From Oricola indica (lineage in GTDB: Bacteria > Pseudomonadota > Alphaproteobacteria > Rhizobiales > Rhizobiaceae): a stretch of DNA of 54,437 nucleotides. The notes beneath the pieces are model-generated. The model had not been told where the DNA came from. It saw nothing but the letters and a program-made list of their open reading frames with translations, and did no database searches. The translations under genes and the position numbers were made by a program. Positions 1-54,437 of the stretch are shown here, piece by piece; position 1 is the first letter of the stretch; each line of letters starts with the position of its first letter. The stretch is taken from positions 19,214 through 73,650 of the forward strand of contig NZ_JAINFJ010000014.1 of NCBI RefSeq assembly GCF_019966595.1. Direction: 5' to 3'.

Positions 1-3000
1 GACGATGGCCGTGTCGGGGCCGCGTTCGGTGTCGTGGTCTTGCCCGCATCGCTCGATGACGATGTGGATGATTTCGACGACGAGTCGTCCTGTTTCGTGG
101 TCTTGCCCGCATCGCTTGATGACGATGCGGATGTTTTCGACGACGAGTCGTCCTGCGTCGTGGTCTTGCCCGCATCGCTTGATGACGATGTGGACGATTT
201 CGATGACGAGTCGTCTTGCGTGGTAGTCTTGTCCGTGTCGTTACCGGAGTTGCTGCTGGTCGTCTTCGACTTCTTCTGAACTTCGACTCCGACGCCGATC
301 TCCAGCCCGAACTGGGTGGAGTCGATTGTGGATTCCGCGGACGAGACCGTCAGATCCCCTCCATTCGAATCCACGCTCCCGCCATTCGCATTGACCTGGG
401 TTCCCTCTATCTTGATCCCGTCTCCCTTGACATTGAAACTGCCACCCGAGTTGAAGGTGCCACCCTCTTTCTCCACGATGGTGGTGTCCTCGACTTCGAT
501 CGAACCCTCGATATCAACTGTACCAAGCAGGGTGTCGACAATCCCCGGATCCTTCTTCTCGTTTTCCGTCTCACTCGAATCTTTCTCGTCCGACTTGCCG
601 GTCGGTGCAGGCGTCGTGGTCTTGCTGCCGTCGCTTTGGCTGGAGTTCCCGCCGTTGCTTGAGTCCGAATCCGAAGACCCACCCGAGTCCTTTGTTCCCT
701 GGCCTGTCTTGTTTGTGCCGATATCAAGGCTTAGCCCCACGCTCACATCGATATCGGTGGATTGTTTTTCGTAGGTGCTGGTCGCGGCCTCCAAGGAAAC
801 CGAGCCGCCATTTGCGGATATATCCGTCTCCTCGGTGACATTCGCCTCGCCGCCGACGATCGTTACGCCCCCATTCGTCGAGGTGACCGTCAGATTCTGC
901 GCGTTATAGGTGGATTGGACGGCCTCGTTTGTCGTCTCGTTGGATGTCGAATACTGGACGGACGCACCGACATCGCCGCTTTGCCCCGAATTGCTCAGCC
1001 CCCCATCGACATTGTCCTGGACTTCGCTTGATCCGGCTTGCGTGCCACCGATTCCGACCTCCACGGACACGCTTTCGGATTCACGGTGGTATGTGTTCGT
1101 GGCAGTATCCAGCTTTACCTCGCCGCCGCTTAGGTTGACGTCGCCAGACTTTGCGTAAAAATCGGTCCCCTCAGACGCCAGCTTGCCGGTCTCGCCCTCG
1201 GAACCCGTTGCTGTGACTGTGATGCTGCTGTCCGGGCTCGACAATTGGGTCGTATCGGCCTCCGAGTAGCTTTCCTCGCTGGAGGAGAAAGCACCGCTCC
1301 CGGAGACGGAGAGCGCCTTCTTTCCGACAGTCACGCTGCCGCCGCCCGAGGTGGACTGTTCCTTCGTCTCGTAGGTGTTCTCTGCAGCGTTCAGGGTAAC
1401 ATCCTTACCGGAGATCACGACTCCTCCGCCACCGTCGACCTTGGTGCCGGTCAGACTGGTTCCACCCTGTCCGCCGTCGATCGTGACGCCGCCAGACCTG
1501 GTGGCTAGTGTTGCCGTATCCTGGTTGGTGATCTTCACATTCGGATCATCACCATCGAGTTCAGTTGAATGGCCTTCGCCTTCCAGTGATACGCTCTGGT
1601 CGACCACGTCATAGCTGGCTCGACCGCTTCCGCCGGTTTCACTTGTCGTGCGCGTATCGGTGGTTTCGGCCACTGTTACATCGACACCGGCTCTTGACTT
1701 AATCTCAATGCCCTTATCCGCCGAAAGCTCCGCCCCCTCAATCGTGATACCGTCGCCTGTGGCGCCGCTCGTGATGGTGATCTTTCCCGAGCGCGAGGTC
1801 ATGTCGGAAGTCACTGCCTCTTCGTTGACAACCGTGTCGGTGGTTTCGTTGTGCTCGGCGGAAACATAGACCTCCGCGCCGGGCACGATATCGTCGATGT
1901 TCTGCGGGCTGAGTCCGTCCATCTCCGGGTCGAGATCGACATTCGTGTTTTCGCGTTCCTCTTGCGCCGCATCGGGGTCGTTTTCCTCGATCGCCGCGAT
2001 GCGCCTTTTCTCGTCTTCGGCAAGCACCTTGTCCTGCACGTCGTCGATGGCTCCGCCGATCGTGCTGTAATCGACGGCCACGCCGGCCCTGACGCTTGTC
2101 TCGGATCCTTCCTGCGTGACCGTGGTGGTATCGGTCGGCGCCTCGACGGAGACGCCGTCATCGCCGTTGATCGAGATATCGCCTTCGACGTCATACACGG
2201 TGCCCCGGTCGGTCACGGTGCCCGATGCGTTGATTTCGACTTCGCCGGCCGAGATGGTGGTGGAGCGGTTCTCGGTCGCGTTGAGCGTCGTCGTGCTGGA
2301 ATCGACATCCACCCCGCCTTCCACCACGAGCTCATTGGTATCGACGCTGCCTCCAAGAACCCCTGTGGTCTCTGTCGTAGTCGTCGAAAATTCCGTCTCC
2401 GTCTGGTGCGTCTCGATCGTGACGTCCTTGGAATCGATCTTCAGCTTCCCGCCGACACTGACATCGCTGCCGGTTATGGTGACGCTGGAATCGTCATCTT
2501 GGCCATCGGCTTCGTCGCCGCCATTGATGGTTAGCGAACCCTCTACATTGATATCGCTGGCGCGGGACGTTTCCTGGTAGAGCTCGTCGGTGGTCGTCTC
2601 GCTGGTGTAGACCTCGATCGAACCGCTGGCACCGGCGGAATCCTCTCCCGTTTCGTCTTCGTCGCTGGGCGCGCCCGAACGTGTCTGGCCGCCGAGTACG
2701 CTGCCCCGGTCCGTCTCCGTTTGGGTGACATCCACGGTTTCGGTCGCCGCCTCGATAGTGACGTCCCTCGACGTTATCGTCGCGTTACCGACCGATACGT
2801 CGGATCCGGAAATCCGCACGGAATCTGCTGCCTGAACCTCGCCGTTCTCGTCCACGCCGTTGCTTATCGTGACATTTTCGCCGAAATCGACGTTCGAGCC
2901 GCGCTCGGTCGTCACTGTGCCTTCGACCGTCGTTTCGCCGGTACCGAAGAGGACGATCGATCCGTCGTCTCGCTTTTCATAGATGTCCGACCGCTCGGTC

Positions 3001-6000
3001 GTTTCCGATACAGTCGTCGTCTCCGTCTGCGACTCGATGACGACATTGGCCGCGTTGATATCGCTATCGCCCTCGACATCCACATCGCTGCCCCTGACAG
3101 TAACCTGATTGCCGGCATTGACCGTGAGGTTCCCGCCAACGCTGAGCCCGCTACCCTCGACCTCGGTATCGACCACGACGGTACGCGTAGTCGAGCTTTC
3201 TTCTCCGAGGCCTCCGTCCGTCTGTTCGGTCGTTATTGTCGTGGACTTCTCCTCGATTCCCTCCAGAGTCACGTCCTGGGCATTCAGTTCCGTATCGCCA
3301 CCGCTGCCAAGCTCGCCGCCGCTGGACACGATCTCGTCTCTCGCGGAGATCGTCAGATCGTCACGCGCGGTTATCGTCGCGGTATCGCCGACCTGGGTTT
3401 CGACGGCTTCGCCGCTCGAGTCGCGAGCGTCGGATGTCAGCGTCTTGTTGACGACCGAGCCTTCGCGGCTTTCCAGCGTGACTGAACCGCCGCTGATTTC
3501 CGCGCTCAGATTGGTGATATCGCCATCGGCCGTGATGGTGACGTCCTCGCCCGCCTCGATTCGGCCAAGCTCGTTGGTGACTTCGCCGCCCGAGTTGACC
3601 GTCAGGTCGTTGCTCGCCAGCAACGTTCCTTCATTGGTGACCGAGCCTGCGGTATCCAGCTTGATGTCTGTGGCTGCGAGAAGCGCGCCGCCGACGATCG
3701 TCGTGTCGCGGTTCGCCGCGAGATAGAGTTTGGGGGCCAATACGGTCATGCCGTCGACCTCGGTTTCGACGAGCAGAACCACGTCTTCCTGCAGATTGGC
3801 CATCTGGTCGGGCGTCAGCGCGACGCCAATGCCGATATTCAGATCGCCGCGCAGCGACTCGCCGCGCTCGAGCAGGTACTTGTATTGCTCTTCCTCGCTC
3901 CCCAGCCCCTGGGCCACGAAACGCTGACCGGTTGCGCTCAGGATCTGCTGCCGCAGGTAGAGCTGTTCATAGTAGGAATCGCCGAGGAACTGGTACTCGG
4001 CAACATTCACACCCATCTGGGCAAGGAAATCCGAAGAACCATACAGGCCGGAAACGGAGAACCGCGGATCGGTCTGGAAAACGAATTGCGCGTTGGGGTC
4101 GGGGTTTTGAACGACCAGCGGATTGTTGCTGACAAGGCTGGCGGCATCGGGTGGCGAAAGCGAGGATTCGCCCGCGGAAAGGCTCGTGCTACCCTCTCGT
4201 TGGTGCGCCCCGTTGTTGACGTTCTGGATAGACATCCCGCCGGTAACGGCCAATGTTCCGCCAGCCTCGACGGCCGACCGTATTCCGGTATTGCCGGTGT
4301 AGTGAACGGGCTGATCGATATCGTCGTAGCTTTTCAGGTACTCGTCGCCGATAATGACGCCCCCGACGGGCCCTGTTGTTGTCGAGACGTAGCTGAAACA
4401 AATCTTGCCCGGATCATAACAGGCAATTCCAAGATTGGATCCCTGCCGATACGTGACGCCATAGGTCGGCGTCGTCGTAAGGGTCTTGAAGTGACCTTCC
4501 CCGGTCCAGGAATCCCTTTCGAATTCGGCCAGCGTCGTGATCGTGTAGATTGCCTGGGATTCATTGACGAATGTCGCCAGCGGGTCGCCGCCCGTATCCG
4601 TCGGACCGCTGATTGTCACGTTCTGCGCGGCCGAGATGATGCTTGCCTTGTTGAGCGCGCTGTCCAGTACGTAAATTTCGATGTCGCCGCCGGCCAGCAA
4701 CTGGCTGCGGTAGTCGGTTGGCGATTCCTCGATTGTCTGGGTCGTTTGGGTCGCGATTCGGGCGCACGTCTGGTTGACATGTTCGTCGAAATTGCCTTCG
4801 TCGAATGATCCGCATGAGTCTACGAGGTGAATCAACTGGCTACCGACAACGATAAAGTCGTCCCAGCCCGTATCGGCTATCAACACGGGGGCTCCATCGG
4901 TGACGACCGCCGGCGTGCCGGTGTTCTCGAAGACCTCCGCATAGATCGACACATTGCCGTTGAAGCTCTCGATCGAAGAATCGTAATTCCGGACGGTGCC
5001 CTGCGCCTGTGATATGTCGAGACCGCCAAGCGTGATCGGGCCTTCGATCGCGTAGAGATACGCATCGCTGGTGTTCTCGAAGCGTGTGGACGTGAGAATA
5101 TCGATGCCGGAATAGGCATAGATCAGGCCATTGGTGCTGGAAACGTCCCTGTCGCCGTCTCCGGTATTTTCGATGATACCGGCAGTCAGGCTGCTCTTCG
5201 TCGAGTTGGAATTCGCGATGATGGCACCGGAATTATATATCCCCGCGAGACCGGCATTGATGACCGGCGCCAGTATCGTCGAGTCGGCATCGTTGGTCAG
5301 AATGCCGTCACCGCCAGGACCGTCGCGAAATTCGATCTCGGTGCCGGCCTGAAGCGTGCCACCGCTATTGGTGATGTGGTTCCAGCCTTCCAGGGTCAGC
5401 TTGCTTCCGGCGGCGACGAACCCGGCATTGGCGATCGTGTCCGTCGCGGTGAGGGTCACGTCGACGGATCCCTGGATGCCCTTGTCGGGCGCGGTGCTGT
5501 CGCTGTTCACGTCGATGGTGGACGCCGTGACGCTCAGCAGGCCGTCGCTCCTCAACAGCGAGTCGGAAATCTGGACAGTGTCCGCCGCCGTCGCGGTGAG
5601 GGTGGGCGCAGTCCCGCCATCGGGCGTCACCGAGCGCACGCTCGATCCGTTCAGAACCATCAGCGCCGTGCCGCTCAGCTGCAAATCGCCCTGCGATTCC
5701 AGATCGACGCCATCGATCTCGATGGGACCGCTGTCAGACGTGGCTGTCAGCGCGCCCTTCGAGCGAATCCGCGGGCGAGCGGAGGCGCCGGCATTCTTCT
5801 TGAAGACGAGCTTGCCGTCGGCCCGTATGGTCATCTCACCCGCATTGGCAGCGGCGTCGCCACGCAAACGCACCCCGACACCCGCCTCGGTGCCGATCAG
5901 TTTGATCCGGTCGGCATACATTCCGCCGAGCGCCGAGGAATCGATCCCGAATTCGGGTTTCCCATTGGGATTATCGGCCTTCGGCGTCGCGATACCGGTA

Positions 6001-6707
6001 CCGTAGTCGTAGAGATTACGGCCCGCGGTTATGGTGAGGTTCTTGGCGTTGACCTGCCCGTTGATGATGACCGAACGGCTGACGATGTCGAAATAGTCGA
6101 CCGTGCTCGCATCGAGGCCGTCTCCCTCGATTGCAACGTCTCCTCCGTCGACATCGATCGTGCCGAGTGACCCGTCGGGATTCAGAGACGGCTTTCCCGT
6201 GATGACCGTCGCGCCCGGAAATGCAAGGAAGCCGCAACCGCTGCAGGTGACGCCATTGGGATTGGCGAGGATGAAATCCGCGGCGCCGCCGACCAGTTCC
6301 TGCGGGCCGAGAAGGGACGACCGGCTGTTGCTGGTGATCTCGTTGAGGATCGTCTGCGCTTCGCCATTCGCCGAGAGATTGGGATTGGCCAGAACCGCGC
6401 CGGCCAGATCGGATGCGATCGGCGCGTCGCCGCCGTGGTTGTTGATGACCAGCCCTTCCGGACCGACATCGTATTGCGTGAAGACATTGTGGGAGAGCCC
6501 GGCCGCGTTCGGCGTGGCGATGTTCAGGACCGGCGTGTCTTCGGCTTCGCCTTCGACCACGACGGACGTGACCGACGTGTTGTTCTGCCCCGCCGGATCG
6601 ATCTGGATTGTCGTCGATTGGGCAAGCGCCGGGGTCAAGGATGAGGAGCCAAGCAATGCAAGGCCGCACATCGACAGGTAACGGCCACTGAAAAATGTAT
6701 TGCTCAT
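1..6707 (-). CDS. TpsA-type filamentous haemagglutinin-like exoprotein (3' end outside window)
   Basis: Secreted partner of a two-partner (type Vb) secretion system, expected to be exported by the TpsB encoded just upstream and to act at the cell surface or outside the cell. The ATG at 6707 opens a frame that stayed open in every stretch I checked down to the window edge, giving about 2,235 codons. Residues 1-30 form a signal peptide ending in ALA. The TPS domain follows, with NPNL at about 108-111 and NPNG at 149-152, then the paired Cys C155/C158 in TCSGCGF. The rest is Gly/Ser/Thr/Val-rich beta-helix-like repeat sequence. Near the window edge it becomes a Ser/Asp/Thr-rich linker made of 21-residue repeats. 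The C-terminus, where an effector or toxin domain would sit, is not visible. Only 25 bp separate it from tpsB, so the two are surely cotranscribed. Adhesin and contact-dependent toxin remain equally possible. Confidence 0.85.
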   Translation of the reverse strand, partial: MSNTFFSGRYLSMCGLALLGSSSLTPALAQSTTIQIDPAGQNNTSVTSVVVEGEAEDTPVLNIATPNAAGLSHNVFTQYDVGPEGLVINNHGGDAPIASDLAGAVLANPNLSANGEAQTILNEITSNSRSSLLGPQELVGGAADFILANPNGVTCSGCGFLAFPGATVITGKPSLNPDGSLGTIDVDGGDVAIEGDGLDASTVDYFDIVSRSVIINGQVNAKNLTITAGRNLYDYGTGIATPKADNPNGKPEFGIDSSALGGMYADRIKLIGTEAGVGVRLRGDAAANAGEMTIRADGKLVFKKNAGASARPRIRSKGALTATSDSGPIEIDGVDLESQGDLQLSGTALMVLNGSSVRSVTPDGGTAPTLTATAADTVQISDSLLRSDGLLSVTASTIDVNSDSTAPDKGIQGSVDVTLTATDTIANAGFVAAGSKLTLEGWNHITNSGGTLQAGTEIEFRDGPGGDGILTNDADSTILAPVINAGLAGIYNSGAIIANSNSTKSSLTAGIIENTGDGDRDVSSTNGLIYAYSGIDILTSTRFENTSDAYLYAIEGPITLGGLDISQAQGTVRNYDSSIESFNGNVSIYAEVFENTGTPAVVTDGAPVLIADTGWDDFIVVGSQLIHLVDSCGSFDEGNFDEHVNQTCARIATQTTQTIEESPTDYRSQLLAGGDIEIYVLDSALNKASIISAAQNVTISGPTDTGGDPLATFVNESQAIYTITTLAEFERDSWTGEGHFKTLTTTPTYGVTYRQGSNLGIACYDPGKICFSYVSTTTGPVGGVIIGDEYLKSYDDIDQPVHYTGNTGIRSAVEAGGTLAVTGGMSIQNVNNGAHQREGSTSLSAGESSLSPPDAASLVSNNPLVVQNPDPNAQFVFQTDPRFSVSGLYGSSDFLAQMGVNVAEYQFLGDSYYEQLYLRQQILSATGQRFVAQGLGSEEEQYKYLLERGESLRGDLNIGIGVALTPDQMANLQEDVVLLVETEVDGMTVLAPKLYLAANRDTTIVGGALLAATDIKLDTAGSVTNEGTLLASNDLTVNSGGEVTNELGRIEAGEDVTITADGDITNLSAEISGGSVTLESREGSVVNKTLTSDARDSSGEAVETQVGDTATITARDDLTISARDEIVSSGGELGSGGDTELNAQDVTLEGIEEKSTTITTEQTDGGLGEESSTTRTVVVDTEVEGSGLSVGGNLTVNAGNQVTVRGSDVDVEGDSDINAANVVIESQTETTTVSETTERSDIYEKRDDGSIVLFGTGETTVEGTVTTERGSNVDFGENVTISNGVDENGEVQAADSVRISGSDVSVGNATITSRDVTIEAATETVDVTQTETDRGSVLGGQTRSGAPSDEDETGEDSAGASGSIEVYTSETTTDELYQETSRASDINVEGSLTINGGDEADGQDDDSSVTITGSDVSVGGKLKIDSKDVTIETHQTETEFSTTTTETTGVLGGSVDTNELVVEGGVDVDSSTTTLNATENRSTTISAGEVEINASGTVTDRGTVYDVEGDISINGDDGVSVEAPTDTTTVTQEGSETSVRAGVAVDYSTIGGAIDDVQDKVLAEDEKRRIAAIEENDPDAAQEERENTNVDLDPEMDGLSPQNIDDIVPGAEVYVSAEHNETTDTVVNEEAVTSDMTSRSGKITITSGATGDGITIEGAELSADKGIEIKSRAGVDVTVAETTDTRTTSETGGSGRASYDVVDQSVSLEGEGHSTELDGDDPNVKITNQDTATLATRSGGVTIDGGQGGTSLTGTKVDGGGGVVISGKDVTLNAAENTYETKEQSTSGGGSVTVGKKALSVSGSGAFSSSEESYSEADTTQLSSPDSSITVTATGSEGETGKLASEGTDFYAKSGDVNLSGGEVKLDTATNTYHRESESVSVEVGIGGTQAGSSEVQDNVDGGLSNSGQSGDVGASVQYSTSNETTNEAVQSTYNAQNLTVTSTNGGVTIVGGEANVTEETDISANGGSVSLEAATSTYEKQSTDIDVSVGLSLDIGTNKTGQGTKDSGGSSDSDSSNGGNSSQSDGSKTTTPAPTGKSDEKDSSETENEKKDPGIVDTLLGTVDIEGSIEVEDTTIVEKEGGTFNSGGSFNVKGDGIKIEGTQVNANGGSVDSNGGDLTVSSAESTIDSTQFGLEIGVGVEVQKKSKTTSSNSGNDTDKTTTQDDSSSKSSTSSSSDAGKTTTQDDSSSKTSASSSSDAGKTTKQDDSSSKSSTSSSSDAGKTTTPNAAPTRPS
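26..228 (-). repeat. 63-bp in-frame tandem repeats in tpsA
   Basis: The plus-strand motif CTTGCCCGCATCGCT recurs at 39, 102 and 165, with a degenerate copy at 228. The period is exactly 63 bp, or 21 codons. In the tpsA frame each unit encodes a Ser/Asp-rich block containing SSSSDAGKTT and QDDSSSK. The period is a multiple of three and the copies are nearly identical, so this is a coding minisatellite that can gain or lose units without a frameshift. It probably acts as a flexible surface linker. The outer boundaries are approximate. Confidence 0.75.
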
Positions 6708-6732
6708 GAAACTTTTCCCGGAGTTTCGTCGG

Positions 6733-8523
6733 TCAGTAATTCATGCCGAGCTTGAAATAGAAATCATTCACCGACCAATCGGTGTCGAACCCGTCCGGTC
6801 CGTAGATCGGCCGCCCGATCGCGGCGTCGAAATTCAGGTTGCCGCCGACCGCCCGAATGCCCAGAGCGCCGCCGAACAGCGTCGCGCCATCGACCACGCC
6901 GATGTCCTGCTGCTCGAAGACATGCCCGAAATCGGCAGCCAGATAGGGACGGATGCTGCCGATCATTTCGGTAAGCGTTTCATTACCGGTATCGGGCAGT
7001 ATCGCGTAGATCTCGTTGCGCGAATAAAAGCCGGAAATGCCCGAAACGGACCTGTTTCGGAAACCGCGAACCGTGCTGACGCCGCCGATGGAAATCTGTT
7101 CCGTCCCCGGCAGCCGGTCGAAGGACATCTGCGCGGTCAGGTTCGAATTCGCGCCGAAAGCCATGGCGCCCGCGTCCCAAACCTTCGCGAAACTCGCGCC
7201 CGCATGGGTCAGCAGAAACGCGTCGTCGGCGCTCCCCGGAAATTCGGGATTGTTCTGCGCGCCGAACGCGGGCAGTCCGTGCGACACGCCGCCATCGACC
7301 GTGAATGTCGCGCCGGCGGCAAAGAATGTGTGCACGGCTGCGATATCCAGCACGGTGGTCACGCGACTGCTCGAGACCAGCTTCGAGCCTTCCACGTAAT
7401 TCAGATTGTCCTTGCGGGTGAGGGTGCCCGTGAGCGTCGTCTTGCTCGTCTGGTCGCGTTTCAGCACCCTGGACAAGGAAAGCGTGGAGGTGTTGCCGTC
7501 GCCGTCGGTCTCGAAACTGTCGACCTCGCCCTGCAGCAGACTGGCATACTCGAAATTGCTGTAGCCTCCGGACAAGGTCCAGTATCCCCACGGCACCGAG
7601 TAATTGATGGCGTAGTTCTGGCTGAGTGCATTGTCGGAAGGCTTCTCCAGATTGCGGCCATAGGTCAGCGTCAGCTGATCGTTGAGGTGAAGGGGATTGT
7701 CGAAGACAAGCGTAGCGCTGCCCTTGATTTCGCCCGTGCCGGACGAACCGTGATTGTCGAAGTTGATGCTTCCCGACACGGGGCGGGACGGCTTGTTGTC
7801 CACGACAATGATCGACTGGCCAGCCTCTTCGCCCGGCAGCAGTCGCATCTTCGCGTTGTTCGACTGCAGCCTGTTGATCTGGTCGAGACCCTGCTCGATA
7901 TCGCGAATATTCAGCAAGGTGCCCGCGAGGCCGGGAAACGACGTTCTCAAATTGACGTCTCCGGCGAGTTCGCCACGCACGATCTTGCCCGTGTAGCCCT
8001 CGATAACCTGCAGTTCGAGAGAGCCGTCGCCGAGGTCCTGCTCCGGGATGACGACACGCGATGTGATGTAGCCCTTGTCGATATAGAGGTTGGTCGTGGC
8101 GCGGACGATTTCGTTGATCTGGCCGAGGCCGATGCATCGGCCCTCGTAGGGAGCCACGATCGCTTTCTTCAGGTCTTCCGAAAGCCGGGTGGAGCCGACG
8201 ATGTCGATCGTGTCGACCTCCAGGCAGTTTTCACCCGGCGGCGCCTGTTCGGCCCCGGACTGTTGCACCGGCTTCCTGCCGGGCGGACTGTACCGCAAGT
8301 CCTCATCGCGCTGCCTTCGCGCGTCTTCGAGCTGCTGCCTGCGCACCAGCTCTTCCTGCTGTTTTTGCAGGATCAACAGATCGGCCGGCGTCTGGGCTTT
8401 TGCCGGGACCGACACGACCGAGAGCAGACACACCGCCAGCATGCTGCAAGACACACGGCAACAATCGGCCTTCCCGAACCCGCTCCCGAGGTCCGAAAAC
8501 CTCCTCAATCGACCTGCAGTCAC
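6733..8523 (-). CDS. TpsB outer-membrane transporter (ShlB/FhaC/HecB family)
   Basis: Omp85-superfamily pore that secretes the TpsA encoded next to it across the outer membrane. A hydrophobic signal segment (MLAVCLLSVVSVPAKA) is followed by a Gln/Arg-rich linker helix, as in FhaC helix H1. The POTRA region contains VDTIDIVGSTRLSEDLKKA and later DKGYITSRVVIPEQDLGDG. Next comes a 16-strand-type barrel ending in FYFKLGMNY with a terminal aromatic residue, and a GIRAVGGNLNFDAAIGRP strand near the end. The barrel holds the conserved VRGFR of the lid loop. The start is uncertain: GTG at 8523 (GGGGGA upstream) is chosen. GTG at 8625 would add 34 residues, and GTG at 8454 would leave a short signal peptide. 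It lies in one operon with the regulator upstream and tpsA downstream. Confidence 0.88.
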   Translation of the reverse strand: MTAGRLRRFSDLGSGFGKADCCRVSCSMLAVCLLSVVSVPAKAQTPADLLILQKQQEELVRRQQLEDARRQRDEDLRYSPPGRKPVQQSGAEQAPPGENCLEVDTIDIVGSTRLSEDLKKAIVAPYEGRCIGLGQINEIVRATTNLYIDKGYITSRVVIPEQDLGDGSLELQVIEGYTGKIVRGELAGDVNLRTSFPGLAGTLLNIRDIEQGLDQINRLQSNNAKMRLLPGEEAGQSIIVVDNKPSRPVSGSINFDNHGSSGTGEIKGSATLVFDNPLHLNDQLTLTYGRNLEKPSDNALSQNYAINYSVPWGYWTLSGGYSNFEYASLLQGEVDSFETDGDGNTSTLSLSRVLKRDQTSKTTLTGTLTRKDNLNYVEGSKLVSSSRVTTVLDIAAVHTFFAAGATFTVDGGVSHGLPAFGAQNNPEFPGSADDAFLLTHAGASFAKVWDAGAMAFGANSNLTAQMSFDRLPGTEQISIGGVSTVRGFRNRSVSGISGFYSRNEIYAILPDTGNETLTEMIGSIRPYLAADFGHVFEQQDIGVVDGATLFGGALGIRAVGGNLNFDAAIGRPIYGPDGFDTDWSVNDFYFKLGMNY

Positions 8524-8642
8524 GCGCCTTTTCCCCCGCACCTCTTTTCCGTCTTCGTAAATTCCGCACAATTGTTGCAGGACTATTTGATAACCGCGAG
8601 GAGCGCAGAAAGCTGCCGGTGCCACGCCGCAAGGCTGGTCCT

Positions 8643-10220
8643 TCAGAACAGGCCCGGTGCGACCTTGCGCACGTCCTCATGGATAAAATCGGCGCCGAAA
8701 CGCCTGACCGCGAGATTGACCAGCGTCCGCAACGTGTTTTCGCGATGCGCGGGTTCCTGGAAAAGGCGCGCCGAAATGTAGCTCACGTGGCGGAGCAATC
8801 CGTCGAGTTTCTTCCGGGACAACGCCAAAGTGACACCCTTGGCGCTCAGTGAAGGGCGATCCGGGTCGGAGAAAAGCGGCTCGAACACGAAACGCGTGGC
8901 GGCATTGGCACGATACATCCTGCGCGTCGCCTCGAACAATTTGTCCCTTTCTCCGGCAGCCATGAGCACCTGGCAAAGGAGCACCAGTACATAGATATGA
9001 AACTGGGATCGCGGCGTGCACAACGCCTCGGCCTGAAGCAGATGGTTCTGCGCGATATCCATGTCGCCGACAAAGCCGCGCAGTTGCCCGGAGATCGCCA
9101 GGGACGAGGCGACGGACGTGCTTTCGCGAAGCGACCTGTCTGCGAGTTCAAGCGCCAGATCCCGATAACCCCGATCGACGAAATAGAGCAGTTTCGCCGC
9201 CATCGCCGAATATTCCGGCTGCGCTTGAACGAAGGGAAGCGCTTCCGTGACAAGGCGCTCGATCTCGGCCTCGTCCTCGGCGCATGTGTCTTTCCCGGTC
9301 CTGAACAGCCGCGGGCCGAGCAGGACGTATTTCGTATGCAGATGAGATGCGTAGAACATCTTCAGGACCGGGTCGTCAGGCGTTTCGGCCATCAGCGCCT
9401 TCAGCCGCCGGTCATTGTCGGGCCAGGGTTGGTCCTCCAGTTTCTCCGGCCGTCCCGCCACATGCATCGCCACCGGCAGCGGCATGGACATGACCGCATC
9501 GTCCGCCGACGTCTTCCAGCACTTGGCCAGAATGGCCGGAGCCAGCCGCCGGGCTTGCGAGGAAAGCTCGGCAAGCGCGGAGTTGTCGGATGGAATACGC
9601 ACGCGTTCGACATGACAAATGCGCCAGTCGAGATCGTTTCGCGCGGTCAGGACGCATTCGGTGCTTTCGCCGTCCCTGAAGAAACCCAGCTGAATACTGA
9701 TCTCCGGGCCAGCCGCCCTGGCTTTCTCCGGCGCCTGGTAGCTCTCCTGAAATGCCGCGAGCTTCCCGCTTCCAAGATGCTGCTGGAGTTCATTGACGAG
9801 GTAACGCGCGAACGTCCGGCCGGTCTGTTCGTGCCCTTCCAGACTTGCAAGCCCCAACAGCGGTCCGACGACGAGATGGGCTTCGCCCGCCTCCGACGCC
9901 GCCTGATCGTCCTGGAATATCCACTGATAGCCCTCGCCGTAATGGGTCGCGATGAATTTCGGCGAGCGGGCGCTGTCACGCAGCTTCCGCCTGATCCTGT
10001 TGATCACGAAATCGATATTGCGATCGCTGCTGTCCGAGCCGGTCTCGGCCATTGCGTCGAGAAGTTGGCTGCGGCTGAGGATACGGGTCGGGTTTCGAAA
10101 GAGATAGTCGAGAACTTTTCTTTCGGCCCGGGTGAAGTGCACCACGTCGCCGGATCCGAAAGTGACCGAGGCGCGGTCTTCACTGAACGCCACACTCGCG
10201 GGATCGTCGTCCCCGATCAT
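8643..10220 (-). CDS. Winged-helix transcriptional regulator with TPR-like C-terminus (CadC/HilA-like layout)
   Basis: A 525-residue protein with an OmpR/PhoB-type winged-helix domain at the N-terminus (about residues 15-105: FTRAERKVLDYLFRNPTRIL, then NIDFVINRIRRKLRD and THYGEGYQWIF). There is no receiver domain. The middle region (about 120-260) resembles the sensory alpha/beta domain often found between such a DNA-binding domain and TPRs. The remainder is helical and TPR-like (ALELADRSL and MDIAQNHLLQAEAL segments). No transmembrane helix is evident, unlike CadC. It ends 17-119 bp before tpsB, depending on which start is used there. It therefore probably controls the two-partner secretion operon it heads. 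The signal is unknown. Confidence 0.75.
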   Translation of the reverse strand: MIGDDDPASVAFSEDRASVTFGSGDVVHFTRAERKVLDYLFRNPTRILSRSQLLDAMAETGSDSSDRNIDFVINRIRRKLRDSARSPKFIATHYGEGYQWIFQDDQAASEAGEAHLVVGPLLGLASLEGHEQTGRTFARYLVNELQQHLGSGKLAAFQESYQAPEKARAAGPEISIQLGFFRDGESTECVLTARNDLDWRICHVERVRIPSDNSALAELSSQARRLAPAILAKCWKTSADDAVMSMPLPVAMHVAGRPEKLEDQPWPDNDRRLKALMAETPDDPVLKMFYASHLHTKYVLLGPRLFRTGKDTCAEDEAEIERLVTEALPFVQAQPEYSAMAAKLLYFVDRGYRDLALELADRSLRESTSVASSLAISGQLRGFVGDMDIAQNHLLQAEALCTPRSQFHIYVLVLLCQVLMAAGERDKLFEATRRMYRANAATRFVFEPLFSDPDRPSLSAKGVTLALSRKKLDGLLRHVSYISARLFQEPAHRENTLRTLVNLAVRRFGADFIHEDVRKVAPGLF

Positions 10221-10377
10221 GAGACGACCCGGAATGCCGCATCGGCATTCTTATGCGCTTTCGACAAGCAACAGCTTTGTTGGATTCCCAAAAGGCTCAC
10301 GCAATATTTCGCCCGGGATAATCCATTAGAAACACAAGGATTTTCCTGCCCCGGACCTTCCCCAAGGAAAGCTAACG

Positions 10378-10644
10378 ATGCGAGACGCGCATTGTCAATG
10401 TCGGGGCAGAAACGGCACATGCGAGAGCTTGTATCGCATGCCCGGCGTCGAAGTTCTGGCCGTCACGCGCTTCGACGACAATCCATATCCGTGGATCAAC
10501 GGCGTGGTTATGCCGACAGTGTGGAGAAAGAAGTTTGGCCGGGGAAAGGTATTTTTCAGCGCACTTGGCCATGGACCCGACGAATTCGAACACGAGGCCA
10601 TGCGAGAGATCCTTCGCCGCGGGCTGCTCTGGGCAAGCCGCTAG
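10378..10644 (+). pseudogene. C-terminal remnant of a ThuA-like (trehalose utilisation) protein
   Basis: The frame encodes the conserved end of ThuA-like proteins: YRMPGVEVLAVTRFDD, then MPTVWRKKFGRGKVFFSALG and a terminal REILRRGLLWASR. Whole family members are about 220-280 residues, and only about the last 70 are present here. Similarity starts near 10430, and the upstream codons look unrelated. ThuA-like proteins usually sit beside Gfo/Idh oxidoreductases and CUT1 sugar transporters, exactly what lies next door, so this is probably a gene lost from that locus. The nominal ATG at 10378 is arbitrary. A functional short protein seems unlikely. Confidence 0.7.
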
Positions 10645-10717
10645 TCGAAACGGAAGCAATGCCATGTTGCGGAACTGACGTTCCGAAACTCAAAACCGTG
10701 TCCGGATGTAACCCAAA

Positions 10718-10733
10718 GCGGCCGTAAGGCCGC
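10718..10733 (-). terminator. Candidate hairpin terminator of the IclR operon
   Basis: GCGGCC and GGCCGC form a perfect 6-bp stem around a 4-base loop, 60 bp beyond the dehydratase stop on the minus strand. It is followed on that strand by TTTGGGTT, a poor U-tract, so termination would be weak. Confidence 0.35.
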
Positions 10734-10792
10734 CGCCGCTCAATTCTCTCCCTATTTCGGATCCCACATCGGCCTGCGTTGGCTGATATGGC

Positions 10793-12496
10793 CTACGAAT
10801 GTCTCAAGAAATCGAAATCGCAGCCCAGCGTCGCCGGAAGGACGCTGTCGCGGTAGAGTTTCGCGTAGCCGCGGTCGGCGGGCTTGTCGCCGGCTGCGAT
10901 GGCCGGTTTTCGTGTGGCGAGTTCCGCCGGATCGACCAGCAGGTCGATGCTTTTCCGTGATGCCGAGAGGCGGATGCGATCCCCGTCCCGGACCAGCGCC
11001 AGCGGGCCGCCCACATCGGCTTCCGGCGTCACATGCAGCACGATCGTGCCGAAGGCGGTGCCGCTCATGCGCGCGTCCGAGATGCGCACCATGTCCTTGA
11101 CGCCCTGGCGGGCGAGCTTTTTCGGGATCGGAAGGTATCCGGCTTCGGGCATGCCCGAAGCACTGCGCGGACCGGCATTCTGAAGCACCAGTATGTCGTC
11201 GGCGGTAACGTCGAGATCGGGATCGTCGATCCTGTTGGCGAGGTCCTCCAGCGAGGAGAACACAACGGCGCGGCCCTCGTGTTCGAGCAGGCCCGGCGTC
11301 GCCGCCGCGCGCTTGAGGATCGCGCCTTCGGGCGCCAGCGTCCCGGTCAGCGCGATCAGTCCGCCGACCGGGTTGACCGGCGAGTCCGCGGTGCGGATGA
11401 AGCTGGCGTCGATCGGGTCGGCGAGGGGACGGGCGAGCCGGTCTTCCATGGTCAGACCGGTGACATCGGCGCAGCCGGCGTTCAGCTTGCCGGCAATGCC
11501 GCGCAGCACGCCGTCGAGGCCGCCGGCGGTGTGGAAATCCTCCATGTAGCCGGAGCCGACCGGTTTCAGGTCGACCAGCACCGGCGTCTCGTCGCTGAGT
11601 GCGTTGAACCGCTCCAGATCGATATCGATGCCGAGGCGTCCGGCAATCGCCGCCAGGTGGATGACGGCGTTGGTCGAACCGGAGACGGCGAGCAACACGC
11701 GCAGGGCGTTCTCAACGGATTCCCTGGTGATCAGCTTGTCCGGCGTCGGACCGCCTGTCGTTGCCATTTTCGCGGCCAGCGCGCCCGTTTCCTCGGCCGC
11801 GCGCAGCCGGTCGGCGTGAACGGCGGGGATCGCGGCCGTGCCGGGCAGCATCATGCCAAGCGTTTCGCCGATCAGCGCCATGGTGCTGGCCGTGCCCATC
11901 ACGGCGCAAGTGCCGGCGGTGACCGCGAGGCGTCCCTCGACCTGGTTGATCTCCTCGTCGTCGACCGTGCCGGCGCGGTAATTGGCCCAGAATCGGCGGC
12001 AGTCGGTACACGCGCCGAGGCGCTCGCCGCGATGGCGCCCGGTCATCATCGGCCCGGCGACGACCAATGATGCGGGCTTGCCGGCCGAAGCGGCGCCCAT
12101 CAGCAGGGCCGGAACGGTCTTGTCGCAGCCACCCATCAGCACGACCGAATCCATTGGCTGGGCGCGGATCATTTCTTCGACGGCCATCGCCATCAGGTTG
12201 CGGTAGACCAGCGAGGTTGGGCTCAGGAAGACTTCGCCCAGCGAGATGACGGGGAAGGGCACCGGCAGCGCGCCGGCCGCCAGCACGCCGCGCTTCACCG
12301 CCTCCAGCATTTCCGGGAAATGCCGGTGGCAGTTGTTGAAGCCGCTTTCGGTGGTGCAGATGCCGACGATCGGCTTGTCGAGCGACGCGTCGGTGTAGCC
12401 CATCGACTTGGCGAAGGAGCGGCGCAGATAGCGCGCGAAATCCCGGTCGCCGTAATTGGTCAGGCCGTTGTCGAGTCCCTTTGGTTTCTCAGACAT
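10793..12496 (-). CDS. IlvD/Edd-family dehydratase (sugar-acid type)
   Basis: Iron-sulfur dehydratase that removes water from a 2,3-dihydroxy acid to give a 2-keto-3-deoxy acid. In a sugar locus an aldonate is a likelier substrate than the valine precursor. The protein is 567 residues long. The three cysteines expected to bind the [2Fe-2S] cluster are present in FNNCHRHF, MGGCDKT and GTCAVMGTASTM. The C-terminal DARMSGTAFGTIVLHVTPE segment is the conserved active-site loop. I chose the ATG at 12496 because GGAG lies 6 nt upstream; a GTG at 12508 would add four residues. It overlaps the end of the aldehyde dehydrogenase gene by 8 bp, so it is translationally coupled and last in the IclR-headed operon. 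The exact substrate cannot be read from the sequence. Confidence 0.85.
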   Translation of the reverse strand: MSEKPKGLDNGLTNYGDRDFARYLRRSFAKSMGYTDASLDKPIVGICTTESGFNNCHRHFPEMLEAVKRGVLAAGALPVPFPVISLGEVFLSPTSLVYRNLMAMAVEEMIRAQPMDSVVLMGGCDKTVPALLMGAASAGKPASLVVAGPMMTGRHRGERLGACTDCRRFWANYRAGTVDDEEINQVEGRLAVTAGTCAVMGTASTMALIGETLGMMLPGTAAIPAVHADRLRAAEETGALAAKMATTGGPTPDKLITRESVENALRVLLAVSGSTNAVIHLAAIAGRLGIDIDLERFNALSDETPVLVDLKPVGSGYMEDFHTAGGLDGVLRGIAGKLNAGCADVTGLTMEDRLARPLADPIDASFIRTADSPVNPVGGLIALTGTLAPEGAILKRAAATPGLLEHEGRAVVFSSLEDLANRIDDPDLDVTADDILVLQNAGPRSASGMPEAGYLPIPKKLARQGVKDMVRISDARMSGTAFGTIVLHVTPEADVGGPLALVRDGDRIRLSASRKSIDLLVDPAELATRKPAIAAGDKPADRGYAKLYRDSVLPATLGCDFDFLRHS

Positions 12497-13946
12497 GGAC
12501 GGCTCCACGCACCAGCTTGTGGCGAATGTATTTCGGCGTCAGGTAATCGAGAATGCCCAGCGAACCGCCCTCGCGTCCGAAGCCGCTTTCCTTGACGCCG
12601 CCGAACGGCGCTTCTGCCGTCGCGAGAAGGGTCTCGTTGACGCCGACCATGCCGGCTTCGAGCGCCTCGGCGGTCTGCGAGGCGAGCGCGCCGTCATGGG
12701 TGAAGACGTAGGACGCAAGGCCGAAGGGCGTCGAGTTGGCGCGGGCGATGACCTCGTCGAAATCGCTGAAGGCGGCGATCGGCGCAACCGGTGCGAAGGG
12801 TTCTTCGCTCATGATCGCGGCGTCGTCCGGCACGCCGGCGATCACGGTCGGCGCGAGGAAGTGGCCCTTGTCGAGCCCCTCGGGCCGTCCGCCGCCGGCC
12901 ATCAGCCGGCCGCCCTTCGCCCGGGCGTCCTCTATCAGCCGCAACGCGCTGTCGAGCGCGCGCCGGCGGATCATCGGACCGGTGGTCACGCCGTCTTCCA
13001 GCCCGTCGCCGACGACCAGCTTCCGGGCATATTCGGCAAAGGCCTGTTCGAACGGTTCGCGGATCGATTCATGCACATAGAAGCGGCTCGGCGAGATGCA
13101 GACCTGGCCGCAATTGCGGAACTTGGTCGCGGCAAGCTTTTCAGCCGCGGCGACGGGATCGAAATCGGAATGCACGATGACCGGGGCGTGGCCGCCCAGC
13201 TCCAGCGTGACCTTCTTCACGCCGGCGGCGCACTGGCGCAGCACTTCCTTGCCGACCGGCACCGAGCCGGTCAGCGAGACCTTTCGGATCACCGGCGAGG
13301 CGATCAGCTTTTCGACCATCGGTACGGGATCGCCGGTCAGGATCGACAGCGCCCCGGCGGGCAGGCCGGCATCGAGCAGCGCCTGCGCCAGAACCATGCA
13401 GGAGCCGGGCGCCTCGGAGGCGGGCCGCGCGATCACCGAACAGCCGGCGGCGAGCGCGGCTGCGATCTTGCGCGCCGGCAGCAGCGCCGGGAAGTTCCAG
13501 GCCGACAGCGCTAGGCAGGGGCCGACGGGCTGGTGGATGACGCTGAGGCGTTCGTCCGCGGCACGGCCGGGGATCGTCTGGCCGTAAGTGCGCTTCGCCT
13601 CCTCGCCATACCATTCGAACTGGTCGGCCGACGCATTGATCTCGGCGCGGGCCTCGGCCAGCGGCTTGCCGGTCTCGGTGCTCATGACGCGGGCCGCGTC
13701 TTCGATGCGCTCGCGCAGCAGGTCGGCCGTGCGTCGCAGGATCGCGGCGCGGTTCCAGGCCGAAACCGACGACCAGACGCGAAAGCCCTCGGCAGCGAAT
13801 TTCAGCGCGGCGGCGATGTCCGCGTCGCCTGCGGCGGGCACAGTGCCGATGCGCTCCTCGCTGACCGGGCTGAACACCTCCAGCGTGGCGTTGTCCGCCG
13901 CCGCTTTCCATTCCCCGTCGATCAGTAGGCCGTATGCCTCGTACAT
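12489..13946 (-). CDS. NAD(P)-dependent aldehyde dehydrogenase (succinate-semialdehyde-type)
   Basis: Cytosolic ALDH of 485 residues that oxidises an aldehyde, probably a semialdehyde released by the pathway, to the acid. Visible motifs are the AWNFPALLPARK coenzyme-binding segment, GSVPVGKEVL, the general-base glutamate in LELGGHAP, and the catalytic cysteine in NCGQVCISPSRF. Also present are EEPFAPVAP and the terminal GVKESGFGREGG. A long in-frame extension exists upstream, but the ATG at 13946 has GGGGAGA just before it and matches the usual ALDH N-terminus (LIDGEW). It lies 29 bp after the ThDP enzyme gene and overlaps the dehydratase downstream. Members with this profile include 2-ketoglutarate semialdehyde and succinate semialdehyde dehydrogenases, and the choice between them is open. 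Confidence 0.87.
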   Translation of the reverse strand: MYEAYGLLIDGEWKAAADNATLEVFSPVSEERIGTVPAAGDADIAAALKFAAEGFRVWSSVSAWNRAAILRRTADLLRERIEDAARVMSTETGKPLAEARAEINASADQFEWYGEEAKRTYGQTIPGRAADERLSVIHQPVGPCLALSAWNFPALLPARKIAAALAAGCSVIARPASEAPGSCMVLAQALLDAGLPAGALSILTGDPVPMVEKLIASPVIRKVSLTGSVPVGKEVLRQCAAGVKKVTLELGGHAPVIVHSDFDPVAAAEKLAATKFRNCGQVCISPSRFYVHESIREPFEQAFAEYARKLVVGDGLEDGVTTGPMIRRRALDSALRLIEDARAKGGRLMAGGGRPEGLDKGHFLAPTVIAGVPDDAAIMSEEPFAPVAPIAAFSDFDEVIARANSTPFGLASYVFTHDGALASQTAEALEAGMVGVNETLLATAEAPFGGVKESGFGREGGSLGILDYLTPKYIRHKLVRGAVHV

Positions 13947-13975
13947 AGTGTCTCCCCTGGAGTTTGCCTGGCCGT

Positions 13976-15868
13976 TCAGACGGCCGTGTTCTGGTAGAGT
14001 TTCTGGACGTCGTCGCACCAGTTGCCGACGTTCCAGCGCCCGTAGGCGCCCATGCCGCCGCGCGGATCCGTGCCGTAATAGACCGGCACGTGAATGAGGC
14101 TGAGCCCCTTGTGGGCGTGTGCCTCGGCGAGCGCGTCCCTCAGCATTTCCGCTGTCGTGCCGCCCCACAGCGCCTTCACGCCGGTGACGGAGGCGGCCAT
14201 GGCGACATAATCGACGGCGACGCTGTCGCTGGTTCGGAAGTCGCGTCCGTACTGCGCCTCCTGCAGCGAACTGATCGCCGCCATGCGACGGTTGTCGAAC
14301 AGCAGGATCGTGGCGTGGACGCCGTGCTCGACGCCGTCGATGAGTACCTGCGGATTCATCATGAAGGAGCCGTCGCCGGTGAACGCCACCATGTAGCGAC
14401 CCTTTCCGGCGAGCGCGCCGGCCGTGAGCGCCGACACCGCGAAGCCCATATAGGAGGCGCCGCTCTCGGTGTAGCTTTCGCCGGGGGCGTCGTCCTCGAC
14501 GATCTGGAAACCGTTGGCCTGCACGTCGCCGGCATCGAACAGCTTGATCGCGGCGACGGACTTGCAGAAGTCGGCGGCGACCTTGATCGCCTGCGGCTGC
14601 GTCAAAACGGGTTCGCCCCAGACCGGATCGGCGAGCGGGCCGGCGTCGTATTGCGCGTGCTTGAAGGTCTGCCACTCGCGCTTCTTCTCGAGGCAGTCGG
14701 CGAGCCAGTCCGCCTTGTTATCCTTCGCGGCGCCGCCGTCGAGCGAGGCGCAGAGGCGTTCTGTCACCGCGCCGATGTCGCCAGTGAGCGCCACCGTGCG
14801 GTTGTAGTGCTGCACGTCTACGGGATCGGCGTTGATATTGATGACGTTTTCGACCCGCGGCCAGCCGGTGCCCGAACAGTCGCTCTGGCAAACCGCGCGG
14901 CTGCCGATGACGATCAGCAGGTCGGCCTCGTCCATGGCGTAGTTGCCGGAGATCGATCCCTTCGACCCGCCCACATGCATATTGCGCTCATCGGCGTCGG
15001 GCAGGATGCCGGTCGAGCCCGGGCTTTGCACGACCACCGCGCCGGATGCTTCCGCCAGCCGGCGGACTTGCTCGGCGAAGGGCCGGGAGCCGCCGCCTGC
15101 CTTGATGGCGACACGCGACGCCCTGGCGATCAAATCGACGGCCTCGGAGAAAACGGCCGGTTCGGCCGGGCTCTGCGGTGCGAATTCCGGGCGCAGCGGC
15201 AGCGCATCGAGCCTCAGGGTCGCCGACGCCGGCTGGGTGTTGAGCGGCAGGTTGAGATAGAAGGGGCTCGGCTTCCAGGGATGAAACACGGCGGAAGCGC
15301 CCTTGCGCAGCGCATCGCGGACCGCGCCGGGCGAATGTAGCGTGTACGACGCGCCCATCGCCGCCGTAATCTGCCCGAACAGGCCCTGGCCGGGCTTGGG
15401 CACCTGCTGCATGTTGTAGCCCTCGCCATGCGTCGTCTCGTCACCATAGATGTGATAGACGCCGACGCCGTTCGACGCGGCGGCGAGCGAGCCGGCCATG
15501 GCCTGCAGCGCACCCGGGCCGATGGACGTGACGACGGCGCATGCCTCGCCGTAGATCCAGCGCAGCGCCGTTCCCGCATGCGCCATTGCGACCTCGTTGC
15601 GGAACTGGAATGTGCGCACCAGTCCTGCGGCCTCATAGGCACGCAGCACCTCACCGAGCGCGGTCGAGCCGTGGCCGAAGATCGCGAGATAGGTCGTGAC
15701 CCCCTGTCGCATGAGTCCGAGGACGAGGGCCTCGGCCATCGGAATGGTGACGGTTTCGCCGAGCGTGCCACCGGCAATCGCCGCGTCCAGCCCGCCGGCC
15801 TCGGCGAGAAAGGCAGCGCGGGCCTCGGTCGTGTCGGGGAAGGGTGCGGATGAGCTGCGTGCGTCCAT
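13976..15868 (-). CDS. Thiamine-diphosphate-dependent enzyme, IolD-like
   Basis: ThDP enzyme of 630 residues with the three-domain acetolactate-synthase fold. The catalytic glutamate is in QFRNEVAMAHAG (about residue 90). The C-terminal ThDP/Mg site starts with GDGSFMMNPQVLIDG and ends with LLFDN. The length, the GETVTIPMAEALVLGLM start and the overall layout resemble IolD, which hydrolyses trihydroxycyclohexane-1,2-dione in inositol breakdown. No iolB, iolE or iolC is present nearby, so cleavage of a different diketo or 2-keto sugar derivative is possible. It starts 3 bp after the Gfo/Idh gene, which could be the inositol-dehydrogenase-like first step. The family is well supported; the reaction is inferred. 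Confidence 0.8.
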   Translation of the reverse strand: MDARSSSAPFPDTTEARAAFLAEAGGLDAAIAGGTLGETVTIPMAEALVLGLMRQGVTTYLAIFGHGSTALGEVLRAYEAAGLVRTFQFRNEVAMAHAGTALRWIYGEACAVVTSIGPGALQAMAGSLAAASNGVGVYHIYGDETTHGEGYNMQQVPKPGQGLFGQITAAMGASYTLHSPGAVRDALRKGASAVFHPWKPSPFYLNLPLNTQPASATLRLDALPLRPEFAPQSPAEPAVFSEAVDLIARASRVAIKAGGGSRPFAEQVRRLAEASGAVVVQSPGSTGILPDADERNMHVGGSKGSISGNYAMDEADLLIVIGSRAVCQSDCSGTGWPRVENVININADPVDVQHYNRTVALTGDIGAVTERLCASLDGGAAKDNKADWLADCLEKKREWQTFKHAQYDAGPLADPVWGEPVLTQPQAIKVAADFCKSVAAIKLFDAGDVQANGFQIVEDDAPGESYTESGASYMGFAVSALTAGALAGKGRYMVAFTGDGSFMMNPQVLIDGVEHGVHATILLFDNRRMAAISSLQEAQYGRDFRTSDSVAVDYVAMAASVTGVKALWGGTTAEMLRDALAEAHAHKGLSLIHVPVYYGTDPRGGMGAYGRWNVGNWCDDVQKLYQNTAV

Positions 15869-15871
15869 GGG

Positions 15872-16957
15872 TCAGGCGGCCTCCCGTGGCCCGAATTCGA
15901 CAGGCTTGCCGGTTTGCGCGGACTCTTCGGCGGCCAGCGCGAAACGGAGAACCTGGCGGCCCTCGTCGGCGGTAAGAACCGGTCGGCCGCCGTTCGTCAG
16001 AACGTCGATGTAATGCCGCGTCGAAAGGACGAAGCTCTCTTCCCAGCCGGTCGCGAGGTCGTGCCACGTGGTGATCTGGCCATCGCGGTAGAGCGCGACC
16101 GGTGGTGGATCGCCAAGCCGTCCATGTCCGCAATTGATCCAGATGACGCCCTTGGTGCCGGTGATCTCGACGCGATCGTCCTGGGCGTAGTGGCGGGTGA
16201 TGATCTCCAGTTCCGGTGAGTAGACCACCTCGAGATTGCCGATACGTCCGCCGGAAAACCGGAAGGAGACGATCGACGGCGCGTCGAGGACGGAGCCGCT
16301 GGCGGTCTCGGTCCGGCCGATAAAGGCGTGGACGGCTTCCGGGTTGCCCATGAAGTGCCATGCGAGCGCGAATTTGTGGTGGCCGTCGTCGAAGACCAGC
16401 GGTCCGCCGCCCGAATGCGCCTTCTGCTGGCGCCAGGCATTCGCCGCTGCGGGCACCTCCCACGCGGTGGCGCTCTTGCCGGGATTGCTCTTGATGCGGA
16501 TCGACAGCGGCGTGCCGATGGCGTCGGCGTCCACCAGTTCGCGCGCCTTGAGCACCGGCGGATAGAAGATGAAGTTCTCGAACACCTTGAAGGGCCGCTT
16601 TGACGCGGCGGCCACCTCGACCAGCCGGTCGGCCTCGTCCATCGACAGGCACATCGGCTTTTGCAGCGACACGGCCTTTCCGGCCTCGACTGCCTTTATC
16701 GCGGCGTCGAGGTGCAGGTGATGCGGTAGCAGAATCTCGACGAGGTCGACATCGTCGCGCGCGAGAAGCGCGTCCATGTCGTCGAGAATGGCGGCGTCGG
16801 CGCATCCCCAGGCGGCGGCGCGCGCCTCGGCCGCACCGCTGTCGCGGTCGCACAGCGCGACGATGTTCGCATCGGGATTGCGGCCGTATTCGATCGCGTG
16901 CAGGTCCGATATGCGGCCCGTGCCGACGATGCCTACGCCGATAGGCTTTCCTGCCAT
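15872..16957 (-). CDS. Gfo/Idh/MocA-family oxidoreductase
   Basis: NAD(P)-dependent sugar or polyol dehydrogenase of 361 residues. The Rossmann dinucleotide motif is GIVGTGRISDLHA at residues 8-20. The catalytic Lys-Pro pair is in LQKPMCLSMDEA, a variant of the family EKP motif. A further conserved histidine lies in FDDGHHKFALAWHFMG. It overlaps the IclR gene by 25 bp and precedes the ThDP enzyme by 3 bp, so it belongs to the same transcript. Oxidation of a hydroxyl on the imported sugar, polyol or acid is the probable first step. Substrates of this family cannot be predicted from sequence. Confidence 0.85.
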   Translation of the reverse strand: MAGKPIGVGIVGTGRISDLHAIEYGRNPDANIVALCDRDSGAAEARAAAWGCADAAILDDMDALLARDDVDLVEILLPHHLHLDAAIKAVEAGKAVSLQKPMCLSMDEADRLVEVAAASKRPFKVFENFIFYPPVLKARELVDADAIGTPLSIRIKSNPGKSATAWEVPAAANAWRQQKAHSGGGPLVFDDGHHKFALAWHFMGNPEAVHAFIGRTETASGSVLDAPSIVSFRFSGGRIGNLEVVYSPELEIITRHYAQDDRVEITGTKGVIWINCGHGRLGDPPPVALYRDGQITTWHDLATGWEESFVLSTRHYIDVLTNGGRPVLTADEGRQVLRFALAAEESAQTGKPVEFGPREAA

Positions 16958-17694
16958 GAGGCGATGTCCTTTCCGTTATTGGCTGAAACCGACATGACGA
17001 TCCGGCCGAGTTCCTCCAGCCGCGCGTCGTCGACACGCACGCTGGGGCCGGATACGCCGATGGCGGCGATCATGGTTCCGTTGGAGTCGTAGACCGGCCG
17101 CGCAACGCAGCGGATGCCCGGCGCGAACTCTTCGTCGTCGATGGCGTATCCGCGCTGGCGCGTGACGGCGATCTCCGCCTTGAGCCTGCCGGGCGCGGTG
17201 ATGGTTGTGCGTGTATAGCTGGTCAGATCGTCCTGCGGGCGGGCGTCGCCGAAAGCCAGGAACGCCTTGCCGAGCGCCGTGCAGTGCAGCGGCGATAGCG
17301 ACCCGATCGGGTGGTCGACCTTGAGCGGCAGGGTGGAATCGATCTTGTCGATGTACCAGACGCGCGATTCCACGAGGACGGCGAGATGCGCGCACTCATG
17401 CGTACGGGCGACGAGTTCCTCAAGCGCCGGGCGCCACGCCTCCTTGCAGGCGACGATGTCCTCGAGCGAGTGCTCGGAGCGGGCGGCGGGGGCGGCCTTG
17501 GCCGTCAGCCGGTAGCGGCGGCTGCCGTCCTGTTCGGCGTAACCGGCCGCGACCAGCGTCTTGAGAACATGCGCGGCATTGGACTTCTCCACACCAAGCG
17601 CGCCGGCGACATCCGTCAGCCGGACGGGATTGTCCTCGCTGCGCATGTAGTCGAGCGTGTCCAGCCCGCGGGTCAGTGATTGCAGTAGACGCAT
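16933..17694 (-). CDS. IclR-family transcriptional regulator
   Basis: Dimeric helix-turn-helix regulator of 253 residues. The N-terminal winged helix is RLTDVAGALGVEKSNAAHVL. The C-terminal effector domain contains the typical GSLSPLHCTALGKAFLAF and later QRGYAIDDEEFAPGIRCVA. An upstream ATG at 17739 lies inside the operator-like GTTCAACATTTAC. I prefer the ATG at 17694 (MRLLQSLTRGLDTLDYM), which fits family N-termini and has AAAGGA upstream, though at a long spacing. It heads the catabolic operon and diverges from the CUT1 transporter. It probably controls both in response to a pathway metabolite, and autoregulation is likely given the operator position. Confidence 0.88.
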   Translation of the reverse strand: MRLLQSLTRGLDTLDYMRSEDNPVRLTDVAGALGVEKSNAAHVLKTLVAAGYAEQDGSRRYRLTAKAAPAARSEHSLEDIVACKEAWRPALEELVARTHECAHLAVLVESRVWYIDKIDSTLPLKVDHPIGSLSPLHCTALGKAFLAFGDARPQDDLTSYTRTTITAPGRLKAEIAVTRQRGYAIDDEEFAPGIRCVARPVYDSNGTMIAAIGVSGPSVRVDDARLEELGRIVMSVSANNGKDIASWQESLSA

Positions 17695-17730
17695 AATGGT
17701 CTGGTCCTTTTCGACGGTCTGTGACGTAAA

Positions 17731-17743
17731 GTTCAACATTTAC
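17731..17743. promoter_or_regulatory. Second operator-like copy near the iclR 5' end
   Basis: GTTCAACATTTAC matches 12 of 13 bases of GTTCAACATATAC in the palindrome at 17882-17896 and its flank. It lies across the 5' end of the iclR transcript region. Together the two copies suggest an IclR dimer binding on both sides of the divergent promoters. This is inference from sequence symmetry only. Confidence 0.4.
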
Positions 17744-17836
17744 ATACCAAAAGTACAAGATAGTCAAACTAATGCGTCGCAGAGCGCCAATTTCGCTAAA
17801 CTCGCCATATTTTACACCCATATGCAACACTTTTTG

Positions 17837-17896
17837 TTGACATAGGTGTTGGTTTAAGCGTGAATGCGGGCCGTATCGGCAATATGTTCAACATAT
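17837..17896 (+). promoter_or_regulatory. Divergent promoter region with 15-bp palindromic operator
   Basis: TTGACA at 17837-17842 is a perfect -35 hexamer; the best -10 at 17-bp spacing (GTGAAT) is weak. The sequence ATATGTTCAACATAT at 17882-17896 is a perfect inverted repeat (7-bp arms, one central base). It sits downstream of the inferred start site and just before the Shine-Dalgarno of the substrate-binding protein gene. That position suits repression by the adjacent IclR regulator. Confidence 0.5.
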
Positions 17897-17922
17897 ACGA
17901 ACTAATTCCAAGGGAGGAGCCC

Positions 17923-19194
17923 ATGTCCATGCTTTCGAGACGCAACCTGCTCATGACGGCAATCGCCGTGCCGGCGCTGATGACGGCCGGGCCGACGCTT
18001 GCCGCGGACGGCGAAGTCACCATCTCGCATTATTTCACCGGCGAACTCGGGCTCGGTGGCCTGAAGGAGATCTTCGCCGAATTCCAGGACGAGACCGGAA
18101 TCGCCGTCAAGGACAGCCCGATCGGCCACGAGGACTTCAAGACGGGCATCCTCGTGCGCGCCGCGGGCAACAATTTGCCGGACGTCTTTTCCTACTGGGC
18201 GGGCGCACGCACGCAGTTCGTGATCGATTCGGACAGCCTGCGACCGATCGACGACATGTGGAATGCCAATGGCCTTAACGACGTGGTGGCGAAATCTGTC
18301 GCCGACGGCGCGACGCTGTATGACGGCAAGCGCTACCTCGTGCCGTTCGGCTACCACTACGCGGGCATGTTCTATAACACTGCCGTGCTCGAAGAGGCCG
18401 GCATCACCGAGATGCCGGAAAGCTGGGGCGATTTCCTGGCCATGTGCGAAACGCTCAAATCGAACGGCGTCACCCCGATCGCGCTCGGCTCGAAGAACCG
18501 TTGGCCGGCGCAGTTCTGGTTCGACTACCTGATCCTGCGTACGGCTGGACCGGACTACCGCGCCAAGCTGATGGACGGCTCCGCCTCCTATGACGACGAT
18601 GAGGTCAAGAAGGCGATGGCGATGTGGAAGGAGCTCATCGACAAGGGCTACTTCGTTGACAACGCCAATGCAGACACGTGGACGGACGCCTCCGACAAGG
18701 TGGCGCGCGGCGACGCGGCGATGACGCTGATGGGCACGTGGATCACCGGCTACTGGAACGGCATCGGCCTTGAGCCCGGCGGCGATTACGATTTCTTCGA
18801 ATTCCCGCAGGTTGAGGCAGGCGTACCGAACGCGGTTGTCGGCCCGGTCGACGGACTGGTCATCTCGGCCAACGCCGCCAATCCGGAAGACGCGGAGAAG
18901 CTGCTCAACTTCATGATCTCCGATACGGACGTACAGGCGAAGTGGGCCGGTATCCAGGGCGCGCTCTCGGCCAACGTCAATGTCGACGACTCGGCCTATA
19001 CGCCGGTCATGCAGCACGCGCTGAAGGCGGTTGCCGGAGCGGATGCCTTCGTCTTCAACTATGACCTGTCGACGCCGCCGCCGGTGGCCGAGGTCGGACT
19101 TTCCATGTTCGCACGCTTCATGGATGATCCGTCCAAGGTGGACGACATCCTGGCCCAGGCGTCCGAGGATGCCGAAAAGGCCTTCGCAGAATAA
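17923..19194 (+). CDS. CUT1-type sugar ABC transporter substrate-binding protein
   Basis: Periplasmic binding protein of 423 residues (family 1 solute-binding, MalE/UgpB-like). It delivers a carbohydrate to the permeases encoded downstream. A signal peptide (RRNLLMTAIAVPALMTAG, ending TLAADG) precedes the mature protein. Typical features are GHEDFKTGILVRAAGNNLPD near the N-lobe, YLVPFGYHYAGMFYN in the first crossover, and MTLMGTWITGYW. The ATG at 17923 is preceded by AGGGAGGAG, a strong ribosome site; the frame is open farther upstream but through the operator. The twin Arg in the signal is followed by Asn-Leu-Leu and is Tat-like, but Sec export is more usual for this family. Ligand unknown. 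Confidence 0.9.
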   Translation: MSMLSRRNLLMTAIAVPALMTAGPTLAADGEVTISHYFTGELGLGGLKEIFAEFQDETGIAVKDSPIGHEDFKTGILVRAAGNNLPDVFSYWAGARTQFVIDSDSLRPIDDMWNANGLNDVVAKSVADGATLYDGKRYLVPFGYHYAGMFYNTAVLEEAGITEMPESWGDFLAMCETLKSNGVTPIALGSKNRWPAQFWFDYLILRTAGPDYRAKLMDGSASYDDDEVKKAMAMWKELIDKGYFVDNANADTWTDASDKVARGDAAMTLMGTWITGYWNGIGLEPGGDYDFFEFPQVEAGVPNAVVGPVDGLVISANAANPEDAEKLLNFMISDTDVQAKWAGIQGALSANVNVDDSAYTPVMQHALKAVAGADAFVFNYDLSTPPPVAEVGLSMFARFMDDPSKVDDILAQASEDAEKAFAE

Positions 19195-19204
19195 TCGACA
19201 ATCC

Positions 19205-19237
19205 GCCCGGCCGTTTCGGCGGCCGGGCATCGTTTTT
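19205..19237 (+). terminator. Intercistronic hairpin with T-tract after the binding-protein gene
   Basis: GCCCGGCC (19205-19212) pairs perfectly with GGCCGGGC (19221-19228) and is followed after four bases by TTTTT. Placed between the binding protein and the permeases, it would attenuate readthrough. That would raise the binding protein:permease ratio, a common arrangement in ABC operons. Confidence 0.65.
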
Positions 19238-19251
19238 GGAGAGTGCGGTCC

Positions 19252-20133
19252 ATGGAGCGCGAAACCGGCGTCTGGCGCCTTGTCTTCCTCGCCCTGCCGC
19301 TCGGCGTTTTCACACTTCTGGTGATCTGGCCGTTGGCCAGTTCGTTCTATTATTCCTTCACCAACTGGAACGGCTTCTCGGCCGAGTACGACTATGTCGG
19401 GTTCGAGAACTTCGCCAAGCTGTGGACCGACAAGCTGTTTTTCAACGCGGCCGTGAACACGGTGATCTGGATGGTGGCGGCGATCCTGCTGCCCACGCTT
19501 CTGGGGCTCGTTCTTGCGCTGTTGATCGACAGCCGCATCCCGGGCGGATCGGTGTTCAAGTCGATCTTCTATTTCCCGATCTGCCTGTCGGCGGTCGTCG
19601 TCGGCCAGATCTGGATCTGGATCTACCAGCCCGACTGGGGGCTTCTGAACACCGCCGTCAACGCGGCTGTCGGCAGCGACCTGTCGTTCGCCTGGCTGGC
19701 AAAGCCCGGCACGGCGCTCGGCTCGGTCATCGTCGCGTGGTCGTGGCAGCAGACGGGGCTTTCCATGGTCATCTACCTGGCCGGTCTGACCTCGATTTCC
19801 GAGGACCTGCTGGAAGTTTGCGAGATCGAGGGCGCCTCGATCTGGCAGCGCATCCGCATCGTCGTCATCCCGCTTCTGACGCCGGCAACCGTTGTGGTCG
19901 TCGCGCTCTCGGTCATCAATTCGCTGAAGGGCTTCGAGATCCTCTACATCATGACCGGGGGCGGGCCGTTCAACTCCTCCGACACGCTCGCCATGCACAT
20001 GTACAACGAGTCCTTCAAGAAATATCTGATGGGCTACGGCAGCGCGATCTCCGTCGTGCTGTTCCTCGTGGCGCTGACGATCATCGGCATCTATTTCCGC
20101 GAACTGAAGAAAGTCGACGAGATCTATGGCTGA
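19252..20133 (+). CDS. Sugar ABC transporter permease (MalF/UgpA type)
   Basis: Inner-membrane permease of 293 residues with about six hydrophobic segments, starting at LVFLALPLGVFTLLVIWPLA. The cytoplasmic EAA-type coupling loop is EIEGASIWQRIRIVVIP, where the ATPase docks. A GTG at 19243 would add three residues, but the ATG at 19252 has GGAG at a workable distance. The last codons overlap the second permease gene by 8 bp. The partners are the binding protein upstream, the second permease and the MalK-like ATPase. Confidence 0.9.
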   Translation: MERETGVWRLVFLALPLGVFTLLVIWPLASSFYYSFTNWNGFSAEYDYVGFENFAKLWTDKLFFNAAVNTVIWMVAAILLPTLLGLVLALLIDSRIPGGSVFKSIFYFPICLSAVVVGQIWIWIYQPDWGLLNTAVNAAVGSDLSFAWLAKPGTALGSVIVAWSWQQTGLSMVIYLAGLTSISEDLLEVCEIEGASIWQRIRIVVIPLLTPATVVVVALSVINSLKGFEILYIMTGGGPFNSSDTLAMHMYNESFKKYLMGYGSAISVVLFLVALTIIGIYFRELKKVDEIYG

Positions 20134-20986
20134 CGTCCACGCCATCCATCCCGCCGGCAAGGAATTCAATCCGTGGCCGGCGGTCATCTTCATCGTGCTG
20201 GTGTGCCTGGCGCTGCTGTTCCTTGCGCCGACCGCGGGTGTGTTGCTGTCGTCGATCAAGACGACACGCGAGATCGCGCTTGGCGATCTGTGGTCGATCC
20301 CCGACCGGCTTTATCTCGGCAATTTTGCCGAGGTCCTGCAGAACCCGGCGGTGCACCGGTACCTGCTCAACACGCTGATGGTGGCGATCCCGGCGACGTC
20401 GGTGTCGCTGGCGCTCGGCGTGCTGGCGGGCTACGTTTTCGCCAAGCTGCCGTTCCGCGGCTCCGAGGCGCTGTTCCTCGTCATCATCGCCGGCATGTTC
20501 TTTCCGCCGCAGGTAATCCTGATCCCGCTCTATCGCCTGTTCAACGCGGTCGGGCTGATCGACACGCTGTGGCCGGTGATCTTCGTGCACATCGCCATGG
20601 GCCTGCCGATCTGCACATTGCTGATGCGCAACTTCTTCGCCACCGTGCCGAACGCCCTGCGCGAGGCGGCGATCCTCGAGGGCGCCAACGAATGGCAGGT
20701 CCTCACCCGTGTCGCCCTGCCGCTGAGCCTGCCGGCGCTCGCCGTGCTGGCAACACTGCAATTCACCTGGATCTGGAACGACTTCCTGTGGCCGCTGATC
20801 TTCACCCAGTCCGACGAAAAGCGCACCATCATGCTCGGGCTCGTCAATCTGAAGGGCCAGTACTCCGTTGCCTGGGGCGTGCAGGGCGCATTGTCGCTGA
20901 TCGCCAGTCTGCCGACGCTGATCGTCTTCCTCTTCTTCCAGCGCTACTTCATCAAGGGCATGACCATGGGTGCGGTTAAAGGATAG
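20126..20986 (+). CDS. Sugar ABC transporter permease (MalG/UgpE type)
   Basis: Second permease, 286 residues, with about six membrane segments. The first is IFIVLVCLALLFLAPTAGVL. The family signature in the cytoplasmic loop is EAAILEGANEWQVLTRVALP, a full EAA motif, followed by the FLWPLIFTQ segment typical of MalG-like proteins. It overlaps the preceding permease by 8 bp and ends 3 bp before the ATPase gene, so all three should be made at coupled levels. It forms a heterodimeric pore with the upstream permease. Confidence 0.9.
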   Translation: MADVHAIHPAGKEFNPWPAVIFIVLVCLALLFLAPTAGVLLSSIKTTREIALGDLWSIPDRLYLGNFAEVLQNPAVHRYLLNTLMVAIPATSVSLALGVLAGYVFAKLPFRGSEALFLVIIAGMFFPPQVILIPLYRLFNAVGLIDTLWPVIFVHIAMGLPICTLLMRNFFATVPNALREAAILEGANEWQVLTRVALPLSLPALAVLATLQFTWIWNDFLWPLIFTQSDEKRTIMLGLVNLKGQYSVAWGVQGALSLIASLPTLIVFLFFQRYFIKGMTMGAVKG

Positions 20987-20989
20987 AAA

Positions 20990-22057
20990 ATGGCACGTCT
21001 GACAATCGAAAACATCACCAAGTCCTTCGGCAGTGTCCAGGTCATCAACGGCGTCAATCTCGACATCGCGCATCGTGAGTTCGTGGTCTTTGTCGGGCCG
21101 TCCGGTTGCGGCAAGTCCACCATGTTGCGCATGATCGCCGGGCTGGAAACCGTCAGTGGCGGCCAGATAAGGATCGGTGACCGCGACATCACCAATGTCG
21201 CGCCGTCGAAGCGCGAGATCGCAATGGTGTTCCAGTCCTATGCGCTGTTTCCGCACCTGACGGTGGCCGAGAATATCGGTTTCGGCCTGCGGTTGGCGAA
21301 GGTCTCGCGCGAGGAGATCGACCGTCGTGTCGCCGAAGTCGCCAAGACGTTGCAACTGGAGATGCTTCTGGAGCGCAAGCCGCGGCAATTGTCCGGCGGG
21401 CAGCGCCAGCGCGTCGCCATAGGCCGTTCGATCATCCGCAATCCCAAGGTCTTTCTGTTCGATGAGCCGCTGTCGAACCTCGATGCCGCGCTGCGCGTGC
21501 AGATGCGCCTCGAAATCGCCCGGCTGCACCAGCGTCTCGACGCCACGATGGTCTATGTCACCCATGACCAGACCGAGGCGATGACGCTCGCCGACCGCAT
21601 CGTGGTCTTCAATGCCGGACGCATCGAGCAGGTCGGCACGCCGATCGAGCTTTACGAAAAGCCGGCCAACACCTTCGTCGCGGGCTTCATCGGCGCACCG
21701 TCGATGAACTTCATCGAGGCGAATATCGACACGAGCCGCGGCGCGCCCGCCGCCGCCTTCGGCCCGGCCATGCTGCCGATTGAGGCGGCGAGACTGCCCG
21801 AGGGTCCGATCCGCCTTGGCGTGCGTCCGGAACATATTTCGATCGCAAGCGACGGCGAGGCCGACTTCAGCGGCACCGTCGAGATCGTCGAGAAGCTGGG
21901 CGCGGAATCGCTCGTTTATGTGCAGACCGGTTTCACGCCGGAGCCGGTTACAATGCGTGCGCCGCCGCACTTGCAGGTGAGCCCCGGCGACACGCTTCCG
22001 CTCATACTGGACCGCGCCCGCATTCACCGCTTCTCCGCCGACGGCGCCGCCTTCTGA
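20990..22057 (+). CDS. ABC transporter ATPase, MalK/UgpC type
   Basis: ATP-hydrolysing subunit of the CUT1 transporter, 355 residues. Walker A is GPSGCGKST, the Q-loop VFQSYALFPHLTV, the signature LSGGQRQRVAIG and Walker B VFLFDEPLSNLDA. The switch histidine is in YVTHDQTEAM. After about residue 240 there is the C-terminal OB-fold regulatory domain found in MalK/UgpC (IRLGVRPEHISIA). It is last in the transporter operon. About 170 bp of non-coding sequence separate it from the convergently oriented response-regulator gene. Confidence 0.92.
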   Translation: MARLTIENITKSFGSVQVINGVNLDIAHREFVVFVGPSGCGKSTMLRMIAGLETVSGGQIRIGDRDITNVAPSKREIAMVFQSYALFPHLTVAENIGFGLRLAKVSREEIDRRVAEVAKTLQLEMLLERKPRQLSGGQRQRVAIGRSIIRNPKVFLFDEPLSNLDAALRVQMRLEIARLHQRLDATMVYVTHDQTEAMTLADRIVVFNAGRIEQVGTPIELYEKPANTFVAGFIGAPSMNFIEANIDTSRGAPAAAFGPAMLPIEAARLPEGPIRLGVRPEHISIASDGEADFSGTVEIVEKLGAESLVYVQTGFTPEPVTMRAPPHLQVSPGDTLPLILDRARIHRFSADGAAF

Positions 22058-22227
22058 GTTCCTGGCGGCCGGGAGCGGCCAGTCTGCTTCCTTGCGCCGG
22101 TCGTCCTTTACGGTCTTCAGCAGCCCAAACGGTTCAGGCGTTCCCGCTTAAGTCATTGATCTGGAAAGGGCCATGGCTTCGGCTGACAGCGGAAATCGAA
22201 CGACTTCAGCAAAGCTGTGCGGAGAGA

Positions 22228-22911
22228 TCATCCATCCTCGATGAGACTGTAACCGAGACCGTGGACTGTGATGATTTGTGCGCTGCTGCCCCGCAGCCGG
22301 CGGCGCAAGCGCGAAATCAGGACATCGATGGTGCGATCTCCGTAAACCCACTCCCGCCCGCAGATGGCAATGCTGATCTGCATCCGGTTGCATGGACGGC
22401 CGAGTTCCCGGATCAGGCATACAAGCAGCCGTGTCTCGGCCGGCGACAGTGTTTCCGTCCTCCCGGCAACGCTGAGCCGACGCGACCGCGCGTCGAGATG
22501 CAGCGAATCACCGACGCTAAACTGCGTTTGCTCGCGGGATTTGTGGCGTGCAGCCAGGCAGGCTTTGATGCGCGCGCTCAGAACGACGGGTTCGACCGGC
22601 TTGCAGACGTAGTCCATCGCCCCCATGCCGAGGCCGAGGACCTGGTCGTTCGGTGAATCGAGGCTCGACAAGACAATGAAGGGAGCCTTGTTCTCATCCC
22701 GTATCTGCGGGGCAAGAAGCAACCCGTCCGTGTCCGGAAGGCGCCGGTCGAGGAGCACCAGGTCGAAGTCCTTCTCGGAGAGCGCCTTGCGGGCGGATTC
22801 ACCATCGGGAGCGTAGCTGAAGCGGTGACCGAGTTGGTCGACGATGTCCTCGACCATGAGCTGTGCCAGAACGTCGTCATCTACGAGGAGGATGTCGGCT
22901 GTGTTGGTCAT
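22228..22911 (-). CDS. dorR: OmpR-family response regulator, DorR/TorR-like
   Basis: Two-domain regulator of 227 residues. The receiver has the acidic pair in LLVDDDV, the phosphoacceptor D55 in VLLDRRLPDTDG and the lysine K104 in YVCKPVEP. The winged-helix DNA-binding domain runs from about 135 to the end (LSPAETRLLVCLIREL and RTIDVLISRLRRRLRG, ending HGLGYSLIE). Its start overlaps the kinase stop as ATGA, so the two are made together. Divergence from a dorCDA-type operon and the TorS-type kinase make it the likely activator of DMSO/TMAO reductase. The symbol rests on context as well as family. Confidence 0.8.
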   Translation of the reverse strand: MTNTADILLVDDDVLAQLMVEDIVDQLGHRFSYAPDGESARKALSEKDFDLVLLDRRLPDTDGLLLAPQIRDENKAPFIVLSSLDSPNDQVLGLGMGAMDYVCKPVEPVVLSARIKACLAARHKSREQTQFSVGDSLHLDARSRRLSVAGRTETLSPAETRLLVCLIRELGRPCNRMQISIAICGREWVYGDRTIDVLISRLRRRLRGSSAQIITVHGLGYSLIEDG

Positions 22912-25232
22912 TCCGGGTCTTTCACAATGGAGTCCAGCGAACCTGGCGCCAAGCTGTGGACCAACACCTGCGTCCGTGCCGCTTCGAGCGCGGAGGCGTC
23001 CGGCGCCTCGGCTTCGTATGCATCTTCGAGTGCGCGCAGCGCCTCCGCCAACTCGGTCAGGCCGAATATCTTGGCGCCGTTTGCCAGCTTGTGCGCCCGG
23101 CTTGCGATCGTCGGGTCTTTCGCGGCGGACGTCTCCAGAGAGAGCATTTCCCTCAACTCCGACCAGTTCTCGGCAAAGGCTTCGGCCATGCGCCGTTGCG
23201 CGGAGAGGGACAGGCCGTCGAGCAGGGCCGTGCCCACCGGCGGCCGTGTGGGGATCTGGATCGCATGCGCCAGAGCGGCCGCGTCGAGCGGTTTTTCGAG
23301 GACGGCCGTAAACATCTCCGCCTCCTCGGGCCGGTCGCGGACCACGCCGACATTGGCGCTCAGCAAGAGCACCGGTTTTCCCCGCAACGCAGGGTCTGTT
23401 CGCAGGGACCGCGCGAAATCGCTCCCCGTGCCGTCCGACAGACGATAATCGACGATGAAGTAGTCATAGGCGTCGGGATGGGCCGCACAGAGCGCTCTTG
23501 CCTGGGCGAGATCGCCCGCATGATCGACCGAGAGGCCGAGGCGCTCGAGCATGGCGCCGGTCACGAGCCCGCTGATCGGATCGTCATCCACGACAAGACA
23601 ACTGGCATCGTACTGCCCGCCATGGTCGCGCGGCACGGAAGGCTGCGGAGCGGCTTCGGCAGGAACCAGCGGCAGCCGGACCTCGACCGACGCGCCGGCC
23701 GATGTATCGAGTGCCATGATCTGTCCGCCAAGTGCGTGGGTCATTCGCTGCGCAATGGCGAGCCCGAGCCCCGAACCTTCGCGCCCGGTGGCACGCGGCC
23801 GGAGTTCGGCCACGCCCTGCGCCAGCATCTCGCGGATTTCCGCGGGCAGGCCGGGCCCGTGGTCATCAATGCGGAAGCACAGCGTGTCGGCATCGGTGCG
23901 CAGGCTGACCGTCACGCCCCGGCCGTCGTCATGTCTGAGCGCGTTCCGGACCAGGTTACCGAGAACCTGTTGGGTCATCGACCAGTCGAGCAGGACTTCC
24001 CCCGTGACCTCCTCGGGCACCATGTCGAGCCGAAGCGGGACGCCCTGCTGCCGGGCGAGGATTTCCTGCATGCGAACGCAATTCGCGAGCGCGTCTCCAA
24101 TGGCGATAGGCTCTGGCCTCGGTTGCGGCGACTGATGCTCGAAACGCGAGAAGCTGAGCACGTTTTCAAGTGTCGCATTGAGGCCGCGGGCCGAGACGCC
24201 TATGAGTTCGACAAGCCGTTCCGCCTCTGCCGGATCGGCCCCCTCCAGAAGATCGGCGGCTCCGAGCACGCAGTGAAGCGGGCCACGGATCTCGTGGCTC
24301 ATCGCGGCGAGAAAGAGCGACATGGTATTTTCGGCATCGCGTGCGCGTTCGACCGCGCGAAGGTGCTCGGTCACGTCGTGCAGCAGGATGATCTGCCAGC
24401 GGTCCAGCTTGTATACGGTATCCTCGACGCCACGGACACGGATGTCGAAACAGCGGCTGCCGTCTTCGGTCTGTAGCCAGACCGCGCTGCGACGTTCGCT
24501 CGGGATGGCGAAAATCTCGTCGATCACCGCCTGGAGTTCGCTGCGATGCGGCTGGAGCGCGAGGCGGTAGGTGAGGCCACCGGCCTCGGACAGGCCAAGA
24601 AACGACTGCAGCGCCGCCTGATTGGCGTTCACGAGCTGACCGTCTTCGTCGGCAATGAAGACGGGGCCGCGCAGGCTCTCGATGACCCCGAAATACTGAT
24701 CGCGCTCGCGGGTGAGGCGGCGAACACTGTCGCCGAGCGCGGCATCCTTCGCGCCGGTCATTGCCCAGGGGGCGAGCATGGCCTGGTCCGCCTCGTCGAA
24801 GAAGTCTTCGAGCCGGTCCGCGAGGGACGGCTGGTCCGCCGGGCCGTCGCCGGACGACCCGTCTTCGGCGCGCAGCAATGGTCCGAGATGATCGAGATAG
24901 ACACGGCGGTAGAGCCTGAACAGCCCATGATTCAGCTCGAGCGGGACACCGGAATCGTGATGCCGCCAGGCGATTTCCCGCAGGGAGTCGAACCGCTCGT
25001 CGCTTCGGTAGTTGTGCCGCCCGTCGAGGCGGCCATGGCGCAGCGGGTCGGACAAATACGCCACGATGCAATCGTTGAGGCGCTCCGTCGCTTCCGTCCA
25101 TGCCGCCCGCATGGAACTTGTCTGGTCGGTGAAGCCTGTCTCCAGCGCGAGCCGCACCGTTTCCTTCACCAGCGCATCGCTCTCGCGGCGCAGTGTTTCG
25201 GACAAGCGGTCAGGGGACAAGGGCATCGTCAT
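22908..25232 (-). CDS. dorS: Hybrid sensor histidine kinase, TorS/DorS-like phosphorelay but without membrane segments
   Basis: A 774-residue multistep kinase. The N-terminal helical domain (about 1-160, rich in Trp/Arg, RsbRD-like) is followed by a PAS domain (about 175-290, FGVIESLRGPVFIADEDGQL). The dimerisation domain has H313 in MSHEIRGPLH. The ATPase domain has the N box NLVRNALRHDD, G1 DDHGPGLP and G2 GSGLGLAIA. A receiver carries D595 in FIVDYRLSDG, and a C-terminal HPt carries H714 in RAHKLANGAKIFGL. This His-Asp-His relay matches TorS, but I see no periplasmic domain or transmembrane helix, so it should sense in the cytosol. The ATG at 25232 is preferred; a TTG at 25286 and an ATG at 25226 are alternatives. 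Confidence 0.8.
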   Translation of the reverse strand: MTMPLSPDRLSETLRRESDALVKETVRLALETGFTDQTSSMRAAWTEATERLNDCIVAYLSDPLRHGRLDGRHNYRSDERFDSLREIAWRHHDSGVPLELNHGLFRLYRRVYLDHLGPLLRAEDGSSGDGPADQPSLADRLEDFFDEADQAMLAPWAMTGAKDAALGDSVRRLTRERDQYFGVIESLRGPVFIADEDGQLVNANQAALQSFLGLSEAGGLTYRLALQPHRSELQAVIDEIFAIPSERRSAVWLQTEDGSRCFDIRVRGVEDTVYKLDRWQIILLHDVTEHLRAVERARDAENTMSLFLAAMSHEIRGPLHCVLGAADLLEGADPAEAERLVELIGVSARGLNATLENVLSFSRFEHQSPQPRPEPIAIGDALANCVRMQEILARQQGVPLRLDMVPEEVTGEVLLDWSMTQQVLGNLVRNALRHDDGRGVTVSLRTDADTLCFRIDDHGPGLPAEIREMLAQGVAELRPRATGREGSGLGLAIAQRMTHALGGQIMALDTSAGASVEVRLPLVPAEAAPQPSVPRDHGGQYDASCLVVDDDPISGLVTGAMLERLGLSVDHAGDLAQARALCAAHPDAYDYFIVDYRLSDGTGSDFARSLRTDPALRGKPVLLLSANVGVVRDRPEEAEMFTAVLEKPLDAAALAHAIQIPTRPPVGTALLDGLSLSAQRRMAEAFAENWSELREMLSLETSAAKDPTIASRAHKLANGAKIFGLTELAEALRALEDAYEAEAPDASALEAARTQVLVHSLAPGSLDSIVKDPE

Positions 25233-25309
25233 CTCGCTGGCGTTGGGGATGCTGGCGCTTCCATCAGTATATCGAGTCGTTGGCAAGGCGCATGCCCCAA
25301 TCGCGCTGT

Positions 25310-25347
25310 GTTTACATGCCGTTTACATCTGTTCACAGGCTGTCAGC
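25310..25347. promoter_or_regulatory. Tandem direct repeats upstream of dorC, candidate response-regulator boxes
   Basis: GTTTACAT occurs at 25310-25317 and 25321-25328, followed by GTTCACAG at 25331-25338 and a weaker GTCAGC at 25342. The phasing of about 10-11 bp puts the copies on one face of the helix. The core resembles the CTGTTCATAT decamers bound by E. coli TorR. They lie in the 188-bp region between the kinase gene and the cytochrome gene, where the paired OmpR-type regulator would be expected to bind. Confidence 0.6.
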
Positions 25348-25420
25348 CTCTTATCGCGCTGTTGGTGCTACGCCATGCATGGCCGATGACTCCCAGTCGG
25401 CCAGACCGGAGGCACAGACC

Positions 25421-27046
25421 ATGACTTTGAACCGTAGATCGCTAATGAAGATCGGGGGCGGCCTCGCCCTTTTGGGCGGCGTCGGATTTCTCGTGTTGAC
25501 GTCTCCCTGGACCTGGTCGGCCGTCCATCCCGCCCGCGATCTCCCCGCGGTGGAGGGCGCCGACCTCGCAAATGGACGCGCCGTCTTCGTCGCTTCGGAT
25601 TGTGCCACCTGCCATGCCACGCCCGGGCAGGAGGAGGATACGATCCTGGGGGGCGGCAAGACGCTCGACACGCAGTTCGGCTTGTTCCACATGCCGAACA
25701 TCTCACCTGACAAGGAACACGGAATCGGCGACTGGACGCTGGCGGAGTTCGACCGCGCGCTGCGCCAGGGTGTCGGGCCGGACGGTTTGTTACCGGACGG
25801 GCAGAACCTCTATCCCGCGTTCCCCTACACGTCCTACCAGCGGCTGACCGGCGAAGACGTCCGCGACCTCTATGCCTACATGATGACATTGTCGCCCGAA
25901 GCCGACGAGGTGCCCGAGCACGAGTTGAAGTTCCCCTTCAATATCCGCCGCGGCGTCGGCGTCTGGCGGCTTGCCTTTCTGGACGGAAAGCCGTTCGAGC
26001 CCGGTCCGGTCCCCGAAGGGGTGGACGAGGCGACCTACCATGAGGGCGCGTATCTGGTCGAAGGCGCGGGCCACTGTGCCGAATGCCATTCGCCGCGCGG
26101 CTTCATGGGGAACGTGATCGCATCGAAGCGCTATGGCGGCGGACCGAATACCGACGGCACCGGCTATTTCCCCAACATCACGCCTGACGAGACCGGAATC
26201 GGTTTCTGGTCCGCGGCGTCGATCGCGAACTATCTGCACACGGGTGTGAACCCGATCGGGCGGACTGCCGATGGGGACATGGCGGAAGTCATCGAGAATA
26301 CGTCGCGGTTGCCCTTCGAAGACGTGCAAGCCATGGCGCTCTATCTCAAGCACGTCCCCGCCGTGGACAAGCCCGCGCCCGGGATGCCTGAGCCGAACTA
26401 TACCGCCGAGCTGGTGATGCTCGATAACGTCATCGCGGCGGCACCCGACCTGCCGACTTCGCCCGCCTCGGACATTGCCCAGGGGGCGCAGGCCACCGTG
26501 ATCGGCACCAAGGATGTCTGGCTTGACGCGGCCGACGTTGACGGCGGCTCTGAAGAGGACGGAAAGCTTCTCGGCGGCGCGCTCGCCACGGTCGCAGCCC
26601 GTGATGGGGACAAGGCCGAACTGCGGCTGAAGGGCTGGCAGATGACCGACGCTCCGTCTGTGGTCTATCAGGCGAAGGGCCAGAGGGTCATGACGGCGGT
26701 TCTCTCGGATGCGGCGATCGAGGCCGTCCAGCGTGGCGAGCCCGAGACCGATGCCGATACGGGCCAGTCCTGGGTCCCGGTCGAAGTCACGCTCTGGTCG
26801 GATGCAACCGATCTGAACGCCGATCGCGATGCGGTGTGGGACTATAGCCAGGACACATACCAGAAGGCTTGTTCCGCATGTCACGTCCTGCCGCAGAAGA
26901 CTCACTTCACGGCGAACCAGTGGATCGGCACGATGAAGGCGATGCGCCGCTTCACCTCCTTCACCGATGATCAGTATCGTCTGATCCTGGCCTATGTGCA
27001 GAACCATTCGAAGGATCTCAACACGAGTGACGGAGCGGTCGAATGA
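25421..27046 (+). CDS. Chimeric triheme c-type cytochrome: AdhB-like diheme module fused to a TorC/DorC C-terminal heme domain
   Basis: Electron donor for the reductase encoded two genes downstream, 541 residues. The N-terminus (RRSLMKIGGG, then a hydrophobic stretch to about residue 30) is an anchor or signal. Heme sites are CATCH (61-65), CAECH (219-223) and CSACH (484-488). Residues 45-315 match the cytochrome subunit of alcohol/gluconate dehydrogenases (NISPDKEHGIGDWTLAEF, YPAFPYTSY, YLVEGAGHCAECH). Residues about 350-535 match the C-terminal monoheme part of TorC (LKGW, VWDYSQDTYQKACSACH, HFTANQWIGT). The NapC/NirT tetraheme half of a normal TorC/DorC is absent. The ATG at 25421 has GGAGG 8 nt upstream. 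It overlaps the chaperone gene by 4 bp. Confidence 0.85.
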   Translation: MTLNRRSLMKIGGGLALLGGVGFLVLTSPWTWSAVHPARDLPAVEGADLANGRAVFVASDCATCHATPGQEEDTILGGGKTLDTQFGLFHMPNISPDKEHGIGDWTLAEFDRALRQGVGPDGLLPDGQNLYPAFPYTSYQRLTGEDVRDLYAYMMTLSPEADEVPEHELKFPFNIRRGVGVWRLAFLDGKPFEPGPVPEGVDEATYHEGAYLVEGAGHCAECHSPRGFMGNVIASKRYGGGPNTDGTGYFPNITPDETGIGFWSAASIANYLHTGVNPIGRTADGDMAEVIENTSRLPFEDVQAMALYLKHVPAVDKPAPGMPEPNYTAELVMLDNVIAAAPDLPTSPASDIAQGAQATVIGTKDVWLDAADVDGGSEEDGKLLGGALATVAARDGDKAELRLKGWQMTDAPSVVYQAKGQRVMTAVLSDAAIEAVQRGEPETDADTGQSWVPVEVTLWSDATDLNADRDAVWDYSQDTYQKACSACHVLPQKTHFTANQWIGTMKAMRRFTSFTDDQYRLILAYVQNHSKDLNTSDGAVE

Positions 27047-27660
27047 ACGCCGCCCTGAAATTCGCACCCGTGGCGGATCGCGACACTGACCCTGATCTCG
27101 CCTTGGTCGCGGACTGGCTCGCCCTCCAGTTTCTGACCGCGCCCGATGCGGCACGCATCGGGGCAGGGCGCTCGACCGAGGGCCAGGCCGCGCTCCGGCA
27201 GATCGGGGTGCTTCTTGACCGCCGGGACGCAGCCGAGGCGCTCTGCCACAAGCTTGCGGACGGCAGCGCGCCCGAAGTGACCGTCGCGCTCCAGCGCCGG
27301 TACACAGCACTTTTCGAAGGCATATTCCGGCAGCGCGGCCTGCCGCCCTATGCCAGTGTCTGGGACGGAACGGGTCGCCTCTACGGGCCCGCAGTCGGCC
27401 GGATGCAGGCGCTTCTTCGCGAGCTGGACCTGCATCTTGACCAGACGTGTTGCGAACCGCCTGACCATATTGCCATCCAGCTTGCCGCATTGGCCGAGGC
27501 CCTGCGGCAGGGCCGGACCGAGCTGGTTCCTGCGCTGCTCGGCGAGCTGCGCTGGGCGGTCCGGTTCGCGGCGTCCCTCACCGCGGCGGATGGCAACGGC
27601 TACTACGCGGCCGTTGCGCAATTGCTGAACGCCTTCGTCGAGAAGGCAGAACAGAATTAA
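27043..27660 (+). CDS. dorD: TorD/DmsD-family molybdoenzyme chaperone
   Basis: Cytosolic chaperone that binds the immature reductase and its Tat signal until the molybdenum cofactor is inserted. It is 205 residues long and all-helical. Recognisable family features are the YTALFEGIFRQRGLPPYASV segment and the EPPDHIAIQLAALAEAL stretch (the E-P-D-H motif), with the C-terminal helix ending LNAFVEKAEQN. It starts in an ATGA overlap with the cytochrome gene and ends 59 bp before the reductase, giving the dorC-dorD-dorA order known from Rhodobacter. Confidence 0.88.
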   Translation: MNAALKFAPVADRDTDPDLALVADWLALQFLTAPDAARIGAGRSTEGQAALRQIGVLLDRRDAAEALCHKLADGSAPEVTVALQRRYTALFEGIFRQRGLPPYASVWDGTGRLYGPAVGRMQALLRELDLHLDQTCCEPPDHIAIQLAALAEALRQGRTELVPALLGELRWAVRFAASLTAADGNGYYAAVAQLLNAFVEKAEQN

Positions 27661-27719
27661 TCGGGCGAGGCGGGCCCGGACCGGGCTCTTGCTTCGGTTT
27701 CGATCTGAAAGGACAGGCT

Positions 27720-30188
27720 ATGACCAATAACTCCTATAAAACACTGGACGGTCCGATGCTTTCCAAGCGGAGCTTTCTCAAGGGATCTGCCGCCGCGCTC
27801 GGCCTTGCCGGCCTGCCGCTCTTTGCACGCGGCGCTGCCGCGCAGAGCGGGACGCAGGGTGTGCTCTCCGGCTGCCACTGGGGGGTCTTCTACGGGATGG
27901 TCGAGGACGGCCGCGCGGTGGAGTTCAAGCCGTGGGAGGAAGACCCTCATCCGTCGCCGCAGCTTCCCGGCGTGATGGACTCGCTCTATTCGGAATCGCG
28001 CATCCGCTACCCCATGGTGCGGCGCGCCTGGCTCGAACAGGGTCCCGGCGCCGATCCGGATGGCCGCGGCTCGGGCGATTTCGTCCGGGTGAGCTGGGAG
28101 AAGGCAATCGAACTCGTCGCGAACGAGATCGTGCGGGTGCGTGAGACCTATGGACAACAGGCGCTTTATGCCGGCTCCTACGGCTGGAAGAGCCCCGGCA
28201 AGATCCACAATTGCCAGACCCTGCTTCGCCGGATGCTGAACCTCACCGGCAGCTACACCAACAGCTCCGGCGACTATTCCACCGGCGCGGCGCAGGTGAT
28301 CTTGCCCTATGTCTCGGGCTCGCTCGAGGTCTACGAGCAGTGCACGACCTGGAACAATCTCGCGGAAAACTGCGAGCTGATGGTGTTCTGGGGCTGCAAT
28401 CCGCTCAACAATTCGCAGATTTCCTGGCAGGTTGCCGATCATGGCGCCTGGCCCGGTATCGCGCGCATGAAGGAAGCCGGCACGCCGGTCCTCTGCATCG
28501 ACCCGGTCCGCACCGAAACCTGCGAGGCGCTGAACGGAGAGTGGATCGCGCCGCGTCCCCAGACCGATGTCGCGATGATGCTGGGCATCGCCCATACGCT
28601 CTACGAAGAGGGGCTTCACGACCAGGCGTTTCTCGACCGCTACACGGCGGGCTTCGACAAATTCCTGCCCTACCTTCTCGGCCAGAGCGACGGCACGCCC
28701 AAGACGGCGGACTGGGCGGCCGAAATCTGCGGCCTTCCGGCGGACACGCTGCGCGATCTGGCACGGCGTTTCGCCAGCAAGCGCACGATGCTCGCGCTCG
28801 GCTATTCGACACAGCGCCAGCACCATGGCGAGCAGGTCCACTGGATGCTCATCACGCTGGCCGCGATGCTGGGGCAGATCGGCCTGCCGGGTGGCGGCTA
28901 CGGGCTGAGCTACCACTATTCCTCGGGCGGCTCGCCCACCCATACCACGCCGATCCTGAAGGCCGTCGACGATGCCTCGGGGCAGACGACCGAGGGCGCG
29001 GCATGGCTGGCGGGGGGCGGTGCGGTCTCGATCCCCGTCTCGCGCTTCGTCGAGACGCTGCTCAACCCCGGCAAGACGATGCAGTTCAACGGGCACGAGA
29101 TCGAGCTGCCGCTCATCAAGATGGCCTATTGGGTTGGCGGCAACCCGTTCTCGCACCAGCAGGACCGCAATGAGATGCTGCGTGCCTGGCGCGAGCTGGA
29201 CACCTTCATCGTGCATGATGTGCAATGGACCGCCTCGGCGCGTCATGCCGACATCGTGCTGCCGGCAACGACCTCCTATGAGCGCAACGACATCGAGCAG
29301 GTCGGTGACTACGCCCTCAGCCACATCGTTCCGATGAAGAAGATCGTGGAGCCCGTCTTCGAGGCGCGCAGCGATTTCGACATCTTCGCCGACATCGCCG
29401 AAAAGCTCGGCCAGGGCTATGCCTACACCCAGGGGCTGACCGAAATGGACTGGGTCCGCAAGATCTACGAGGCGGCCAAGATCGAATCCCGCGCCAAGGG
29501 CATGGAGATGCCGGTCTTCGATGTCTTCTGGGACAGCAACAAGCCGCTCGCCTTCCCCGTGACGGAGGCTCAGGAGGACTTTGTCCGCCATGCCGACTTC
29601 CGTGAAGATCCGTTGCTGAATGCGCTTGGCACGGCGTCGGGCAAGTTCGAGCTCTACTCCGTGGCCATCGAGAGATACGGCTATGACGATTGTCCGCCGC
29701 ATGCGACCTGGATGGAGCCGATCGAACGCCTTGGCGGTCCGACCACGAAGTACCCGCTTCACCTGGCGGCGAACCATCCGCAGATGCGGCTCCACTCGCA
29801 GCTCTGCGGCACCGTCAACCGCGAAACCTATCAGATCGCGGAGCGCGAGCCATGCTGGATGAACCCCGCGGATGCGGAGCAGCGCGGCCTGTCCGATGGT
29901 GACGTGGTGCGGGTTTTCAACGACCGCGGCCAAATGCTTGCCGGCCTGAAGATTACCGACGAGATCATGCCAGGGGTCGTTCGCATCAACGAGGGCGGCT
30001 GGTTCGATCCAGAGAATCCGCGCGAGATCGGCAGTCTCTGTGTCTATGGTGACGTCAACATCCTGACGACCGGTGTCGCCACCTCGAAACTGGCGCAGGG
30101 TAATTGCGGTCATACCGGCGTGGCGGAAGTTGAGCTCTTCGAAGGCCCGCTGCCGGAGGTGACGGTCTTCAGCCAGCCGTCGGCCTGA
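27720..30188 (+). CDS. dorA: Periplasmic DMSO/TMAO reductase catalytic subunit (molybdopterin, DorA type)
   Basis: Bis-MGD molybdoenzyme of 822 residues that reduces dimethyl sulfoxide or trimethylamine N-oxide as a respiratory acceptor. The Tat signal is SKRSFLKGSAAALGLAGLP, ending AAAQ near 42. No N-terminal Fe-S cysteine motif follows, as in the single-subunit DorA/TorA group. Y154 and W156 in AGSYGWKSPG correspond to the active-site Tyr/Trp of Rhodobacter DMSO reductase; from memory, the Tyr is missing in TMAO-specific TorA. The molybdenum-ligand serine is S187 in SSGDYSTGAAQ. GGA lies 6 nt before the ATG. Similarity to DorA seems to run end to end. It takes electrons from the chimeric cytochrome encoded upstream. 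Confidence 0.92.
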   Translation: MTNNSYKTLDGPMLSKRSFLKGSAAALGLAGLPLFARGAAAQSGTQGVLSGCHWGVFYGMVEDGRAVEFKPWEEDPHPSPQLPGVMDSLYSESRIRYPMVRRAWLEQGPGADPDGRGSGDFVRVSWEKAIELVANEIVRVRETYGQQALYAGSYGWKSPGKIHNCQTLLRRMLNLTGSYTNSSGDYSTGAAQVILPYVSGSLEVYEQCTTWNNLAENCELMVFWGCNPLNNSQISWQVADHGAWPGIARMKEAGTPVLCIDPVRTETCEALNGEWIAPRPQTDVAMMLGIAHTLYEEGLHDQAFLDRYTAGFDKFLPYLLGQSDGTPKTADWAAEICGLPADTLRDLARRFASKRTMLALGYSTQRQHHGEQVHWMLITLAAMLGQIGLPGGGYGLSYHYSSGGSPTHTTPILKAVDDASGQTTEGAAWLAGGGAVSIPVSRFVETLLNPGKTMQFNGHEIELPLIKMAYWVGGNPFSHQQDRNEMLRAWRELDTFIVHDVQWTASARHADIVLPATTSYERNDIEQVGDYALSHIVPMKKIVEPVFEARSDFDIFADIAEKLGQGYAYTQGLTEMDWVRKIYEAAKIESRAKGMEMPVFDVFWDSNKPLAFPVTEAQEDFVRHADFREDPLLNALGTASGKFELYSVAIERYGYDDCPPHATWMEPIERLGGPTTKYPLHLAANHPQMRLHSQLCGTVNRETYQIAEREPCWMNPADAEQRGLSDGDVVRVFNDRGQMLAGLKITDEIMPGVVRINEGGWFDPENPREIGSLCVYGDVNILTTGVATSKLAQGNCGHTGVAEVELFEGPLPEVTVFSQPSA

Positions 30189-30213
30189 CCTTACGTGCCA
30201 TGACCAGGCTTCC

Positions 30214-30246
30214 GGGCCGCCACCCAGCAATTGGGGCGGGCGGCCC
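30214..30246 (+). terminator. Hairpin after dorA
   Basis: GGGCCGCC (30214-30221) pairs with GGCGGCCC (30239-30246) across a 17-base loop. There is no T-run, so processing or mRNA protection is as likely as termination. Confidence 0.4.
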
Positions 30247-30285
30247 CGAGGCAGGTGCCGGGCGTTGCAGCTGGGGGAAATGATC

Positions 30286-30804
30286 GTGAAACTTGGCTAT
30301 GTGATGATGGAAGGGCGCGGTGCCGCAGGTCTGATCCTGGGGGGCGTCGCAGACCGGTTGCGCAATGAAGGGATCCGGCCCTCGGGCGTTGTTCAGGCAG
30401 CCCCTGTCGGACCCGGTCAACATCCCTGCGAGACCGCCCTGCGCGTCCTGCCGGACGGTCCGCTCCTTGTCATAAACCAGAACCTGGGTCCCGGCTCGCG
30501 CGGGTGCAGGCTGGATGCGGGCGCACTCGAACAGGCGGTCGCCGAGGTTTCGGCGCGTTTCGCCGGTGCCGATGTCCTGATCATCAACAAGTTCGGCAAG
30601 CAGGAAGGCGCCGGGCGCGGCTTCTGCAGCCTGATTGTCGAAGCGCTCGATCGGGATATTCCCGTGGTTGTCGGCGTGAACGGCCTGAACCTTCCGGACT
30701 TCCTGGCCTTTGCCGGCGATTTGGCGGAACAGCTTGCCCCGGAGGAGTCCGGTATAATCCGATGGCTCCGCGAGGATCGTATGGCATTGGTCAGTTCAGG
30801 CTGA
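30286..30804 (+). CDS. DUF2478-family protein
   Basis: A 172-residue soluble protein whose family is usually found near molybdenum-cofactor or molybdate genes; its biochemical role is not known to me. Visible features are LGYVMMEGRGAAGLIL at the N-terminus (possibly a degenerate nucleotide-binding loop), QNLGPGSRGCRLD, then IINKFGKQEGAGRGFCSLI and VVVGVNGLNLPDFLAFAGDL. Upstream starts exist (TTG 30265, ATG 30280), but GTG at 30286 has GGGGGA at ideal spacing and matches family N-termini. It lies 97 bp after dorA and is probably cotranscribed, so a role in loading or storing the molybdenum cofactor for DorA is inferred. Confidence 0.75.
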   Translation: MKLGYVMMEGRGAAGLILGGVADRLRNEGIRPSGVVQAAPVGPGQHPCETALRVLPDGPLLVINQNLGPGSRGCRLDAGALEQAVAEVSARFAGADVLIINKFGKQEGAGRGFCSLIVEALDRDIPVVVGVNGLNLPDFLAFAGDLAEQLAPEESGIIRWLREDRMALVSSG

Positions 30805-31133
30805 TCCCTCCTGGCAGCCCCTTCTCTCGCAGGGCTTGGCGGAACCTTAGCCGCGGTCCGCGAGCAACCAGAGCCAGACTCAGGATCACGAGCTTGCGAT
30901 TTGAGGGCAGCTTAGGGCCAGAAGCGGACTATTCGCTGTAATATCCGCACCTGAACTCATTGAAGTTGGGATGTAATTGCGCGGCGGCGCCGGCCATTCG
31001 GGATCGCGTCCCCGTCCACACATGCCTTGGGCAAGCAATCGCCGGACTTCGCTCGATTCAGGCGCGGTTTGCCGGCCTCAAACCGGCATCAGTGAATTCT
31101 CACGAGACACATTTGCCACGCTCGCTCGGCCGC
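30805..31133. other. 329-bp intergenic region, no gene seen
   Basis: Lies between the DUF2478 gene and the convergent RpiR gene. I see no convincing coding frame. It contains a CCAGAAGCGGACTATTCGC segment at about 30918-30936, resembling dispersed intergenic sequence found in Rhizobiales. A nested hairpin around TGCCGG/CCGGCA near 31070-31090 could terminate one of the converging transcripts. Confidence 0.4.
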
Positions 31134-31976
31134 TCAGTCGAGCTCGTCTTGTGCGGTCGCCGTAATCAGCGTCTGGACGAGTGCTATTGCGGCGGAGATC
31201 GGTTGCAGGTGGCTTTTCGATTCTGAGCCGACAAGAAGAGTCGTCTCCGCATGCCGCGCCAGCGGGCTTTCTGCGGTGTCGGTGATTGTCAGGATACGGC
31301 GACCAACGACGTCGGCATCCATCACGACTTCCACAACGGGCACCGAATAGGGCGGAAACGCGATCGCGACCAGCAGGTCCTCACGCGATATCGTCGCGAT
31401 CTGGGGCCCGGCCATCCCGCCTGAAAAGTCGAGCATCGAGCAGGCCCGTTCGGCGCGCAGCAGGCCATAATGAAGGTACTCCGCGATCGGGCTCGAGCGC
31501 CGCAGCCCGGCGATATAGACATGCCGGGCGGATCTCATCATCCGGATCGCCGTCGCGAGGTCGCCCAGGTCGCAGGTTTCCGACAAATGCTTGAGCGCCT
31601 CCATATGCGCGGCGACGGAGGCGTCGAGCAGCGCCTTCGCATCGGGCGGCGGCATCTTCGCGCTGTCCTCCAGCACCTGTCCGCGCACGCCGGCCTGCCC
31701 TTCGATCAGGCGCTGGCGAAAGACCCGCTGAAACTCCGAAAAACCCTTGTAGCCGAATTCCTTGGCGAAGCGGATCAGGGTCGAGGGCTGGATCTCCAGC
31801 TCGTCGGCGATCACCTGGGTCGTGTTGAGGGCGAAGCTGTTCGGTTCCTCCAGCGAGGCGCGCGCGATGCGTTGAAGATGCGGGCTCAGCGTCGGGAAAC
31901 GGTCCCGGACCCGCTGGCGCAATCCGTCGAATGTCTCGGGCGCCGCAGGCCCGTTCGCGAAACTTTTTTCGTTCAT
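31134..31976 (-). CDS. RpiR/MurR-family transcriptional regulator
   Basis: A 280-residue sugar-responsive regulator. The N-terminal RpiR-type helix-turn-helix contains NTTQVIADELEIQPSTLIRF and GYKGFSEFQRVFRQRL. The C-terminal SIS domain, which binds phosphosugars in known members, includes RSARHVYIAGLRRSSPIAEY and later RRILTITDTAESPLA. Frames open upstream to 32069, but the long N-terminal extension would cross the operator. The ATG at 31976 (MNEKSFANGPAAPETF) best fits the family; 31997 is possible. It diverges from the Liv-type ABC operon and probably controls it together with the catabolic genes that follow. Confidence 0.87.
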   Translation of the reverse strand: MNEKSFANGPAAPETFDGLRQRVRDRFPTLSPHLQRIARASLEEPNSFALNTTQVIADELEIQPSTLIRFAKEFGYKGFSEFQRVFRQRLIEGQAGVRGQVLEDSAKMPPPDAKALLDASVAAHMEALKHLSETCDLGDLATAIRMMRSARHVYIAGLRRSSPIAEYLHYGLLRAERACSMLDFSGGMAGPQIATISREDLLVAIAFPPYSVPVVEVVMDADVVGRRILTITDTAESPLARHAETTLLVGSESKSHLQPISAAIALVQTLITATAQDELD

Positions 31977-32007
31977 TCCGAGTGGTATAGCACGCATTCG
32001 ATGTTTG

Positions 32008-32028
32008 TGAATGAATTTTTCATTGACA
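32008..32028 (+). promoter_or_regulatory. Palindromic operator overlapping a -35 box upstream of the Liv-type operon
   Basis: TGAATGAA (32008-32015) and TTCATTGA (32019-32026) form an inverted repeat with 7 of 8 bases matched, resembling the A/T-centred TGAA-N-TTCA sites used by RpiR proteins. The right arm overlaps TTGACA at 32023-32028, a perfect -35 hexamer reading toward the ABC operon. No good -10 follows at 17 bp. Repressor binding here would block the promoter. Confidence 0.5.
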
Positions 32029-32139
32029 TGGATTGAATAAATTTTCACACTAATTGATACGGCGTTCAATTGGCCCGCGGGAGGGGTGTCGCGCCGGTTA
32101 TGGCCCGCCAGAGGCGGGTCTGCTCAAGGGAGGAAATCG

Positions 32140-33435
32140 ATGTCCAATAAGAAATTCTCAAGGCGAAGCCTGCTGACCGGCGCGACAGCGGCTGTCGGCG
32201 GAGTCGCCGCGTTTGCGGGTCCGTGGAAACACAATCGCGCCTATGCACAGGCGTCCGACAAGCCGATCAGGATCGGCATCACGTCCGATGCGAGCGGCCA
32301 GTACGCAAACTCCGGCGCATCCGACCGGCGCGGCATGCTGATGGCCATCGACGAGGCCAACGCCAAGGGCGGCGTGCTCGGTCGCAAGATCGAGTTCCAG
32401 CATCTCGACACCGAGACCACCGCCGCGACGGGAAGCCGTGTCGCCGAGCGATTGATCACCCGCGAGGAGTGCGGGTTCCTTGTCGGAGCGGTCAGCTCCG
32501 GCGTCGCCAACGCGATCAGCCAGGTGGCCCAGCGCTACGGCGTGATCTACCTGAACACCAACTCGTCCTCGCCGACCGAAAGCGGGCAGAATTGCCATCG
32601 CGTCAAGTTCGTCTGGGACGGCAACGGCACCAACTTCGCCAAGGCAGCGGTCAAGAACTCCATCGACGCCTATGGCAAGAAGTGGATGCTGCTCACCAAT
32701 GACTATGGCTGGGGCCATGACACCGCAGCCGCGACGAAGAAGCTGCTGGATCAGTATGGCGGCGAGGTGGTCGAGGAGATTCTGGTGCCGCAGGGTACCC
32801 GCGATTTCAGCGCCGCGCTCCTGAAAATCCAGCAAGCCAATCCCGACGTGGTCGCCGCGGCTGTCGGTGGCGACGACCAGGTTGCCATGCGCCAGCAGGT
32901 CGCCCAGCTCGGGATGGGCTCCAAGCCTGCCTGGATCAATAACCAGCAGGACTGGCCGGACGTCTACGGCCTGCCGGTGGACAATCTTTTCGGTGTCTTC
33001 GGCACGACCTGGTATTACGGGCTCGATCTGCCCGGCGTGAAGGAGTTCGTCGAGCGCTACCAGGCGGCCTATCCGGATACGGCGATGCGGGTTCCGGGCA
33101 ATGTCTTCTACAACGGCTATATGGCGACCCGCGAACTGCTCGCCGCCATCGAGAGGGCCGACAGCACCAACAATATCGCGGTCATCAAGCAGCTTGAGGG
33201 GCACAAGATGTCCGCCGAGAGCCGCATGCAGCATCACGATGCCTGGATCGACCCCGATACGCACCAGGTGCAGCAGACGGTCTATCTGGCGACCGCGAAC
33301 ACCGAGATGGGCGACAACAAGGACGACATGTTCAAGGTCCTCACCCAGTCGGCCCCGGAGGAGGTACGCGACGAGGGTGCTGCCGCTGCCTGCAAGCTGG
33401 AAAGCTACGACGAGACGCCAAGCTTCGACGCCTGA
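32140..33435 (+). CDS. Liv-type (HAAT) ABC transporter substrate-binding protein
   Basis: Periplasmic binding protein of 431 residues, type I fold (LivJ-like). A twin-arginine-like signal, SRRSLLTGATAAVGGVAAFA, ends at AYAQA. The mature start is PIRIGITSDASGQYANSG, a family hallmark. The hinge and ligand regions include LVGAVSSGVANAISQ and YLNTNSSSP. The ATG at 32140 has AAGGGAGGAAA upstream. Although related proteins bind branched-chain amino acids, the RpiR regulator and downstream sugar-acid enzymes suggest a polyol, sugar or sugar-acid ligand. Confidence 0.9.
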   Translation: MSNKKFSRRSLLTGATAAVGGVAAFAGPWKHNRAYAQASDKPIRIGITSDASGQYANSGASDRRGMLMAIDEANAKGGVLGRKIEFQHLDTETTAATGSRVAERLITREECGFLVGAVSSGVANAISQVAQRYGVIYLNTNSSSPTESGQNCHRVKFVWDGNGTNFAKAAVKNSIDAYGKKWMLLTNDYGWGHDTAAATKKLLDQYGGEVVEEILVPQGTRDFSAALLKIQQANPDVVAAAVGGDDQVAMRQQVAQLGMGSKPAWINNQQDWPDVYGLPVDNLFGVFGTTWYYGLDLPGVKEFVERYQAAYPDTAMRVPGNVFYNGYMATRELLAAIERADSTNNIAVIKQLEGHKMSAESRMQHHDAWIDPDTHQVQQTVYLATANTEMGDNKDDMFKVLTQSAPEEVRDEGAAAACKLESYDETPSFDA

Positions 33436-33456
33436 GGCTTGGTGAAGAATGGTGGG

Positions 33457-33476
33457 CCGGCCCCTCCCGGGGCCGG
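33457..33476 (+). other. Intercistronic hairpin after the binding-protein gene
   Basis: CCGGCCCC (33457-33464) pairs perfectly with GGGGCCGG (33469-33476) around a TCCC loop, with no T-run. It lies 21 bp after the binding-protein stop and probably stabilises the upstream mRNA or limits readthrough into livH. Confidence 0.55.
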
Positions 33477-33522
33477 TCGCGGCAACCCGACCACCGCTCT
33501 CCGGAGCGCCTGGGAATAACGC

Positions 33523-34443
33523 ATGTACAGTCTGATACCCCATATCGTGAACGGGCTGACGCTCGGATTGCTCTTTGCGCTGATCGCGCTCGGATTCACG
33601 CTGATCGTTGGCGTCATGGAGGTCATCAACCTCGCCCATGGGGCCTTTTTCGCACTTGGCGCATATTTCGCTCTCGCCACGATCGGCGGAAGCTGGTTTG
33701 CAGGCACGGAGTTCGGCATCTGGTGGAGCAGCCTGTCGCCGGGCGCGCGATATGCCTCGGGGCTGATCTTCGGCCCTCTTTGCGCCGCCGGGGCAGGGAT
33801 GATCCTCGAACTGTGTCTGCGCCCGACCTACGGCAAGGCGCCGCTCTACGGCCTGCTGCTGACCTTCGGTGCGGCGCTGGTGATCGAGGAACTCATCCGC
33901 TTGGTCTGGGGAACCGGGGAACAGAGCCTGTCGGTGCCGCAAGCGATCAACGGTGCCTTCCTGATGGGCGGGCTGATCTTCTCGAAATACAAGTTCTACG
34001 CAGCCGCATTTTCCATTCTGGCGATTTTTCTCGTCTGGCTGTTCCTGGAGAAGACGCCCTATGGCGCGATCATCAAGGCGGGCAGCCACGATAGCGAGAT
34101 GGTCCGGGCCCTGGGCTTTGATCTGGGCAAGCTGCGTTTGGCCGTTTTCGCCTTCGGCGCGGCTCTTGCGGGCCTCGCGGGCGTCATCATGGCGCCGATC
34201 TGGGGGCTGCGGCCGCATATCGGCATCGATGTCGTGATCCCGGCATTTCTCATCATCGTCGTCGGCGGCGTCGGCAGCTTCTGGGGCGCGGTCGCCGCCG
34301 CCATGCTGGTCGGCCTCGCAGTCGGCATCACCGGCGCCTACGCGGCGGCCTGGTCGATGCTGTCCATGTACATTCTGCTGATCCTCGTGGTCGGCTTCCG
34401 CGCTCGCGGCCTATTCGGCCGCAAGAGCGCCCTGGAGAACTGA
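33523..34443 (+). CDS. Branched-chain-type ABC transporter permease (LivH family)
   Basis: Inner-membrane permease of 306 residues. The N-terminal half contains GLTLGLLFALIALGFTLIVG and MEVINLAHGAFFALGAYFAL, the conserved LivH signature. Later segments include KAGSHDSEMVRALGFDLGKL and AALAGLAGVIMAPIWGL. GGGAA lies upstream of the ATG. The stop codon shares a base with the start of the next permease gene, so expression is coupled. It forms the pore with the LivM-like partner. Confidence 0.9.
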   Translation: MYSLIPHIVNGLTLGLLFALIALGFTLIVGVMEVINLAHGAFFALGAYFALATIGGSWFAGTEFGIWWSSLSPGARYASGLIFGPLCAAGAGMILELCLRPTYGKAPLYGLLLTFGAALVIEELIRLVWGTGEQSLSVPQAINGAFLMGGLIFSKYKFYAAAFSILAIFLVWLFLEKTPYGAIIKAGSHDSEMVRALGFDLGKLRLAVFAFGAALAGLAGVIMAPIWGLRPHIGIDVVIPAFLIIVVGGVGSFWGAVAAAMLVGLAVGITGAYAAAWSMLSMYILLILVVGFRARGLFGRKSALEN

Positions 34444-35474
34444 TGATCTCGCTGTCGGATATTCCCGCCCGTGGCGGATCGCCCTTCACGCCGCCGATGT
34501 TTGTGTTCCTGCTGGCGCTCGCCACCGCGCCGTTCTGGCTCGAGGCCGTGGGGCTCTACAGCTATCTCGGCATCGAGATCACCATCTGGATTCTCTATGC
34601 GATGGGGTTCAACCTGCTGTTCGGCTATGCAGGGCTGCACTCGTTCGGACACGGCGCCTATCTCGGTGTTGGGGCTTACGCCTTCGGTCTGTTTCAAAAT
34701 CATGTCGGGGTCAGCCTGTGGGGGGGGCTGCTGGCTGCCGTGCTCGCGGCGACGATCGCGGGCGCGGCGGTTGCCCTGTTCGTCGCTCACCGTCGCGGCA
34801 TCTATTTCGCACTGCTGACGATCGCCTTCGGGCAGGTCTTCTGGTTCTGCGCGATCAAGCTGCGCTGGCTCACCGGGGGCGAGGACGGGCTTCTGGGCAT
34901 TCCGCGGCCTGACCTCGTCATCGGCCCGCTACGGGTGAGCCTGCAGGAAAACACGTCGCTGCACTGGTTCTCGGCCGCGATCCTGGGGCTGGCAATGCTG
35001 GGGCTGTGGCGGCTGGTCAACGCGCCTTTCGGCCGCGTCCTCCAGGCGATCCGCCAGAACGAGATGCGCGCGCGCTTTGCCGGCTACGATGTCTGGCGCA
35101 TCAAGTGGCTGGTGTTCACGCTTTCCGCCTCGGTAGCGGGTCTCGCCGGCGGTCTTTTCGCCATGGCGCAGGAAAGCGCCTATCCCGACGTCATGAGCCT
35201 GCACCAGTCCGGCCTGATCGTGATGATGATCCTGGTTGGCGGCGGTTTGGTCAGCTTCTGGGGGCCGGTGCTCGGCGTACTGGTCTACTTCATCGCGCGC
35301 GACATTATCGGCGGCATCACCGAAACCTGGCTGCTCTGGTTCGGGCTGATGTTCGTCGTCATGGTGATGGTGCGGCCGGAAGGGGCGGCGGGTCTCGCCC
35401 ATGTCGTCCGCGCCCGGTTCGCCCGCGCGCCGGTGAAGACGCCGGTGTCCGCGCCCGCCGAGAGAAGCGCCTGA
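34443..35474 (+). CDS. Branched-chain-type ABC transporter permease (LivM family)
   Basis: Second permease, 343 residues, with 8-10 hydrophobic segments. It has the LivM marker YAMGFNLLFGYAGLHSFGHG near residues 50-70 and the conserved loop AIRQNEMRARFAGYD before the final membrane segments. The soluble tail (ARAPVKTPVSAPAERSA) is Ala/Pro-rich. It starts in a one-base overlap with livH and ends one base before the LivG-type ATPase gene. Confidence 0.9.
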   Translation: MISLSDIPARGGSPFTPPMFVFLLALATAPFWLEAVGLYSYLGIEITIWILYAMGFNLLFGYAGLHSFGHGAYLGVGAYAFGLFQNHVGVSLWGGLLAAVLAATIAGAAVALFVAHRRGIYFALLTIAFGQVFWFCAIKLRWLTGGEDGLLGIPRPDLVIGPLRVSLQENTSLHWFSAAILGLAMLGLWRLVNAPFGRVLQAIRQNEMRARFAGYDVWRIKWLVFTLSASVAGLAGGLFAMAQESAYPDVMSLHQSGLIVMMILVGGGLVSFWGPVLGVLVYFIARDIIGGITETWLLWFGLMFVVMVMVRPEGAAGLAHVVRARFARAPVKTPVSAPAERSA

Positions 35475-35475
35475 G

Positions 35476-36219
35476 ATGCCGTTGTTCGAGGCGCGCAACA
35501 TCCAGAAACGCTTCGGCGCGCGGGTCGTGCTGGAGGATGTCTCGCTCAGCGTCGAGCAAGGCGCGGTGCACGGCATCATGGGGCCGAACGGCGCCGGCAA
35601 GACCACCTGCTTCAATGTCCTGACCGGCCACTACGCCCCGGATGGTGGCACGATCCGTTTCGCCGGGCGAGATATCGCCGGGATGAAGCCGCACCGCATC
35701 GCGCGGCTAGGCGTCTCCCGGTCGTTCCAGATCATGAACCTCTTCGACGACACGGTGGTGATCGAGAACGTCATGCTGGCTCTGCCGGAGTTCCGAGCGA
35801 TGACCTTCAGCCCGTCGCGCAACGTCTTCATCGACCGCGCGCTGACCGACGCCGCGCTGGAGATTCTGGCGCAGGTCGATCTTGCCGAAAAGGCGTGGGA
35901 CAAGGCGGCATCGCTCTCCTACGGCCAGCGCCGGGCGCTCGAAATCGCGGTGGCTCTGGCGGCGCGTCCGAAGATCGTCTTTCTCGACGAGCCCACTTCG
36001 GGCCTTGGCGCCGAGGCAACGCGCGCACTGGCGCAGCTCGTCCGGCGCCTGCGCGAGAGCTACACGATCGTCATGATCGAGCACGACATGCGCTTCCTGT
36101 TCGAACTGGCCGACCGCATCTCGGTCATTCATTGGGGACAGGTGATCGCCGAGGACACGCCGACGGAACTGATGGCCAATAAGTGGGTCGCCCGCTCAGC
36201 GCTGGGGGAACTGGCGTGA
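35476..36219 (+). CDS. ABC transporter ATPase, LivG type
   Basis: ATP-binding subunit of 247 residues. Walker A is GPNGAGKTT, the Q-loop region SRSFQIMNLFDD, the signature LSYGQRRALEIA and Walker B IVFLDEPTSGLG, with the switch His in MIEHDMRFLF. The LivG-specific insert between the Q-loop and the signature is present. It overlaps the LivF gene by one base. It should pair with LivF at the permease dimer and power uptake. Confidence 0.92.
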   Translation: MPLFEARNIQKRFGARVVLEDVSLSVEQGAVHGIMGPNGAGKTTCFNVLTGHYAPDGGTIRFAGRDIAGMKPHRIARLGVSRSFQIMNLFDDTVVIENVMLALPEFRAMTFSPSRNVFIDRALTDAALEILAQVDLAEKAWDKAASLSYGQRRALEIAVALAARPKIVFLDEPTSGLGAEATRALAQLVRRLRESYTIVMIEHDMRFLFELADRISVIHWGQVIAEDTPTELMANKWVARSALGELA

Positions 36220-36914
36220 TGCTCGAGATATCCGGTATCGAAACCTTCCACGGCGAGACACAGGCCCTGTTCGGCCCGTCGCTGCGCGTCGGTGAGGCCG
36301 AGGTCGTCGCACTGCTTGGGCCGAATGGCGCGGGAAAGACGACGACGATCCGCTCGGTCCTGGGACTGTCACCACCGCGCGCCGGCCAGATCCGCTTCGA
36401 CGGCGCGGACATCACGCGGATGCCGACGCATCGCATCACGCGAATGGGCGTCGGCTGGGTGCCGGACGACCGCCGCGTTTTCCCAATGCTCTCCGGCCGG
36501 CGCAACCTCGCGCTCGGCGCACGCAGGACGCGGTTTCGCGCCTGGCGGCAGGAGGAGGTGTGCGAGATATTCCCGGCGCTCGATCACCTGATGGTGCGCG
36601 ACTGCGAGGCGATGTCCGGCGGCGAATTGCAGATGGTCGCGATCTCCCGCGCGCTGCTCGGCTCGCCTGGCATCGTGCTGTTCGACGAGCCGAGCCAGGG
36701 GCTCGCGCCGAAGATCGTGCAGGACGTGCTCAAGACGGTGCGGAAGATGAAGGCGGAAGGCATCGCCTCGCTGATCGTCGAACAGAACGCACTGGCCGCG
36801 CTGGAGGTGTCGGACAGGGTCTACGTCATGGATCGCGGCCGTATCGTCCACGAGGGCGACGCGCGCGAATTGCTGGACAACGCGGCTTTGCGCCGCCGGC
36901 TGATCGGGATGTGA
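36219..36914 (+). CDS. ABC transporter ATPase, LivF type
   Basis: Second ATPase, 231 residues. Walker A is GPNGAGKTT, the family marker VGWVPDDRRVFPMLSG follows the Q-loop, the signature is MSGGELQMVAIS and Walker B IVLFDEPSQGLAP, with the switch region LIVEQNALAAL. The ATG at 36219 overlaps the LivG stop (GTGATG context), so the earlier in-frame codons are not needed. It completes a standard five-gene Liv-type transporter, which makes the further ATPase gene immediately downstream surprising. Confidence 0.92.
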   Translation: MLEISGIETFHGETQALFGPSLRVGEAEVVALLGPNGAGKTTTIRSVLGLSPPRAGQIRFDGADITRMPTHRITRMGVGWVPDDRRVFPMLSGRRNLALGARRTRFRAWRQEEVCEIFPALDHLMVRDCEAMSGGELQMVAISRALLGSPGIVLFDEPSQGLAPKIVQDVLKTVRKMKAEGIASLIVEQNALAALEVSDRVYVMDRGRIVHEGDARELLDNAALRRRLIGM

Positions 36915-36916
36915 CG

Positions 36917-37540
36917 ATGACAGCGATGCTCGAAGTAAAGGGTCTGGAGAAGGTCTACACAAGATCGGTTTTCGACCGCACGCCGACCTTCCGGCTGACC
37001 GCGGATTTCACCATCGCCGAACCGGGCATCGTCGGCATGATGGGGCCGAACGGCTCCGGCAAGACGACGCTGTTCGAACTCGTCACCGGCTCCAATGCGC
37101 CGACATCGGGCGAAGTCTCGGTGATGGGGCGCAACATTCACCGCGTGCGCACGGACCAGCGCGATCGGCTGGCGATTCATTATCACCAATCCTACCAGGT
37201 TCGTCATTTCCGGTCATGGACGCCGAACGCCCTGCTGGAAAATGCCGGATCGGACTATCCCATGCTGCATCTCTTCGACGAGCCGCAGTTCAACACGCAG
37301 GACGGCTATATCGGCTTCATGCTCGATTTCTTCCGTCGGCTGCGCGACGAGGGGCGGCTGGTGTTCCTGTGCGTCCACCCCAACGAGCGCTTCCATCTGG
37401 AGATTGTCGAGGAGATCTGCGAGCGCTTCATCTTTGTCCAGAAAGGCTCGGTCACGCCGCTGGCCTCGTATGATGACCTGCTGGCGCACGAGCCGGCGCG
37501 GGCCTATCTCGGCGATCTTCTGACGGAGCGGGCGGCATGA
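36917..37540 (+). CDS. ABC-type ATPase domain protein lacking the signature/helical subdomain
   Basis: A 207-residue protein with clear ABC features at both ends. These are Walker A GPNGSGKTT (about 45-53), a Q-loop-like HYHQSYQVRHF, Walker B MLHLFDEPQFN and a switch-like histidine in FLCVHPNERFH. Only about 25 residues lie between the Q-loop and Walker B, where ordinary ABC ATPases have 60-80 residues with LSGGQ. No signature motif is visible, so the protein cannot form the usual ATP sandwich and is probably not a normal transport subunit. It starts 2 bp after livF and ends in an ATGA overlap with a micro-ORF. A regulatory or sensing role tied to the transporter is conceivable; the function is unknown. 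Confidence 0.75.
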   Translation: MTAMLEVKGLEKVYTRSVFDRTPTFRLTADFTIAEPGIVGMMGPNGSGKTTLFELVTGSNAPTSGEVSVMGRNIHRVRTDQRDRLAIHYHQSYQVRHFRSWTPNALLENAGSDYPMLHLFDEPQFNTQDGYIGFMLDFFRRLRDEGRLVFLCVHPNERFHLEIVEEICERFIFVQKGSVTPLASYDDLLAHEPARAYLGDLLTERAA

Positions 37541-37641
37541 GCGCGTTTCGCAAGTCGGCCTACGGCGCGTCGCGCACGTCGCGGCAGGGCGGCAGCGTCC
37601 GGTTCTACGGTTACGGAACCTTCGGAGGCGCCGATGGCTGA
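37537..37641 (+). CDS. 34-codon micro-ORF between the odd ATPase and the oxidoreductase
   Basis: An ATG in an ATGA overlap with the preceding ATPase opens 34 codons (MSAFRKSAYGASRTSRQG, then a Gly/Tyr-rich tail). They end 8 bp inside the next gene, which starts at 37634. Both junctions are of the translational-coupling type, and the codons are GC-rich like their neighbours. The product would be basic and rich in Arg, Ser, Gly and Tyr, with no membrane segment. No family is recognised. It could be a real small protein or only a coupling leader that keeps ribosomes moving into the oxidoreductase gene. Confidence 0.45.
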   Translation: MSAFRKSAYGASRTSRQGGSVRFYGYGTFGGADG

Positions 37642-38635
37642 GCCGCTGCGCGTCGCGCTGGTCGGCTGCGGGCTGATCAGCCTCTACCACCTGCGCGCCT
37701 GGAAGGCCGCGGGCGCCGAGATCGTCGCGCTGTGCGACACAGATATCGACAAGGCGAAAGCGCGTGCCGATGAATTCGGGATTTCGCGCGTCCATGCAGA
37801 TGCGGGCGAGATGTTCGCGCAAGGCGGGTTCGACGCAGTCGATATCGCGGCTTCGGTCGGCGCGCACGCGCCGGTTGCCCGCATCGCCGCCGATCACGGC
37901 GTCCATATCATGTGCCAGAAACCGCTGACGGAAACGGTCGCTGAAGCCGAGGCGCTGATCGACTATGTGGGCGACCGCGTCCGCTTCATGGTGCACGAGA
38001 ACTACCGCTTCCGGCCGCATTACATGACCGTTCGCCGCTGGATCGAGGAGGGCCGCATAGGCGAAATACGCCACGCGGCGATCACTTGCCGGGGGTCGGG
38101 ATTGTGCCCGCGCGATGGTGCTCCGCCCTTCCTGATCGAGCGCCAGCCATATTTGACGGGCTTTCGCCGCAACCTCGTCTTCGAGACGATGATCCACCAT
38201 CTCGACGTGCTGCGCTGCCTGTGCGGGCCGCTCACCGTCGTCGCGGCACGGCTCAACCGTCTCGCCGAAGGGCTGCCGGGCGAGGACACGGCGGCAATCC
38301 TGCTGTCCGGCGAGGACGGTTTCATCGCCACGGCCGACGGCTGCCTCGTTGCGCCGGGCTATCCTCAGCTTCACGGCGATCGGCTGGAGGTCATCGGCAC
38401 CAAGGGCACGATCCTGATGGAGTTGAATCGCATCCATATCGTCGGTGCGGAGGGCGAGGCTGAGGAGGTCGACCTTCTCGGCCGCTACCAGGAGTGTTTC
38501 GACACGGTGATGGCGGGTTTCGTCCAGGGACTGCGCGACGGGACGCCGTTCGAGACCGATCGCCTCGACAATCTGGAGACCCTGCGACTGATGGAAAGCG
38601 TCTATGCCGCGGCTGGAGTGGAGATAGAGCAATGA
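37634..38635 (+). CDS. Gfo/Idh/MocA-family oxidoreductase
   Basis: NAD(P)-dependent dehydrogenase of 333 residues. The Rossmann motif is ALVGCGLISLYHL near the start. The catalytic Lys-Pro pair is in MCQKPLTETVAEAE, and the HENYRFRPHYMTVRRWI segment is typical of the family. The histidine-containing METMIHHLDVLRCL-like region (FETMIHHLDVLR) follows. It overlaps the micro-ORF upstream and the SDR downstream (ATGA), so it is embedded in one transcript with the transporter. It probably oxidises an imported sugar or polyol at a ring or chain hydroxyl. Confidence 0.85.
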   Translation: MAEPLRVALVGCGLISLYHLRAWKAAGAEIVALCDTDIDKAKARADEFGISRVHADAGEMFAQGGFDAVDIAASVGAHAPVARIAADHGVHIMCQKPLTETVAEAEALIDYVGDRVRFMVHENYRFRPHYMTVRRWIEEGRIGEIRHAAITCRGSGLCPRDGAPPFLIERQPYLTGFRRNLVFETMIHHLDVLRCLCGPLTVVAARLNRLAEGLPGEDTAAILLSGEDGFIATADGCLVAPGYPQLHGDRLEVIGTKGTILMELNRIHIVGAEGEAEEVDLLGRYQECFDTVMAGFVQGLRDGTPFETDRLDNLETLRLMESVYAAAGVEIEQ

Positions 38636-39453
38636 ACCAGCAACCCGCGAGCCTCACGCCGCGTCTCGACCCGGAGCGGATCGCCAGGCTGTTCGACATA
38701 ACGGGCATGCGCGTTTTCGTACCGGGAGGCTATGGAGCGATCGGCGAGGCAACCGCCACCGCCATGGCGGCTCATGGCGCGGTGGTGACCATTGCCGGCC
38801 CGAAGATCGACAAGGCCCGGGCTCTGGCCGACCGCATCGTCGACGCGGGCGGAAAGGCTCATGGCTTCGAACTGGATGCGCGGGACATCGACTCGGTGCG
38901 AGACGCCACCTCCGAGGCCATTGGCGCCATGGGCGGCATCGACACGCTGGTGAATTGCGTTGGCATCCAGCGCGAGCAGCATCTGATGGACGTGACCGAG
39001 GATGTCTTCGACGAAGTCTACCAGACCAACCTGAAATCCGCGATGTTCCTCGCCCAGGAGACGGCGCGCGACCAGATCGCGCGCGGCAAGGGCGGACGGC
39101 AGATCCACATCCTGTCGGTCCGTTCGCAACTCGCGCTGCGCGGGCGCGGATATTCCGCCTACTGCTCCACCAAGGGCGGGCTCGCCATGCTCGTCAAGCA
39201 GCATGCGATGGAGCTTGCGCCGCACAACATCACCGTCAACGGTGTCGCCCCGACCTTCATCCAGTCGGATCGCATCCGCATGCATCTCGACAAGCCCGAG
39301 TTTCGGGATTTCATTCTCGAACGCAATCCGCTTGGCCGCATTGGCGATCCGCTGGAAGTGTGTGGCCAGGTGATCGTTTTCGCCGCCCCGGCCGGCAGCT
39401 ACATGACCGGACAGATCGTCTATATCGATGGCGGGGTCACGGCTTCGCAATGA
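38632..39453 (+). CDS. Short-chain dehydrogenase/reductase
   Basis: Classical SDR of 273 residues with an N-terminal extension of about 25 residues before the Rossmann fold. The cofactor motif is VPGGYGAIGEA, a variant of the usual TGGxxGIG, and NCVGIQ replaces NNAG. The catalytic Tyr-Lys pair is in YSAYCSTKGGLAML, and the serine before it is in SVRSQ. The tail MTGQIVYIDGGVTAS is the family C-terminus. It starts in an ATGA overlap with the oxidoreductase and ends in another overlap with the dehydratase. Oxidation of a secondary alcohol on a sugar acid is likely. Confidence 0.87.
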   Translation: MNQQPASLTPRLDPERIARLFDITGMRVFVPGGYGAIGEATATAMAAHGAVVTIAGPKIDKARALADRIVDAGGKAHGFELDARDIDSVRDATSEAIGAMGGIDTLVNCVGIQREQHLMDVTEDVFDEVYQTNLKSAMFLAQETARDQIARGKGGRQIHILSVRSQLALRGRGYSAYCSTKGGLAMLVKQHAMELAPHNITVNGVAPTFIQSDRIRMHLDKPEFRDFILERNPLGRIGDPLEVCGQVIVFAAPAGSYMTGQIVYIDGGVTASQ

Positions 39454-41168
39454 CCCGGTTGCGTTCCTCCCGCTGGTTCGACGCAGACGATTTGCGCGGA
39501 TTCGGCCATCGCTCCCGCCTGATGCAAATGGGCTATGCGCGCGAGGACTGGGAAGGCCGGCCCGTCATTGCCATCGTCAATACGTGGTCGGACATCAATC
39601 CCTGCCACGCCCATTTCAAGGCGCGCGTGGAAGACGTCAAGCGCGGCGTGCTGCAGGCCGGCGGCTTCCCGATCGAACTGCCGGCGTTGTCGCTGTCGGA
39701 GAACTTCGTCAAGCCGACGACCATGCTCTATCGCAATCTCCTGGCAATGGAGGCCGAGGAACTGTTGCGGTCGCATCCCGTAGACGGCGCGGTGCTGATG
39801 GGTGGCTGCGACAAGACCGGGCCGGCGCTTTTGATGGGCGCGATCAGCATGGATCTGCCGGCGATTTTCATGCCCGCCGGCCCGATGCTGCGCGGCAATC
39901 TGAAAGGCGAGGTGTTGGGCTCCGGCTCCGACACCTGGAAATACTGGGACGAGCGTCGCGCCGGACGGATCGGCCTTGCCGAATGGCAGGAGGTCGAGGC
40001 TGGCATCGCCCGGTCCTACGGACACTGCATGACCATGGGCACGGCCGCAACGATGACAGGCATCGCCGATGCGCTGGGCCTCTGCCTGACCGGCGCGTCC
40101 TCGATTCCCGCCGCTGACGCCAACCACATCCGCATGGCCGCCGCCACCGGGCGGCGTGCTGTCGAGATGGTGCATAAGGACCTGCGTCCGTCGACAGTCC
40201 TGTCGCCTGCCTCCTTTGCAAATGCGCTGCATGTCGCGATGGCGATGGGCTGTTCGACCAACGCGATCATCCATCTGATCGCATTGTCCCGGCGTGCCGG
40301 TTTTCCGTTGACCCTGGATGACTTCCACGCCGCCGGCCAACGTGTGCCGCTTCTCGCCAACATACGGCCCTCGGGCGCGACCTATCTCATGGAGGATTTC
40401 TTCTACGCCGGAGGCCTTCGCGCCCTGATGGCGAATATGGGCGATCACATAGACCCGGCGGCGCGCACCGTTACCGGCCGGACCATGGGCGAGGAGATCG
40501 AAGGCGCGGAGACATATCTGCCCGATGTCATCCGCCGGCTTGACGACCCCGTCTCCAAAGAGCCGGCCATGGCGGTCCTGCGCGGCAATCTCGCGCCCGA
40601 CGGCGCTGTGATGAAGCCTTCTGCCGCCGATCCGCGTCTGTTGAAACATCGCGGTCCTGCGGTGGTGTTCGAAAGCTATGGCGAGATGAAGCAGCGTATC
40701 GACGATCCGGCGCTCGAGATCACGCCCGATCATGTGCTGATCATGCGCGGCGCCGGGCCGCAAGGCGGGCCGGGCATGCCGGAATGGGGCATGCTGCCGA
40801 TCCCGAAATACCTGTTGGAACAGGGCGTGCGAGACATGCTGCGAATTTCCGATGCGCGCATGAGCGGCACCAGCTACGGCGCATGCATCCTGCATGTCGC
40901 GCCGGAAGCGCATGTCGGCGGTCCGCTCGCGCTGGTTCGAACCGGAGACACCATTTCTGTCGACACCCGCGCCGGCCGTCTCGACATGGAGGTCGATACC
41001 GACGAACTCGACCGACGCCGGGCCGGCTGGGTTCGGCCCGACCGCAAGTTCGGCCGGGGCTACGGATGGATCTACTCCGATCACGTTCTGCAGGCCGACC
41101 AGGGCTGCGACTTCGATTTCCTGGAAACCGGTTTCGGCGCTGCGGTGCCGGAACCCGAGATATTGTGA
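39450..41168 (+). CDS. IlvD/Edd-family dehydratase (arabinonate/xylonate-dehydratase-like)
   Basis: Iron-sulfur dehydratase of 572 residues converting an aldonate to a 2-keto-3-deoxy acid. The N-terminus RSSRWFDADDLRGFGHRSRL is typical of sugar-acid dehydratases rather than IlvD itself. Cluster cysteines are in SDINPCHAHF, MGGCDKTGPA and GHCMTMGTAAT. The C-terminal DARMSGTSYGACILHVAPE loop is intact. It overlaps the SDR by 4 bp and precedes the aldehyde dehydrogenase by 14 bp. It shares family but little local sequence with the dehydratase at 10793-12496, so the two loci probably handle different substrates. Confidence 0.88.
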   Translation: MTRLRSSRWFDADDLRGFGHRSRLMQMGYAREDWEGRPVIAIVNTWSDINPCHAHFKARVEDVKRGVLQAGGFPIELPALSLSENFVKPTTMLYRNLLAMEAEELLRSHPVDGAVLMGGCDKTGPALLMGAISMDLPAIFMPAGPMLRGNLKGEVLGSGSDTWKYWDERRAGRIGLAEWQEVEAGIARSYGHCMTMGTAATMTGIADALGLCLTGASSIPAADANHIRMAAATGRRAVEMVHKDLRPSTVLSPASFANALHVAMAMGCSTNAIIHLIALSRRAGFPLTLDDFHAAGQRVPLLANIRPSGATYLMEDFFYAGGLRALMANMGDHIDPAARTVTGRTMGEEIEGAETYLPDVIRRLDDPVSKEPAMAVLRGNLAPDGAVMKPSAADPRLLKHRGPAVVFESYGEMKQRIDDPALEITPDHVLIMRGAGPQGGPGMPEWGMLPIPKYLLEQGVRDMLRISDARMSGTSYGACILHVAPEAHVGGPLALVRTGDTISVDTRAGRLDMEVDTDELDRRRAGWVRPDRKFGRGYGWIYSDHVLQADQGCDFDFLETGFGAAVPEPEIL

Positions 41169-41182
41169 CGCGAGGTAGGACC

Positions 41183-42622
41183 ATGGCTGGCATGCAACCG
41201 AAGCTTCTGATCGGAGGCGAGTTTCGCGAAAGCGGAGGCGCGGCTCCAATTCCCGTCATCAATCCCTGCACCGAGGAGGTGTTGTGGGAACAGCCGGCCT
41301 GTTCGGGCGACGACGTCGCCGAGGCGCTGTCGCACGCCCGTCAGGCGCAGGCGGAATGGAGCAGGGTTCATGGCTGGGAGCGGGGCCGCATCCTGCGGAA
41401 GGTGGCGGAGGAAATGAGGGGCCGCACCGACGCCATTGCCCGTGCGTTGTCCCTCGAAATCGGCAGACCCTACAACCAGTCGGCTGGCGAGGTCGGCGCG
41501 GCGATTGAACAGATCGAGTGGTTCGCGGGCGAGGCGGAACGGCTCTTCGGAGAGACGATCCCGTCACGCCAGGGCGGGAGGCTGATCATCGAGCCGGAGC
41601 CTGTCGGCATCTGTGCCGCATTCACCGCCTGGAATTTTCCGGTCAACCTGCCTGTCCGCAAGATGGCGCCGGCGCTCGCCGCCGGTTGCGCCATCCTCGT
41701 CCGGCCCTCCGAGCAGGTTCCGATGACATCGACGCTCATCGCCGAGGCATTCGTCGCGGGCGGTGTGCCGGCGGGTACGGTGCAGCTTCTGCTCGGCCGT
41801 GCGGCGGATATCACCCCCGCGATCCTCGCCGCGGACGAGGTCCGCAAGATCTCGCTCACCGGTTCGACACGCGTCGGCAAGATGCTGATGGCCGAGGCCG
41901 CACAGACCGTGAAACGATGCTCGATGGAGCTGGGCGGCCATTCGCCCGTCGTCGTATGCGCGGACGCAGACGTGGAGGCCGCGGCGGTGCAGTGCGCCGG
42001 CTTCAAGTTTCGAAATGCCGGCCAGGTCTGCATCGCTCCAAACCGGTTTTATGTCGAGGAAAGCGTGGCCGACCGTTTCCTGTCCACAATGAAGGCCGAA
42101 GCCGAAAAGCTCGTGCTCGGCGACAGCCAGAACGAAGAGACCTCGATGGGTCCGCTGACGCTGGCCTCGGGCCGCGAGAAGGTCGAGCGCCTGATCGCCG
42201 ACGCGCAGGAAAAGGGCGCGAGACTGGTGACCGGCGGCAGGCGGCCGGAAGGGCGCAACGCGGGATATTTCCTCCAGCCGACTGTTTTGGCCGGCGTGCC
42301 GGACGATGCGGATATCATGAGCGAGGAGCCCTTCGGTCCGGTCGCGCCTGTCGCGACTTTCGGTTCGTTTGACGATGCTATCGCGCGCGCCAATTCCACG
42401 CCCTACGGCCTCGCAGCCTATGCCTTCACCTCCAGCCAGGCGAAGGCCTCGGCGCTCTCGCGCGGCCTCCATGCCGGCATGGTCGGGATCAACACCTTCA
42501 TGATCGCGCATGCCGAGGCGCCGTTTGGCGGCGTCGATCACTCCGGGATGGGCCGGGAAGGGGGGCGCGAGGCGATCCGCGACTATCAGAATACCAAGCT
42601 CAGCCACATGATGGCGGTCTGA
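41183..42622 (+). CDS. NAD(P)-dependent aldehyde dehydrogenase
   Basis: ALDH of 479 residues. Motifs are AWNFPVNLPVRK, GSTRVGKML, the base Glu in MELGGHSPVV, the catalytic Cys in NAGQVCIAPNRF, EEPFGPVAP and the final SGMGREGGREAI. The ATG at 41183 has GAGG and AGGA upstream; the longer open frame before it lies over the dehydratase. One base separates it from the aldolase gene. It would oxidise the aldehyde released by that aldolase (for example glycolaldehyde or lactaldehyde) to the acid. Confidence 0.9.
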   Translation: MAGMQPKLLIGGEFRESGGAAPIPVINPCTEEVLWEQPACSGDDVAEALSHARQAQAEWSRVHGWERGRILRKVAEEMRGRTDAIARALSLEIGRPYNQSAGEVGAAIEQIEWFAGEAERLFGETIPSRQGGRLIIEPEPVGICAAFTAWNFPVNLPVRKMAPALAAGCAILVRPSEQVPMTSTLIAEAFVAGGVPAGTVQLLLGRAADITPAILAADEVRKISLTGSTRVGKMLMAEAAQTVKRCSMELGGHSPVVVCADADVEAAAVQCAGFKFRNAGQVCIAPNRFYVEESVADRFLSTMKAEAEKLVLGDSQNEETSMGPLTLASGREKVERLIADAQEKGARLVTGGRRPEGRNAGYFLQPTVLAGVPDDADIMSEEPFGPVAPVATFGSFDDAIARANSTPYGLAAYAFTSSQAKASALSRGLHAGMVGINTFMIAHAEAPFGGVDHSGMGREGGREAIRDYQNTKLSHMMAV

Positions 42623-42623
42623 C

Positions 42624-43403
42624 ATGGCGCCCCTGAACCCTGTTCGTCGCGTCTGGGCGGAGGGGTGCGCGGCTGTCAACGGCTGGATCGCGGTCCCGTC
42701 GGTGCTCAATGTCGAGGCGATGGCCAAGGCGCGCTGGGACGCGCTGACCGTCGACATGCAGCACGGCACGGCGGACTACGCCGATCTCCTTTCAATCCTG
42801 CCGGTGATCGAGAAATCGGGTGCCGCGCCGATCGTTCGGGTACCATGGCTGGACGAGGCTGCGATCATGCGTTCGCTGGATGCCGGCGCGCTTGGGATCA
42901 TCGCGCCGATGATCGAAACGCGCGAGGACGCCGAACGCCTCGTGTCCGCATGCAACTATCCTCCGGACGGCGCGCGCAGTTTCGGCCCGGTGCGAGCGCG
43001 CTTCGCATGGGGCGACGATTATGCGCGTATCGCCAATGAGGAAGTCCTCGTCTTCGCGATGATCGAAACGAAGACCGCTGTCGCCAATCTCGATGCGATC
43101 CTGTCGGTGCCGGGGTTGTCGGGCATATATATCGGCCCAGCCGATCTCTCGCTCTCGCACGGCTTTTCGCCGGGCTTCGACCGGGAAGAGCCTGAGATGC
43201 GAACCTTGATCGCCGATATCCGGGCGCGGTCGGCAGCCGCGGGTCTCCGATGCTGCCTCCATTGCGGATCGCCCGCCTATGCGGCACGCGCTGCCGCCGC
43301 CGGAATGGATCTCGTCACCATCGGTTCCGACGCCCGCTTCGTCGAAGCCGGCGCTGCGGCCGCAGTCAAAGGGTTCAGAGACGGCGCCGGTAACAAGACA
43401 TAA
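42624..43403 (+). CDS. HpcH/HpaI-family class II aldolase
   Basis: Metal-dependent aldolase of 259 residues that cleaves a 2-keto-3-deoxy acid to pyruvate and an aldehyde. The catalytic His is in VDMQHGTADYADL, the pyruvate-binding Arg in PIVRVPWLD, and the metal ligands in MIETKTAVANL and IYIGPADLSLSHG. Together with the dehydratase and aldehyde dehydrogenase it completes a non-phosphorylative route from a sugar acid to pyruvate plus a small acid. It is the last gene of the operon and converges on the EutA-like gene. Confidence 0.88.
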   Translation: MAPLNPVRRVWAEGCAAVNGWIAVPSVLNVEAMAKARWDALTVDMQHGTADYADLLSILPVIEKSGAAPIVRVPWLDEAAIMRSLDAGALGIIAPMIETREDAERLVSACNYPPDGARSFGPVRARFAWGDDYARIANEEVLVFAMIETKTAVANLDAILSVPGLSGIYIGPADLSLSHGFSPGFDREEPEMRTLIADIRARSAAAGLRCCLHCGSPAYAARAAAAGMDLVTIGSDARFVEAGAAAAVKGFRDGAGNKT

Positions 43404-43475
43404 GCCTCTGTTTTGAAACAGCATCCGATAGAGACGCGGTTCAGTGAGCCTCGCGCCGCATCCCGTCGCGCGGGG

Positions 43476-44216
43476 TCAGCTATTGTCGGAGAGGAGCTTC
43501 CCGAATTCTTTTTTGCGAATCTCCATCCCTGCGAGGCGGCACAAATGCCAGGCCAGCACCTGGTTGCTGGAAAGGGCCGGTCTTCCCGTGCGGGCCTCGA
43601 TCTCCTCGATGATGTCGAGAGTGCGCAGGTTCGTGCATGAGATAAAGATCGCTTCCGCAGCCGGATCGTCCATGAGGCTCACCGCCGCCTCAAGGATCGA
43701 TGCAGGCGTAATGCGCGCGACAAGTGCCTCCTCGCTCGTTTCGAAGGAGCCGAAAAGAGGCGTGTCTATCCCGTTCTCGGCCAGCACCGCGCGCATCCTG
43801 GACGAAACGCTCCCGACATAGGGCGAAAGGAATGCGAGGCGGGATACGCCCAATTCCGCGCACGCGGCGATCAAGGCCGAAACCGGTTGGGTGACGGACC
43901 GTGTCGTGGTTCCGGAGCGGACGAGATCGCCGATCCGTTCAATGCCGATCACTGAGGTTCCCGAGGTGCAGCCATAGCCCACGGCGTCGAAACGGGCCGG
44001 TAGCGGCAGCAGGCGGGCGCTCGCGGAGATGTGGTGCTCCATCTCGGCCAGTGTTTCCGGCGTGACCTCATCAGCGCTCGGCACGCGTGAAACGTGCAAC
44101 GTCGCTTCGGACGGGATCATCCGGCAAAACTCGTTCTCGATCGTTTCGTCGGATTGCAGGACGATCAATCCCAGCCGGGGCTCGTCGCGTTCGTTCGTCT
44201 CAAATGCGAGGCCCAT
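43476..44216 (-). CDS. EutA/maleate-isomerase-like protein (Asp/Glu racemase superfamily)
   Basis: A 246-residue enzyme of the superfamily that uses two cysteines for racemisation, isomerisation or decarboxylation. C83 lies in GYGCTSGTSVIG and C194 in AIFISCTNLRTLDII, both in the expected positions. The start fits EutA and maleate isomerases (RLGLIVLQSDETIENEF). It sits directly after the EhuD-like permease, the same place as eutA in rhizobial ectoine loci. No reaction is firmly established for EutA, so isomerising an unsaturated or racemic intermediate is the most that can be inferred. Confidence 0.75.
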   Translation of the reverse strand: MGLAFETNERDEPRLGLIVLQSDETIENEFCRMIPSEATLHVSRVPSADEVTPETLAEMEHHISASARLLPLPARFDAVGYGCTSGTSVIGIERIGDLVRSGTTTRSVTQPVSALIAACAELGVSRLAFLSPYVGSVSSRMRAVLAENGIDTPLFGSFETSEEALVARITPASILEAAVSLMDDPAAEAIFISCTNLRTLDIIEEIEARTGRPALSSNQVLAWHLCRLAGMEIRKKEFGKLLSDNS

Positions 44217-44256
44217 ATGCGGATATCCTTCGAAGTTTCAGCCGGCGTCGGGCAGA

Positions 44257-44913
44257 TCAGTTCCTGCGGGAATATTTTTGTTCCAGCCACATCGCCGCAT
44301 AGGCCGACGGGATTGACACCAACAGGAACAGCGCGCCCACCAGCGTCATCGGCTCGAGATATTTGTAGTAGCTGTTGGAATAGATATTGGCGGCGTTGAA
44401 CAGCTCGACCACCGTGATCGCGGCGAGCAACGGCGTCTCCTTGAACATGGTGATCAGGTAATTCGCCAGCGGCGGGATCATCGGCGGGATGGACTGGGGA
44501 AGGACGACACGGGTCCATGTCTGCGCCATCGTGTAGTTGAGCGATTTCGCCGCTTCCCATTGGCCCTTCGGCACGTTCTCGATGCCGGCGCGAAACACTT
44601 CCGAAGTGTAGGTCGAGAAATGCAGGCCGAGGCCGATCACGCCAGCGAGGAACGGCGAAAGGAAGAGGCCGAGATCGGGAAGTACGTAGAACAGGAAATA
44701 GAGCTGCACCAGCAGCGGCGTGCGGCGGATGAATTCCGACAGCCAGTACACCGTCCAGCGCACCGCGCGGTTTTCCGACATCTTGAGAATAGCCAGGACA
44801 AGCCCCAGTGCGTAGGCGAGCGCAGCTCCGACGAATGTCGCCTGTACGGTGACGACGAGCCCCGCCATGAGGCGCGGAAAAACTTCTGCGGCGACGGCCC
44901 AATCCCAATGCAT
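44257..44913 (-). CDS. Polar-amino-acid-type ABC permease, EhuD-like
   Basis: Inner-membrane permease of 218 residues from the HisM/GlnP family. It has about five membrane segments. The cytoplasmic coupling loop is GQWEAAKSLNYTMAQTWTRV, the EAA-like motif of this family, followed by VVLPQSIPPMIPPLANYLI. Its start follows the stop of the EhuC-like gene by one base, so the two are coupled. It pairs with that permease and uses the EhuA-like ATPase at the head of the operon. Confidence 0.85.
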   Translation of the reverse strand: MHWDWAVAAEVFPRLMAGLVVTVQATFVGAALAYALGLVLAILKMSENRAVRWTVYWLSEFIRRTPLLVQLYFLFYVLPDLGLFLSPFLAGVIGLGLHFSTYTSEVFRAGIENVPKGQWEAAKSLNYTMAQTWTRVVLPQSIPPMIPPLANYLITMFKETPLLAAITVVELFNAANIYSNSYYKYLEPMTLVGALFLLVSIPSAYAAMWLEQKYSRRN

Positions 44914-44914
44914 G

Positions 44915-45583
44915 TCAGTTTGTCCTTACGGGCGTCATGCCGCGTCGTTTCGCGATCGATTTCGCCAGCCAGTCGGTGAAGCCGACCAGGACCGAAGCGA
45001 TCAGGAAATAGATGACGAGGATCAGAAGGAACGGCTCCAGGGTCATCGCGGTCTGGGACCGGATAATCTGGGCGGCGAAGGTCAGGTCGGACAGCGTGAT
45101 CAGCGACGTCAGCGCGGTGAGCTTCATCAGCTCGATCAGCAGATTGCCGAAGGGCGGTATCATCATCGGCACGGCCTGTGGGATGAGGACGTAGCGATAG
45201 CGCTGATAGGATGTGTAATTCAGGGAGTGAGCGGCTTCGGACTGGCCCTTGCCGACGGACTTGATCGCGCCTCGGACGACTTCGGAACCGTAGCTGCCGA
45301 GGTTGAAGCCGCAGGCGATGACGCCGGCAAGGAAAGGCGACAGGCTGATGCCCAGAAGCGGCAGCACGTAGAACATGAAGAACATCTGCACCAGCGCGGA
45401 TGTGCCGCGGAAGAACTCCAGATAGATCAGCGCCAGGGTGCGCACGATCCAGTGACGCGACAGGCGCGCGAGGCCGACGATAAAGGATATCGCCAAGGCG
45501 ATGACCGCGCTGACCACGGTGAGTTCGATGGTCAGCAGGGTTCCCTTGACCAGCAGGGGATAGAATTCGACGATCAGTTCCAT
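44915..45583 (-). CDS. Polar-amino-acid-type ABC permease, EhuC-like
   Basis: A 222-residue permease with about five membrane segments starting at LLTIELTVVSAVIALAISFI. The coupling loop is GQSEAAHSLNYTSYQRYRYV followed by LIPQAVPMMIPPFGN. FFMFYVLPLLGISLSPF marks the HisM/GlnP fold. It lies 64 bp after the binding-protein gene and one base before the EhuD-like gene. Confidence 0.85.
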   Translation of the reverse strand: MELIVEFYPLLVKGTLLTIELTVVSAVIALAISFIVGLARLSRHWIVRTLALIYLEFFRGTSALVQMFFMFYVLPLLGISLSPFLAGVIACGFNLGSYGSEVVRGAIKSVGKGQSEAAHSLNYTSYQRYRYVLIPQAVPMMIPPFGNLLIELMKLTALTSLITLSDLTFAAQIIRSQTAMTLEPFLLILVIYFLIASVLVGFTDWLAKSIAKRRGMTPVRTN

Positions 45584-45647
45584 GCCCGCTCCGTTCGAGA
45601 GCCGCCCGGCGTCCGCGCGGCTCTCGTTTCAATTGGGAAACCGCAGA

Positions 45648-46502
45648 TCAGTTGCCGGGGCAGAAATCGTCGCGCTTGACGCTCATCGTCGCCTCGGCGG
45701 AGAAGCCGAAAGGCTCGATGATCGAGGCGAATTCGCCACTCGCCTTGATCTCGCTGAGAGCCTTGTCGTAGGCCTCGCGGAAAGCGGTGTCCTCCGGATT
45801 GAACGCGGAACCGGCGCAGCCCATCGGGACGCCCTTGACCGGCATGACGAGTTCCAGATTGTCGTCGTCGAACTTCTCGAGAAGATCCTTGGTGCCGAGG
45901 CCGGACAGCGCGAAGACGTCGACGCGGCCCTGCTGCAGCATCTTGATGCCGCTCGGCGGATCGGTGAACACCTTGATCTGTGCGGGCTGCACACCGCGCT
46001 CGGTCGCATAAAGCTCCTCGGCGCAACCGGCGCAGGTGGTCATGGTGACCTCCGGATTGGCCGCGATATCCTCATAGGTCTTGATGTTGTGCGGATTGCC
46101 CTTGGCGACGGCGAAGGCTTCCGCGCCGCAGAGATCCGGCTCGGAATAGATGATCGCTTCGCAGCGGTTCGGCTTGATGTACAGGCCTGACGTGGCCATG
46201 TCGACGCGCCGGGCCAGAAGCGCCGGGATCATCGAGCCGTAGGGAACGACCTGGGCCCTCAGTTCCGGCACGCCCAGTTTCTTCATGACGGCGCGGGCAA
46301 CTTCCGGCGCGGCGCCGGAGACGTAGCCGTCGGACTTGATGTCGCTGTATGGCGGCTCATTGGCGACCGCAACGGTCGCGTATCCCTGTTTGCGAAGCTT
46401 CTCGAGCGTGTCTTCGGCCGATGCGGACGATACCGAGAGCATCGTCACCAATACGCCGGCAAGCGTCAGTCCGAGGCGTTGTCGGGTGGAGGATTTCATC
46501 AT
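45648..46502 (-). CDS. EhuB-like solute-binding protein
   Basis: Periplasmic binding protein of 284 residues (family 3, polar amino acids). A signal peptide ends at SSASAED. The mature start VANEPPYSDIKSDGYVSGAA and later GSMIPALLARRVDMATSG and LYIKPNRCEAIIYSEP follow S. meliloti EhuB closely. The ligand region keeps the Arg after KPNR and an aromatic box. From memory, two phenylalanines of the ectoine site (Phe24, Phe80) are tyrosines here, which may mean a more polar ligand. CAGCAEELY gives a Cys pair not expected in EhuB. The ATG at 46502 has AAAGGA 6-7 nt upstream. Confidence 0.85.
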   Translation of the reverse strand: MMKSSTRQRLGLTLAGVLVTMLSVSSASAEDTLEKLRKQGYATVAVANEPPYSDIKSDGYVSGAAPEVARAVMKKLGVPELRAQVVPYGSMIPALLARRVDMATSGLYIKPNRCEAIIYSEPDLCGAEAFAVAKGNPHNIKTYEDIAANPEVTMTTCAGCAEELYATERGVQPAQIKVFTDPPSGIKMLQQGRVDVFALSGLGTKDLLEKFDDDNLELVMPVKGVPMGCAGSAFNPEDTAFREAYDKALSEIKASGEFASIIEPFGFSAEATMSVKRDDFCPGN

Positions 46503-46530
46503 GGTCTTTCCTTTCGGTCGGGGGCGGGAG

Positions 46531-47316
46531 TTACGAAACATTGATGTACTTGCTGAGAAAGGCCCGGGTTCTGGGCTCGCTCGGATCCGAGAAGATGATC
46601 TTCGGATCGCCGGATTCGACGATCTTTCCCTTGTCGAAGAACAGGACGCGATCCGCGAAATCGCGGGCGAAATTCATCTCGTGGGTGACCGTGAGCATGG
46701 TGGTGTCGGAATCGGACGCCAGTTTGCGCAGGACGGTCAGAACCTCGTCGACGAGTTCGGGATCGAGCGCCGAGGTGACCTCGTCGAAGAGCATGATCTT
46801 CGGGTCCATGGCCAGCGAGCGCGCAATGGCCACGCGCTGCTGCTGCCCGCCGGAAAGCTGGTGCGGAAAGTGATTGGCCTTGTCGCTCAGACCGACTAGG
46901 CCGAGCAGTTCCATCGCCTTGTCGCGCGCTTCGGATTTTGACGTCTTGCGGACGAGAACCTGCGGCTGCTCGATGTTCTGGACCGCGTTGAGATGCGGGA
47001 ACAGGTTGAAGTGCTGGAACACCATTCCGATGTCGTTGCGCATCTTGTGGAGATGCGCCTCGCTGGCGTCGACCAGCTTTCCGTCCTTCTCCTCATGCCA
47101 GAGATAGTCGCCATTGACGACGACCTGACCCGCGCTGATCGTTTCCAGCGTCATGAGAATGCGGAGGATGGTGGTTTTTCCGGATCCGCTCGGCCCGATG
47201 AGGGCGAGTTTTTCACCGGCGGCGACTTCGAGATTGAGACTGTCCAGAACCTTCAAGCTGCCGAAGCTTTTGTGGACATTCCGGAACTCGATGATGTTGG
47301 GAACCTCAGTCAGCAG
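46531..47316 (-). CDS. Polar-amino-acid-type ABC ATPase, EhuA-like, with non-ATG or frameshifted start
   Basis: ATPase with Walker A GPSGSGKTT, Q-loop VFQHFNLFPHLNA, signature LSGGQQQRVAIA, Walker B IMLFDEVTSALDPE and switch TVTHEMNFA. The first ordinary start in frame (TTG 47256) would remove the conserved first strand. The codons just upstream encode it (PNIIEFRNVHKSFGSLKVL) with no ATG, GTG or TTG before an in-frame TGA. CTG at 47316 has AAAAGG 6 nt upstream and is used here. Alternatively, ATG at 47320 reads Met-Thr-Ala-Asp-stop, and skipping one base at that TGA enters the real frame. It is first in the minus-strand transporter operon. Confidence 0.8.
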   Translation of the reverse strand: MLTEVPNIIEFRNVHKSFGSLKVLDSLNLEVAAGEKLALIGPSGSGKTTILRILMTLETISAGQVVVNGDYLWHEEKDGKLVDASEAHLHKMRNDIGMVFQHFNLFPHLNAVQNIEQPQVLVRKTSKSEARDKAMELLGLVGLSDKANHFPHQLSGGQQQRVAIARSLAMDPKIMLFDEVTSALDPELVDEVLTVLRKLASDSDTTMLTVTHEMNFARDFADRVLFFDKGKIVESGDPKIIFSDPSEPRTRAFLSKYINVS

Positions 47317-47444
47317 TCATGACCTTTTCAGTGGCTGCCCGGCGATACGCCACGCAAACAGGGTTACCGGAAGACGAGATCGAAGCTCTTTGACAAACCG
47401 TTCTCTCTGTGATGCTAGATCGTAGCGTAGCAAAGGAATTTGAT

Positions 47445-47466
47445 GGTATTGTTCACTTACAATGCC
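47445..47466. promoter_or_regulatory. Candidate Lrp/AsnC operator in the ehuA-lrp divergent region
   Basis: GGTATTGT (47445-47452) and ACAATGCC (47459-47466) form an inverted repeat with 7 of 8 pairs around TCACTT. It lies between the divergent EhuA-like and Lrp/AsnC genes, in the A/T-rich 200-bp promoter region. Binding by the adjacent regulator is inferred from position and symmetry. Confidence 0.45.
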
Positions 47467-47520
47467 GTAGATGATAAAAACCGCTATTTTTTGCGCCCCA
47501 ATTGACCGGTAGTAATCAAC

Positions 47521-47979
47521 ATGGACCTATCCGCCGCAGACCAGACAATCCTCAGAATGCTGCAGGAAAATTCACGCGAGAGGCTGGAGGCCATCGCCAT
47601 GGAAACCGGGCTTTCGGTTGCGACCGTGCAGCGCCGCATCCGCAATCTGAAGGCCGACGGGACGATCATGGCGGAAAGCGCGCTGATCAATCCGAAGTCG
47701 GTCGGCTATGCGATGACGTTCCTGGTTTTTGTCGAACTGGAGCACGAGCGCATAGACCAGATCGACGCGTTCCGCCGCAAGGCCCGCGCGGAACCGCAGG
47801 TGCAGCAGTGCTACTACATAACCGGTGAAGCCGACTTCGCAATCATCGCGCTCGCCAGGGACATGGAGGACTACGAACACCTGACGCACCGGCTGTTCTT
47901 CAAGGACTCCAACGTCAAGCGCTTCCGCACCTCGGTGGTCATGGACCGCACCAAGGTCGGCGCGAACGTGCCGCTATAG
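47521..47979 (+). CDS. Lrp/AsnC-family transcriptional regulator
   Basis: A 152-residue regulator. The N-terminal helix-turn-helix is DQTILRMLQENSRERLEAIA with recognition helix SVATVQRRIRNLKADG. The C-terminal RAM ligand-binding domain includes QQCYYITGEADFAIIALA and the RFRTSVVMDRTKVGANVPL tail. It diverges from the transporter operon and converges on the M24 gene 9 bp away. An AsnC-type protein (AsnC/DoeX) also regulates ectoine breakdown, so it is the likely sensor of this pathway's amino-acid intermediate. Confidence 0.9.
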   Translation: MDLSAADQTILRMLQENSRERLEAIAMETGLSVATVQRRIRNLKADGTIMAESALINPKSVGYAMTFLVFVELEHERIDQIDAFRRKARAEPQVQQCYYITGEADFAIIALARDMEDYEHLTHRLFFKDSNVKRFRTSVVMDRTKVGANVPL

Positions 47980-47988
47980 AAGCTGCCG

Positions 47989-49188
47989 TCAGGCGATGAC
48001 GGGAATGGTGGCTGGCGCTGCGGTGGTCAGAAGCACCGGCCCCTCTTCGGTCAGGAGAAAGTCTTCCTCGTGCACCAGCATCCTGCCGCCGGGCAGGCCG
48101 ACAGACGGCTCCAGCGTCAGCACCATGCCGGCCTGCAGCACGGTGTCGTCATTGGCGGCAAAGGACGGCCATTCGGTCAGTTGCATGCCGAGCCCATGAC
48201 CCATTCGGCCAACGCCGCCTTCGCCGGGGAACTCCTTCCGGAGGATCCGCTGCATGGCATGGAAAACCTCGGCGCAGGTCGCGCCCGGACGTGATGCCTG
48301 CAGTCCGGCTTCCACCGCTTCGAGCAGCGCGTCATAGGCCTTGGCCGTCTCCTCGGAAACCGGACCGAACGCGAAATTGCGATCGAAGTCGCAAAAGTAA
48401 CCGTCAAATGTCGATCCGGTGTCGAGCATGAGGATATCGCCATTCTCGACGCGCCGTGTCGAGGGTGGCGAAATGATGTTGCCATAGCCGCCGCGTCCCG
48501 CACCGCCGACAAGATAGTCGACATCGTCGATACCCGCTTCGAGACAGGCGATCTTGAAGCGCCGGAAGATCTCGATATCCGTCATGCCGACGCGCAATTG
48601 CTCCGCAAAGGATCCGAAGACGCCGGAAACGAGACCGCAGGCATGGGCGATCTTCTCGACCTCCGCCGGCGACTTCACCATGCGTAATTGCCGGATCAGG
48701 CCTGTTACGTCGGCGAAGACCGTATTCGGCAGCGAAGCACAAAGCCTGCGAAAATCCCCGAGCGGCATACGAAGATGGGTCTCCGGCCCTTCGAGAATGC
48801 CGATCCTGGCCTTTTCACCCAACACTTCGCGAAGCGTATCGGCGACGAGCGTGATGCCTTCGTCATGCGGCTGCGGCGAATCCCAACATCGCACATCGTC
48901 GAGCCAGGTTGACTCAAAGCATTCGCGCCCGATCGACGGCACGATGGCGACCGGCTTGCCGGACGCCGGGACCAGCAGGAACCAGGGCCGGGTCGGGCTC
49001 AACCAGAAGCGGGAGAGGAAGCCCGTGAAATAGCGGATTTCCGGTTCAGTCGTGAGGAGAAGTCCGTCGAAACCGGTCTCCGCCATTCGGGCCTGCGCTT
49101 CGGCAAGTCGTTGTTCGAACTCCGAAGAGGAAAATCCGCGCTGCGGAGCGCTGTCGGCGGACATGGTCTGGAGGCGGGAATCGCTCAT
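47989..49188 (-). CDS. M24-family (creatinase/aminopeptidase-P fold) hydrolase
   Basis: A 399-residue pita-bread-fold hydrolase. The N-terminal creatinase-like domain (GFDGLLLTTEPEIRYFTGFL) is followed by the catalytic domain. All five expected metal ligands can be seen: D in MLDTGSTFDG, D in YFCDFDRNF, H in GRMGHGLGMQ, E in TLEPSVG and E in VHEEDF. This supports a true metallohydrolase, unlike creatinase. In ectoine loci the M24 enzyme DoeA/EutD opens the ring; here the N-terminal half looks closer to general Xaa-Pro-type proteins. The ATG at 49188 is 12 bp after the M20 stop. Confidence 0.8.
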   Translation of the reverse strand: MSDSRLQTMSADSAPQRGFSSSEFEQRLAEAQARMAETGFDGLLLTTEPEIRYFTGFLSRFWLSPTRPWFLLVPASGKPVAIVPSIGRECFESTWLDDVRCWDSPQPHDEGITLVADTLREVLGEKARIGILEGPETHLRMPLGDFRRLCASLPNTVFADVTGLIRQLRMVKSPAEVEKIAHACGLVSGVFGSFAEQLRVGMTDIEIFRRFKIACLEAGIDDVDYLVGGAGRGGYGNIISPPSTRRVENGDILMLDTGSTFDGYFCDFDRNFAFGPVSEETAKAYDALLEAVEAGLQASRPGATCAEVFHAMQRILRKEFPGEGGVGRMGHGLGMQLTEWPSFAANDDTVLQAGMVLTLEPSVGLPGGRMLVHEEDFLLTEEGPVLLTTAAPATIPVIA

Positions 49189-49200
49189 GGGCAACTGATC

Positions 49201-50397
49201 TCAGGCCGGCAATCGGGTTTCGATCAGACGCGTCCAGAATTCGGCGCCTCTGGCGAGAATGTCGTCGTTGAAATCATAGCGCGGATTGTGCAGCGCGCGG
49301 CCATTTGACCCGTCCGTGCCGTTGCCAAGGAAGAAATAGGCGCCGGGACGATGCTCCAGAAAGGCCCCGAAATCGTCGGACGCCAGCAATGGCGGGCAAT
49401 CGGCGTCAACCTCGTCCGCTCCGAACAAGGTCGCCGCAAGGCGCGCCACGATGTCGGCTTCGCGCGGTGTGTTGATGGTGGCCGTGAATTCGCGATTGTA
49501 GCGCACCGCGCATTCGGCGCGATGCGCGGCGGCGATGCCCGAGGCGATCCGGCGCATCGCTGCATCGATGACATCGCCTGTCTGCGGCGAATAGGATCGG
49601 GCATCTCCGGTGATCACCACCTGGCCGGGGATAACGTTGCGAACGCCGCTGGTCATGAAATCGGTCACCGAGACAACCGCACTTTCGACAGGATCCATCT
49701 CCCTGGAGACGATTGTCTGCAAGGCGCTGACCACCTGCGCGCCGGCAACGATCGGGTCGACGCCGCGATGCGGCATGGCCGCATGGGTGCCCTTGCCGGT
49801 CAGTTCGATGCGGAACGTATCCTCGCAGGCCATCACCGCTCCCGAACGAACCGCCACGCGTCCGGGGGCGAGGCCCGGCAAATTGTGGAGCGCATAGATC
49901 GCGTCGATGGGGAACCGCTCGAACAGCCCGTCGGATATCATGGCGCGCGCGCCACGCCCGTTTTCCTCGTCCGGCTGGAAGATGAACACCGCCGTTCCGT
50001 CGAAGGTTCCTTGTCTGGCGAGGTACAACGCTGCGCCAAGAAGCATGGATGCATGACCGTCATGTCCACAGGCATGCATGGTATCGGGCGTCGCCGATGC
50101 ATATCCGAAATCATTCTCTTCCGGGATCGGCAAGGCGTCCATCTCGGCCCGGATGGCAATGGCGCCGCTGCCTGTCCCGCGCTGAAGCACCCCGACAATG
50201 CCGGTGCCGCCAACACCTTCGTGGACAGCGATCCCGGCCGAACGCAAATGCGCGGCGATTATGCCCGACGTCCGCTTCTCGCTGAATCCGAGTTCCGGAT
50301 TGCGATGCAGGTCATGCCGCCATTCGCCCATTTGCCGACACAGGTCCTCGGGGAGACTTGCCCGTGCAGGAGTTTCCGGTGCGCGCGCCGTTTCCAT
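49201..50397 (-). CDS. M20-family amidohydrolase/deacylase
   Basis: A 398-residue zinc amidohydrolase related to hippurate hydrolase and N-acetyl-diamino-acid deacetylases. Motifs: MHACGHDGHASMLLG (metal and catalytic residues), FQPDEENGRGARAMI (Glu-Glu), LHNLPGLAPG, THAAMPHRGVDP of the dimerisation domain, and ALHNPRYDFNDD near the end. It probably removes an acyl group from the product of the M24 hydrolase, a step that the unrelated deacetylase DoeB performs in ectoine breakdown. The ATG at 50397 follows AAAGGA; codons further upstream lie in the divergent promoter. Confidence 0.87.
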   Translation of the reverse strand: METARAPETPARASLPEDLCRQMGEWRHDLHRNPELGFSEKRTSGIIAAHLRSAGIAVHEGVGGTGIVGVLQRGTGSGAIAIRAEMDALPIPEENDFGYASATPDTMHACGHDGHASMLLGAALYLARQGTFDGTAVFIFQPDEENGRGARAMISDGLFERFPIDAIYALHNLPGLAPGRVAVRSGAVMACEDTFRIELTGKGTHAAMPHRGVDPIVAGAQVVSALQTIVSREMDPVESAVVSVTDFMTSGVRNVIPGQVVITGDARSYSPQTGDVIDAAMRRIASGIAAAHRAECAVRYNREFTATINTPREADIVARLAATLFGADEVDADCPPLLASDDFGAFLEHRPGAYFFLGNGTDGSNGRALHNPRYDFNDDILARGAEFWTRLIETRLPA

Positions 50398-50612
50398 GCT
50401 GAATTTGTCCTTTTCCTGCCGGTCTGCGCGGCTTAAGGGAGGCCAATTGTCTGGAGCCGATTTCCAACCGTTCAATGCAGGCCCGCCGGCCCGAGTTTGC
50501 GGACTTTGTTCGATGCGGACAAATCATAAATAGTGTTTCGGGAGTTTAATTTTCTCATTTATTGGGCAATTTTGATGTTTCTCAGTCAAGTGCGGGGCAT
50601 ATCTTGCCGCGA

Positions 50613-51668
50613 ATGAAAATAGAGAATTCACCCGCGAACCACGGCGCGATACCGCGCCGATTTCGGGCCGTCCCGGACCGGCCGCTGGCCATGCTTCGGC
50701 AATGCCCGGTCTATCAACCCACGCCGCTGCGCCTCATGCCGGACCTGGCGGAGACGCTGGGCATCGGCGCGTTGTGGATCAAGGATGAGACGCGCCGCAT
50801 GCGGTTGGGCAGCTTCAAGGCGCTCGGTGGCGTGTTTGCCGTCGCCCAGATGATCGAGGACGCCGCCGGAACCGCCGACCTGCTTGGCGAAAAGGCGCGC
50901 CAAGCAGCGGCGGGGATGACCTTCATCACGGCCAGCGCCGGCAATCACGGCCTGTCGGTCGCGGCCGGCGCCCGTATCTTCGGCGCGCGCGGGATCATCG
51001 TGCTGTGCAGCGCCGTCCCCGAGGGCTTTGCCAAGCGCATTCGGGAGACCGGAAGCGAGGTGCTCCGCGTCGACGGTTCCTACGAGGACAGCGTACGATA
51101 TGCGATCGACGCCGCCGACCGGAATGGCTGGCTGCTGCTCGCAGATGGCTCCTGGGATGGATACACGGACCGTCCGGCCCTTGTCATGGAAGGCTATACG
51201 GTTCTCGCGGAAGAATGCCGTTCCATTCTCGAGCAGACGGGCGACTGGCCGACGCATGTCTTCCTTCAGGCCGGCGTTGGCGGATTGGCGGCGGCCATTT
51301 CCGCACATATCCGCGACCAATGGCCGGTCCAGCCCAGGATCACCATCGTCGAACCCGACGCCGCGCCCTGCCTGCTGAAAAGCATCGAAACCGGCAAGCT
51401 GACGCGCGCTGACGGCCCCGAGTCGAACATGGGCCGGCTCGACTGCAAGGATGCCTCGCTGATCGCCTTCGAGGCCCTGCGCCAGGACGCCAATGCTTTC
51501 GTGACGGTGACCGATGAAGAAGCCGAAGCTTCGGCGCGCCTGCTCGCAAGTCACGGCATTTCCACCACGCCGAGTGGGGCCGCACCGCTTGCCGCGCTCG
51601 AGAATGCCGGTCTTGGAGCGGACGCCCGCTGTCTCCTGATCGCGACGGAAGGTCCGGAGACGGCCTGA
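50613..51668 (+). CDS. PLP-dependent ammonia-lyase, diaminopropionate-ammonia-lyase-like
   Basis: Fold type II PLP enzyme of 351 residues. The cofactor lysine is in RLGSFKALGG, the substrate loop in ITASAGNHGLSVA, and the phosphate-binding turn in QAGVGGLAAAI. The segment WDGYTDRPALVMEGYTVLAEE is characteristic of diaminopropionate ammonia-lyases rather than threonine dehydratase. It would deaminate a 2,3-diamino or beta-substituted amino acid to a 2-keto acid. Here it replaces the EutB-type lyase of ectoine loci. The ATG at 50613 is chosen although its ribosome site is weak; a TTG at 50562 is possible. It is followed 51 bp later by the molybdoenzyme. Confidence 0.8.
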   Translation: MKIENSPANHGAIPRRFRAVPDRPLAMLRQCPVYQPTPLRLMPDLAETLGIGALWIKDETRRMRLGSFKALGGVFAVAQMIEDAAGTADLLGEKARQAAAGMTFITASAGNHGLSVAAGARIFGARGIIVLCSAVPEGFAKRIRETGSEVLRVDGSYEDSVRYAIDAADRNGWLLLADGSWDGYTDRPALVMEGYTVLAEECRSILEQTGDWPTHVFLQAGVGGLAAAISAHIRDQWPVQPRITIVEPDAAPCLLKSIETGKLTRADGPESNMGRLDCKDASLIAFEALRQDANAFVTVTDEEAEASARLLASHGISTTPSGAAPLAALENAGLGADARCLLIATEGPETA

Positions 51669-51719
51669 CCAAACCCGCGGAACCGGACAGACATGGCGGG
51701 TTCACCACGGAGAATGGCC

Positions 51720-54053
51720 ATGATTGACGATCGCGACGATCCAGACCCATCGACGACACTGACCGTCGGCCATTGGGGGGCATATCGCGTCCATTCCGAG
51801 AATGGGCGCCCGACACGGTTGACGCCATTCGAGGACGATCTCGAACCGTCACCGATCGGCGACGCCATGCTCGACACGCTGAGTGGCCCATGCCGGGTCT
51901 CGGCGCCGGTCGTGCGCAAGGGATGGCTGGAGGGAGATCGCGAAGCGCGCGGGCGCGACAGCTATGTCGAACTTGGCTGGGACGACGCGCTGGACCTTGT
52001 CGCCAGGGAACTCGATCGCGTGCGCACCGATCACGGGCATGAGTCGATTTATGCCGGCTCCTACGGCTGGGCGAGCGCGGGACGCTTCCATCACGCCCAA
52101 AGCCAGTTGCGCCGTTTCATGAACCTGTTCGGCGGCTGCACGACATCGAAGGATTCCTACTCCTATGCGGCAGCCGAGGTCATCCTTCCGCATATCGTCG
52201 CGCCGATGCCGTCGTTGCTGCTCGGACACACCTCCTGGAAGGCGATCGCGGAGGGCGCGAAGCTCGTCGTCGCCTTTGGCGGCATTGCGGTCCGCAATTC
52301 GCAGATGAATCCCGGTGGTACCGGGAGCCATGCGCAACAAGCGGAGATGCGTGCCGCGCGCGCCGCCGGCGTGGAGTTCGTCAATGTCAGTCCGGCGAGG
52401 GCGGATACGATGCCGGAGCTGGACGCGGACTGGTTGCCGATCCGGCCCAACACAGATGTCGCCCTGATGCTTGCACTGGCGCACACCATCATCAGCGAGG
52501 ATCGCCACGATGAGGCATTCCTGAAGAGCCATTGTACGGGCTTCGACCGGTTTCTTCCCTATCTGATGGGGGCCGCGGACGGCATGCCGAAGACCGCTGA
52601 CTGGGCGGAGGAAATCACCGGGCTCCCCGCCGACAAGATCGTGACGCTGGCCCGGCGAATGGCCTCCACACCGACCCTGGTCAATGCGAGCTGGTCGCTG
52701 ACCCGCCAGCAGAACGGCGAGCAGGCCTATTGGATGCTCGTCGTGCTGGCGGCCATACTCGGTGGCATCGGCATCAAGGGCACCGGTTTCGGCCTCGGCC
52801 TCGGTGCCGTCAGCAGCGTCGGCAGCCACCGTGCGCATATGCCGTGGGCGGCCTTCCCGACCGGTCGCAATCCCGTTCGAAGCTTCATACCGGTCGCCCG
52901 AATTGCCGACATGCTGCTCAATCCGGGCGCGCCGTTCGACTATGATGGCGGCCATTACCGTTATCCGGATACGCGCCTCGTCTACTGGGCGGGCGGCAAT
53001 CCCTTCCATCATCACCAGGACCTCAACCGGTTGCGCAGGGCGTGGGGGCGCATCGAGACGGTCATCGTCCACGAGCCGTTCTGGACGCCGCTGGCGCGCC
53101 ATGCCGATATCGTCCTGCCTGCGACTGTCGGGCTGGAGCGCAACGACATCGCCGCGTCGCCGCGCGATAATTACGCATTCGCAATGAAACGCGCGGCCGA
53201 TCCATACGGTCAGTCACGCAACGACCACGCAATTTTCGCCGGGATCGCCAGGCGGTTGCGCCCGAGCGGCAGCAATGAGACCGGCTTCGATGACGCGTTC
53301 ACGGAAGGGAGGGGCGAAGGCGAATGGCTGCGGGCGATTTACGAGGAGTCCAGGCGAAGGGCATCGGCGAAGGGTCATGACCTTCCGGGCTTCGGGGAAT
53401 TTCTCGATTCCGGGGCCATCAGGCTTGCGCCCCCGGACGAACCCGTCACGATGTTGAGCGATTTCCGCGCCTATCCGGCCGGGCATCCATTGCCGACGCC
53501 CTCCGGCCGTATCGAGATCTTTTCGGAAACGCTCGCGGGGTTCGGCCATGCCGGCCATCCGGTCTGGATCGAACCGTCGGAATGGCTGGGCTCAGAACTT
53601 TCGGCGAAATTCCCGCTGCACCTTATTTCGCATCAGCCGGAGCGCCGCCTGCATAGCCAGCTCGATCACGGCAGCCACAGCCGCGCGGGAAAGCTGCAGG
53701 GCCGCGAACCGTGCCGGATGAACCCGCAAGACGCCGCCGCCCGCAACATTGCGGAGGGCGATCTGGTGCGCCTGTTCAATGATCGCGGCGCCTGCATCAG
53801 CGCAGTCAGGCTCGATGCGGACCTGCTCCCGGGCGTCGTCATGATAGCGACCGGAGCCTGGTATGACCCCGATTGGGACACTGATCCGGAGTGCTGCAGA
53901 CACGGCAATCCGAATACGCTGACACGCGATCTGCCGACATCCACCCTCGCGCAAGGCCCCAGCGCCCAGACCTGTCTGATTGAAGCAAAACGTCTGGAAA
54001 CAGAACCGCCGGCTGTCACCGCGTTCGATCCACCGCAAGTGCTGGGCCGGTAA
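51720..54053 (+). CDS. Cytosolic BisC-type molybdopterin oxidoreductase (S-/N-oxide reductase family)
   Basis: Bis-MGD enzyme of 777 residues in the DMSO-reductase family, paralogous to the DorA encoded at 27720-30188. The active-site Tyr115 and Trp117 lie in AGSYGWASAG. The Mo-ligand serine is probably S148 in KDSYSYAAAEVILPH. Cofactor-binding segments include YWAGGNPFHHHQDL and the HADIVLPATVGLERND loop. There is no Tat signal or Fe-S motif, so it should act in the cytosol like biotin sulfoxide reductase. The ATG at 51720 is preceded by GGAG at 7 nt; 51693 and 51714 are alternatives. Its place behind the ammonia-lyase suggests that it reduces an S-oxide or N-oxide in this pathway. Confidence 0.87.
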   Translation: MIDDRDDPDPSTTLTVGHWGAYRVHSENGRPTRLTPFEDDLEPSPIGDAMLDTLSGPCRVSAPVVRKGWLEGDREARGRDSYVELGWDDALDLVARELDRVRTDHGHESIYAGSYGWASAGRFHHAQSQLRRFMNLFGGCTTSKDSYSYAAAEVILPHIVAPMPSLLLGHTSWKAIAEGAKLVVAFGGIAVRNSQMNPGGTGSHAQQAEMRAARAAGVEFVNVSPARADTMPELDADWLPIRPNTDVALMLALAHTIISEDRHDEAFLKSHCTGFDRFLPYLMGAADGMPKTADWAEEITGLPADKIVTLARRMASTPTLVNASWSLTRQQNGEQAYWMLVVLAAILGGIGIKGTGFGLGLGAVSSVGSHRAHMPWAAFPTGRNPVRSFIPVARIADMLLNPGAPFDYDGGHYRYPDTRLVYWAGGNPFHHHQDLNRLRRAWGRIETVIVHEPFWTPLARHADIVLPATVGLERNDIAASPRDNYAFAMKRAADPYGQSRNDHAIFAGIARRLRPSGSNETGFDDAFTEGRGEGEWLRAIYEESRRRASAKGHDLPGFGEFLDSGAIRLAPPDEPVTMLSDFRAYPAGHPLPTPSGRIEIFSETLAGFGHAGHPVWIEPSEWLGSELSAKFPLHLISHQPERRLHSQLDHGSHSRAGKLQGREPCRMNPQDAAARNIAEGDLVRLFNDRGACISAVRLDADLLPGVVMIATGAWYDPDWDTDPECCRHGNPNTLTRDLPTSTLAQGPSAQTCLIEAKRLETEPPAVTAFDPPQVLGR

Positions 54054-54362
54054 ACGCGGAAAGTGAATCAGAACGGCAACTTCTGCACAACGCATTTTGG
54101 CTATTCAGAAACTGTTCCCGTGTCAGAAGCGGAAGTCCAGCGAAGGGCATTGGCGTGTCCGCTTTGGGGTGCAAAGCCGTCATTGAGAGAACGGCCACTT
54201 TCAAGGCGTTACGCAGATTGCCAGCATCTATTCGGGCATAGCCGATCGCAATTCGTCTTCGCTATTTTGCTTCGCAGAGAAGGCAATCTTTTTGAGCGCC
54301 TTCCCGCCCGACTTCCTCGGCAAAGGAAGCGGTGGTGCTGACAGGTCGAGCGGGTTTGTTGA
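54054..54362. other. 309-bp intergenic region with repeat-like segment
   Basis: No credible gene is seen. On the minus strand, about 54206-54152 reads CCCCAAAGCGGACACGCC within a longer stretch. That stretch resembles an intergenic sequence widely scattered in Rhizobiales genomes, which is often mis-called as short proteins containing HPKAD. Comparable cores occur at about 10711 and 30920. No clear terminator for either converging gene was found. Confidence 0.4.
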
Positions 54363-54437
54363 TCAGTCTTCCAGTTCGTCCCAGGCGACGGTCGTCTGCG
54401 TCTGTTCGCCGAGGCCCTCGATGCCGAGACGGATGGT
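54363..54437 (-). CDS. 3' end of a probable fumarylacetoacetate-hydrolase-family gene
   Basis: The last 24 codons of a minus-strand gene whose start lies beyond the window. The visible protein contains TIRLGIEGLGEQTQTTVAW and ends ELED. The R-L-G-I-E-G-L-G-E-Q pattern is common at the C-terminus of FAH-family enzymes, which hydrolyse or isomerise beta-diketo and 2-keto acids. With so little sequence the assignment is tentative. It converges on the BisC-type gene. Confidence 0.5.
   Translation of the reverse strand, partial: TIRLGIEGLGEQTQTTVAWDELED

Follow-up and report, generated by a model that had tools for sequence, protein, structure and literature searches.

Ten intact genes lie at positions 43476-54053 of the window (the whole 54,437-nucleotide stretch of Oricola indica DNA analysed here), each an uninterrupted open reading frame whose position agrees with the first reading. 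NCBIfam profile scores are given with the family or equivalog cut-offs. On the minus strand, genes for an EutA-like racemase/isomerase that carries Cys83 and Cys194, two cysteines of catalytic type (43476-44216), two ABC permeases, EhuD-like (44257-44913; TIGR03003, 280.8 bits for a cut-off of 205.2) and EhuC-like (44915-45583; TIGR03004, 241.4 for 196.95), a substrate-binding protein of a distinct EhuB-like subfamily marked by a CAGC loop (45648-46541; TIGR02995, 293.7 for 190.9) and an EhuA-like ABC ATPase (46531-47256; TIGR03005, 379.7 for 345.4) form one run, in which the ehuA and ehuB reading frames overlap. The EhuA profile match begins at position 13; upstream of the listed start the open frame continues without ATG, GTG or TTG, and the true start is probably upstream of the listed one. 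An Lrp/AsnC-type regulator (47521-47979, plus strand) is divergent from ehuA. It is followed by an M24 hydrolase of prolidase/creatinase fold (47989-49194, minus) and, 6 bp further, an M20 amidohydrolase resembling N-acyl amino acid hydrolases (49201-50475, minus; TIGR01891, 327 for 153.75). A PLP lyase assigned to the diaminopropionate ammonia-lyase (DAL) family (50562-51668, plus; PRK08206, 299.9 for 276) and a Tat-less, BisC-like molybdenum enzyme resembling S/N-oxide reductases (51693-54053, plus), 24 bp apart, complete the set.

All genes named in the first-pass annotation were thus recovered in place, and the single-strand order it described was confirmed for the Ehu-EutA run; the other genes are split between strands, with lrp, the DAL-like gene and bisC on the plus strand and same-strand runs limited to the Ehu-EutA genes and the M20-M24 pair. 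Since the contig, like the window, ends 384 bp past the bisC-like gene, the cluster may continue beyond it. Neither tRNAs nor Rfam families at gathering thresholds were found in the window. In an alignment of five ehuA-lrp intergenic regions, searched by eye for an operator, only the ehuA start appeared conserved.

Recurrence of the gene set

The EhuB-like subfamily is rare: it was found in seven genomes, where it forms a clade (support 0.999) with common residue changes. The bisC-like, lrp and lyase genes adjoin subfamily ehuB in 6/7 of these genomes, which span three genera. Only lrp does so in all seven; in the remaining genome (G812, from another family) BisC (54%) is encoded elsewhere and the best lyase match reaches 41%. 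BisC is present in 7/7 genomes carrying the subfamily. At E <= 1e-60 it was detected in none of seven relatives chosen for lacking subfamily EhuB, namely five Oricola genomes, G051 (with only a canonical EhuB at 48%) and G260, which had no listed EhuB match and was possibly outside that EhuB search. This recurrence rules out a chance neighbourhood and supports the earlier proposal of a non-canonical enzyme set beside an ectoine-type transporter.

An M24 relative (44-100%) is also found in all seven genomes, but M24(-EutA) lies away from the Ehu genes in four (G024, G125, G194 and G812), and M20 adjoins the Ehu set in just one. Separation of enzymes from transporter in relatives, which the first-pass annotation had named as counting against its reading, therefore applies to the M24-EutA part and, in 6/7 genomes, not to BisC, Lrp and the lyase. 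Such a split would be expected if two systems were merely adjacent, an Ehu-Lrp-BisC-lyase unit acting on one compound and M24-EutA(-M20) serving general dipeptide or N-acyl amino-acid salvage. A long distance separates M24-EutA from Ehu-lyase-BisC in G024, G125 and G194, and in the first and last of these its neighbours are, by eye, housekeeping genes; a second M24-EutA pair occurs in the genome of the window (C41). Across the family, M24 was detected at E <= 1e-100 in 57 of 394 genomes. Among 34 family M24 loci, six have EutA without DAL within ~1.5 kb and three have neither, although for one of the six (L104) DAL lies a few kb away in L129. Against two systems, DAL is found within ~1.5 kb of M24 in the other 25 loci, and within ~10 kb in 63 of 80 wider loci among the matches listed. 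Moreover, in L181 and L182, the two genomes from another genus, Ehu-Lrp-BisC has lyase, M24 and EutA beside it, and no genome with the EhuB subfamily lacks an M24 relative. Taken together, we regard two independent systems as rather unlikely, although this is the alternative that survives best.

The wider M24 scan returned at least 80 loci at 50-71% identity, many of them from bacteria marine by name. Among the matches listed, EhuB occurs in 5/80, so these enzymes mostly occur without an Ehu transporter. In the loci with the most similar M24 and lyase, a dipeptide-type ABC system was seen in L123, where a gene ~400 bp after the lyase scores below the DppA cut-off (743 for 1005 bits), and in L006, where an SBP family 5 gene lies ~7 kb from M24; it was not seen in L122. 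The transporter next to the lyase in L123 fits the two-system explanation. The presence of such a system in two of these three loci also weakens the cyclic solute suggested in the first-pass annotation, and points rather to a peptide-like compound or an N-acyl amino acid.

A related combination recurs independently in nine further loci, hereafter type-2, where a different EhuB subfamily occurs with M24 and EutA (9/9), DAL (8/9) and M20 (7/9); these loci come from Rhodobacteraceae, from the window's own family and from further alphaproteobacterial MAGs. A BisC relative is present in three of them (L071, L129 and L134). Some type-2 loci carry FAD-GcvT, Rieske and sarcosine-oxidase genes, which are associated with N-methyl chemistry. 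The betaine ligand that these genes suggest was not transferred to the present locus, as none of them is among its ten genes.

The EhuB-like subfamily and ectoine import

Residues of the EhuB-like protein, whose nearest structure is 2q88, were compared across 31 sequences comprising the seven subfamily members and 24 canonical EhuB. In 7/7 members, Phe80 is replaced by Tyr and Thr133 by Ala, and Cys occupies positions 129 and 132; canonical EhuB have Phe, Thr, Pro and Gly, respectively, in 24/24. These four positions are in or near the ligand loop, and we take them to be sites that touch ectoine. Position 24 is Tyr in all seven, and Phe (21/24) or Tyr (3/24) in canonical EhuB. E21, Y60 and R85 are kept in 31/31 sequences. 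Judged from this alignment, the ligand loop is altered relative to canonical EhuB throughout the subfamily. Arg and aromatic ligand contacts of the ectoine-binding protein are described in the relevant passages of PMC6344544 and PMC2871039.

An ordinary importer of the salt protectant ectoine, or of hydroxyectoine, could nevertheless supply canonical doe genes at another place in the genome, the neighbouring enzymes being unrelated or alternative; otherwise hydroxyectoine could be broken down locally by M24, M20 and the lyase. EhuA, B, C and D all exceed their ectoine equivalog cut-offs and the three residues above are kept. DoeA (647.8 bits for 613) and DoeB (573.1 for 402.7) are encoded in the same genome (C22), and DoeA exceeds its cut-off in 6/7 genomes with the EhuB subfamily, the seventh being 66% complete. 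No Ehu-type gene was found beside the genome's own doe genes and no importer was recognised there by eye, so the window Ehu proteins may import ectoine. The first-pass annotation had paired canonical doe/eut genes elsewhere with an EhuB-like protein binding ectoine alone as evidence against another substrate: DoeA and DoeB supply the first half, and the second concerns EhuB ligand binding. However, DoeA is encoded in the other five genomes of the genus, none of which has an EhuB relative at E <= 1e-40, and the ligand-loop residues are changed in every member. The neighbours also differ: canonical-type EhuB (83 matches at 45-52% identity) adjoin EutA-like and M24-family genes in all six loci inspected, the M24 being checked as DoeA for L183, L184 and L185, whereas subfamily EhuB adjoins BisC and the lyase. 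On balance, we consider an ordinary ectoine importer unlikely.

The layout resembles the ehuABCD-eutABCDE ectoine/hydroxyectoine catabolic cluster of the Sinorhizobium meliloti type, as portrayed in the pertinent part of PMC5924519. The EhuABCD and EutA-like genes follow one order in both, and each cluster also has a regulator of the AsnC/Lrp type, M24 and amide hydrolases, and a fold-II PLP enzyme. The present locus differs in lacking EutB, EutC and DoeB, in its metal-type M24, DAL-family lyase and altered EhuB ligand loop, and in the added BisC-like enzyme. Among the ten genes there is no member of the AstE/AspA family (DoeB/EutE) and no match to EutC or ornithine-cyclodeaminase models. Family scores and residues thus rule out a plain ectoine cluster.

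Predicted enzymes of the set

The M24 hydrolase falls far below the DoeA models (60-62 bits for cut-offs of 575 and 613), and a DMSP lyase DddP was ruled out (26 bits for 600). D258, D269, H333, E362 and E376, which we take to be metal ligands, are each conserved at 97% or more in an alignment of 97 rows, and all five are changed in 3/3 DoeA. The EutA-like protein is below its model (TIGR02990, 161.5 for 318 bits), but has the two cysteines found together in 6/6 canonical EutA; among aligned cluster relatives, Cys83 is present in 77/77 and Cys194 in 76/77 (one gap). The M20 protein, whose nearest structures are ILL2 and YxeP, shares the amidohydrolase family of these proteins and of DoeB2 and remains under the DoeB2 cut-off (326 for 550 bits). 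As NCBIfam DoeB2 is itself an M20 deacetylase named for ectoine, the earlier view that ectoine deacetylation belongs to a family other than M20 needs correction. Likewise, the claim of a different family at each step was overstated: the subfamilies differ, and the M24 and PLP lyase remain within the broad families of DoeA and EutB.

Against the two EutB models (cut-off 413) the lyase reaches 40-49 bits, compared with 300 for DAL. The relevant part of PMC4000059 lists Asp120 of the E. coli enzyme, along with Lys77, among its potential catalytic residues. The window lyase shares the family and the active-site Lys77 of E. coli YgeX, the diaminopropionate ammonia-lyase, but this catalytic pair is incomplete: Lys77 is present in 79/79 aligned rows, and Asp120 is replaced by Ala (motif ASAGNHG) in the window lyase and 23 of 78 other rows, with Asp in 55. 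All 6/6 set members have Ala and keep Lys77. A 2,3-diaminopropionate derivative (N-acylated, N-methylated or an imidazoline ectoine analogue), opened by M24, deacylated by M20 and split by DAL, is highly improbable, for although PRK08206 is above its cut-off and an AstE/AspA-family gene adjoins DAL and M24 in L078, where other loci have M20, as ring opening followed by deacylation would predict, Asp120 is Ala in this lyase subclass and BisC would be left without a role.

The BisC-like protein begins with MAGSPRRMAMIDD, which has no hydrophobic Tat stretch, unlike a second reductase in the window. It is below the bisC family model (883 for 1017.55), shares 38-40% identity with TorA and BisC of E. 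coli and with its own genome's Tat-bearing reductase, and belongs to a clade set apart with a split support of 1.0. It has Ser at the presumed Mo-ligand position; this position is Gly or Asn in the type-2 BisC relatives, which may therefore do other chemistry. Family, GSYGW loop and this Ser are features that it has in common with S-oxide reductases, namely E. coli BisC, R. capsulatus DMSO reductase and H. influenzae MtsZ (the latter left out of the alignment); unlike these, the window gene is linked to genes for an importer and a lyase. The GSYGW loop is found in the window protein and 7/7 clade relatives, as in E. coli BisC, while TorA has S-GW with a gap. PMC5122715, in the part concerned, presents equivalents of Tyr114 and Trp116 as marking molybdenum S-oxide reductases (BisC/Dor group), not TorA, and speaks of an aspartate ligand. 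Both equivalents are present in the window enzyme, and the Tyr loop disfavours a TMAO-type reductase. The enzyme is thus a predicted cytosolic S/N-oxide-reductase-like protein, as the first-pass annotation had proposed.

A candidate pathway for an oxidised zwitterion

Our preferred reading, tentative and at somewhat below even confidence, is that the locus serves to take up and degrade a small ectoine-like zwitterion other than ectoine. As part of this reading, the ligand would have the charge pattern of ectoine, with its cation at the aromatic residues and its carboxylate at the Arg. The substrate is probably an oxidised nutrient other than ectoine. The EhuB-type protein and EhuACD would bring in an amino-acid derivative in oxidised form, most likely with a sulfoxide group, and the cytosolic BisC-like enzyme would reduce its S- (or N-) oxide. 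C-N bonds (peptide, N-acyl or ring amide) would then be cut by the metal-dependent M24 and, in this genome, M20. The two-cysteine EutA-like enzyme could adjust configuration as a racemase or isomerase, and the DAL-family enzyme could remove a beta-substituent by elimination, with ammonia and a 2-oxo acid as products. The divergent Lrp protein would regulate the set. Gene content, recurrence, co-occurrence and residue states form the direct basis, from which we infer each reaction and its place in the order, as well as the substrate and its oxide. Because M24(-EutA) is apart from Ehu in four of seven genomes and the best G812 lyase reaches 41%, a single pathway is put forward only as a candidate.

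S-alkyl-cysteine sulfoxides, a diaminopropionate ring analogue and cycloserine-, DMSP- or ergothioneine-like substrates were considered and found no support. Nothing on such a gene set, nor on EutA joined with diaminopropionate ammonia-lyase, was found in the literature in reach, mostly open papers.

It is conceivable, though short of an even chance, that an Ehu importer with a re-cut pocket, a molybdoenzyme of a new clade and a metallo-M24, EutA-like and Asp120-less lyase set make up a pathway for a zwitterionic sulfoxide (or N-oxide), two Ehu subfamilies having been recruited to related sets. Under NCBIfam this transporter would be labelled 'ectoine/hydroxyectoine', as EhuA-D score above the equivalog cut-offs, despite its different ligand loop and gene neighbours; labels of this kind would make ectoine consumers seem too numerous. 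M24, EutA and DAL do not form a rare set, and they probably metabolise a solute yet to be named. The rare Ehu-BisC form would offer a compact entry for screening, with one binding protein and one reductase.

Gene order and departure from canonical ectoine clusters

Ten genes, all uninterrupted on ORF reading, occupy 43476-54053. Pfam and NCBIfam matches place an ehuA-B-C-D-eutA-like run and, separately, an M20-M24 pair on the minus strand, with an Lrp gene divergent from the run; a pair encoding a diaminopropionate ammonia-lyase (DAL)-like enzyme and a BisC-like molybdoenzyme lies on the plus strand. This naming largely agrees with the first-pass annotation. The BisC-like gene stops 384 bases before the end of the contig, which is also the end of the window. 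Upstream of its start, the EhuA frame is open at 47257-47320 (minus strand; NIIEFRNVHKSFGSL) and holds no ATG, GTG or TTG, so the gene may begin at a non-standard codon or the sequence may contain an error. Directly before the cluster, at approximately 38955-43403 (plus strand), sugar-acid-pathway-like genes were recognized by eye (IlvD/Edd-type dehydratase, aldehyde dehydrogenase and HpcH-type aldolase).

EhuA, EhuB, EhuC and EhuD all score above the NCBIfam ectoine equivalog cut-offs, and the cluster proteins fall far below those of the EutA, DoeA and DoeB2 models. In an alignment of 97 rows (L077 and L132 apparently being one locus), the M24 residues D258, D269, H333, E362 and E376, which we take to be the metal ligands of the family, are each conserved in at least 97% of the rows. 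Three DoeA sequences, one of them encoded in the window's own genome, carry E, P, Y, M and T at these five positions. The missed cut-offs and the M24 positions unlike DoeA support the initial proposal of an enzyme set other than the canonical one for ectoine. It had also been asked whether canonical doe genes lie elsewhere in the genome, and DoeA (647.8 bits) and DoeB (573.1 bits, above cut-off) were indeed found on another contig, C22, adjoining aminotransferase, semialdehyde-dehydrogenase and AsnC-like genes. The locus is classed here as a variant of the ehu/eut catabolic clusters, outside their canonical membership. Among 83 canonical-type EhuB matches in 388 family genomes (manual count), six loci were opened (G051, G101, G142, G209, G262 and G352), and EutA-like and M24-family genes adjoin in all six. 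The literature searched held no description of this gene set, and no match joining EutA with diaminopropionate ammonia-lyase. The main text of a 2026 survey of ectoine catabolism uses "diaminopropionate" 0 times, and describes an amidohydrolase gene in Gram-positive clusters without eutE (PMC13188858).

The EhuB subfamily and its gene company

Searching the 388 family genomes gave five relatives of the window EhuB at 78-83% identity, and the next match fell to 52%. At E <= 1e-105, the order sample (397 genomes) yielded one more member, G812, and the class sample (385 genomes) no further one; the three samples overlap. The seven window-type proteins group as one clade (0.999 support) whose sister group is the 24 canonical EhuB (0.839; joint group 0.968), and nine type-2 EhuB form a separate clade (1.0). 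The positions compared, numbered on the mature protein from the 2q88 alignment, are presumably ectoine contacts. Window-type EhuB retains Glu21, Tyr60 and Arg85, whereas Y at position 80, A at 133 and Cys at 129 and 132 (7/7) replace the F, T, Pro and Gly, respectively, of canonical EhuB (24/24). Aromatic residues of EhuB are described as holding ectoine through cation-pi contacts, and an Arg as contacting its carboxylate (PMC6344544, PMC2871039). The type-2 proteins (L015, L069-L071, L081, L128-L130, L134) carry Trp24, Trp60 and Tyr80 without Glu21 (9/9), a pocket pattern that suggests a quaternary ammonium ligand; FAD-GcvT genes lie near their loci, as do PhyH genes in some.

The expected recurrence of the whole set in other genomes was only partly seen. 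BisC, Lrp and lyase genes adjoin EhuABCD in 6/7 genomes with window-type EhuB (in the other five, 57-68% identity to the window for BisC and 51-62% for the lyase), but M24 stands apart in four. M24 and EutA lie within the same gene run, as in the window, at L181 and L182 (the latter with a partial BisC at the edge of the stretch examined), and away from the Ehu set in G024, G125 and G194. In G812, Lrp is the sole neighbour of the Ehu set, BisC (54%) and M24 (44%) lie at other sites in the genome, and the top lyase match is at 41% identity. The window is the one case in which M20 adjoins the set; in the other six genomes the top M20 matches, all at other sites, reach 43-48%. By co-occurrence, the EhuB subfamily is linked to BisC and Lrp more closely than to M24, EutA or M20. 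Among nine genomes tested for BisC, it was present in G812 and the window's own genome, both with window-type EhuB; at E <= 1e-60 none was found in five other Oricola genomes, G051 or G260, the last counted as lacking window-type EhuB from having no listed match, its inclusion in the EhuB search not being shown. DoeA is above cut-off in 6/7 genomes with window-type EhuB, which weakens the reading that this subfamily is unrelated to ectoine.

A wider M24-EutA-lyase set

The M24 scan returned at least 555 relatives at E <= 1e-3, of which the best 80 (50-71% identity; full flanks in 52) were retained. These best 80 come chiefly from alphaproteobacteria, with a few from other groups, and have within ~10 kb EutA-like (65), DAL-like (63), Lrp (37), M20 (35) and EhuB (5) genes. 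BisC was counted in two rows, one of which (L006, 29% identical) is probably a different molybdoenzyme. Within ~1.5 kb of 34 family M24 loci, own genome included, DAL occurs at 25 and EutA at 21 (manual count). Transporters near M24 loci vary, the Ehu type being one kind among dipeptide-type genes (L123, L006), SBP_bac_8 (L062) and TRAP (L016). At L078, an AstE/AspA-family gene adjoins DAL and M24. Some M24-EutA pairs lie, by eye, amid housekeeping genes (L121 on contig C41 of the same genome, L127, L014, L027), with clpX-like and lon-like genes flanking that of L127; such surroundings suggest an importer-independent role.

The PLP lysine of the lyase is kept in 79/79 aligned rows (L006/L131 being one locus and L077/L132 apparently one) and is common to the window enzyme and E. 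coli DAL, but Ala replaces DAL's Asp120 in the former. This position is Ala in 24 rows (23 ASAGNHG, 1 ATAGNHG) and Asp in 55, and the two groups separate, bar one row, in a midpoint-rooted tree. For E. coli DAL, Lys77 and Asp120 have been named as the residues that may carry out catalysis (PMC4000059). A PLP protein of ~490 residues adjoins BisC, DAL or M20 in L069-L071, L081, L134 and L208; its L071 version is CysK-like (66 bits).

Reductases and a possible oxide substrate

The window BisC-like enzyme groups with L178-L181, L206 (of G812), L209 and L210, seven relatives in all, on one side of a split with support of 1.0; on the other, at 38-40% identity, are E. coli BisC, E. coli TorA and a second window reductase. 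This second molybdenum S/N-oxide reductase (27720-30188, plus strand; 40% identical) bears a Tat-type signal, and the TorD-type-chaperone-like ORF before it (27043-27660, by eye) and the response-regulator and sensor ORFs upstream (22228-25286) resemble a respiratory dor/tor operon. BisC relatives at 49-52% also lie by type-2 loci L071, L129/L210 and L134/L209, where a CysK-like PLP gene adjoins; the search of L070 gave a short, weak match and that of type-2 locus L069 none. At the Ser position of the alignment, which we assume to be the Mo ligand of DMSO reductases, L209 (G167), L210 (G225), L071 and L129 have Asn or Gly. The window enzyme has a GSYGW loop where TorA has a gap. Aligned S-oxide reductases are reported to hold equivalents of Tyr114 and Trp116, and TorA to lack Tyr114 (PMC5122715); from this rule and the loop, we infer that an S-oxide is favoured over an N-oxide as the substrate.

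The reactions of M24, M20, EutA and the lyase are predicted from family chemistry and active-site residues. DoeA in six of the seven genomes, the separate M24 in four and the want of a close lyase in G812 weaken the proposed mechanism. Most simply, the compound brought in would be an oxide that undergoes reduction in the cytosol; its reduced form would then enter the M24/EutA/lyase route, which in relatives without BisC would be supplied by other importers.
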